This document shows positions 1-30,073 of a stretch of DNA of 30,073 nt, in pieces. The stretch is from the IMG/VR virus record IMGVR_UViG_3300042691_013854, positions 1-30,073 of that record. One strand, given 5' to 3'. The position numbers were made by a program, and so were the translations under genes. Origin of the DNA: a virus. Numbering within the stretch: position 1 is the first letter of the stretch; each line of letters starts with the position of its first letter. The notes under the pieces are model-generated. The model worked only from the letters and a program-made list of their open reading frames with translations, was not told where the DNA came from and made no database searches.

Positions 1-69
1 GCGAAACGATTCGGTAGGGTCGTCGGCGTCGCTTGGGTATGCACCGCCCCGATTTCGGCCGTGGATAGC
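1..69. repeat. Terminal direct repeat (circular contig overlap), left copy
   Basis: Bases 1-69 are identical to 30005-30073. Such short exact end overlaps normally mean the assembler closed a circle, so the genome is 30,004 bp and gene order continues across the ends. It could instead be a genuine short terminal repeat, but it lies in or next to a coding region and shows no feature of a packaging end. Confidence 0.9.
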
Positions 70-147
70 CCGCCAAGGCGTTCGGCCTGTCGGACAGGGT
101 ATCGGCATCGTCGGACCTTGGACGGCCTAGGCGGGGCGTATAGGCGG

Positions 148-181
148 AAAAACAAACCCGCCCGCCACGGGTGCGGGCGGG
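148..181 (-). terminator. Rho-independent terminator for the 203-544 gene
   Basis: On the minus strand a 9-bp perfect GC stem (157-165 paired with 173-181, 7-nt loop) is followed by TTTGTTTTT (156 down to 148). It sits 22 bases after the stop of the 203-544 gene and closes that single-gene transcript. Confidence 0.85.
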
Positions 182-202
182 CGGGTCTGTTCGCGGTCGG
201 CT

Positions 203-544
203 TCAGAACGTCGGATCGCGGTAATGGTCGCGGCGTCCGACGAACACGGTAGCGGGGTAACGCTTGCCAAGCAAGTTCTGACGACCGCGCCAGTTCCCGT
301 TTGCGTCCAACTTGCAACCCCAAAGCGTACCGTTCGGGTTCGGTTCAAAGCGGTACGACTGGCTTTCGGAAATGCCGTCGCCGCCGATGCGGATAGCCGC
401 GTCTTCGCGAACGTCGATCCTATCGACGCTGCGGGTTCCGTCTTCGTTCGTCCCTCCGCCGATTGCGACCACGGTAGCCGCCCTGCGGTCGCTACCGATT
501 GCGACAGTTGCGGCCATTCCGATACGAATTTCGTTTGCGTCCAT
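203..544 (-). CDS. Small conserved phage protein of unknown function, own promoter
   Basis: A 113-aa protein opening MDANEIRIGMAATVAIGSD. It resembles in outline a family of small phage and plasmid proteins with a pattern of ATV...SDR near the N-terminus, then SESQSYRFEPNPNG, a GxWR element and a C-terminal Y-x-DP-x-F ending (from memory of the family; no function known). It is predicted to be mostly beta strand and soluble. It is transcribed alone from a copy of the repeated promoter/leader module and ends at a strong terminator, so it is an independent cassette although it lies 7 kb from the main cluster. The ATG at 544 follows CGGAGTCGAACC, the leader Shine-Dalgarno. Confidence 0.8.
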   Translation of the reverse strand: MDANEIRIGMAATVAIGSDRRAATVVAIGGGTNEDGTRSVDRIDVREDAAIRIGGDGISESQSYRFEPNPNGTLWGCKLDANGNWRGRQNLLGKRYPATVFVGRRDHYRDPTF

Positions 545-604
545 TGGTTCGACTCCGTCTAGCGCGTCGGCCGCGCGTGGCCTGTCCGTTCGTCGGACGT
601 GTCT
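545..604 (-). promoter_or_regulatory. Structured 5' leader, copy 1
   Basis: Minus-strand leader between the -10 and the ATG at 544. Hairpin 1 is GTCCG-ACGAA-CGGAC (584-598) and hairpin 2 is GCGCG-GCCGA-CGCGC (562-576). The Shine-Dalgarno CGGAG follows. The same two-hairpin layout occurs at five other sites. Confidence 0.75.
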
Positions 605-632
605 ACTCTAGGGATATCGGCGCGCCTGTCAA
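605..632 (-). promoter_or_regulatory. Sigma-70 promoter, copy 1
   Basis: Minus strand: perfect -35 TTGACA (627-632), 16-bp spacer, -10 TAGAGT (605-610). It drives the 203-544 gene. The spacer begins GGCGCGCCGAT as in the plus-strand copies. Confidence 0.85.
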
Positions 633-660
633 GCCGACTTGGACAAATCCGAACGGATTT
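630..660. promoter_or_regulatory. Paired operators upstream of promoter copy 1
   Basis: CAAG-CCGA-CTTG (630-641) overlaps the -35. Next to it is the perfect palindrome AAATCCG-AA-CGGATTT (645-660). Both recur at the other promoters. Binding proteins are unknown; the HTH proteins of the left arm are candidates. Confidence 0.65.
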
Positions 661-722
661 CGCAAAATGCCGCCGCGCCGTCCCTAGCGCGCTTGGCCGA
701 CCGTGGCCGCGGGTAGGCCATG

Positions 723-962
723 CTAGCGGGCGCGCGGCCGTTCTAGGTCGGCTAGGGCGTCCCCGACTATTCGCACGACCGCTAGCGCGGCAGTACTGGC
801 GCGCTCGGAAACCTCGGAGTCGGACAGGGACGCGGGTAGGTTGACCGTGACGAACGCGCGCACCGCGACGGTATCGCCGTCCGTCCGCGCGTTGCATTCG
901 ATTTCCGCGCCTAGTTCGGGCCGCGTCTCAGTCGCTCGTCCGTACGTCCACGTTCGCGCCAT
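723..962 (-). CDS. Hypothetical protein, last gene of the left operon
   Basis: A 79-aa protein opening MARTWTYGRATETRPELGAE. I do not recognise it. The first half alternates like beta strands (AVRAFVTVNLPAS) and the second half is a probable helix (ASTAALAVVRIVGDALADLE). The chosen ATG at 962 overlaps the end of the preceding gene by 35 bases and has GGAAGG seven bases upstream. An upstream start at 995 would lengthen the overlap with a less natural N-terminus. It is the promoter-distal gene of the long minus-strand operon. No clear terminator follows; the 177 bases to its left hold promoter copy 1 of the next gene. Confidence 0.65.
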   Translation of the reverse strand: MARTWTYGRATETRPELGAEIECNARTDGDTVAVRAFVTVNLPASLSDSEVSERASTAALAVVRIVGDALADLERPRAR

Positions 963-1305
963 GCTTCGCCTTCCTCTCTTCGTCGTGTTCCGCAAGCGTG
1001 TCGGCCACGCGTTCCAAAAGGTCCAACCAATTCGCGCGGTCGCGCCACGGCATCACCGACCAACGTTCCCAATCGGCCATTGCCGTGGAATGCGCGCAAC
1101 CGACCAACGCGCCGACCTCGGGCCACGACGGCGACGGCCGCGCGATTTCGCGCAGCGCGGCGACGTGAACCATTCGGCCATGCTCGGACAGGACGGCGCG
1201 CATACGCCGCCGTTCGTCGGCGTGGTCAACCTGAAGCCGCTCGGGGAACGCTAGGACGTACCGCGCGGCGCGTGAAACGGCGTAGTGGGTCGGCTTCGAT
1301 TTCAT
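928..1305 (-). CDS. DnaA domain IV-like DNA-binding protein
   Basis: A 125-aa protein opening MKSKPTHYAVSRAARYVLAF. The centre reads WPEVGALVGCAHSTAM, which resembles the helix-turn-helix and signature region of DnaA domain IV (PEIG...G.RDHTTV), with the His-Ser-Thr core in place of His-Thr-Thr. No AAA+ domain is present, so it is a stand-alone DNA-binding module. Such proteins occur in phage regulatory or replication regions. Possible roles are origin binding, competition with host DnaA or transcription control (all inference). Its ATG overlaps the stop of the winged-helix gene upstream (1302-1305), so the two are translationally coupled. Confidence 0.6.
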   Translation of the reverse strand: MKSKPTHYAVSRAARYVLAFPERLQVDHADERRRMRAVLSEHGRMVHVAALREIARPSPSWPEVGALVGCAHSTAMADWERWSVMPWRDRANWLDLLERVADTLAEHDEERKAKHGANVDVRTSD

Positions 1306-1637
1306 CGCGTCAACTCCCAAACGCGCGCGCGGCGTCCGCTGCGCGTCAGGCGCGAACCGTTCGCGACCACGCGACCCGCGCGCATCAATGCGTTTACCGT
1401 CGCGGACGCGGTTTGGTGCGTCAGTTCCAGGCGTTGCTCTAGTTCGTCGCAAGTCGCGGGGCCGTCGTCGCGCAACGAACCGACGATTCGCGCGGCCACT
1501 CCGTTCGGCGCGTTTCGATAGGCTTCGTCCTGCGTCGTCCAACGCGTCGCCTGTCGCGGCGTGGAACGCGGCGGTTCGTCGCGCGCGAACAGCGGGAACC
1601 CGTCGAACGCCCTGCGTCGGTAGGCTTCGTCACTCAT
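1302..1637 (-). CDS. Winged-helix (MarR/ArsR-like) DNA-binding protein
   Basis: A 111-aa protein opening MSDEAYRRRAFDGFPLFARD. Residues about 45-111 read as a winged helix: VAARIVGSLRDDGPATCDEL, then QRLELTHQTASATVNALMRA as recognition region, then a wing (GRVVANGSRLTRSGRRARVW). The N-terminal third is basic and probably flexible. Residues 2-6 (SDEAY) partly recur at 36-40 (QDEAY), a small internal repeat. The start overlaps the end of the gene upstream by 8 bases. It may regulate transcription of the phage or interfere with a host promoter; the target is unknown. Confidence 0.65.
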   Translation of the reverse strand: MSDEAYRRRAFDGFPLFARDEPPRSTPRQATRWTTQDEAYRNAPNGVAARIVGSLRDDGPATCDELEQRLELTHQTASATVNALMRAGRVVANGSRLTRSGRRARVWELTR

Positions 1638-1821
1638 CGCGCGTCTCGGCTTTCGTCGCGGCAGTCTGTATCTCGGACGCCTTCGCAACCGCGTCGGTCC
1701 TGAACTGGCGCAGCGTCCGCAGTTCGGCCGCGGCCGCGCGGGCGTCGGCAATCGACAGGGAAGCGAAGTTGAGGAAGGGATGATTCGCGGCGCGGTCGAG
1801 TCGGTCGGGTAGTTCGTTCAT
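1630..1821 (-). CDS. Small helical hypothetical protein
   Basis: A 63-aa protein opening MNELPDRLDRAANHPFLNFA. From residue 20 it is alanine-rich and helical (IADARAAAAELRTLRQFRTD...ASEIQTAATKAE), probably a coiled coil. I do not recognise a family. Its ATG overlaps the stop of the gene upstream (1818-1821) in an ATGA arrangement, so it is translationally coupled to the ERDEARRE protein. It is cytosolic, with no signal or membrane segment. Confidence 0.6.
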   Translation of the reverse strand: MNELPDRLDRAANHPFLNFASLSIADARAAAAELRTLRQFRTDAVAKASEIQTAATKAETRDE

Positions 1822-2039
1822 CGCCGCGCCGCCTTCCCGTTTGGTTCGAAGCAATCCCAACCACGATGAATTGCATACTTATATTCATTTCCATACGGAC
1901 CCATAAGATTTCTACACAATTCGCGCCGCGCTTCGTCGCGCTCGGCTGTAAGCGTTTCCACGCGCTGGCGCAGTTCCGTAATCGTTTCGCGGAACTCGTC
2001 AGCGTTTCTTATAAGTTCGGCATTCGATTCGTCTTTCAT
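1818..2039 (-). CDS. Small coiled-coil protein with ERDEARRE...RGWDCFE motif
   Basis: A 73-aa protein opening MKDESNAELIRNADEFRETI. Residues about 10-45 form a heptad-like helix ending ERDEARRELC, followed by YKYAIHRGWDCFEPNG. The same two elements appear in the 2753-2983 protein (ERDEARREVC and YAEVRGWTCFE), so the two are paralogues. Small proteins of this type are common in phage early regions and have no known function. GGAGG lies ten bases before the ATG. AT-rich codons around 1865-1910 are unlike the neighbours and may mark a recently acquired stretch. Confidence 0.65.
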   Translation of the reverse strand: MKDESNAELIRNADEFRETITELRQRVETLTAERDEARRELCRNLMGPYGNEYKYAIHRGWDCFEPNGKAARR

Positions 2040-2041
2040 CG

Positions 2042-2374
2042 CTAGAACCTCCGTTCCTCTTCGGTCAGCCCTACGCCTTCGCATTCGCGCAGCAATGCAA
2101 GCAACGCCGCGGGCGAGACGACGATTCCGCCAGTCTCGACCCGCGAAAGGTACGTCGGGGACAGGCCGCAGGACTTCGCCAGTTCGCGAAGACTCCGTCC
2201 GCGCATCGCAAGGCGGACGGCCGTTGGTCCGTGCATTTCCAACGCCGCTTCGCGGAACGCAATGTCCGCGGCAAGACGGCCGACGACCTTGGCTAGCGCG
2301 CGCGTCGCGGGCGGCGCGTCGGTTCGCATGACGGCGGGCGGTTCGGTCAGTATGTTTCGCGCGCTTCGCTTCAC
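2042..2374 (-). CDS. XRE-family helix-turn-helix regulator
   Basis: A 110-aa protein starting at a GTG (2374) that overlaps the upstream stop as GTGA. GGAACGGAG lies just upstream. A helical N-terminal half (LAKVVGRLAADIAFREAALE) precedes an HTH at residues about 55-98: RGRSLRELAKSCGLSPTYLS then RVETGGIVVSPAALLALL. This matches the XRE/Cro fold (helix, turn with G, recognition helix with S-x-x-Y-x-S, then W/G-E-x-G). It is a candidate binder of the repeated operators. It could equally be a copy-control or lysis-timing regulator; nothing shows the target. Confidence 0.7.
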   Translation of the reverse strand: MKRSARNILTEPPAVMRTDAPPATRALAKVVGRLAADIAFREAALEMHGPTAVRLAMRGRSLRELAKSCGLSPTYLSRVETGGIVVSPAALLALLRECEGVGLTEEERRF

Positions 2375-2760
2375 GGCTTGCAACTCCGTTCCTCCGCGGA
2401 CTCGGGCGGTTCGGGCGTGTCCGCGCCAGGCCATTGGCAACCCAACGACCGCAGACGCAGTTCCAGTTCGGCGCGCCGTCCGCGCGACGCCTCGGAGTCG
2501 AACGCGAACGTCCGCGCCCATTCCGCGCGTAGCCATTCGATGCGTAGGCGTCGGCGCAGCGAATCCAGTTCGGGTTGCCTAGCGTTCACGTCGGACATTG
2601 CCGCGCCGAATCCGTCGCGCTCCGTGTACTGCGCGCCTTCGGAATCCAAACGTTCGATCAGGTCCGCGGCTTCGTGCAAGTCGTGCGAAAGCAAATCGTG
2701 ATTCGGATATGCCATAGCCCATTGGCGAAGCCGTCCAACGATGATTGGTCGCTTAGGCAT
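2371..2760 (-). CDS. Hypothetical helical protein
   Basis: A 129-aa protein opening MPKRPIIVGRLRQWAMAYPN. It contains LHEAADLIERLDSEGAQYTE, a pattern (E-A-A-D-x-I-E-R-L) frequent in small phage coiled-coil proteins, then a long basic/acidic helix (LRRRLRIEWLRAEWARTFAF). The ATG at 2760 overlaps the upstream stop by 8 bases. It may be distantly related to the ERDEARRE pair either side of it. No function can be assigned. Confidence 0.6.
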   Translation of the reverse strand: MPKRPIIVGRLRQWAMAYPNHDLLSHDLHEAADLIERLDSEGAQYTERDGFGAAMSDVNARQPELDSLRRRLRIEWLRAEWARTFAFDSEASRGRRAELELRLRSLGCQWPGADTPEPPESAEERSCKP

Positions 2761-2983
2761 CGGAATCCGCCTTCCTTTCAAAGCACGTCCAACCACGAAC
2801 CTCGGCGTAGTCCTCATCGGTGAAATAGCCGTGGCGGTGCTTTTGGCAAACCTCTCGGCGCGCCTCGTCCCTCTCTTCAATAAGCCCCCGTATGGCTTCC
2901 GCCGCATCTTTGCAAACATTGCCCGCGGGGTCGTCGTGTTCGCGATTGCAAAGCCTCGACAGCAATTCGGAAAGTTCAGGCAT
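2753..2983 (-). CDS. Small coiled-coil protein, paralogue of the 1818-2039 product
   Basis: A 76-aa protein opening MPELSELLSRLCNREHDDPA. It has a helical stretch CKDAAEAIRGLIEERDEARR followed by EVC, then YAEVRGWTCFE. The shared blocks with the 1818-2039 protein are in the same order and at similar spacing. Two conserved Cys residues, one in each block, could form a pair. The start overlaps the stop of the HTH gene upstream by 8 bases. Function unknown. Confidence 0.65.
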   Translation of the reverse strand: MPELSELLSRLCNREHDDPAGNVCKDAAEAIRGLIEERDEARREVCQKHRHGYFTDEDYAEVRGWTCFERKADSDA

Positions 2984-3290
2984 CGGAAGCCGCCTTCCTC
3001 CGAACGTTCGCGCGCCACGTCAGGCGTTCCGACCGCATATCGGCGCGCGCGTCGTACGACTGGCGTACGGTCAGGCTCGGGACGGAATGCCCGACCATTC
3101 GGCAAATCCGAATCATCGCCTCATCAGGGATCGGATACGCGCCCGACGCGTAGTTGGCTATCGTCTGAACCGACGCGCCGACCGCCGACGCGACGGTTCG
3201 GATTCCATGCGCGCGGATCGCCTTCGCAAGCGAACCCGCGGGGTCGATTTCCCAACTTACGCGCACGACTGGCGAGAACTTTTCTTCCAT
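2976..3290 (-). CDS. Cro/CI-like helix-turn-helix protein
   Basis: A 104-aa protein opening MEEKFSPVVRVSWEIDPAGS. Residues about 20-65 form an HTH: LAKAIRAHGIRTVASAVGAS then VQTIANYASGAYPIPDEAMI, like YdaS/Cro-type phage repressors that bind palindromic operators. A basic tail (SERLTWRANVRRKAASDA) follows. AAGGGAAAC lies a few bases before the ATG at 3290. Its place after the CsrA-like gene and before other small regulators suggests a role in early/late switching. It is a second candidate for the CAAG-N4-CTTG or AAATCCG palindromes (inference). Confidence 0.65.
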   Translation of the reverse strand: MEEKFSPVVRVSWEIDPAGSLAKAIRAHGIRTVASAVGASVQTIANYASGAYPIPDEAMIRICRMVGHSVPSLTVRQSYDARADMRSERLTWRANVRRKAASDA

Positions 3291-3301
3291 TGCGTTTCCC
3301 T

Positions 3302-3472
3302 TCAGGCGAACGCGCGGAGCAACGCGCGTCCCAAGTAGAACCAAAACAGGCACGAACCGACGAACAGCGCGGCAAGCACCGACACGGTAACGAACAGCGC
3401 GCATACCCAATACGCGAACCAAAGGAACCCCGACCACGTCGCATCTTCCGTTCGGCTATATCCGTTCAGCAT
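3302..3472 (-). CDS. Small membrane protein, two transmembrane segments
   Basis: A 56-aa protein too short for most ORF filters: MLNGYSRTEDATWSGFLWFA continuing through YWVCALFVTVSVLAALF and GSCLFWFYLGRALLRAF. It has two closely spaced hydrophobic segments rich in Trp and Phe, and a short acidic N-terminus. The Shine-Dalgarno AGGAAGGGGAAG lies inside the end of the CsrA-like gene, and the two genes overlap by 7 bases. It is probably an inner-membrane protein. Superinfection exclusion or lysis timing are possible roles, but neither can be shown from sequence. Confidence 0.7.
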   Translation of the reverse strand: MLNGYSRTEDATWSGFLWFAYWVCALFVTVSVLAALFVGSCLFWFYLGRALLRAFA

Positions 3473-3684
3473 CGCTTCCCCTTCCTAGCGTTTCCCGCCG
3501 CGCGCTGCGCGCGAATCTTCTCGGCGGTTTCGCCGCGCCAAATTTCGATTTCGCGCGGTAGGTCGAATGCCACGCGCACGATTTCGCGACCGCTGCGCCG
3601 CGCCACGTGGATCGTTCCAATCGGGTTTCCCTGACGGTCGGTCAGTTCGAAGACGGTCGGGCCGTTGCATTGCAGGACTAGCAA
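3466..3684 (-). CDS. CsrA/RsmE-like RNA-binding translational regulator
   Basis: Read from a TTG at 3684, this gives a 72-aa protein opening MLVLQCNGPTVFEL, close to the CsrA start (MLILTRRVGETLMI) and to CsrA length (60-70 aa). The second half, GREIVRVAFDLPREIEIWRG then ETAEKIRAQ, aligns with the CsrA stretch NQVRIGVNAPKEVSVHREE and the following helix, and keeps the arginine equivalent to CsrA Arg44. The arginine at position 6 is replaced by Cys, and there is an insertion of about 6 residues after strand 1. CsrA dimers bind GGA motifs in mRNA leaders. AAGGG lies six or so bases before the TTG. A longer ATG-started reading (3813) is unlikely because the extra segment has no protein-like composition and forms several hairpins. 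Confidence 0.7.
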   Translation of the reverse strand: MLVLQCNGPTVFELTDRQGNPIGTIHVARRSGREIVRVAFDLPREIEIWRGETAEKIRAQRAAGNARKGKRC

Positions 3685-3823
3685 GGCGCACCGCCCTTCG
3701 CGCGGGCGGGCGCGTGGCCCGCCCGCGCTTGGCGGACGTAGCGTCTTTCGGACGCTAGGTTCGGACGCCGCGTCCTGCGGCGGGTCCGCTCCGAACACGG
3801 AGTACGGGGACATTCTACGCGGT
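3685..3823 (-). promoter_or_regulatory. Structured leader of the CsrA-like gene
   Basis: About 139 noncoding bases between the upstream stop (3824) and the TTG start. Minus-strand hairpins, in order: CTCCG/CGGAG; CGCCGC-AGGAC-GCGGCG (3766-3782), whose loop carries GGA, the core CsrA target; AGCGTC-CGAAA-GACGCT (about 3739-3756); and a 12-bp perfect GC stem with 5-nt loop (3700-3728) abutting the Shine-Dalgarno. This would suit autoregulation by the CsrA-like protein (inference). Confidence 0.55.
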
Positions 3824-4366
3824 TCATTCGCTGCACTCCAAACGCGTTCGGGACGCGGAACCCGCCGCGGAGTCGCCCGCGGCCGCTTCGATTGTACCAA
3901 CTGTCAAGGCGGCATGGACGAACAGCACGGAGGAAATCGGCCATTCGTTCAGATTCGCGGGCAACGGACTAGCCGATATCCAACCGCGCGAACGGAGGGA
4001 CTGAACCGCGCGCCCGATGCGCGCGCGGTCCATCCGCGCCAGTTCCGCCAACGCGGCCGCGTGGTCGCGCGCCCGCTGTTGGGTCCAGTCGTCGCGCTGC
4101 GCCTTAGGCTTGGGCGTCGTGCGCGCGGCTTCGCGCTCTTCGCCCGCGTTCGCGATCCTGCGGTAATGCTCCAACAGTTCCGCCAGGCGGAACACGGTCG
4201 AGCCGTTCGACGCGCGGTAGTCGTCCACGGCGACGGCCAACCAACGTTGGTTGAGGGCCGACAGGCGGCGGACGGTCAGTTCCCGTTCCTCGGGCGTCGG
4301 TTCGTACCGCGGCCATAGGCCGTTGATACGCCGCCGAACTTCGTCCCAACTGGTCGCATCGTTCAT
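3824..4366 (-). CDS. Putative replication-module protein (possible helicase loader)
   Basis: A 180-aa protein opening MNDATSWDEVRRRINGLWPR. The N-terminal part (W-x-E-V...L-W-P-x-Y-x-P-T-x-E...L...L...V-x-D-Y-R-A...L-A-E-L) has the pattern seen in many phage proteins encoded just after a replication initiator, like the O/P pair of lambdoid phages. The C-terminal half is helical and Ala-rich, without a Walker motif. Its ATG overlaps the initiator stop (4363-4366), so the two are translationally coupled. The helicase-loader role rests on position and weak pattern only. Confidence 0.5.
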   Translation of the reverse strand: MNDATSWDEVRRRINGLWPRYEPTPEERELTVRRLSALNQRWLAVAVDDYRASNGSTVFRLAELLEHYRRIANAGEEREAARTTPKPKAQRDDWTQQRARDHAAALAELARMDRARIGRAVQSLRSRGWISASPLPANLNEWPISSVLFVHAALTVGTIEAAAGDSAAGSASRTRLECSE

Positions 4367-4833
4367 AGTCCGCCCCCCTTGGAACCCCTGCGCGCGCGCT
4401 CTTCTCTACTCTTCTCTTCTCTTCTCTTCTCTGGTGACGCGTCTAGCGTTACTTGACTGCCGCAACCAGTAACGCTAGACGCGTCACGCGTTCCCGAATC
4501 CCTGTAACGCCGTTGCCGACGCGCGCCGTTCGCGCGCGTCTTCGCCGTCTCGCCGTTGTGGTCGTTGAACCGCGGCAACACGCAATCCGCGCCGTCCACG
4601 GCCAACCAGTCAACCGCCGACATGGCGGCGGCGAACCCCGCGACGCCCGCCACGCGGTCCACGTCGGCCGCGCCGAACCAACGGATACGGCCGTCCGTGG
4701 AATGTTCGTCGGCGTACGACCAAACCGCGACGAGACAGCCGACCGCATGGGCGGGCGGTATGCCCGCGACCGACGCGATACGGAACACGCGCGGATCGGC
4801 GGACAGGTTTGTCCGTATCTTTATCCACGACAT
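4363..4833 (-). CDS. Phage replication initiator / replisome organiser
   Basis: A 156-aa protein opening MSWIKIRTNLSADPRVFRIA. It follows the pattern of phage replication proteins with an N-terminal winged-helix domain: W-I-K-I...D-P-R-V, then VGCLVAVWSYADEHSTDGRI, then V-A-G-V-A-G-F-A-A-A-M...W-L and L-P-R-F-N-D-H-N-G. The C-terminal third is basic and low-complexity. It opens a DNA origin in related systems, and in lambdoid phages the origin lies inside the initiator gene; here the 3' part contains an inverted repeat and a purine tract (see 4397-4487). That tract is encoded with AGA codons, unusual here. GGAAGGGG precedes the ATG. It overlaps the upstream gene by 13 bases. Confidence 0.7.
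   Translation of the reverse strand: MSWIKIRTNLSADPRVFRIASVAGIPPAHAVGCLVAVWSYADEHSTDGRIRWFGAADVDRVAGVAGFAAAMSAVDWLAVDGADCVLPRFNDHNGETAKTRANGARRQRRYRDSGTRDASSVTGCGSQVTLDASPEKRREEKSREERARRGSKGGGL
4397..4487. other. Candidate replication origin inside the initiator gene
   Basis: A 19-bp perfect inverted repeat (4434-4452 and 4469-4487, arms beginning GTGACGCGTC, 16-bp spacer) lies next to a pyrimidine/purine tract (about 4400-4432) with four tandem CTTCT units (4411-4430). It is in the 3' part of the initiator gene. Strand-asymmetric purine tracts beside iterons or dyads are typical of lambdoid-type origins. Function is inferred. Confidence 0.5.
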
Positions 4834-5201
4834 TTGCGCCCCTTCCCGCGGAGGAACCCGAACCCGCGCGTACGGCGTTCGCGTTCGCGCGCCTGGCGGA
4901 TATGCCGCACCGCGCGCGCCACGGTTTCGATGCGCCGCAACTCGCCCTGCAACGACCAAAGCACTTCCGCGAAACGCAGTTCCGCGCGCGTCAGACGGAC
5001 CATTCGGCCAATCGTGTTGACGGGTACGGACAGCGCGTTCGGCCGTAGGTCGAGCAACAGCCCGACGTACACGACCTGGAACGGCAAGCCGCTTTCCTTC
5101 CATACGTGCCGCGCCGCGTCCGCCGCCTCCGCGGCCGTGAACGGCCGCGGAGGGACGACGGAAGCGAACGCGGGCGACTCGTCAGAACAGGCCATCCGCA
5201 C
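4821..5201 (-). CDS. Hypothetical protein of the replication module
   Basis: A 126-aa protein opening MRMACSDESPAFASVVPPRP (an alternative ATG lies two codons later at 5195). The middle is helical with a hydrophobic core (GLPFQVVYVGLLLDLRPNAL, then RMVRLTRAELRFAEVLWSLQ). The C-terminus is very basic (ARERERRTRGFGFLRGKGRK). The layout fits a small nucleic-acid-binding protein, but I do not recognise it. It lies between the annealing protein (overlap about 14-20 bases) and the initiator (overlap 13 bases), so it is probably made with the replication proteins. Confidence 0.65.
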   Translation of the reverse strand: MRMACSDESPAFASVVPPRPFTAAEAADAARHVWKESGLPFQVVYVGLLLDLRPNALSVPVNTIGRMVRLTRAELRFAEVLWSLQGELRRIETVARAVRHIRQARERERRTRGFGFLRGKGRKCRG

Positions 5202-6039
5202 CGCCCTTCGGGTCGGGCGCGACCGCGTCGGCCGTCTCGTCGTGCGATAGGCGCGAAATCATCGGCAGTCGGTTCGCGCGCTCGGAGTAGGCGAACCGAA
5301 TCGGTTCGTTCACCCAATCGGCGCGCGCCGCGGGTAGGCCGACGTCCGACGCCGTCGCGGGCGATACGACGAACTGGCGGACTTCGCCGCCCGTCTCAAT
5401 GTCGGCCACGAACACGCCGTGTCCGTTCACGCTGCGTTCGGACACGTCATGCAGGAACCCGCGCGCTTCGATTGTCGGCCCCGCGGGTTCCGCCGCCTTG
5501 GGCGCGGCCGCGCGTTCGCGTACGGCCGCGTTCAGGTCGGGCGCATTGCCGCCGCGGATCGCTCGGACGCCGTGCGCGGTCGGATTCGCCTTGTCGTTTC
5601 GGCGGTCCATGTCCGCCTCCTCTTCGCGCGGCAACAACAACAGGTCGCGCAACCAGTAGGAAAGCGACGTGGTCAGCGCGCCCGCGAGTGCCTTGTCAAG
5701 CGGTCGGCCCTTTTCCGCAATGATCGCCCAAGGGACGTCCGCGTCGGTCAGCGTGTCGCCCGTCGCGCCTAGCGCGACTTCGAACGTTGACAGCACGAAC
5801 AGCCCGTCTTCGCTGATTCGCCACGAACGGCGGCGGGCGACGATGCCCGCCGACGACAGCGCGGCGCGGCAAGCCGAAATCATGCTTTCCGCCGACGCAT
5901 AGTTGTACTTGTGGAATTCGTTGCGCGCGTCCTTGGCGGCGAACTGGACCGCCGCTTGGGCGCGCACCAACCCGTCGTACACGTTGCGCGGCGCGGCTTC
6001 GGCCGCGGGTTCCACCGACTTGGTTTCATTCTTCGCCAT
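5182..6039 (-). CDS. erf: ERF-family single-strand annealing protein
   Basis: A 285-aa protein opening MAKNETKSVEPAAEAAPRNV. Residues about 20-150 match the ERF core: LVRAQAAVQFAAKDARNEFH, then YNYASAESMISACRAALSSA, then a later GRPLDKALAGALTTSLSYWL block ending LLLLPREEEADMD, which corresponds to the ERF pattern G-x-A-x-x-Y...L-L-x-L-P-x-E-x-E-D. ERF proteins form rings on single-stranded DNA and anneal complementary strands in phage recombination. The C-terminal half (proline/alanine linker, then a small beta-rich domain) is variable in the family. AGGAG precedes the ATG at 6039; upstream codons in frame are unlike protein. It pairs with the RecE-like nuclease next door. Confidence 0.8.
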   Translation of the reverse strand: MAKNETKSVEPAAEAAPRNVYDGLVRAQAAVQFAAKDARNEFHKYNYASAESMISACRAALSSAGIVARRRSWRISEDGLFVLSTFEVALGATGDTLTDADVPWAIIAEKGRPLDKALAGALTTSLSYWLRDLLLLPREEEADMDRRNDKANPTAHGVRAIRGGNAPDLNAAVRERAAAPKAAEPAGPTIEARGFLHDVSERSVNGHGVFVADIETGGEVRQFVVSPATASDVGLPAARADWVNEPIRFAYSERANRLPMISRLSHDETADAVAPDPKGGADGLF

Positions 6040-6844
6040 TGTTCGATTCTCCTCGGATTGCCCATTCAGGAATGCGGATAGGTTGGACCGTCCGCGGGTA
6101 GCCGTCCCAAACGCCAGTTTCCATGCAGCGCGCGTACTGCGCGCACAGCCGTTCCACGACGCCCGACATTGCGTCCACGTCGGCCATGTCGAGTTGGTAG
6201 ACGGCGACGCAGTACGGCGCGGACTTCTCAACCGCGACGAACGCGACGCTATCCACGTTGACGCCGTGACAGGCGAGAACCGCGCGATAGAACGCCGCCT
6301 GAACGTGGTAGCCGTATTCCCCGCACGAACGCGCGAAGGCGCGCGGCGCGGCGGAAACGGTCGTCTTCACGTCCAACAGGATTCCGCTAGCCGACATCGC
6401 GTCAACCTTGCACTTCGCGGGGACGCCCGCGATTTCGCCGCGGAACACGGCTTCGCGCACGTCGCAAATGTCGAGCAACGCCGCGGCCGCGTCGTGGCGC
6501 GACACGCTGTCGCGCATCATGGCGACGCACTCCGCTTCGTCGGGGTCGAGCAACGCGACGCCCTCGGGCAGACTGGCGGCGAACTCCGCGGCCGCTTCCT
6601 TGCCCGCCTTCGTGCGGCGGTCGAACTTCGGCGCGACGCGGAATTCCGCCGCGTATTCGCTCGGGCGCAGCAGCGCGCAATGCAGCGCGCGCCCGACGCG
6701 CAGCGCGTCCGACTCGTCGGCGTCGGCGCGGGACATTTCCGCCAGGACGTGCGCGGGCGTCGCGCTCCAAAGCCGCTTGACGTACGACGCGCGGACGCCC
6801 TTCAGCGCGTGGTATTTCGATTCGCTCATGTATTCGGGACGCAT
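6026..6844 (-). CDS. RecE-like (exonuclease VIII) 5'-3' DNA exonuclease
   Basis: A 272-aa protein opening MRPEYMSESKYHALKGVRAS. It has the PDDEXK layout of the RecE C-terminal nuclease: an N-terminal S-x-S-x-L/Y-H helix, GRALHCALLRP (about 51-61), a Glu (about 137) followed by CKVDA with Asp148, then ILLDVKTT with Asp158 and Lys160, then the Q-x-x-x-Y element (QAAFY, 182-186). The enzyme would resect one strand at double-strand ends and hand single strands to the ERF protein, as in RecE/RecT or lambda Red. The ATG at 6844 follows GAGGAAC. The C-terminus overlaps the ERF start by 14 bases, so the pair is coupled. Confidence 0.8.
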   Translation of the reverse strand: MRPEYMSESKYHALKGVRASYVKRLWSATPAHVLAEMSRADADESDALRVGRALHCALLRPSEYAAEFRVAPKFDRRTKAGKEAAAEFAASLPEGVALLDPDEAECVAMMRDSVSRHDAAAALLDICDVREAVFRGEIAGVPAKCKVDAMSASGILLDVKTTVSAAPRAFARSCGEYGYHVQAAFYRAVLACHGVNVDSVAFVAVEKSAPYCVAVYQLDMADVDAMSGVVERLCAQYARCMETGVWDGYPRTVQPIRIPEWAIRGESNNGEE

Positions 6845-6846
6845 CG

Positions 6847-6969
6847 TCAGTTCCTCGGGGTGCGGCGGATCGAACGAAGGCGCGCGTACCGCGCCGCGCG
6901 GTACAGTTGCCACGACCCCGCGGCAAGCGGAATCAGCCAAAGCAAGTCAAAGGTAGGGGAACCGTCCAT
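6847..6969 (-). CDS. 40-aa membrane-anchored small protein
   Basis: A 40-aa ORF opening MDGSPTFDLLWLIPLAAGSW with a single hydrophobic segment (residues 7-20) and a highly basic cytosolic tail (RAARYARLRSIRR). The ATG at 6969 lies 8 bases after GGAG of a leader that matches the repeated cassette leader. It stops 2 bases before the RecE-like start, so it is first in the recombination operon. Function unknown. Confidence 0.6.
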   Translation of the reverse strand: MDGSPTFDLLWLIPLAAGSWQLYRAARYARLRSIRRTPRN

Positions 6970-7040
6970 CGTGAACACTCCGTCCGCGCGTCGGCCGCGC
7001 GTGGCCCGCCGCGTCATGCGGCTTCCGTTCCATCGGCGCG
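6970..7040 (-). promoter_or_regulatory. Decayed copy of the promoter-leader module (copy 6)
   Basis: Minus strand retains both leader hairpins, GCCGC-ATGAC-GCGGC (7008-7022) and GCGCG-GCCGA-CGCGC (6986-7000), then GGACGGAG. Upstream it keeps GCGCCGATGGAAC (7027-7039), the spacer sequence of the intact copies. The -10 and leader start are deleted and no TTGACA or operator remains, so it probably no longer starts transcription itself. Confidence 0.6.
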
Positions 7041-7070
7041 ACGCGCGCCGACCCTTGAAATTTGGAAGAC

Positions 7071-7096
7071 GCCGCGCGGCCGTCAAGCCGCGCGGC
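7071..7096 (-). terminator. Hairpin after the 7103-7660 gene (weak or leaky terminator)
   Basis: GCCGCGCGGC (7071-7080) pairs with GCCGCGCGGC (7087-7096), 6-nt loop, just after the stop at 7103. On the minus strand it is followed by GTCTTCCAAATTT, not a good U-tract. Leaky termination here could let the strong divergent promoter feed the recombination operon. Confidence 0.5.
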
Positions 7097-7102
7097 GCGT
7101 GG

Positions 7103-7660
7103 TCATTGGAACTCGCGACCCGCCAGGATGCGGGATTGCAGCGCGTCGAACTGGACGACGTGCGTACGCGTAAGGCGGTACGCCAACTGGACGCGCGCGC
7201 GCTTGCGCTTCCACTCGGACACGGCGCGCAAGCCGCCTTGGTTGTCCGCCACGAACCCGCCCTGAACGATGGACGCGTGGCGGGCGGCGCAGACGTAGAA
7301 CGCCGTTCCGCTCGGCGCGTTCGCCACGACGTCGCGCACGAACTGCGCGTAGGTCGGAAATCCCGCGGGCGTCGCGTGAGCGACTGAGAATCCAAGCATG
7401 GCGAACGTGTATGCCGCTTCGAAGTTGTACGCGCCACGGATACGGCGCGCGTCCGACCACGACACAAACGCGGCCGTCGTGGATGCGGTCAACTGGCGCG
7501 CGCGATGATGAGCGATAAGCAACGCGGCCAGGTCGGTCGTACAACCAGTCGCCGCGCTGATTGCGGCGGGTACGCACCATTTGTTCGGGTTCGCGCCGCC
7601 ATGCGGCGGGGTGATGATGCGCGAAGGCGCATCGGTCGGCGTATAAACTCGGACGGCCAT
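7103..7660 (-). CDS. Cysteine-peptidase-like protein, first early gene
   Basis: A 185-aa protein opening MAVRVYTPTDAPSRIITPPH. It has the layout of papain-like or C39-like peptidases: NKWCVPAAISAATG with Cys29 at the start of a helix, then after about 100 residues GTAFYVCAARHASIVQGGFV with His128, followed by ADN (139-140). These could form a Cys-His-Asp/Asn triad. No signal peptide or cell-wall-binding domain is present, so an intracellular substrate is more likely than peptidoglycan (inference). It is alone between its own copy of the repeated promoter and a hairpin, at the strongest divergent promoter. Such a position suits a protein that attacks or neutralises a host factor. Function unproven. 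Confidence 0.55.
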   Translation of the reverse strand: MAVRVYTPTDAPSRIITPPHGGANPNKWCVPAAISAATGCTTDLAALLIAHHRARQLTASTTAAFVSWSDARRIRGAYNFEAAYTFAMLGFSVAHATPAGFPTYAQFVRDVVANAPSGTAFYVCAARHASIVQGGFVADNQGGLRAVSEWKRKRARVQLAYRLTRTHVVQFDALQSRILAGREFQ

Positions 7661-7718
7661 TGGTTCGACTCCGTGGCGCGTCGGCCGCGCCTTGCCCGCC
7701 GCGTCATGCGGCTTCGGT
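7661..7718 (-). promoter_or_regulatory. Structured 5' leader, copy 2
   Basis: Minus strand: hairpin GCCGC-ATGAC-GCGGC (7698-7712), then GCGCG-GCCGA-CGCGC (7676-7690), then CACGGAGTCG and the ATG. Hairpin 1 differs in sequence from the plus-strand copies, but both arms changed together. Confidence 0.75.
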
Positions 7719-7746
7719 ACTGTAGCGGTATCGGCTAGCCTGTCAA
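7719..7746 (-). promoter_or_regulatory. Sigma-70 promoter, copy 2 (divergent, leftward)
   Basis: Minus strand: TTGACA (7741-7746), 16-bp spacer, TACAGT (7719-7724). It drives the 7103-7660 gene and probably, by read-through, the whole left operon. Confidence 0.85.
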
Positions 7747-7798
7747 GCCTACTTGGACGAATCTTGGAAATCCGCTCGGATTTGTCCAAGCCTACTTG
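7744..7798. promoter_or_regulatory. Shared operator region between divergent promoters
   Basis: CAAG-CCTA-CTTG occurs twice (7744-7755 and 7787-7798), each overlapping a -35. Midway lies the perfect palindrome AAATCCG-CT-CGGATTT (7768-7783). One bound protein could control both arms at once. Confidence 0.7.
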
Positions 7799-7823
7799 AC
7801 AGGCGCGCCGATGGAACTACAGT
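7796..7823 (+). promoter_or_regulatory. Sigma-70 promoter, copy 3 (divergent, rightward)
   Basis: TTGACA (7796-7801), 16-bp spacer GGCGCGCCGATGGAAC, TACAGT (7818-7823). It drives the 7886-8104 gene. Confidence 0.85.
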
Positions 7824-7885
7824 ACACACGTCCGACGAACGGACAGGCCACGCGCGGCCGACGCGCGACGAACGGAGTAGACGCC
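7824..7885 (+). promoter_or_regulatory. Structured 5' leader, copy 3
   Basis: Hairpin GTCCG-ACGAA-CGGAC (7830-7844) starts close to the expected transcription start. Hairpin GCGCG-GCCGA-CGCGC (7852-7866) follows, then CGAACGGAG and the ATG at 7886. ACGAACGGA occurs twice, in hairpin 1 and at the Shine-Dalgarno. Confidence 0.75.
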
Positions 7886-8104
7886 ATGACGAAGGAAGCC
7901 GCCGCCAGGATCGTTGACGGACTGAACACGACGCAGCGCATTTCGCTCCGAATCATGGTCGAGGAAACCCGCCTTGGTTCGTTCGCCGCGGGCGCGGCGG
8001 TCGTGCTTGGTTCGAACTTCCGCGACCTCTTCGCGTCGGTCAACGGCGCGGCCATGACCGATTGCGAAATCCGCCGCGCGGTCTACCGCGCCCTTGGTTC
8101 CTGA
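7886..8104 (+). CDS. Small hypothetical cassette protein
   Basis: A 72-aa protein opening MTKEAAARIVDGLNTTQRIS. It is predicted to be mostly helical: a first amphipathic helix (EAAARIVDGL), a second (ISLRIMVEETRLG), a hydrophobic turn (SFAAGAAVVLG), and a last helix with CEIRRAVYRAL. It may be a compact three-helix protein. I do not recognise it. It is the only gene of its cassette, with its own promoter, leader and terminator. Small, acidic or neutral single-gene cassettes next to a strong phage promoter are often host-takeover or anti-defence proteins (inference). Confidence 0.7.
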   Translation: MTKEAAARIVDGLNTTQRISLRIMVEETRLGSFAAGAAVVLGSNFRDLFASVNGAAMTDCEIRRAVYRALGS

Positions 8105-8130
8105 ACTGGATCAAACACGGCCACGCGCTA

Positions 8131-8164
8131 CCGCCGCCCGAAGTCGGGCGGCGGTTTCATTTTT
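8131..8164 (+). terminator. Terminator of the 7886-8104 cassette
   Basis: CCGCCGCCCG-AAGT-CGGGCGGCGG (8131-8154) followed by TTTCATTTTT. The same hairpin with the same upstream flank CCACGCGCTA recurs at 9775-9808. Confidence 0.9.
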
Positions 8165-8167
8165 GCG

Positions 8168-8198
8168 AAATCCGCTTGGATTTGTCCAAGTGTACTTG
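8168..8198. promoter_or_regulatory. Paired operators upstream of promoter copy 4
   Basis: AAATCCG-CT-TGGATTT (8168-8183, one mismatch from symmetry) and CAAG-TGTA-CTTG (8187-8198) overlapping the -35. Confidence 0.65.
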
Positions 8199-8223
8199 AC
8201 AGGCGCGCCGATGGAAGTAAAGT
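8196..8223 (+). promoter_or_regulatory. Sigma-70 promoter, copy 4
   Basis: TTGACA (8196-8201), 16-bp spacer, TAAAGT (8218-8223). It drives the three-gene cassette 8286-9137. Confidence 0.85.
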
Positions 8224-8285
8224 ACCCATGTCCGACGAACGGACAGGCCAGGCGCGGCCGACGCGCGACGAACGGAGTAGAACGA
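8224..8285 (+). promoter_or_regulatory. Structured 5' leader, copy 4
   Basis: Hairpins GTCCG-ACGAA-CGGAC (8230-8244) and GCGCG-GCCGA-CGCGC (8252-8266), then CGAACGGAG before the ATG at 8286. Confidence 0.75.
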
Positions 8286-8669
8286 ATGAATCGCAACCGT
8301 ACCGCTGACCTGACCGCCGACGCGCTTTCGAAGATTGAGCGCGCCCACGCCGTGGACGTCGGGCCGATCCTCAACACGTGGCTTTCTAGGCAGCGCGCAG
8401 CGTGTTCGGCAATGGCCGACCGCGACGAAGCCGCGCGCATCTGCCGCGCCGCGCGCAAGGCGTACGACCGCGCGGAAAGGGAATGGTTCGTCGCCAAGAC
8501 GGCCGACCGCGCGCGCCAGTTGCGCGACGCGGGCGACGACCGCGCGGCTACCATTGCCGTCGCGCTGTCGTGCTGCGTCGCGGTCAACGCGAAGACGTCC
8601 ACCATTGCGACCCTGTACCGCGAAGCGGGCTACATGATCCAAGGCGGTGCAAGCAATGCCACGGCCTGA
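8286..8669 (+). CDS. Helical hypothetical cassette protein
   Basis: A 127-aa protein opening MNRNRTADLTADALSKIERA. It is almost wholly helical and rich in Ala and Arg, with DEAARICRAARKAYDRAERE in the middle and a Cys-Cys pair later (ALSCCVAVNAKT). A hydrophobic C-terminal stretch TLYREAGYMIQGGAS follows. I do not recognise it. First gene of a three-gene cassette. Its stop overlaps the next start by 14 bases. Confidence 0.7.
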   Translation: MNRNRTADLTADALSKIERAHAVDVGPILNTWLSRQRAACSAMADRDEAARICRAARKAYDRAEREWFVAKTADRARQLRDAGDDRAATIAVALSCCVAVNAKTSTIATLYREAGYMIQGGASNATA

Positions 8670-8868
8670 ATGCGTCGTCCTGCGCCCCAACCCCGCTTGC
8701 CGCGACTGCCGCGGCCGCGGCTACGTTCGCGAACGCCACGCGGCGGGACTGGTCGAGGACTTGGAATGCGACTGCGCGTTTAACGGCCTGACGCCTGAAC
8801 AGGCCGAAGCGGTCGAGGTTGGCGCGTACCTGATTATTTGCCCTGACGACGGAGGAAACAACCAATGA
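8656..8868 (+). CDS. DnaJ-type zinc-finger-like small protein
   Basis: A 70-aa protein opening MPRPECVVLRPNPACRDCRG. Residues 15-45 read CRDCRGRGYVRERHAAGLVE then DLECDCAF. CxxCxGxG followed by CxC is the half-motif of DnaJ-type zinc fingers and could hold one zinc ion. The C-terminal part (PEQAEAVEVGAYLIICPDDG) is acidic. Such single-finger proteins are common in phages without known roles. The ATG at 8656 was preferred over the GTG at 8647 because AAGGCG is then correctly spaced. Confidence 0.65.
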   Translation: MPRPECVVLRPNPACRDCRGRGYVRERHAAGLVEDLECDCAFNGLTPEQAEAVEVGAYLIICPDDGGNNQ

Positions 8869-9137
8869 CCGACGCCACGCAACCTACGCGCCCGATCCAC
8901 GTTTGGGCGGCTATCACGAAACTGCGCGGCATTCCCGCGGGGTACGTCGTGCAACTGCCGCCGCCCTACCGCGATTCGGTTTGGTCGCTGAACGGCCGCA
9001 AATGGTTCCACGTGCGGCATACGTGCAACGTCGTCACGGGCGTCGTGTTCGACCTGGACGACGTGTTCACGCCGCCGCTAGGTTGGACCGTCCATTTCGT
9101 GGACGGTCCGCTGTCCCCCGAGAATGCCGCGCCATGA
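8865..9137 (+). CDS. Hypothetical cassette protein
   Basis: A 90-aa protein opening MTDATQPTRPIHVWAAITKL. The sequence alternates like a beta barrel: GYVVQLPPPYRDSVWSLNGR, then KWFHVRHTCNVVTGVVFDLD, then GWTVHFVDGPLS. It is rich in Trp, Val and Pro. I do not recognise it. GGAGGAAAC lies just before the ATG, which overlaps the previous stop (ATGA at 8865). Last gene of its cassette, followed by a terminator at 9228. Confidence 0.7.
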   Translation: MTDATQPTRPIHVWAAITKLRGIPAGYVVQLPPPYRDSVWSLNGRKWFHVRHTCNVVTGVVFDLDDVFTPPLGWTVHFVDGPLSPENAAP

Positions 9138-9227
9138 CGTCGGCGGAAGCCGATATGCTTCCGACTCTTCTCTTGCCGCGGCGGCGCGGTTGCCATTGCC
9201 GCGCCGTCGCTTTCTTTCCATCCCCCG

Positions 9228-9265
9228 CGCCGCCCCGCGTTTCGACTCCGCGGGGCGGCGTTTTT
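9228..9265 (+). terminator. Terminator of the 8286-9137 cassette
   Basis: A 12-bp perfect GC stem (9228-9239 with 9249-9260, 9-nt loop) followed by TTTTT. The 90 bases between the stop and this hairpin hold no gene that I can support. Confidence 0.9.
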
Positions 9266-9267
9266 GG

Positions 9268-9298
9268 AAATTCGTTCGGATTTGTCCAAGTCGGCTTG
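9268..9298. promoter_or_regulatory. Paired operators upstream of promoter copy 5
   Basis: AAATTCG-TT-CGGATTT (9268-9283, one mismatch from symmetry) and CAAG-TCGG-CTTG (9287-9298) overlapping the -35. Confidence 0.65.
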
Positions 9299-9323
9299 AC
9301 AGGCGCGCCGATGGAATTACAGT
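9296..9323 (+). promoter_or_regulatory. Sigma-70 promoter, copy 5
   Basis: TTGACA (9296-9301), 16-bp spacer, TACAGT (9318-9323), driving the 9384-9752 gene. The -35 starts about 30 bases after the terminator U-tract of the cassette before it. Confidence 0.85.
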
Positions 9324-9383
9324 ACACACGTCCTACGAACGGACAGGCCACGCGCGGCCGACGCGCTAGACGGAGTCGAGCAA
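9324..9383 (+). promoter_or_regulatory. Structured 5' leader, copy 5
   Basis: Hairpin 1 GTCCT-ACGAA-CGGAC (9330-9344; outer four pairs kept), hairpin 2 GCGCG-GCCGA-CGCGC (9352-9366), then GACGGAGTCG and the ATG at 9384. Confidence 0.75.
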
Positions 9384-9752
9384 ATGGAACTTATCGAACA
9401 CGGACCCGCGACCGCCGAAGCCGCTGTCAACCACGCCGCAAACACGCTTCGCGGGCGCGCGCTCGTCGCCCTGAACGCACTTCGCGCGGGCGGCGTGTTC
9501 ACGCGCCAACTTGAATTCAGCGTGTACACGCGTCGCGAACAGTTCCGTACGCGCCTGTTCGTGGACGGCGTCGCCGTCCGCGGCGTCGGGGAATCGACCC
9601 TTGCCGAACTGCGCGCGCTTGGCCTGACGCGCCCGCGCGCCATGTTCCGTACGTCGCGCTACTCGTCGTCTTGGGTTTGCGTCTGCGCGCCAGTTACGGC
9701 CGACGAGTCGGCCGCGAACGCCGCGACGTGGTCGGAACTGGACTACCGCTAA
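9384..9752 (+). CDS. Hypothetical cassette protein
   Basis: A 122-aa protein opening MELIEHGPATAEAAVNHAAN. The N-terminal half suggests a winged helix: a helix (TAEAAVNHAANTLRGRALVA), then LNALRAGGVFTRQLEFSVYT with a strand pair (RLFVDGVAVRGV), then ESTLAELRALGLTRPRAMFR. The C-terminus is rich in Ser and Trp (YSSSWVCVCAPVTADESAAN). It may bind DNA, but the family is not recognised. It is the only gene of its cassette, with its own promoter, leader and terminator, and is the last unit before the late operon. Confidence 0.7.
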   Translation: MELIEHGPATAEAAVNHAANTLRGRALVALNALRAGGVFTRQLEFSVYTRREQFRTRLFVDGVAVRGVGESTLAELRALGLTRPRAMFRTSRYSSSWVCVCAPVTADESAANAATWSELDYR

Positions 9753-9774
9753 ACGCGCGGGATACCACGCGCTA

Positions 9775-9808
9775 CCGCCGCCCGAAGTCGGGCGGCGGTT
9801 TCCTTTTT
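9775..9808 (+). terminator. Terminator of the 9384-9752 cassette
   Basis: CCGCCGCCCG-AAGT-CGGGCGGCGG followed by TTTCCTTTTT. Nearly identical to 8131-8164 including flanks. Confidence 0.9.
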
Positions 9809-9820
9809 GCCGATTGCCGC

Positions 9821-9847
9821 GGGTCGGAATTCCGAGTGTTCCGACCC
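9821..9847. promoter_or_regulatory. Inverted repeat upstream of the late operon
   Basis: GGGTCGGAA (9821-9829) and TTCCGACCC (9839-9847), perfect 9-bp arms with a 9-bp spacer. It lies in the gap between the last early terminator and the first late gene, so it is a candidate operator for late transcription. Confidence 0.45.
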
Positions 9848-9853
9848 TACGAA

Positions 9854-9893
9854 CCGCGCGCCGCGCGACTGGCGTTCAGTCCGCGGCGCGCGG
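9854..9893. repeat. Large stem-loop before the late operon
   Basis: Arms CCGCGCGCCGCG (9854-9865) and CGCGGCGCGCGG (9882-9893) are a perfect 12-bp pair. Inside, GACT/AGTC extends the stem past a one-base bulge. It has no U-tract on either side, so it is not a typical terminator. A weak promoter-like pair (TTCAGT-17-TAGACA) overlaps its right arm; I would not rely on it. Confidence 0.5.
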
Positions 9894-9932
9894 TCGCTAG
9901 ACATAGGGACATTTCCCGCCGATCATGCCCGC

Positions 9933-10280
9933 ATGGCTAGGAAATCGCGAACCAAGGGCGCGGCGGGCGAACGCGAAGCCGCCGCGCGTTTCGAACAGGC
10001 GACGGGCATTCCCGCGCACCGCGCCGCGCAGCGTTGCGGAAAGCACGGGGACGCCGACTTGGCCGTTCCCGAACCGCTGCACTTGGAAACCAAGCGTATC
10101 GCGCGCATCGCGGCCGTCCGCTACCTGGAGCAAGCCGAGAGGGAAGCACGGGAAGGGCGCGTCCCCGTGGTCGTGATGCGCCAGGACAGGGATACCGAAT
10201 GGGTCGTCATGCTTCGGCTAGACAACGTCGCAAGGTTCGCGGAAATCATTTCCGAAGCAAGGAACCGCCCGTGTCTGTAA
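9933..10280 (+). CDS. Holliday-junction-resolvase-like PDDEXK nuclease
   Basis: A 115-aa protein opening MARKSRTKGAAGEREAAARF. The order of motifs fits small archaeal-type or phage Hjc-like resolvases: KG-x-x-GE near the start (Glu about 13), ATGIPAHRAAQRCGKHGDAD with the catalytic Asp, LHLETKRIARI (E-x-K), then AEREAREGRVPVVVMRQDRD and EWVVMLRLD. It would cut branched DNA before packaging or during recombination. It is the first gene of the rightward late operon, about 125 bases after the last early terminator, and overlaps the next gene by 10 bases. Another restriction-like nuclease role is possible. Confidence 0.65.
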   Translation: MARKSRTKGAAGEREAAARFEQATGIPAHRAAQRCGKHGDADLAVPEPLHLETKRIARIAAVRYLEQAEREAREGRVPVVVMRQDRDTEWVVMLRLDNVARFAEIISEARNRPCL

Positions 10281-10537
10281 TCCCGTTCCCCGCCGTGTTC
10301 GACCGCGCCATAAACATTTCCCAACTCGTCGCGCTCGTCTGCGGCTTGGCGTGGATCGGGTCCGAGGCGGGCCGACGCGACGAACGGTTAGCGGTTACCA
10401 TCGGGAAGGTAAACGAACTGGCCGAAATCGTTCAGGACTTGACCAAGGCGCAGATAGCGGGCGCGACCCGCGACGCCGCTAGCGAACGCGAGTTGGAATC
10501 ACTCCGTACCCGAATCGAAAGGTTGGAAACCAAATGA
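10271..10537 (+). CDS. Membrane-anchored coiled-coil protein (lysis region)
   Basis: An 88-aa protein from a GTG at 10271 opening MSVIPFPAVFDRAINISQLV. It has one hydrophobic segment (ISQLVALVCGLAWIG, about 16-30) and then a long charged helix (RRDERLAVTIGKVNELAEIV to RIERLETK). An N-terminal anchor with a periplasmic coiled coil is the plan of inner-membrane spanins and of some holin-associated proteins. AAGGAAC lies 8 bases before the GTG. Its stop is overlapped by the next ATG (10534). Confidence 0.6.
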   Translation: MSVIPFPAVFDRAINISQLVALVCGLAWIGSEAGRRDERLAVTIGKVNELAEIVQDLTKAQIAGATRDAASERELESLRTRIERLETK

Positions 10538-10743
10538 ACTCGTCTTGGCGCACAACGACCGCGGGCATTGCCGCAATCGTCGCCGCAGTCGGAACCGCCG
10601 TCGCCGCGCTGTTCGACGCCGACCCCGCGACCCTTCCCGATTGGGGCGCGGTCGCCGCGGCCGTGCTTGCGGGCATCGGCCTGATTGCCGCCCGAGACAA
10701 CCGCGTTACGTCCGAACAGGCGGGCGCGACCCCTGCGCCGTGA
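10534..10743 (+). CDS. Putative holin
   Basis: A 69-aa protein opening MNSSWRTTTAGIAAIVAAVG. Two hydrophobic segments (TTAGIAAIVAAVGTAVAALF and WGAVAAAVLAGIGLIAA) flank a short acidic loop (DADPATLPD), and a polar tail follows. Size, topology and the K/R-T-T-x-A-G-I start are like the small phage holin-type proteins often found beside spanins. A holin would form the inner-membrane hole that times lysis. No endolysin is adjacent, so the assignment rests on topology and context. Confidence 0.6.
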   Translation: MNSSWRTTTAGIAAIVAAVGTAVAALFDADPATLPDWGAVAAAVLAGIGLIAARDNRVTSEQAGATPAP

Positions 10744-10910
10744 TTGCGTTCCTAGCCGCGTTCCTTCGGGAACTCTTCGATTCGATCCTAGCGCGCTACG
10801 GCGACAGGATCGGGAAACGGACTGCCGACGATGCGAAACGCCCTACGCTTGATTTGCGCGGCATCCGTCGCCGTGTTCGCGAACGGTTGCAGTCGAACCG
10901 TCCTAGTTAG
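10740..10910 (+). CDS. Small protein overlapping the lipoprotein gene (possible inner spanin)
   Basis: A 56-aa protein from a GTG at 10740 that overlaps the previous stop as GTGA. It opens MIAFLAAFLRELFDSILARY, a short hydrophobic or amphipathic N-terminal helix, then a very basic helix (KRPTLDLRGIRRRVRERLQS). The last 80 bases also encode the start of the lipoprotein in another frame, as in Rz/Rz1 nested spanin pairs. It is short for an inner spanin, so the role is tentative. Confidence 0.5.
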   Translation: MIAFLAAFLRELFDSILARYGDRIGKRTADDAKRPTLDLRGIRRRVRERLQSNRPS

Positions 10911-11064
10911 CGACGGGACGCCTATGCGCGTCGGTCCCGACTGCCGCGCCCGCGTCTACACTTGGGACGGCACGACGTGGAATCTGTCCGCAAACCGTGT
11001 CGAGGTTCCCGAGGGTTGGTATCTGTTGCCGCCTTCGGTCGTTGACGACCCAAGCGACCAGTAG
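10831..11064 (+). CDS. Outer-membrane lipoprotein (Rz1-like, possible outer spanin)
   Basis: A 77-aa protein opening MRNALRLICAASVAVFANGC: a basic n-region, a hydrophobic core and a lipobox ending in Cys20 (A-N-G-C). The mature part is beta-rich (RTVLVSDGTPMRVGPDCRAR, then VYTWDGTTWNLSANRVEVPE) and ends with LLPPSVVDDPSDQ. Lipidation predicts outer-membrane anchoring in a Gram-negative host. The gene starts inside the preceding gene in a different frame, which supports a spanin-type pair. Confidence 0.65.
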   Translation: MRNALRLICAASVAVFANGCSRTVLVSDGTPMRVGPDCRARVYTWDGTTWNLSANRVEVPEGWYLLPPSVVDDPSDQ

Positions 11065-11066
11065 CC

Positions 11067-11954
11067 ATGTACCCGAACCCGCGCTACCTGACCACGCTCG
11101 ACCCGAACACGCTACCGCTAGGCGCGTCGCTTGGGATCGACGCTAGCGGAAACGTCGTCGGCGCGACCGTGACCGAATTCACCAGTTCGGGGACGTTCTA
11201 CAAATCGACCGCGGCCACGCTTATATGCGTCTACGGGTTGGGCGCGGGCGCGGGCGGCGGCGGCGGCTTCCGAAACAACACGGCGGGCGGTTCCGCGACT
11301 GGCGGCGGCGGCGGTTCGGGCGGCGGCGGTTGTTGGGTATTCCTCCAAGGGTCGCACGTCGCGACGTCGGAAACCATTACCATCGGCGGCGGCGGTTCTA
11401 GCGGTACGGGCGGAACCACGGCGGGCAACGGCGGCGGCGGCGGCGCGACGCTGTTCGGTTCAATCAGTTGGACGGGCGGCGCGGGCGGTCAAGGCGGCGC
11501 GAACACGGGTACGCGTACGGGCGGTACGCCCCCGACCATATTGGGAGTTACCTACGGCAATGGCGGGAATGCTTCCATAGGCGCGGGCGCAGCGGGTCGC
11601 GTGGCGTGGTTGCACGGTGCGGGCGGCGGCGCGGGCGCGGGGCAGAATGTCGCGGTAACGGCCAACACGGGCGGCGCGGGCGGCGGATTGGGCGTCGCCA
11701 CGGCGAACCTAGGCGGCGGCGGTACGGGCGGCGGCGTCGGCGTCAGCGGCACGGCGGGCGCGCTCGTCACGGACGAATGGCGCGGCGCGGGGACTGGCGG
11801 CGGCGGCGGCGGGTCGGCCATTTCCGCGCCCGCGGGCGACGGCGGCAACGGCATACGCGGTTCGGGCGGCGGCGGCGGCGGCGGTGCATTCGCTGCGCGC
11901 GCGGGAAACGGCGGCGTCGGCGGCGACGGATACGTCTTGGTTATCCAAACGTGA
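11067..11954 (+). CDS. Glycine-rich adhesin / tail fibre-like protein
   Basis: A 295-aa protein opening MYPNPRYLTTLDPNTLPLGA. A short N-terminal region (1-40) leads to a beta start, EFTSSGTFYKSTAATLICVY, then more than 200 residues of Gly-rich tracts (GAGAGGGGGF, GGGGGSGGGG and similar) split by short strands, closing with GGVGGDGYVLVIQT. This is the pattern of glycine-rich tail domains and of gp38-type adhesins, where polyglycine helices pack as a sandwich and loops bind the receptor. It is probably a receptor-recognition protein. The place before terminase rather than with the tail genes is unusual. The start follows the lipoprotein stop by 2 bases. Confidence 0.65.
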   Translation: MYPNPRYLTTLDPNTLPLGASLGIDASGNVVGATVTEFTSSGTFYKSTAATLICVYGLGAGAGGGGGFRNNTAGGSATGGGGGSGGGGCWVFLQGSHVATSETITIGGGGSSGTGGTTAGNGGGGGATLFGSISWTGGAGGQGGANTGTRTGGTPPTILGVTYGNGGNASIGAGAAGRVAWLHGAGGGAGAGQNVAVTANTGGAGGGLGVATANLGGGGTGGGVGVSGTAGALVTDEWRGAGTGGGGGGSAISAPAGDGGNGIRGSGGGGGGGAFAARAGNGGVGGDGYVLVIQT

Positions 11955-12133
11955 AATACGCAGTCCTCCAAGGCGCAACCGTGGTTAACGTCGTAGTTTG
12001 GGACGGCGTCGCGACATGGAACCCGCCAGTCGGTACGGTAGCGGTGCAACTCGACCCGTCCGAATGGGTCGATATTGGCGCGCAGTACGACGCGAACGCG
12101 TCGCCGCGGTTTACGGCGGTCGAGGATGCGTAA
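11951..12133 (+). CDS. Small tail-fibre-associated protein
   Basis: A 60-aa protein from a GTG at 11951 overlapping the adhesin stop (GTGA). It opens MKYAVLQGATVVNVVVWDGV, followed by TWNPPVGTVAVQLDPSEWVD and IGAQYD. The pattern Y-A-V-x-x-G-x-V-V-N-V-V-V-W-D-G then I-G-x-x-Y-D is common in short phage proteins next to tail fibre genes, including the N-termini of some tail-fibre assembly proteins. A chaperone or accessory role for the Gly-rich protein is likely from coupling (inference). Confidence 0.6.
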   Translation: MKYAVLQGATVVNVVVWDGVATWNPPVGTVAVQLDPSEWVDIGAQYDANASPRFTAVEDA

Positions 12134-12527
12134 GCCGCGCCGAGCAACGAAGGCGAAGCAACCGCCCGACGTCGGGGGGAAGGGGGACGGGCCGTCCCTA
12201 CCCGCGCCCATCCAACCCGTCGCCCTCATCGAACCGCGGCACGAACGCGCGGGACTGGCCCTTATCGCGCGCGCGATCCGCGGCGGTTGGCGCGTCCCTC
12301 CGCACGTGCTAGACACCGTGCCGCAAATGGTCGCGGCAATCGCGGCTAACTCCGATTCCGAACGCGAACGCCTTCGCGCGGCCGAAGTGTTGATAGCAAT
12401 GGAACGCGCGAATACCGACGCGCTGTCCATCGCGGACAAATGCGAACGGCTAGACGGCGGCGGCGCGACCGAGCGGATGGAACTTCAGCCGATCACGCTG
12501 CGTCCAGGCGGCGGCGGTAGCGCGTGA
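12126..12527 (+). CDS. terS: Putative small terminase subunit
   Basis: A 133-aa protein opening MRKPRRATKAKQPPDVGGKG. A basic N-terminal tail precedes helices: RAGLALIARAIRGGWRVPPH, then TVPQMVAAIAANSDSERERL, then RAAEVLIAMERANTDALSIA, and a Gly-rich C-terminus. It lies directly before the large subunit with a GTGA overlap, where the DNA-recognition subunit normally is. The length is at the short end for the family. The identification is mainly positional, since small subunits diverge strongly. Confidence 0.6.
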   Translation: MRKPRRATKAKQPPDVGGKGDGPSLPAPIQPVALIEPRHERAGLALIARAIRGGWRVPPHVLDTVPQMVAAIAANSDSERERLRAAEVLIAMERANTDALSIADKCERLDGGGATERMELQPITLRPGGGGSA

Positions 12528-13729
12528 CCGTCGTTCAGCCGCCCGCGTTGCCCGCCATGTATCCGCGGCAGTACGACGCGATTTGCGACCCCGCGCGGTT
12601 CGTCGTGATAGAAGCAAGCACGAAGTCGGGCAAGACGGCGGGTTGCCTGTTGTGGCTTTTCGCGCGCGCGTGGAACAGCCGTAGCGGCGGCGCGTATTGG
12701 TGGATCGCGCCTACCTTCCACGTAACCAAGACGGTCGGATACCTACGGCTAGTCGCCATGCTGCGGCAAGCCGACCCGAACGGGCGGACGTGGCGCGCGA
12801 ACGACTCTGAATTGTTCGTGGAACTGGCGAACGGCGCGCGGCTTTGGTTCAAATCCGCGGACAACCCCGACACGCTCTACGGCGACGACGTGTCCGCGGC
12901 GGTCGTGGACGAAGCGACGCGTTGCACCGAAGACGCATGGAACGCGGTACGCTCGACCCTGACCGCGACGCGCGGGCCGTGCCGAATCATCGGCAACGTA
13001 AAGGGCCGCAAAAACTGGGTATACCGCCTAGCGCGCATGGCGGAATCGGGCGCGCCAAACATGGCATACCATCGCCTGACGGCGTACGACGCGGTTGCGG
13101 GCGGCATCCTCGACCCCGAGGAAATCGAAGACGCGCGCCGCGTACTGCCCGACAACGTGTTCCGCGAACTGTACCTAGCGGAACCGACCGACGACGGCGC
13201 GAACCCGTTCGGCTTGGACGCTATCCGCGACTGCGTCGCCCCGCTGTCCGATGCCGCGCCAGTCGCGTACGGCGTCGATTTGGCGAAGTCGCACGATTGG
13301 ACCGTGATTTGCGGCGTGGACGCCGCGGGCCGCGTCTGTCGGCTCGACCGCTTCCAATCCGATTGGGGCGCGACCCGCGAACGCGTGTCGCGGACGGTCG
13401 GGAACGCCTTGGCCTACATTGATTCGACGGGCGTAGGCGACCCCATTTGCGAAGACATTGCGCGCGTCTGCCGCAACGCGGAGGGTTGGAAGTTCACTTC
13501 GTCAAGCAAGCAACAACTCATGGAAGGGTTGGCCGCGGCCATACAGTCGCGCGAAATCCGAATTCCCGCGGGTTGGTTGCAGTCTGAATTAGAGTCGTTC
13601 GGTTTCCGATACCTGAACGGGCGGGTAAGTTACGAAGCACAATCGGGCCACGACGACGGCGTTTGCGCGTTGGCGTTGGCCCTGGCGGCGAAGCGACGGC
13701 ATCGGCCGTTTATCCTAAAGGTTGTATGA
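12524..13729 (+). CDS. terL: Terminase large subunit
   Basis: A 401-aa protein from a GTG at 12524, opening MTVVQPPALPAMYPRQYDAI. The ATPase half has a Walker A-like loop EASTKSGKTAG (30-40), then SAAVVDEATR with Asp129-Glu130 as Walker B, and a coupling region (TRGPCRIIGNVKGR). The nuclease half (RNase H-like) has YGVDLAKSHDWTV with the first catalytic Asp near 254, DSTGVGDPICED, and GHDDGVCALALAL near the end. It cuts and pumps the genome into the prohead through the portal. At 401 aa it is a compact but apparently complete enzyme. Confidence 0.9.
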   Translation: MTVVQPPALPAMYPRQYDAICDPARFVVIEASTKSGKTAGCLLWLFARAWNSRSGGAYWWIAPTFHVTKTVGYLRLVAMLRQADPNGRTWRANDSELFVELANGARLWFKSADNPDTLYGDDVSAAVVDEATRCTEDAWNAVRSTLTATRGPCRIIGNVKGRKNWVYRLARMAESGAPNMAYHRLTAYDAVAGGILDPEEIEDARRVLPDNVFRELYLAEPTDDGANPFGLDAIRDCVAPLSDAAPVAYGVDLAKSHDWTVICGVDAAGRVCRLDRFQSDWGATRERVSRTVGNALAYIDSTGVGDPICEDIARVCRNAEGWKFTSSSKQQLMEGLAAAIQSREIRIPAGWLQSELESFGFRYLNGRVSYEAQSGHDDGVCALALALAAKRRHRPFILKVV

Positions 13730-16531
13730 ATGAACCTATGGCAACGACTCCGTAAGGCGTTGACGACGACCGAAACCACGCGCGCCGCCATGCGCCTACT
13801 TGAAGGCGGGCGCAACGGCGGTTCGGCGCAACCGTTCAGTTACGACGCGGCCGTTCGCCTGTACTCGTCCTGGGTATACGCCGCCGCGTCGCTGAACGGC
13901 AACGCGGTCGCGGCGACTCCGCTTCGCCTGTACGTCCGTTCGTCCACCAAGACGCGCGCGATTTGGTCAACGCGCAAGGCATCGCGCAAGTCGGTCGCGT
14001 GGTTGCGCGGCGACGCAGCGCGGCAACCGTCGCCGTACGTACTACGCAAGGCAGCGCAAATCGGGGAAGACTTCGAAGAGGTTACCGACGACCATCCCGT
14101 GTTGCGGATTCTGTCCACGTCCAACCCGTATATCAACGGGTTCGACCTTACCGTCCTGCGCGTCGTATGGCAAGAACTGACGGGCAACGCGTACCTACAC
14201 GTTGTCAACGACGCGCTAGGCAAGCCGAACGAATTGTGGGGACTGCCGCCGCAATGGGTCGAAATCATAAAGGACGCCGAGAAGTTCGTCAGCGGATACC
14301 TGTACGGTCGCGACGAACGTAGCCGCGTCACGCTGTCGCCCGAGGAAGTAATTCACTTCCGACGCCCGAACCCGCGCGACCTTTGGTACGGAATGGGCAA
14401 GTTGGAAGCCGCTTGGGGCGCGACCAACGCCAACGCCGCGCTACACGAAATGGACCTGGCGACGTTCGCGAACCACGCGCGCCCCGATTACCTGTTGACG
14501 GTCAAGGGCATGGCGTCTGCCGACGAACTGGACCGCATCCAAAGCGGCATCGAAAGCAAACTGCGCGGGCCGCGGAAGTCGGGAAGTTTCCTAGTCTCGA
14601 CCGCCGAACTTGACCTAAAGCCGCTGAACTTCCCCCCAAAGGACATTGTCGGCCGTGAAGCCGTGGTCGAGGAAATCGCCGCCGTGTTCGGCGTCCCCGT
14701 TTCGCTGTTGAAGGCGAACGACCCGAACTTGGCTAGCGCGTCGGTCGGCTTCGCGTCGTGGCGGGAAATGACCGTCCTACCGCTTTGCAGGATGGACGAA
14801 GAGACGTTGAATCAACGCCTATTGCCGCTGTTCGGCATTCAGGAAGACGCCGTCCTGGCGTACGACGACCCCGTTCCCGCGAACCGCCAACAGGACTTGA
14901 CGGAAACCCAAGTCGCCGTGGCGGGCGGTTGGCTGACGCCGAACGAAGCACGGGAACGCGCGGGCCTAGACCGCGTGGACGACCCTATGGCCGACCGCCT
15001 GTTGGTCAACGGTCAGACGCTAGGCGGCGCGCCCGCGGGACTGCCGCCGATGCCCGCGGCGGCGTCCGCGCCAGTCGCGCCGACCGTGGCCGCGGCTACC
15101 GCCGACGCGGCCACGCCTACCCATAAGGCGGACGATTGCGTTTCCGCCAAATTCCGTACGCTTGTCGCGGATGGTTACCCGCAGGAACAGGCGGTCGCTA
15201 TCGCGCTCGACTACTGCGGCGAATCCAAGGCGTTGGGCGACATTGACACCGTGCCGCCCGAGTCGGTCGCGGACAACGCGCGACGCGCGCTAGCCGTCCG
15301 CGCCGAAAAGCCGCCTTCGGAACGCGGCATGACGCCAGTAGGCATCGCGCGCGCGCGCGACCTAGCCAACCGCGTCGCGCTGTCGGAAGACACGATCCGA
15401 CGCATGGCGTCGTACTTCGAACGCCACGAAAGCGACAAGCAAGGCGCGACGTGGTCCGAACAGGGCCGCGGTTGGCAAGCGTGGAACGGTTGGGGCGGCG
15501 ACGAAGGTTGGGCGTGGTCGCGCCGCAAGGTCGAGGAATTCGACCGCGCGCGCGGTGCGGAATCGAAGTCGTGCGGTTGCGGTTGCGCGCGCACGAAGTC
15601 GGCGCGCGCCGTCCGCCAGTCGGACGCGTGGTTCGCGGCCGATGCCGCGTTGCATACCAAGGCGGCGGGCGATACGGGCGAATTGGTGGACGACGAAATG
15701 TTGGCCGCGTTCGCGAAGACGGTTGACCGCATCTTCGCTAGCCAGGTCGCGGAAATCGTGCGCGAAATCAAGCGACGCGGGGAAGTTGACGCGGCCACGG
15801 TGGAACGCGTCGTGGCGATTATCAACAACGCAGAAACGTCCGTTGAACTGCGGTTGGCATTCGCGCCCTACATTGAACGCGCATTGACGCACGGCCATAC
15901 CCTTGGCATGGACGCGCTGTCCAAGTTGGTCGGCTCGACCGCGGTAACCAACCTAGGTTGGTCGTCCGCGGAACTGGACGACTACGTTCAGCGAACCGTA
16001 ACGGTCCTGTCCACGCGCGCAACGACGGGACTGAACACGACCCGCGCCGAAGACGTGGCCGACCTGTTGCGGGACGGACTGCAAAAGGGCGAGACTACCG
16101 ACGAACTGGCGACGCGCGTTCAGCAATGGGCCGCGCCCGAAGGCGACGAACGGACGGAGCGTTGGCGCGCCGTGCGCGTCGCGCGGACGGAAGCCGCCTT
16201 CGCCGCTTCCACGGCCGAGCAAGATGCATGGCGGTCAACTGGCCTAGTGACGGGGAAGACGTGGCTACTTGCGCCCGACCCTTGCGAATTCTGCGAAGCC
16301 GCGTCCAAGGCGTTCGGACGCAAGGGCGTCGGCCTAGACGAACCGTTCTACAGGCAAGGCGAGACGGTCACGGGCGCGGACGGCGGGCGGTTCAACCTGA
16401 ACTACGAAGACGTAAATGGACCGCCGTTGCACCCGAACTGCCGTTGCGCCGTCCAACCCGTCTTGGTTGACGACTACGAACGCATCGCCCGCGAAGCCGA
16501 ATCGCGCATCCGCGCGCAGGGAAACACGTGA
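13730..16531 (+). CDS. Portal protein fused to a MuF-like head morphogenesis domain
   Basis: A 933-aa protein opening MNLWQRLRKALTTTETTRAA. Residues 1-425 or so are an HK97-type portal (YSSWVYAAASLNGNAVAATP; GIESKLRGPRKSGSFLVSTA; PVSLLKANDPNLASASVGFA). An Ala/Pro linker leads to a Cys-containing helical segment (KADDCVSAKFRTLVADGYPQ...LDYC) and a domain GMTPVGIARARDLANRVALS...RMASYFERHESDK (about 525-565). A CGCGC cluster lies near 613-618. The C-terminal 300 residues are MuF-like, with RTEAAFAAS, CEFCEAASKAFG and HPNCRC (901-906). Portal and MuF are normally separate genes. The fusion would supply 12 copies of the minor head protein at the portal vertex. Confidence 0.85.
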   Translation: MNLWQRLRKALTTTETTRAAMRLLEGGRNGGSAQPFSYDAAVRLYSSWVYAAASLNGNAVAATPLRLYVRSSTKTRAIWSTRKASRKSVAWLRGDAARQPSPYVLRKAAQIGEDFEEVTDDHPVLRILSTSNPYINGFDLTVLRVVWQELTGNAYLHVVNDALGKPNELWGLPPQWVEIIKDAEKFVSGYLYGRDERSRVTLSPEEVIHFRRPNPRDLWYGMGKLEAAWGATNANAALHEMDLATFANHARPDYLLTVKGMASADELDRIQSGIESKLRGPRKSGSFLVSTAELDLKPLNFPPKDIVGREAVVEEIAAVFGVPVSLLKANDPNLASASVGFASWREMTVLPLCRMDEETLNQRLLPLFGIQEDAVLAYDDPVPANRQQDLTETQVAVAGGWLTPNEARERAGLDRVDDPMADRLLVNGQTLGGAPAGLPPMPAAASAPVAPTVAAATADAATPTHKADDCVSAKFRTLVADGYPQEQAVAIALDYCGESKALGDIDTVPPESVADNARRALAVRAEKPPSERGMTPVGIARARDLANRVALSEDTIRRMASYFERHESDKQGATWSEQGRGWQAWNGWGGDEGWAWSRRKVEEFDRARGAESKSCGCGCARTKSARAVRQSDAWFAADAALHTKAAGDTGELVDDEMLAAFAKTVDRIFASQVAEIVREIKRRGEVDAATVERVVAIINNAETSVELRLAFAPYIERALTHGHTLGMDALSKLVGSTAVTNLGWSSAELDDYVQRTVTVLSTRATTGLNTTRAEDVADLLRDGLQKGETTDELATRVQQWAAPEGDERTERWRAVRVARTEAAFAASTAEQDAWRSTGLVTGKTWLLAPDPCEFCEAASKAFGRKGVGLDEPFYRQGETVTGADGGRFNLNYEDVNGPPLHPNCRCAVQPVLVDDYERIAREAESRIRAQGNT

Positions 16532-17196
16532 TGAACCGAAAGCAACTGTCCGCAAAGTTCGCGCCTACCGCCCGCGGTTTCACCGCGACCATAACGACCG
16601 CCACGCTTGACCGCGACGGCGAGGTTGTGATTCCGCAGGGCATGGACGCTACCGAATTCGAAGCGAACCCCGTCCTGTTTTGGAACCACGACTACAACCA
16701 ACCAGTTGGCAAATGCCTTGCGTTGCGCCGCGAACCCGCGGGAATCGTCGGGGAATTCGCGTTCGCGCAGCGTCCCGAAGGGTTCGAAGGCGCGTACTTC
16801 CCTGAATTCGTGGCGTCGCTCGTCGCCCAAGGCGTCGTCCGCGGCGTGTCCATCGGGTATATGCCCGCGGAGGGCGGGACGCGCCGCGCCACGGTCGAGG
16901 ATAGGAAGCGGTATGGCGACACGGTCCAAACCGTGTTCAGCAAATGGAAACTGTTGGAAGTTTCGGTAGCCCCGCTCCAGGCGAACCCCGACGCGTTGGT
17001 TACCGCGATTTCCAAGGGCGCGGTATCCGCGGCCGACGCGACCCGTTGGCTAGGATGGACGCCGCCCGCCGTTCGGCATCGCGTGGAAATCACGCTTCCG
17101 CGGACGGAAGGCGTAAGCAAATCGGCGGTTCCGCCGATTGATATCGTGCAAATCGCGCGTCGGGAACTGTCCCGCGCGCGTGGATCGCTGCGCTAG
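16531..17196 (+). CDS. HK97-type prohead maturation protease
   Basis: A 221-aa protein opening MNRKQLSAKFAPTARGFTAT. The conserved opening of the S78/U35 family is clear: TTATLDRDGEVVIPQGMD, then FEANPVLFWNHDYNQPVGK with the catalytic His, and VVRGVSIGYMPAE with the catalytic Ser. It degrades scaffold and trims the capsid protein delta domain during maturation. The ATG at 16531 overlaps the portal stop; a GTG one codon earlier is an alternative. There is no separate scaffold gene, so the capsid delta domain probably does this job. Confidence 0.85.
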   Translation: MNRKQLSAKFAPTARGFTATITTATLDRDGEVVIPQGMDATEFEANPVLFWNHDYNQPVGKCLALRREPAGIVGEFAFAQRPEGFEGAYFPEFVASLVAQGVVRGVSIGYMPAEGGTRRATVEDRKRYGDTVQTVFSKWKLLEVSVAPLQANPDALVTAISKGAVSAADATRWLGWTPPAVRHRVEITLPRTEGVSKSAVPPIDIVQIARRELSRARGSLR

Positions 17197-17266
17197 CGGC
17201 GGTCGGGCGGGCGGCAACGTGCCTAGACAACCGACCTTGAGCGAACGCAGCGAAGGGACTTCAACA

Positions 17267-18646
17267 ATGCGAACCATCACACTTGACAATTTCAAGACGG
17301 CACTTCAGAACGCCGCCGCGCAAAAGGGCGCGGACGGCGTCGCGCACGTCAAGGCGGTCATGCTTGCCGACTGCGTCGTTACCGACGCGGACGGTATGCC
17401 AATCGACCCCGCGAACCTGGACGTGGTCATTTCGCCCGCCGCGGCCGCGCCTGGCGTCGAAGAGACGGACATGACGAAGCCGAACGCGGAGGAAGTCGCA
17501 AAGGCGATCCGTTCGGAAATCCGCGCGGCGGTTGCCGACGCGGGCGTTGCCGTTCGGAAGGGAATCGTTACGAACGACCTTCCCAACCTTCCGCGCGCCT
17601 ACGGCAAGTCAAAGTCGTTCGGCAACGCGCAGGACGCGTACCGCTTCGGCCGCTTTCTTTTCGCCGTCGCGGGCAACGCGAAGTCTGCGGATTGGTGCGC
17701 CCGTAACGGAATCAACCTGAAGGCGCACCTTGAAACCGTGAACAGCGCGGGCGGCTTCCTCGTCCCCGACGAGTTCGAAGCCACCCTCATTTCGCTTCGC
17801 GAGAAGTACGGCGTCATGCGCGCGAACGCGCGCGTCTACCCGATGGGCCGCGACACGCTGAACATTGCCGTCCGAAAGGCGGGCCTTACGTCCTATTGGG
17901 CGGGCGAAACGGCCGCGGGTACTGAGTCAACCCTGACCTTCGGCAACTGCGGACTGGTCGCGAAGAAACTCTTCGCGCTCACGACCGCCAGTTCGGAATT
18001 GGTCGAAGACGCAATCGTTTCCGTCGCGGATACCGTGGCCGACGAAATCGCGCAGGAATTCGCATATCGCGAGGATGACGCGGGTTTCAACGGCAACGGA
18101 ACCAACACCTACGGCGGAATGGTCGGCCTTCAGAACGTGCTTGGTTCGGCGTCCGTCTCGGATACCGCAATCGGCACGGGCGACATTTCGAACACGTCCA
18201 CGGGCGTTACGCTTCCGCTCGTCGCCGCTTGGCTTGCCAAGTTGCCCGCGTACGGCATCACCCCGAATACGAAGATTTACTGCAATAAGGCGGTTTATCA
18301 CGCCGTCTTCGAACGGCTTGCCATGACCGCGGGCGGCACGACCGCGACCGAAATTCAGAACGGCGCGTCGCCGCGTTTCTTCGGATATCCCGTCGTCTTT
18401 ACTCAGGTCATGGCGTCGGCCATTGCTACGGGTACGAACGACGTCGATATCGCCTACGTTGGCGACCTGTCGCTCGGCGTCGCCTTTGGCGACCGTCGCG
18501 CGACCACGATCCGCACTTCGGATTCGGCCCTGAACGCGTTCGAACAGGATGAAATCGTCATTCGCGGAACGCAGCGCGTGGACATTGTCTGCCACTCGCC
18601 TGGCGATTCCTCGACCGCGGGACCAATCATCGCGCTTCGTCGCTGA
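17267..18646 (+). CDS. Major capsid protein, HK97 fold
   Basis: A 459-aa protein opening MRTITLDNFKTALQNAAAQK. The first 150 or so residues form a delta/scaffold-like region with helix NAEEVAKAIRSEIRAAVADA. The mature shell protein probably starts near KSFGNAQDAYRFGRFLFAVA. Typical HK97-fold blocks follow: VNSAGGFLVPDEFEATLISL, then LREKYGVMRANARVYPM, FGNCGLVAKKLFALTTASSE, LVEDAIVSVADTVADEIAQE, FAYREDDAGFNGNGTNTYGG and the C-terminal AFEQDEIVIRGTQRVDI. The protease next door would remove the N-terminal region. An in-frame ORF extends upstream, but CGAAGGGAC and the context support the ATG at 17267. Confidence 0.9.
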   Translation: MRTITLDNFKTALQNAAAQKGADGVAHVKAVMLADCVVTDADGMPIDPANLDVVISPAAAAPGVEETDMTKPNAEEVAKAIRSEIRAAVADAGVAVRKGIVTNDLPNLPRAYGKSKSFGNAQDAYRFGRFLFAVAGNAKSADWCARNGINLKAHLETVNSAGGFLVPDEFEATLISLREKYGVMRANARVYPMGRDTLNIAVRKAGLTSYWAGETAAGTESTLTFGNCGLVAKKLFALTTASSELVEDAIVSVADTVADEIAQEFAYREDDAGFNGNGTNTYGGMVGLQNVLGSASVSDTAIGTGDISNTSTGVTLPLVAAWLAKLPAYGITPNTKIYCNKAVYHAVFERLAMTAGGTTATEIQNGASPRFFGYPVVFTQVMASAIATGTNDVDIAYVGDLSLGVAFGDRRATTIRTSDSALNAFEQDEIVIRGTQRVDIVCHSPGDSSTAGPIIALRR

Positions 18647-18670
18647 TTCCAAGGAAGGAACCAAAGCACA

Positions 18671-19108
18671 ATGAACCACAACACGAACAACAAGGTTACG
18701 TCTAGCGTCGGTACTGCCGTGGCTACGAACGCTAGCACCACGCTCACGGTCGATACCCTCGGATATGACCAGGTGCGTTTCGCCGTATTTCAGTCAATCA
18801 GCAACGCAGCGGGAACGCTGAAGGTTGAAGCGGGCGCGACCACGTCGGCATTTTCGTCTATCGGCCTGACCAGCGGTACGGACTTTACGGCCGCTACGAA
18901 CAACAGCAACGCGACGACTTCGCCTTACTACGTGTTCGACGTCGCCGTTCCGCAGGGCAACCGCTACATTCGCCTTACGCATACGCCCGCGGGCGCAACG
19001 GCAAATGTCGCAATCTTCGGAATTGCAGGTCGTCCCGAAAGCGGACTGGCGCAGACTGCCACGGCGCAGGGCGCGAACGGCGGCTACCTTTCGAAGCCGT
19101 CCGCCTGA
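18671..19108 (+). CDS. Putative capsid decoration / head protein
   Basis: A 145-aa protein opening MNHNTNNKVTSSVGTAVATN. It is rich in Thr, Ser, Ala and Gly with alternating beta patterns (DQVRFAVFQSISNAAGTLKV, YYVFDVAVPQGNRYIRLTHT, ANVAIFGIAGRPESG). It is probably an all-beta jelly-roll or sandwich. The position 24 bases after the capsid gene, with a good AAGGAAGGAAC Shine-Dalgarno, and the composition match capsid cement or decoration proteins. I do not recognise the exact family. Confidence 0.6.
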   Translation: MNHNTNNKVTSSVGTAVATNASTTLTVDTLGYDQVRFAVFQSISNAAGTLKVEAGATTSAFSSIGLTSGTDFTAATNNSNATTSPYYVFDVAVPQGNRYIRLTHTPAGATANVAIFGIAGRPESGLAQTATAQGANGGYLSKPSA

Positions 19109-19109
19109 A

Positions 19110-19195
19110 CCTAGCGACGGCTTGGCCTAACCGCTAGGCCGCGCTACACTCCCCCTACCCTACGACAGGGCGGCGAATAGCCGCCCTGTCGATTT
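19110..19195 (+). promoter_or_regulatory. Candidate promoter and hairpin before the methyltransferase-glycosyltransferase gene
   Basis: TTGGCC (19122-19127), 17-bp spacer, TACACT (19145-19150) is a moderate promoter match, flanked by the inverted repeat CCTAGCG/CGCTAGG (19110-19116, 19132-19138). A perfect 12-bp stem with loop GAATA (19163-19191) follows and ends only 4 bases before the ATG. No Shine-Dalgarno lies outside the hairpin, so translation may be controlled by it, or it may act as a leaky terminator. Confidence 0.45.
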
Positions 19196-20371
19196 ATGGC
19201 AAACGGAATCGCAAGACTGGACATCGGTTGCGGCGAATACTGCGCCGCGGGTTATACGCCTTGGGACATTCGCGACGGGCGCAGCGCGGAAGTATTGGAA
19301 GGTATCCCCGACGCGTCGTTGGACGCGATCCGCGCCAGCCATGTGTTGGAACACGTCCCCTACGAACGCACTATGGCGACGCTGTCCGAATGGTCGCGCG
19401 CGCTGCGTATGGGCGGAACCTTGGACGTCGCCGTTCCCGACTTCGATAAGTTGGTGGACGACTACCGAAACGGCATCCCGAACTACAACATAGAACGCGT
19501 CCTGTTGGGCGGGCATACCGACGCGAACGACTCACACCACGCGATATTCAACCGTACCAAACTGGTCGAGTTATGCGCGTCGGTCGGACTCGACTACGCG
19601 GAGGATTGGACGGGTACGCCGCCGCAATGCAACGCGCACCCCGCTAGCCTCAACTGCCGTTTCGTCAAGCGTGGCCGCGCTCGGTTCCCGCTGCGTCCGC
19701 TTCCCGACGTCGTGGCCGTCTCGACCGTGCCGCGCCTGTTGTGGACGGAAAACATCCAAGCGATTGGTTCGGCACTTACTCCGCTCGGTATCCCGATGCG
19801 CCGCGCGACTGGCGTATTTTGGGGGCAATGCCTCCAACGAATCATGGTCGAGGCGTTGGACACGCGCGCAACCTACATTCTCGCCGTCGATTACGACACG
19901 ATTTTCGACGCGCACGACGTCATGGCCCTGCACCACTTGATGGAAAAAACAAAGTTGGATGCGTTGTGCGCGCTTCAGGTCGGGCGCGACCGCGATTCGC
20001 TCATCGGGACGATTGACGACGGCACGGGAAACCCGCTGCGCGAAATGCCCCGAAAGCGGTTGGCCGAAGACTATTGGCCCGTGCTGTTCGGCCATTTCGG
20101 GTTGACGCTGATTCGGTTGGACGCCTTGCGGAAACTGCCGCGGCCGTGGTTCCTCGGGCAACCCGACGCCAACGGCGACTGGTCGGAACAGCGCGTGGAC
20201 GACGACGTGTACTTTTGGCGCAAGGCGCGCACGGCGGGTTGGCGCGTCGGCACGACGCCGCTAGTTCGGGTCGGTCACTTGCAAAACCTCATCACGTGGC
20301 CAGGGGTGGATTTGGAACCCGTCTTCCAATTCTGTCCCGCCTTCCACGAAAAGGGCCGTCCGCAATGGTAA
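19196..20371 (+). CDS. SAM methyltransferase-glycosyltransferase fusion protein
   Basis: A 391-aa protein opening MANGIARLDIGCGEYCAAGY. Residues 1-160 read as a class I methyltransferase: LDIGCG (8-13, SAM loop), IRASHVLEHVPYERTMATLS, then EWSRALRMGGTLDVAVPDFD. Residues about 170-391 read as a GT-A glycosyltransferase: VVAVSTVPRLLWTENIQAIG, RATYILAVDYDTIFDAHDVM with a D-x-D at about 232-234, PVLFGHFGLTLIRLDALRKL, and VDDDVYFWRKARTAGWRVGT. It could modify virion, host surface or DNA. It sits in the capsid block, possibly with its own promoter, like a moron gene. Confidence 0.7.
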   Translation: MANGIARLDIGCGEYCAAGYTPWDIRDGRSAEVLEGIPDASLDAIRASHVLEHVPYERTMATLSEWSRALRMGGTLDVAVPDFDKLVDDYRNGIPNYNIERVLLGGHTDANDSHHAIFNRTKLVELCASVGLDYAEDWTGTPPQCNAHPASLNCRFVKRGRARFPLRPLPDVVAVSTVPRLLWTENIQAIGSALTPLGIPMRRATGVFWGQCLQRIMVEALDTRATYILAVDYDTIFDAHDVMALHHLMEKTKLDALCALQVGRDRDSLIGTIDDGTGNPLREMPRKRLAEDYWPVLFGHFGLTLIRLDALRKLPRPWFLGQPDANGDWSEQRVDDDVYFWRKARTAGWRVGTTPLVRVGHLQNLITWPGVDLEPVFQFCPAFHEKGRPQW

Positions 20372-20634
20372 ACGCGTCGAACCTTACGACCGTCCGTTTC
20401 CTCCGCGATTGGGGCCGCTACCGCTATGGCGCGGTCGTCGCGCTCGGGCCGCAAGCCGCGCGCGCCGCGCTCGGACTCGGCTACGCCGTGCCTGTCGCGG
20501 AAGGCGGCACGACGCCCGTACAGGCGTCCGACGAACCTACCGCACCGACTGCCGCCCCTGTTGCGCTCGACGCCTTAGCCGCGCCGCCTAGGCCGCGCCG
20601 CGGCCGTCCGCCAAAGCCAAACCGCCCCGAATAG
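20365..20634 (+). CDS. Small protein with AT-hook-like tail
   Basis: An 89-aa protein opening MVNASNLTTVRFLRDWGRYR. The N-terminal half (W-x-x-Y-x-x-G-A-V-V-A-L-G-P-Q-A-A-R...L-G-Y-A-V-P-V) is a small domain seen in short proteins between capsid and connector genes of many phages. After a Pro/Ala linker the end RPRRGRPPKPNRPE contains an AT-hook core (RGRP), suggesting DNA contact inside the head. The ATG overlaps the end of the preceding gene by 7 bases. Confidence 0.6.
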   Translation: MVNASNLTTVRFLRDWGRYRYGAVVALGPQAARAALGLGYAVPVAEGGTTPVQASDEPTAPTAAPVALDALAAPPRPRRGRPPKPNRPE

Positions 20635-20654
20635 TTAGCCGATAGGAACGACGA

Positions 20655-21509
20655 ATGGCCGTTGACCAATACGCGATCACGACCCTTGCCGCGCTGAAGG
20701 CGCATCTAAACATCACGACGTCCACGGACGACGCGTTGTTAGAAGCCGCAATCGACCGCGCGACATACGCCATTGAAGCGTACCTAGATAGGAAAGTCGT
20801 TCAGCGGCGCATATACGAATGGACGACCGCGAACGGGTACGGGCAACTGGTCCTGAAAAACCCGCCAGTCGGCCACGTGCATTTCGCGGGGTATGGCGCG
20901 CTCGGTTGCATGACGGTAAGTTCGGCCGTATCGACCGACCTTTCCGCGGTCGTGACCGTCGCGGAAACGCGCCTTACGTTGGTGCGCGTGGACTCGTCGG
21001 GAAATGAGACGATTACCCAAATCAACTTCAGCAATCACAAAACCGCGTCGGCAATCGCCGCGGTAATCAACGCTACCACGGGGTTTACCGCGTCGGTCGC
21101 GTCGAACTGCATAGCGCAGCGGATGAACCGCATCGTCGGACGCGACATTCGGAACGCGCCGCTGTTGCTGACCTATACGGACCAGTCGCAACAGGACATT
21201 TCGGGCGACTTGGAACGCGGCATCCTGTACGTCGGCCGCGGATACGACGACTTGGACGCGCACTTCCCCGTTGGCCCGCTGTCCATGTTCGTGGACTACG
21301 ACGGCGGCTTCGAAACCGTCCCGCCCGATATCGTGCTTGCGTGTCTGACCCTTGCCGCGCAGTACTACAACACGCGGGCGCGGGATTCGTCGGTCCAGTC
21401 GGAATCGTTCGGGGACTATTCGTACACGCTTGCGTCACCTTCGGCTAGCGGAAGCACGATGCCCGCGGAAGTCGCGAACTTGCTTTCCCCTTGGAAGCGT
21501 TACCGATGA
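20655..21509 (+). CDS. Head-tail connector (gp6-like adaptor) with an insertion
   Basis: A 284-aa protein opening MAVDQYAITTLAALKAHLNI. The first 55 residues (TSTDDALLEAAIDRATYAIE AYLD) and the last part (DIVLACLTLAAQYYNTRARD, then SPWKRYR) fit the helical phage_connect_1/HK97 gp6 adaptor that docks on the portal. About 150 residues between (beta-rich; AVVTVAETRLTLVRVDSSGN, INFSNHKTASAIAAVINATT) form an inserted domain, making it nearly twice the usual length. GATAGGAACGACGA precedes the ATG. Confidence 0.7.
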   Translation: MAVDQYAITTLAALKAHLNITTSTDDALLEAAIDRATYAIEAYLDRKVVQRRIYEWTTANGYGQLVLKNPPVGHVHFAGYGALGCMTVSSAVSTDLSAVVTVAETRLTLVRVDSSGNETITQINFSNHKTASAIAAVINATTGFTASVASNCIAQRMNRIVGRDIRNAPLLLTYTDQSQQDISGDLERGILYVGRGYDDLDAHFPVGPLSMFVDYDGGFETVPPDIVLACLTLAAQYYNTRARDSSVQSESFGDYSYTLASPSASGSTMPAEVANLLSPWKRYR

Positions 21510-21880
21510 GCGTGGAAACCCTCATTGCGAACCACGGATCGGGCGTTTCCCTGATCCGTCCGACGCAGACGGCCAATTCGGAGGGCGCAATGGCGCGCCA
21601 GTACGAATCGGCGGGCGCGCTGCGCGCGTTCGTGCAACCGCGGTCGAGCAACGACGCGCCGTTCAGCGGCCGCGCGCTGCAACAGGACTCGGTTACGTTC
21701 TACTTCGCGGGGCAACCCGATATCCGAACCGACGACTTGCTACAGGTCGGCAGCGCGTTCTACCACGTGACGGGCGTACGCGTCCCGATCCTGCGCGCGG
21801 TTTCCCGCGGCAACTGCCATACCATCGTTGACACGACGCAACGCAACGGGGACACGGTTACCGTGGTCGTCGCGCCATGA
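21506..21880 (+). CDS. Head closure / stopper-like protein
   Basis: A 124-aa protein opening MSVETLIANHGSGVSLIRPT. It is beta-rich: RAFVQPRSSNDAPFSGRALQ, then QDSVTFYFAGQPDIRTDDLL, then QVGSAFYHVTGVRVPI. This resembles head-closure (gp16/gpFII-type) proteins, where a core barrel carries a defined D-x-L-x-x-G-x-x-F/Y-x-V segment. Order (after gp6-like, before gp10-like) supports this. The start overlaps the connector stop as ATGA. Confidence 0.65.
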   Translation: MSVETLIANHGSGVSLIRPTQTANSEGAMARQYESAGALRAFVQPRSSNDAPFSGRALQQDSVTFYFAGQPDIRTDDLLQVGSAFYHVTGVRVPILRAVSRGNCHTIVDTTQRNGDTVTVVVAP

Positions 21881-22458
21881 CGCAATGGAAAGACAACCCC
21901 GAAGCAAACGCCAAACTGAAGGCGGCGGTTCAGGAAGGCGTAAACGCGTACCTGTTGATTCTGTCGCGCGCGCTCCGCGAACAGTTGTCCAAGCCTGGAA
22001 CGGGCCGCGCGTATCGCGTCAACCAAGGAAGGGGACGCCGCGCGCGAAACCTTCGCGAATCGGGATTCCATCGCGCAAGCCGCGCGGGTTCGCCGCCCGC
22101 GGCGGATACGGGAATGCTGCGCCGTTCGTGGCAACTCGGCCGTACCCGACTGCGCGGCGCGGTCCATCCGTCCGACACGGGCGGCAAGGCGGGCGCGGAC
22201 GGCGGCGGTATGTCCACGGGCCGCGCGACCAGTCGGCGCGGAACCAAGGTTGTTTCCTCGACCCTTGGAATCCTGAACACGAACGACCGAATCGGATACC
22301 GCTTCGGTTCGGCGGTCAAGTATGCGCGGATCGAATTCGGCTACGGCCGAACCGCGCCGCGTCCCTACATTCGGCCGACGCTGAACGCCATACGCGACCT
22401 GTTCGCGCCGACTATGGCCGCTGCCCTGAAGCGGAACCTAGGGGGGGGCAGACGATGA
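21877..22458 (+). CDS. HK97 gp10-like neck / tail-completion protein
   Basis: A 193-aa protein opening MTQWKDNPEANAKLKAAVQE. The C-terminal block VKYARIEFGYGRTAPRPYIR then PTLNAIRDLFAPTM is the hallmark of the HK97 gp10 family (Y-A-x-x-x-E-F-G...A-x-P-F/Y-x-R-P-A/T). The N-terminal helix and a basic, probably flexible middle (QGRGRRARNLRESGFHRASR) precede it. It joins the neck to the tail. The start overlaps the previous stop as ATGA. Confidence 0.75.
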   Translation: MTQWKDNPEANAKLKAAVQEGVNAYLLILSRALREQLSKPGTGRAYRVNQGRGRRARNLRESGFHRASRAGSPPAADTGMLRRSWQLGRTRLRGAVHPSDTGGKAGADGGGMSTGRATSRRGTKVVSSTLGILNTNDRIGYRFGSAVKYARIEFGYGRTAPRPYIRPTLNAIRDLFAPTMAAALKRNLGGGRR

Positions 22459-22871
22459 AAGCAATCCTGACCGCCCTTCGTAGCCGCATCGTCGCGGGTA
22501 CGAATCCGACGCAGTTCTACGGGTATCTTGGAACGCGGGTATTCCTCGACTCCGCGCCTGGGGATACCGTGTTGCCGTTGTGCGTCTACTCCGCGGAAAC
22601 GACCACGTTTCAACGGACGATGGACAATACCGAACGCCACGTGGTATCGGTTACCTTCACGGTCTACGAAACGCAGGAACAATGCACCTACGGTATGCAA
22701 GCACTTGCATACCTACGTACTTGGATCGACGGATACACGCTTTCCCCGACTGGCTACGACCGCGCGTTGTGCATCCTGCGTTCCCGCGGCGCGCCGTCAT
22801 TCGACGGGGAAAACTGGTCGATATCCGACAGGTACGAAATCATCGGACAGCGAATCACCACGACGACATAA
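22455..22871 (+). CDS. Tail terminator-like protein
   Basis: A 138-aa protein opening MKAILTALRSRIVAGTNPTQ. It has the gpU/gp17-like plan: an N-terminal helix, a strand block (LPLCVYSAETTTFQRTMDNT, VVSVTFTVYETQEQCTYGMQ), a helix and a last strand pair with D-R-Y-E-I-I-G-Q-R. Tail terminators cap the tube and join it to the head. The start overlaps the previous stop as ATGA at 22455. Confidence 0.65.
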   Translation: MKAILTALRSRIVAGTNPTQFYGYLGTRVFLDSAPGDTVLPLCVYSAETTTFQRTMDNTERHVVSVTFTVYETQEQCTYGMQALAYLRTWIDGYTLSPTGYDRALCILRSRGAPSFDGENWSISDRYEIIGQRITTTT

Positions 22872-22880
22872 GGAAACGCC

Positions 22881-23312
22881 ATGCCGCTTACATACCTTAC
22901 GGGCAACGACGGACTTTGCACCCTTCCGACCGCGCATACGATGAACGTCAAGGTTTGGGCGGCGAACGTCGCCTACTTCGTTTCTGACCAAACTGGTTTT
23001 TCCATGACGGGCAAATACCGTCGTCTCGGCATCGTGGACATTACGGGCAGTCTTGGCGGAAACCCGACGTACGGTTCCGCGGGTACGCCGTTCGGCACGA
23101 TCACGACTTCGACCCTTCCCGCGCAGAACGGCGGTTCGTTGGTGCTTGCGTTCAACGCTTCGGGAACCAGTACGACCAACGCTAGCCTTACGTTTGACGT
23201 CGTCTTCTCGTCAATCGCGCTGAACGCCGACAAGTCGGGCGACGCAACGCTAACCCTGAACTACGAAATGTCGGATACCAACGGTCCCTCGGTCGTTTGG
23301 GTCACGTCGTGA
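22881..23312 (+). CDS. Major tail tube protein (putative)
   Basis: A 143-aa protein opening MPLTYLTGNDGLCTLPTAHT. The beta-rich sequence contains MNVKVWAANVAYFVSDQTGF, RRLGIVDITGSLGGNPTYGS, TLPAQNGGSLVLAFNASGTS and ASLTFDVVFSSIALNADKSG. This fits the short tail tube proteins that stack as hexameric rings. Position between terminator and chaperones is as expected for siphoviruses. AAGGAAAC precedes the ATG. Confidence 0.7.
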   Translation: MPLTYLTGNDGLCTLPTAHTMNVKVWAANVAYFVSDQTGFSMTGKYRRLGIVDITGSLGGNPTYGSAGTPFGTITTSTLPAQNGGSLVLAFNASGTSTTNASLTFDVVFSSIALNADKSGDATLTLNYEMSDTNGPSVVWVTS

Positions 23313-23635
23313 CGCACCCCGCGTTGGTCGCGCCCGCCGATACCGACTGGATTGTTTCGGTCGTGTCGTCCGATGGAAAGACGTCGCGCTACCGCGTCTC
23401 GCCTGGATCGCTCGACCCCGAAGAGGCGATCCGCCGCGCCCTGCGTTCGTCGGGCATCCCGATTCCCAACGTGCGCGAAGTGTCGTATCTTCGCGCCTAC
23501 GACCATCTGAAGATTTCCACGACCGACATAGACGCGCAGTTCGCGGCGTTGGTCGAGGATGCGAAGAGGCGCGCCCAATGCTTGGAAACATCGTCGTACA
23601 GGTCGGAAGCGAACAGCGTTCATTCCGTCCGCTGA
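23309..23635 (+). CDS. Hypothetical protein between tail tube and tail chaperone
   Basis: A 108-aa protein from a GTG at 23309 overlapping the previous stop (GTGA). It opens MTHPALVAPADTDWIVSVVS and has SSDGKTSRYRVSPGSLDPEE, a helix (AIRRALRSSGI) and a second helix (DIDAQFAALVEDAKRRAQ). It overlaps the chaperone gene by 58 bases in another frame. I do not recognise it; it is probably a tail assembly accessory protein. Confidence 0.55.
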   Translation: MTHPALVAPADTDWIVSVVSSDGKTSRYRVSPGSLDPEEAIRRALRSSGIPIPNVREVSYLRAYDHLKISTTDIDAQFAALVEDAKRRAQCLETSSYRSEANSVHSVR

Positions 23636-24009
23636 CCGTTCGGGAACTATGCACCGCGCACAACGCGTTGGCGGAATCCGTCGCGCGCGCGGCTATCCTC
23701 GACTGCCGCGCGCTCGGACTCGACGCGGACGAGACGCTGAGGCGCGCCAAGGAAGCACGGGAAGACGCGCGCCTGTCGTCGTCCATCATCCGTTCGTGCT
23801 TCACGATGGACGGCGCGTCGCGCATCGTGGAAGCAAGCACGGGGGCGGAAGCGTTCGAATCGGCTGTGGACGGCATGACGCCCGACGCGATTTCCGAACT
23901 GGCCCTGCAACTCGTCGGGTTCGAATGGTCGGCCGACCTCTCAAAATGGGTGCGCCGTTCGCGGGAAGCGAACAACGCGAACGGCGCGAACGTCCACGCG
24001 AATGGCTAA
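23578..24009 (+). CDS. Tail assembly chaperone, G-like
   Basis: A 143-aa protein opening MLGNIVVQVGSEQRSFRPLT. It is mainly helical (VRELCTAHNALAESVARAAI, AISELALQLVGFEWSADLSK) and lies directly before the tape measure, where lambda-type G/GT chaperones are found. The last 20 codons overlap an ORF in the -1 frame that continues to 24182. GAAGAGGCG lies just before the ATG. Confidence 0.65.
   Translation: MLGNIVVQVGSEQRSFRPLTVRELCTAHNALAESVARAAILDCRALGLDADETLRRAKEAREDARLSSSIIRSCFTMDGASRIVEASTGAEAFESAVDGMTPDAISELALQLVGFEWSADLSKWVRRSREANNANGANVHANG
23941..23949 (+). other. Candidate -1 ribosomal frameshift site
   Basis: Zero-frame codons TCA AAA TGG contain four consecutive A. The lysine tRNA can slip from AAA (23944-23946) to AAA (23943-23945), after which the ribosome reads ATG GGT in the -1 frame. 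It is not a perfect X-XXY-YYZ heptamer, so a simple one-tRNA slip is more likely than tandem slippage. Confidence 0.45.
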
Positions 24010-24182
24010 GGGAAGCATACTTGCTAGCCGCCGAAGCGAACATTCCCGACCCGCTCGGACTGCCCGTCGCTGAATTCGACGGACTGTTGGCCGCGCTGTC
24101 GGAAGGCGCGCCGCGGCGCGCTGAACCGATGGACGCGCGCCAGTACGTTGAACGCATGATGCGGGAAGGCGGCGCACGATGA
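23946..24182 (+). CDS. T-like extension of the tail chaperone (-1 frame)
   Basis: A 78-codon segment in the -1 frame opening MGAPFAGSEQRERRERPREW. It is helical with LREAYLLAAEANIPDPLGLP and MDARQYVERMMREGGAR. Read as a frameshift product it would join the 123 residues of the G-like protein for a 201-aa GT protein. There is no Shine-Dalgarno before the ATG at 23946, which favours frameshifting over a separate start. The end overlaps the tape measure start as ATGA. Confidence 0.55.
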   Translation: MGAPFAGSEQRERRERPREWLREAYLLAAEANIPDPLGLPVAEFDGLLAALSEGAPRRAEPMDARQYVERMMREGGAR

Positions 24183-25312
24183 GCGTAAACGCGGGCGAAG
24201 TCTATATCGACGTAGGCGCGAACCTCGGGAAACTGGACGCGGGGTTGGCGCAAGCAAAGGAAAAGTCGGTCGCCGCGGGCAAGTCGGCGGGTTTCGACTT
24301 CGGCGCGAAGTTCGGTGAACAGGCCAAGGGAATCGTAGGCCAACTGGCGGGGCCGATGATTGCGGCCACGCTTGCGAAGGGAATCGCGTCGGTCCTGCGG
24401 TCGGACCAGGATATGCCTACCGCGATCCTAGACGCGGTCAAGACGATTCCGTTCGTCGGCGCGTTTGCCGACCTCGGTTCCGCGATATACGAAGCGACCT
24501 TCGGCGCGGCCGACAAGGCGGCGGAAGACTTGATCGCGAAGCAAACCGCCGCGCGCGATTCGCTGTTGCGCGCAGCGGGCGAACGCCGTAAGGAAGAGGC
24601 GGCGGGCGAAGCCGCCGCGGGCGGCATGACGTTGGAAGCCGAACGCCTTCGGCAACAGCAGGAACTCAACGCCCTTCGCGCCAAGGGCGACGCGAAGGCG
24701 ATTGCCGACGCCGAATACAAACTGAAGTTGGACCAACTGGATTTGGAACTTCAGTTGAAGTTGGCCGCGGAAGACGTGTCGGACGTCGAACTAAACGCGT
24801 TGCTCAGGTTGAACGCCGAAAAGCGGAAACTGTACGCGCAGGAACGCGACCAACGAATCCGCGACGCGGAGGAAGTCGCCGCGAAGGAACGCGAAGCGAA
24901 GGAAAAGCAAGCCGACGCCGAACGCCAACGCGTCGAATCGTCGCGCCAGTCGGCCGAAGACGCGTTGAAGCGGGCGCGCATCGAACGCGAAGAGGCGGGG
25001 AAGCAAGACGACGCGCAGTTGCGGAAGCGTTTGCGCGCGGTCGAACTTGAAAAGGAACTGCGCGGCGCGGCGTCCGACGCCGAACGCGAGGCGATCCGCG
25101 AACGCTTCCGATTGGAAGACGAGACGGCCGACATAAAGGCGAAGGCGGCGAAGGCGGCGGGGCAGTCGTTCCAAGCGGGCAGCGCGCAGACCGCGCTAGG
25201 AACGTTCACGTTCGACCCCTACCCGCCCGCCACGCAGCGTTCGTTGGATGAACGCATGGCGAAGGCGACGGAAGAGGTTGCAAAGTTGATGCGTAGCCAA
25301 GGGTTCACCTAA
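24179..25312 (+). CDS. Tape measure protein (short)
   Basis: A 377-aa protein opening MSVNAGEVYIDVGANLGKLD, the usual tape measure start (G-x-V-x-I-x-V-x-A-x-x-x-K-L-D...L). A hydrophobic stretch, AKGIVGQLAGPMIAATLAKG, precedes a long charged coiled coil (about 130-330; EEVAAKEREAKEKQADAERQ and similar). The C-terminus has LDERMAKATEEVAKLMRSQG. It sets tail length: at roughly 1.5 angstrom per residue the tail would be only about 55-60 nm. No peptidase or lysozyme domain is seen. Confidence 0.8.
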   Translation: MSVNAGEVYIDVGANLGKLDAGLAQAKEKSVAAGKSAGFDFGAKFGEQAKGIVGQLAGPMIAATLAKGIASVLRSDQDMPTAILDAVKTIPFVGAFADLGSAIYEATFGAADKAAEDLIAKQTAARDSLLRAAGERRKEEAAGEAAAGGMTLEAERLRQQQELNALRAKGDAKAIADAEYKLKLDQLDLELQLKLAAEDVSDVELNALLRLNAEKRKLYAQERDQRIRDAEEVAAKEREAKEKQADAERQRVESSRQSAEDALKRARIEREEAGKQDDAQLRKRLRAVELEKELRGAASDAEREAIRERFRLEDETADIKAKAAKAAGQSFQAGSAQTALGTFTFDPYPPATQRSLDERMAKATEEVAKLMRSQGFT

Positions 25313-26187
25313 TGCCGAATATCGCGGTAATCGAACAACAGGACTCCCGAACGTGGTCCTACGACGCGGGCCGCGTCAACGCGTCGCGAACGTTCCGCGT
25401 CTACGACAAGTCGGGAACTCTCGGCGTACTTACGACCGTCCGCGACGTGCGCGAAATGTTCGGCGTGGCAAGCGGTGCGAATAGCCCCGTGGAGGCGTGG
25501 ACGAACGACGGTCCCGACGCGCTACCGATCAAAGGCGAACTATTCCCCGACGAATCGACCGTCTACGCGCGGTCGTATGCGGTCACGCACGAACCGAATA
25601 CGTTCCTTTGGTACGTAACATGGAACTACAGCAACGCGCAAGTTACGTCGTCTAGCGCGCAACCTGGCGAACCTGGCTACGTCGAATGGACCCTAGACCT
25701 TCAGGCGACGTTCCAAGATACTTGGATCGAAGGGCCGACCATTCCGACCGATGGAACCGTCACGCCGTCTAGCCAAATCACGGGCGGAACCCAAATCGAC
25801 ATTGAGGGCGTACCGTTCAGCCGCCTTCGGTATACGTCGGAAATCGTCATAAACGAAACGATTGAGACGGTATCGGGTTTGCCGTCGATCCTGACCGCCA
25901 TGCGGAACGCCCGCGGCAAGCGGAACAACGCGATTTGGGAAGGGATCGCCAAGGGTCGCGCCCTGTACGCGGGCGGGCAGATTCGCCGCCAAGGCGTCAG
26001 CCTGTACACGGTTACCCATCGCATCGTTGAGGATTCCGAATTTCACTTGGTACAGGTTCCCGACCGCGACACGTCGGGCCGAATCCCAACCAGTTCCATC
26101 GGCGGCGCGCAGCGCGCCACGAAAGTCTATTGGCGTCAGCCGTTCCCGTCGTTCTACGACTTTACAGTTATTTCGTCTAATTGGTAA
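25312..26187 (+). CDS. Putative distal tail / baseplate protein
   Basis: A 291-aa protein opening MPNIAVIEQQDSRTWSYDAG. It is beta-rich with blocks such as YAVTHEPNTFLWYVTWNYSN, PGYVEWTLDLQATFQDTWIE and FSRLRYTSEIVINETIETVS, and ends QPFPSFYDFTVISSNW. It follows the tape measure directly (TAATG overlap), where distal tail proteins lie. I do not recognise a family by motif. Confidence 0.55.
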   Translation: MPNIAVIEQQDSRTWSYDAGRVNASRTFRVYDKSGTLGVLTTVRDVREMFGVASGANSPVEAWTNDGPDALPIKGELFPDESTVYARSYAVTHEPNTFLWYVTWNYSNAQVTSSSAQPGEPGYVEWTLDLQATFQDTWIEGPTIPTDGTVTPSSQITGGTQIDIEGVPFSRLRYTSEIVINETIETVSGLPSILTAMRNARGKRNNAIWEGIAKGRALYAGGQIRRQGVSLYTVTHRIVEDSEFHLVQVPDRDTSGRIPTSSIGGAQRATKVYWRQPFPSFYDFTVISSNW

Positions 26188-26963
26188 TGAACCTACCGCG
26201 ATTCACCTCGGGTTCGGTCGGCCGTCTGACGTTCGAACACGTCAACGAAATATGTTCGTTGGTCGAGCAACTGCGGCCGTTGCTCGTCAAGGACGGGCGG
26301 CTCGGAACGCTTGGGGAATTTGAAACCATCTTCGCGCGGATCACGGCGCGCGACATTACGTACGGTTCGCACCAATGGGTGGAAGTCGAACCGAAGGCGC
26401 GCAACGAAGTTCGGTTCCCCTCCGAATGGCAAGACCGCGTAGGCGGTCGCAAGTCGAACGCGCCCGCGGACGGCGCGGCGTACCAACCCGCGTACGCAAT
26501 CAACCCGTTCACGTTCACCCTTCCGAACGACGTCCAGTTGCTAGACGTGAATACGGTCGTATGCCTAGCGCGGCTGAAGGGCGTGGACGGCAAGGTTAGT
26601 TGGTTGGTCGTGGCAAGCAAGCCGCCGTCCGCCGTCTTCCCCGCCGAAATCGTCGGGGCGGTCGCAATCGGAACGACCACGCCGACAAACCGTTGGCGGT
26701 ACTACTGGCGGGAAGTACGATGGAACGTACAGGCCGCGACTTGGGAAACGTTCACGGGCGCGCGCGTGTCGCTTGCCCAAACGCCCGACTACCCGACCGC
26801 GGTCAACGGTTGCGAACAATCGTCGGTCAGTTGGGGCGGCATCGGTCCAGGCAACATTGTGTCTAACCTCGCCATACCGAACGGAACCGTCGTCCCCCTT
26901 GCGTTCGTCGGGATCATTCCTTTCTTCAGCCTACCGAACCCCCTACGGATCGAATGCCCGTGA
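26187..26963 (+). CDS. Putative tail tip protein
   Basis: A 258-aa protein opening MNLPRFTSGSVGRLTFEHVN followed by EICSLVEQLRPLL. An N-terminal helix gives way to strands with many Trp residues (VSWLVVASKPPSAVFPAEIV, NRWRYYWREVRWNVQAATWE, GNIVSNLAIPNGTVVPLAFV). The block L-T-F-x-x-V-N-E-I is common at the start of tail-associated proteins in uncultured siphoviruses. The ATG at 26187 shares a base with the previous TAA. Confidence 0.55.
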   Translation: MNLPRFTSGSVGRLTFEHVNEICSLVEQLRPLLVKDGRLGTLGEFETIFARITARDITYGSHQWVEVEPKARNEVRFPSEWQDRVGGRKSNAPADGAAYQPAYAINPFTFTLPNDVQLLDVNTVVCLARLKGVDGKVSWLVVASKPPSAVFPAEIVGAVAIGTTTPTNRWRYYWREVRWNVQAATWETFTGARVSLAQTPDYPTAVNGCEQSSVSWGGIGPGNIVSNLAIPNGTVVPLAFVGIIPFFSLPNPLRIECP

Positions 26964-27325
26964 ACGCCTACGCGACCAACGCCGACGACCGATCCGAACG
27001 GAACCCGCGCCTGTTGGGGCAGTTCCTACTCACGACGACCGACGAACGGATATACACGGTCCCCGCCGACAAGCGGGCGACCGTGATCGCGCTCGTCGTA
27101 TGCAACACGGGAACCGTGGCTACGACGTTCAGGATGCACCACGTACCGCCGCGCGCCAGTTCGTCCGCGACCAACGCGCAGTACTACGACGCGCGGTTGG
27201 CGAACGCCGCGACGGTCATTGACCAAACCGCGCGGTATCTCGACCCTAGCGACGCGATCCGCGGGAAGGCGGGCGCGGCTTCGGTCGTGTCGGTCGCCGT
27301 CTACGGATCGGAAACGCCGCTATGA
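26954..27325 (+). CDS. Small beta-rich tail protein
   Basis: A 123-aa protein opening MPVNAYATNADDRSERNPRL. The central part, YTVPADKRATVIALVVCNTG then TVATTFRMHHVPPR, and a late ASVVSVAVYGSE, match the pattern of small phage tail proteins with a single beta-sandwich (P-x-x-x-x-A-x-V-x-x-x-x-x-C/V-N). Function is unknown. The start overlaps the previous gene by 10 bases and the stop is overlapped by the next ATG. Confidence 0.6.
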   Translation: MPVNAYATNADDRSERNPRLLGQFLLTTTDERIYTVPADKRATVIALVVCNTGTVATTFRMHHVPPRASSSATNAQYYDARLANAATVIDQTARYLDPSDAIRGKAGAASVVSVAVYGSETPL

Positions 27326-28008
27326 ACGCGCGCCGCGCGCTCTGTTGCTGCGGCGAAGCCCCGTTGAATTGCCTTGACTACTTCGCGTTTTGCTTCGGCA
27401 ACCAACGCCGCAGCGTGACGTTCACGCTGTTCCATACCGTGGAACAGACGCTGTTTCCGTATTGCGACGACCTGTCCACGAACCCGCAGTACGAAGTACG
27501 GTTTACCGAAACCTTCGAAGCGACGTTGTTCGGAACCTACGACCCGAAGCAACCCATAGTGGATTGCCAAATTCCATTGCAGGGAACCGCGTCGTACCAA
27601 GCCGCGACGCTTACGCGTACTGTCGTCGGCCAAGTAGGACTATGCCAGGACTTGGCCGATTGCACTCGGCAAACCCGCATTTGGAACGGCAACACGTTTC
27701 CCCTCAGCGCGTACCTTCGCGCGTCGAACGGGACGATTTCCGCGCCGCCGCAAATGTCGTTGGTCGCGGGGTTCAACTACACAGGCGCGGATATCTTGGA
27801 ATTCCTAGGTGCTTGCGGCACGGGCGGCAACACTTCCCCGATTTCGGACACGTTCACCGCCGCCGTGAACTGGTTGCCCGAACGTTGCTTCCAAGCGGTT
27901 CAGGACGCGAACCCCTTCCCTTTCGATTCCGCCAACTTCAGCGGTCCTAGCGGGAACTACGCATTGGAAACCTATGTCCGAAGCGGGTACGTCCGAACGC
28001 TGTTCTAG
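27322..28008 (+). CDS. Cysteine-rich tail-region protein
   Basis: A 228-aa protein opening MNARRALCCCGEAPLNCLDY. Cys residues cluster at the N-terminus (CCCGEAPLNC, then FAFC) and recur along the chain (YCDD, VDCQIP, GLCQDLADC, ACGTG, RCFQAV), at least a dozen in all. Between them it is beta-rich. Metal binding or disulphides are possible. It lies among tail-tip genes and is probably a virion protein; I do not recognise it. Confidence 0.55.
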   Translation: MNARRALCCCGEAPLNCLDYFAFCFGNQRRSVTFTLFHTVEQTLFPYCDDLSTNPQYEVRFTETFEATLFGTYDPKQPIVDCQIPLQGTASYQAATLTRTVVGQVGLCQDLADCTRQTRIWNGNTFPLSAYLRASNGTISAPPQMSLVAGFNYTGADILEFLGACGTGGNTSPISDTFTAAVNWLPERCFQAVQDANPFPFDSANFSGPSGNYALETYVRSGYVRTLF

Positions 28009-28252
28009 ATGCCGCGCCAACGTGGACGGCGTATGCATCCACCCGCGCGCGGGCGGCGACGCCACGGCCGAACGCTGCGCGTCGTGCGTCCACTACGTCG
28101 GCCCGATGCGCGGCATAGGCGACGTCGTCCACCGCGTCGCGGAATCGACTGGCGTAGCCGCCGTCGTCCATGCGGTCGCGCCCAACTGCGGTTGCGCCGA
28201 ACGCCGCGCCGCCCTGAACCGCGCCGTCCCGTTTGCCGATCCACCCCGATAG
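27974..28252 (+). CDS. Small Cys-rich GLGD-type phage protein
   Basis: A 92-aa protein opening MSEAGTSERCSRCRANVDGV. Two CxxC-like pairs (CSRC, CASC) suggest a zinc knuckle. The second half, MRGIGDVVHRVAESTGVAAV then VHAVAPNCGCAERRAALN, matches a motif I know from many phage structural regions: G-[LI]-G-D-x-[VI]...[AT]-x-x-T-G-[IV]...C-G-C-x-x-R-x-x-x-L-N. No function is established. It overlaps the preceding gene by 35 bases in another frame. Confidence 0.65.
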   Translation: MSEAGTSERCSRCRANVDGVCIHPRAGGDATAERCASCVHYVGPMRGIGDVVHRVAESTGVAAVVHAVAPNCGCAERRAALNRAVPFADPPR

Positions 28253-28261
28253 GATGCACCT

Positions 28262-29641
28262 ATGGCCCTGACCTACGACGGAACAAACGGACTATTCACG
28301 CGCCTAGGCAAACTGTTCGGCCTAGCGGAAGCCGTGCGTACGCATCAATTGGATATCAAGACGCGCATTGCCGCGATCCAAGCGGAATACTCGTCCACCG
28401 ATGCCTACATGGTCGGCGCGCTCGTCGGTGCAATGGAAAGCCGAATCATCGCGTCGGGAATCATCCTGAACGAAATCAAGTCGGCCGCGGAATCGACGTT
28501 GATTGAAACGACGTACGCCGACGCGGGCGTTTCTACGCGCTCGGTCATGCCGTCCAAGACGGTTACCGACGCATTGCTGTACCTCATTCGGGAAATGAAA
28601 CTGGATTCAGAAACGGTACAGGCGACGACCGTAAGCAAGGCGGCCGTATCGGTCGGCACGGGCAACACGGGCAATGGTACTTTGCTATTCACCGAACTTC
28701 CGCCGCTGTCGCTCGGCTCGGGCGTGACGCAGTACCCGAACATTCGGACGGAGCGAATCGAAATCCGATGCACGTCGGACGCGCAGTCGAAAGACATTGC
28801 CGCGGGGTCCGAACTGTTTTCGATCCGCGGACAGGCGGCGTTCCCGAACCTCGACTACCGCTTCCCCGCGGGTTCGGGCGCGGACTACGTAATCCCGTGC
28901 CTGAATCCCGCGCTCGACACGGGCGCGCGCTACGGCCAGTTGCTGCGTAACGGCGCATTCACGAACTACACGACCGCCAATATCCCCGACTACTGGACGG
29001 TATCCACGGGTACGGCGGGAACCCATTTCGCGCAGGAAACCACGACGACCTATCGCGGCGGCTCGGCGTTCCGCATGATCGGCAACGGCTCGACCCTTGC
29101 GAAGATTCGTCAGCAACTTTCGTCCGATTCGGGCAGTCCGTACACGATTGCTTCCGACCGCCTGTACGTACTGGCGGTCGCGGCGCGCGTGAACGCGGGC
29201 GCGTCGGCGGGCGTCGTGCGCGTGTCGCTTCAGGACGGATCGGGGACCGTCGTAACGGGCGCGTCTTTCAACCTGTCGTACAACATCGGAACCACGTATG
29301 CATGGAACTACGTCTTTTTCCGCGCCCCGCTTGCGTTGCCGTCCGCGATATACGCGGCAATTGAACAGACGACCGCGCTGAACTCGGGCGGCGAAATGTA
29401 CCTAGACGAACTGGTTCTAGCGGAGGTCCGACAGGTCGCCGCGGGCGGACAGGGAATCGTCATTCTGCCTGGTTCGACGGATTGGGTCGTGAACGATCAC
29501 CTTCGGTTGGTCAGCACCAACAACGGCGAAGGCGAATTCAATACGGAATTTGACCGCTTCTACGCCATGTACGAAAAGGGATTGCTGTTGCCCGCCGCCG
29601 CGTCGCCCTCGGAAACTATCGCGGACAGCCTGATTTCCTAA
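28262..29641 (+). CDS. Tail fibre-like structural protein with carbohydrate-binding-like domain
   Basis: A 459-aa protein opening MALTYDGTNGLFTRLGKLFG. Residues 1-130 are helical (trimeric stalk-like). Beta segments follow, then LLRNGAFTNYTTANIPDYWT (about residue 228) starts a domain with the layout of family 4/9/22-type carbohydrate-binding modules (N-G-x-F...P-D-x-W-x-V...Y-x-G-x-S-x-x-x-x-G). The C-terminus FNTEFDRFYAMYEKGLLLPA then ETIADSLIS is a closing motif I associate with environmental phage structural proteins. It probably helps attach to host glycans (inference). The stop overlaps the convergent minus-strand gene by 26 bases. Confidence 0.65.
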   Translation: MALTYDGTNGLFTRLGKLFGLAEAVRTHQLDIKTRIAAIQAEYSSTDAYMVGALVGAMESRIIASGIILNEIKSAAESTLIETTYADAGVSTRSVMPSKTVTDALLYLIREMKLDSETVQATTVSKAAVSVGTGNTGNGTLLFTELPPLSLGSGVTQYPNIRTERIEIRCTSDAQSKDIAAGSELFSIRGQAAFPNLDYRFPAGSGADYVIPCLNPALDTGARYGQLLRNGAFTNYTTANIPDYWTVSTGTAGTHFAQETTTTYRGGSAFRMIGNGSTLAKIRQQLSSDSGSPYTIASDRLYVLAVAARVNAGASAGVVRVSLQDGSGTVVTGASFNLSYNIGTTYAWNYVFFRAPLALPSAIYAAIEQTTALNSGGEMYLDELVLAEVRQVAAGGQGIVILPGSTDWVVNDHLRLVSTNNGEGEFNTEFDRFYAMYEKGLLLPAAASPSETIADSLIS

Positions 29642-30002
29642 GCCGCCGCTGTTGGCCGTCCTTGACGCCGTACACGACGTGCGCCATGCGCCCGCGTATC
29701 CGCGCAATCGTGTCGGCATCGGCTTCCGACAGTTCGGCTAGGTCGTGCGTGGCGGTCAGCAAATCAAACTCCGCGTCCGACGCGTCGTCTAGGCGCAGCG
29801 GGCGCAAGGCGTCGCGGAACGCCATTGCGCCGCCGTCCGCCGCCACGCGTAGCCATGCGAACGCCAGTTGCCTAGAACCGCGCGGAACGCCCGCCGCGTC
29901 CAACAGCGACGCGGGCGCGCGCCCTGTTCGGCGGATATGGTTATAAGCCGCGAACGCCGCCAATAGGCGCGATTGCAATTCGGCGCACCGCGCGACGGCC
30001 AC
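29616..30002 (-). CDS. Hypothetical helical protein spanning the contig junction
   Basis: A 128-aa reading from a GTG at 30002, opening MAVARCAELQSRLLAAFAAY. The sequence is protein-like and helical (LPL, GSRQLAFAWLRVAADGGAMA, ELSEADADTIARIRGRMAHV). The frame stays open to the right through the terminal repeat, which is equivalent to 1-69, and beyond to a TTG at 74-76, so a start across the junction is possible. Neither start has a convincing Shine-Dalgarno. The frame +1 to it upstream (GLSTAEIGAVHTQATP) also looks protein-like, so a frameshift cannot be excluded. Function unknown. Confidence 0.5.
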   Translation of the reverse strand: MAVARCAELQSRLLAAFAAYNHIRRTGRAPASLLDAAGVPRGSRQLAFAWLRVAADGGAMAFRDALRPLRLDDASDAEFDLLTATHDLAELSEADADTIARIRGRMAHVVYGVKDGQQRRLRKSGCPR

Positions 30003-30004
30003 GG

Positions 30005-30073
30005 GCGAAACGATTCGGTAGGGTCGTCGGCGTCGCTTGGGTATGCACCGCCCCGATTTCGGCCGTGGATAGC
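30005..30073. repeat. Terminal direct repeat (circular contig overlap), right copy
   Basis: Exact copy of 1-69. One copy should be removed for a circular map. Confidence 0.9.

Follow-up and report, generated by a model that had tools for sequence, protein, structure and literature searches.

A predicted hairpin-pseudoknot leader RNA in repeated expression cassettes of an uncultured phage group

The window analyzed here is the whole of virus record IMGVR_UViG_3300042691_013854 (30,073 bases, 64% GC), a complete-looking virus with a 69-base direct terminal repeat. Its leftward arm, from 7.7 kb, carries an exonuclease VIII-like gene, an ERF recombinase gene, and genes for two HTH proteins at 2042–2536 and 2976–3437 (minus strand), and its rightward arm, from 9.9 kb, carries endonuclease, terminase, portal, protease, and capsid genes. 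A search of named phages for near-identical DNA found none. The closest relatives of the terminase were encoded on environmental viral contigs, and those among named phages were all below 60% identity. The best terminase match inside a genome (55% identity) was in a Bryobacterales MAG (Acidobacteriota), which was rejected as a host pointer; because the match was only 55% and the leader described below is absent from that MAG, no host was assigned.

Five promoters sharing TTGACA, a 16-bp spacer, and a −10 box of TACAGT, TAGAGT, or TAAAGT had been proposed, all with the same operators upstream. All five were present and were the top five sigma70-type sites within positions 1–12600, where 8 such sites were found against 1.3 expected; in the 12–30 kb region, no sigma70-type promoter above chance was found. 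The proposed sharing of operators was likewise borne out. The element TTGTCCAAGN4CTTGACA overlapped the −35 box at 5/5 promoters and had six matches with up to three mismatches, against 0.07 by chance, and a palindrome, AAATCCGNNCGGATTT, was found at 645–660, 7768–7783, 8168–8183, and 9268–9283. Module A (562–660, minus strand) consists of the palindrome at 645–660, operator at 627–646, promoter at 605–632, hairpin 1 at 584–598, and a pseudoknot at 562–582. Module B (7676–7783, minus strand) has its operator at 7741–7760, promoter at 7719–7746, hairpin 1 at 7698–7712 with the alternative stem GCCGC/GCGGC, and pseudoknot at 7676–7696; the palindrome at 7768–7783 is common to B and the divergent module C (7768–7866, plus strand). 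In module C, the operator (7782–7801), promoter (7796–7823), and hairpin 1 (7830–7844) are followed by a pseudoknot in which 7846–7848 pairs with 7857–7859 (stem 1) and 7852–7856 with 7862–7866 (stem 2). Modules D (8168–8266) and E (9268–9366), also on the plus strand, begin with the palindromes at 8168–8183 and 9268–9283 and contain operators at 8182–8201 and 9282–9301, promoters at 8196–8223 and 9296–9323, hairpin 1 at 8230–8244 and 9330–9344 (closing pair mismatched in E), and pseudoknots at 8246–8266 and 9346–9366, respectively. The three plus-strand copies are 84–93% identical over a 115-nt direct repeat. A candidate seventh module at 3921–3830 (minus strand), with an operator-like site and a GGG:CCC pseudoknot-like element, was rejected; it lies inside a coding gene and has no correctly placed −10 box.

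Each promoter was expected to drive one to three small genes, mostly closed by a terminator, and this held for cassettes A, C, D, and E, all of which are followed by strong U-tract terminators. Cassette A (gene at 203–544, minus strand, 113 aa; terminator at 156–182, minus strand) has an ortholog behind a module in the related record L016. Cassette C (7886–8104, plus strand) encodes a 72-aa protein, predicted as a four-helix fold (pLDDT 90), from a family with five members behind modules; its terminator (8130–8155, plus strand; 11 bp, U tract) has a hairpin sequence identical to the one closing cassette E. Cassette D (8286–9137, plus strand) comprises three genes (8286–8669, 8647–8868, and 8865–9137) and a terminator at 9178–9210. 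The gene of cassette E (9384–9752, plus strand; terminator at 9774–9799) encodes 122 aa with an alpha/beta prediction and belongs to the most widespread cassette family (seven members). Module B departed from the expected pattern, heading the gene at 7103–7660 (minus strand, 185 aa) together with the leftward exonuclease/ERF operon, and no U-tract terminator was found after its first gene. By eye, the product of this first gene has a C39-peptidase-like look. Since module B heads the main leftward operon, with its exonuclease VIII-like and ERF genes, the set is not composed only of accessory genes, as had been suggested.

The original prediction also placed a two-hairpin leader downstream of each promoter. 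The leader was present at all five and both hairpins are real, but the second is actually an H-type pseudoknot, an assignment that sequence comparison supports well: the linker GGC would pair with the GCC of the following GCCGA loop. The pseudoknot has a stem 1 of 3–4 bp (linker:loop), a stem 2 of 5–6 bp, and a loop 3 of GA or GAA. In the window, hairpin 2 was exact at six places, namely the five modules and 6986–7000 (minus strand), and hairpin 1 occurred with two stem forms, GTCCG/CGGAC and GCCGC/GCGGC.

We examined this structure in related viral sequences. Confinement to this genome would, by the note's own criterion, have spoken against a portable cassette; instead, the module was present in about 20 related viral contigs, with at most 11 copies per record. 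To avoid choosing by structure, modules were selected by operator, promoter, and start site alone, and the leader was found in 51/52 of them. A structural scan of 1.2 Mb of related loci, which required hairpin 1 and then a linker able to pair with the next loop, identified 56 distinct places, and a single first-order Markov control yielded 5. Other single matches, from the collection scan, were mostly missed by the covariance model. Among 41 distinct leaders, 98.0% of cells were paired compared with 73.7% in shuffles, a count that left out one of the three stem-1 pairs, which is broken up by the automatic alignment. Covariation was 0.556 against 0.149 in shuffled alignments, with 0/500 shuffles as high, and all 12 pairs showed change on both sides. 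In slid-partner controls, only 18–50% of cells were paired and the proposed structure was lost.

The full stem 1 was kept in 66/67 distinct leaders from 20 records, a total that leans towards the structure because the parse itself prefers a paired stem 1. Three of the 67 (CGG:CCG twice, and GGT:ACC in L110) came from the structural scan, and the remainder were recovered through their promoters or with a covariance model that left out stem 1. The stem-1 types were GGC:GCC, GGGC:GCCC, GCC:GGC (L013), ACC:GGT (L016), GGT:ACC (L105 and L110), CGG:CCG (L112 and L117), and GGC:GCU; in one copy in L109, GCA breaks one stem-1 pair. The GGGC:GCCC stem occurred in four records, where loop 3 was lengthened to GAA, and loop 3 was GA or GAA in every leader. 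Hairpin 1 was represented by 23 stems and 29 loops. More than one stem-1 type was found within single genomes (L013 and L016), and this coexistence argues that shape rather than sequence is kept.

In energy folding, the leaders were not unusually stable (z from about −0.7 to +0.4), and these z-scores were uninformative; in plain minimum-energy folds of three window copies, the linker-loop hairpin was chosen instead of stem 2. Rfam gave no matches in the whole window at gathering cut-offs, and its E-value mode gave sub-threshold hits alone. A weak match to a plant-virus pseudoknot was judged to be chance because its span does not take in the linker upstream, with which the loop covaries. A literature search for a phage leader of such build found none, and this RNA element has apparently not been described before. 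Taken together, the comparison strongly argues that the leader is a real, selected phage RNA structure within portable expression cassettes.

The position of the leader was also fixed. Hairpin 1 begins exactly at nucleotide 7 past the −10 box. This nucleotide, G in 49/51 modules and A in 2/51, is where transcription usually begins and is the expected 5′ end of the transcript. Since hairpin 1 lies at the normal start position, the RNA should begin as a closed hairpin, with the start predicted from spacing at the first base of hairpin 1. The leader spans approximately 55–65 nt from the expected start to the AUG, and stem 2 ends 13–19 nt ahead of the AUG and 2–8 nt ahead of the Shine-Dalgarno site. 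In the record of L041, a more distant one, two of the leaders keep the structure behind a promoter/operator type that looks different by eye, and the RNA thus seems to outlive the operator.

Portability was evident from the genes that follow. The 51 modules head 28 gene families, ten of which have more than one member. Across about 20 related records, at least 28 unrelated families have the leader in front of them. A terminator stood before the next module in 19/28 cassettes, compared with 3.3% in the background. These results, together with exchange within the module, agree with the proposal of a portable cassette that the phage has multiplied. Leaders of orthologous genes in distant genomes were less similar to each other (0.46–0.67) than those within the window (0.87), indicating that copies are homogenized. 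In L007, cassette C is missing, and the module in front of gene D agrees with window module C in its upstream part and promoter and with window D from the leader onward; this hybrid points to a crossover within the module. Near-identical modules would serve as joints for cassette exchange by homologous recombination, which would also keep the copies within one genome alike, and the phage-encoded ERF/exonuclease pair could be the agent. Overall, the comparison bears out that the module exists with a fixed geometry, that the pseudoknot has its two helices, and that the module is spread over many gene families.

We searched for functions of the cassette proteins. Fold searches with the proteins of cassettes C and E against the PDB gave no match below an E-value of 0.1. 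The genes of cassettes C, D, and E in the window had no significant Pfam or PHROGs assignment and no assignment in PADLOC, which lists defence rather than counter-defence systems. None of the cassette proteins tested matched PADLOC defence families except for motif-level ATPase hits (the L007 GNAT/ATPase gene). In a Pfam scan of 30 cassette proteins, 29/30 were without a family; the single match was the L007 protein, with GNAT and ABC/AAA domains. In PHROGs, three families each matched one member, and two of these matches were this same protein. By eye, it resembles Mom-type modification proteins, which would fit counter-restriction.

Some leaders lack a promoter. Leader F (6986–7022, minus strand) retains hairpin 1 and the pseudoknot, has lost the −35 and −10 boxes, and precedes a putative membrane ORF of 40 aa (6847–6969, minus strand); the counterpart of this ORF in L013 stands behind an intact module, promoter included. 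Further promoterless leaders were found in L117/L112 at 392/2256. Those in L112/L117 follow strong GC hairpins, as does leader F, whose upstream hairpin is a perfect GC hairpin.

From these features, we propose that each copy is an autonomous cassette, probably early, made of operators, a sigma70-type promoter, leader, and Shine-Dalgarno site, followed by one to three small genes and, in most cases, a terminator. All copies are probably under the control of a repressor or activator, a DNA-binding protein of phage or host that would act at the operator they share. After initiation at the predicted promoters, hairpin 1 and the pseudoknot would fold in the transcript, as the covariation suggests. 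The 5′-terminal hairpin would withhold a single-stranded 5′ end from pyrophosphohydrolase and 5′-end-dependent nucleases; the pseudoknot would form a second roadblock and separate the ribosome site from any coding sequence, giving predictable expression of whichever gene is placed behind it, and transcription would end after one to three genes, as the terminators support. Structured 5′ ends are known to hinder RppH and RNase E and to protect host mRNAs, and the B. subtilis enzyme requires unpaired 5′ nucleotides (PMC3997798). Position and shape are constant, whereas stems, most loops, and even the sequences of stem 1 vary and different stem types coexist in one genome; this favors a role that needs shape and position only. 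We give about an even chance to this function of the early cassettes, in which the leader is a structured 5′ cap against 5′-end-dependent decay and an insulator of the ribosome site. The promoterless leaders are the main difficulty for it: because they start no transcript, a purely 5′-end function fails to explain them unless the RNA is cut there, and a translational role or upstream RNA cleavage fits them better. The choice of function lies between this decay shield, which we favor, a protein-bound translational operator, and antitermination.

A translational operator, in which a phage or host RNA-binding protein on the pseudoknot represses or boosts all cassette genes as one gp32-like regulon, is somewhat improbable in our judgment. 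It would suit the closeness of the pseudoknot to the Shine-Dalgarno site and AUG, the invariant GA of loop 3, and the promoterless leaders, which still precede genes, and a 5′ pseudoknot in T4 gene 32 mRNA is bound by gp32 (PMC3014915). However, few sequence-specific contacts are apparent, since variation extends to both stems, loop 1, and hairpin 1, and a single genome can carry several types of stem 1; this reading also leaves hairpin 1 at +1 unexplained, and no candidate protein was found. Put-like processive antitermination, in which the nascent two-part RNA binds RNA polymerase and terminators are ignored, is less probable still. The leader lies directly behind promoters and has two structured parts, like putL (PMC9378689), and transcripts from C, D, and E could reach the late genes, which need another route given that 12–30 kb holds no sigma70-type promoter above chance. 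By contrast, the strong terminators before the next promoter in 19/28 cassettes would be pointless if always suppressed, and put is reported to have specific contacts and conserved bases, whereas the stems and most loops here vary freely. We consider it very unlikely that the stem-1 and stem-2 hairpins are alternatives, rather than parts of one pseudoknot, in a bistable switch or a riboswitch for a small ligand. Three window copies do take the linker-loop hairpin in their minimum-energy folds, but stem 2 of most relatives, with 5–6 pairs that are mostly G-C, is much stronger than a stem 1 of 3 bp. As read, neither of the two folds covers the Shine-Dalgarno site or creates a terminator, and there is no conserved ligand pocket. 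Finally, that the leader is a passenger kept as a recombination joint is hardly credible, although cassettes are exchanged within the module and copies within a genome are alike, because compensatory change at every pair, along with the joint lengthening of both stem-1 strands to GGGC:GCCC, calls for selection on the RNA and largely refutes a functionless fold.

The leader offers a search key, as the genes behind it are candidates for early host takeover or counter-defence in an uncultured phage group, and, as a compact pseudoknot with clear covariation, it joins the few known phage leader RNAs. It also raises the question of whether phages use structure at +1 to cap their early mRNAs and so withstand RNA decay in the host. 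If they do, this 60-nt leader would serve as a portable part for stable, insulated expression.

Several known systems share parts of this design. The SAS/ESAS elements of Cluster K mycobacteriophages are described as occurring in several copies per genome before small genes, with a SigA-like promoter and an inverted repeat, as following gene families, and as differing in consensus between subgroups (PMC3203893, PMC11373665). The 13-bp SAS lies at the start codon, ESAS is a promoter that includes a 15–17 bp inverted repeat, and the passages describing them mention neither a +1 hairpin nor a pseudoknot (PMC3203893, PMC11373665). Our modules also have a promoter and a palindrome, a likeness at the level of description. 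In archaeal viruses, one conserved strong promoter region similarly precedes many unrelated small, mostly single-gene units, which were shown to be early and, in the case of some genes, to have an anti-defence function; these promoters are of the TATA/BRE type, and the account of them describes no structured leader (PMC11065993). HK022 put, with putL just downstream of PL, likewise places a structured RNA of two parts at the beginning of early phage transcripts, but it consists of two stem-loops in about 70 nt of conserved sequence, with one left and one right copy and with specific contacts and conserved bases reported and no pseudoknot mentioned (PMC9378689). Unlike put, the cassette leader combines a 5–6 bp hairpin with a 3+5 bp pseudoknot, its stem sequences are free, and its units are closed by terminators. 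A lambdoid nut site has boxA followed by a boxB stem-pentaloop bound by N; no boxA-like CGCTCTT was seen in the leaders as read, and their loops and stems vary. The leader of T4 gene 32 also has an H-type pseudoknot upstream of a phage ribosome site, a feature that covariation supports here, and it serves a single gene, with the pseudoknot 67 nt upstream and an A+U-rich operator (PMC3014915). The cassette pseudoknot differs in standing 13–19 nt upstream, preceding many genes, and having an added 5′-terminal hairpin. We know of no pseudoknot in the 5′ stem-loops of ompA and papA. These stabilizing elements resemble the leader in placing a hairpin at the transcript 5′ end; as described, they belong to host genes, are not multiplied, and had their stabilization measured, whereas stabilization by the cassette leader is inferred (cited in PMC3997798). 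A bolder reading, which we consider somewhat less likely than not, takes the combination of a 5′-terminal hairpin and a minimal H-type pseudoknot as a new class of phage RNA, a decay cap that would need no sequence-specific partners and would serve interchangeable early genes. As such, it may possibly be the bacterial-virus counterpart of the nuclease-blocking pseudoknots of viral RNAs.

The exact 69-bp terminal repeat of the window (1-69 = 30005-30073) indicates that the genome is circular or terminally redundant, with a length of ~30,004 bp. In the late-gene region, the product of 19196-20371(+) has methyltransferase and glycosyltransferase-like domains. Cassette D of the related viral locus L007 encodes a 397-aa protein combining P-loop ATPase and GNAT parts (phrog_11143; 7688-8881(-)), possibly involved in Mom-like DNA modification.

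Cassettes C and E were closed by one identical 26-nt terminator hairpin (8130-8155 and 9774-9799, respectively). A second, different terminator was also found repeatedly among the relatives. Terminators, too, may move together with the cassettes.

At 3921-3830(-), operator-like TCGTCCATGCCGCCTTGACA was followed by pseudoknot-like GGG-TTC-CGCGT-CCCGA-ACGCG and then ATG. This module-like site lies within a coding sequence, has no -10, and is probably a chance occurrence or a relic.

In L131, from the record of L041, the leader was retained, with hairpin 1 placed 6 nt after GATGAT/CATGAT boxes and with an operator-like sequence of another type, ATCATCGG...CCGATGAT. In the related L112 (~2256(-)) and L117 (~392(-)), promoterless leaders with a CGG:CCG stem 1 (linker:loop) were immediately preceded by a strong intergenic GC hairpin, a layout identical to that of leader F in the window (6986-7022(-)).
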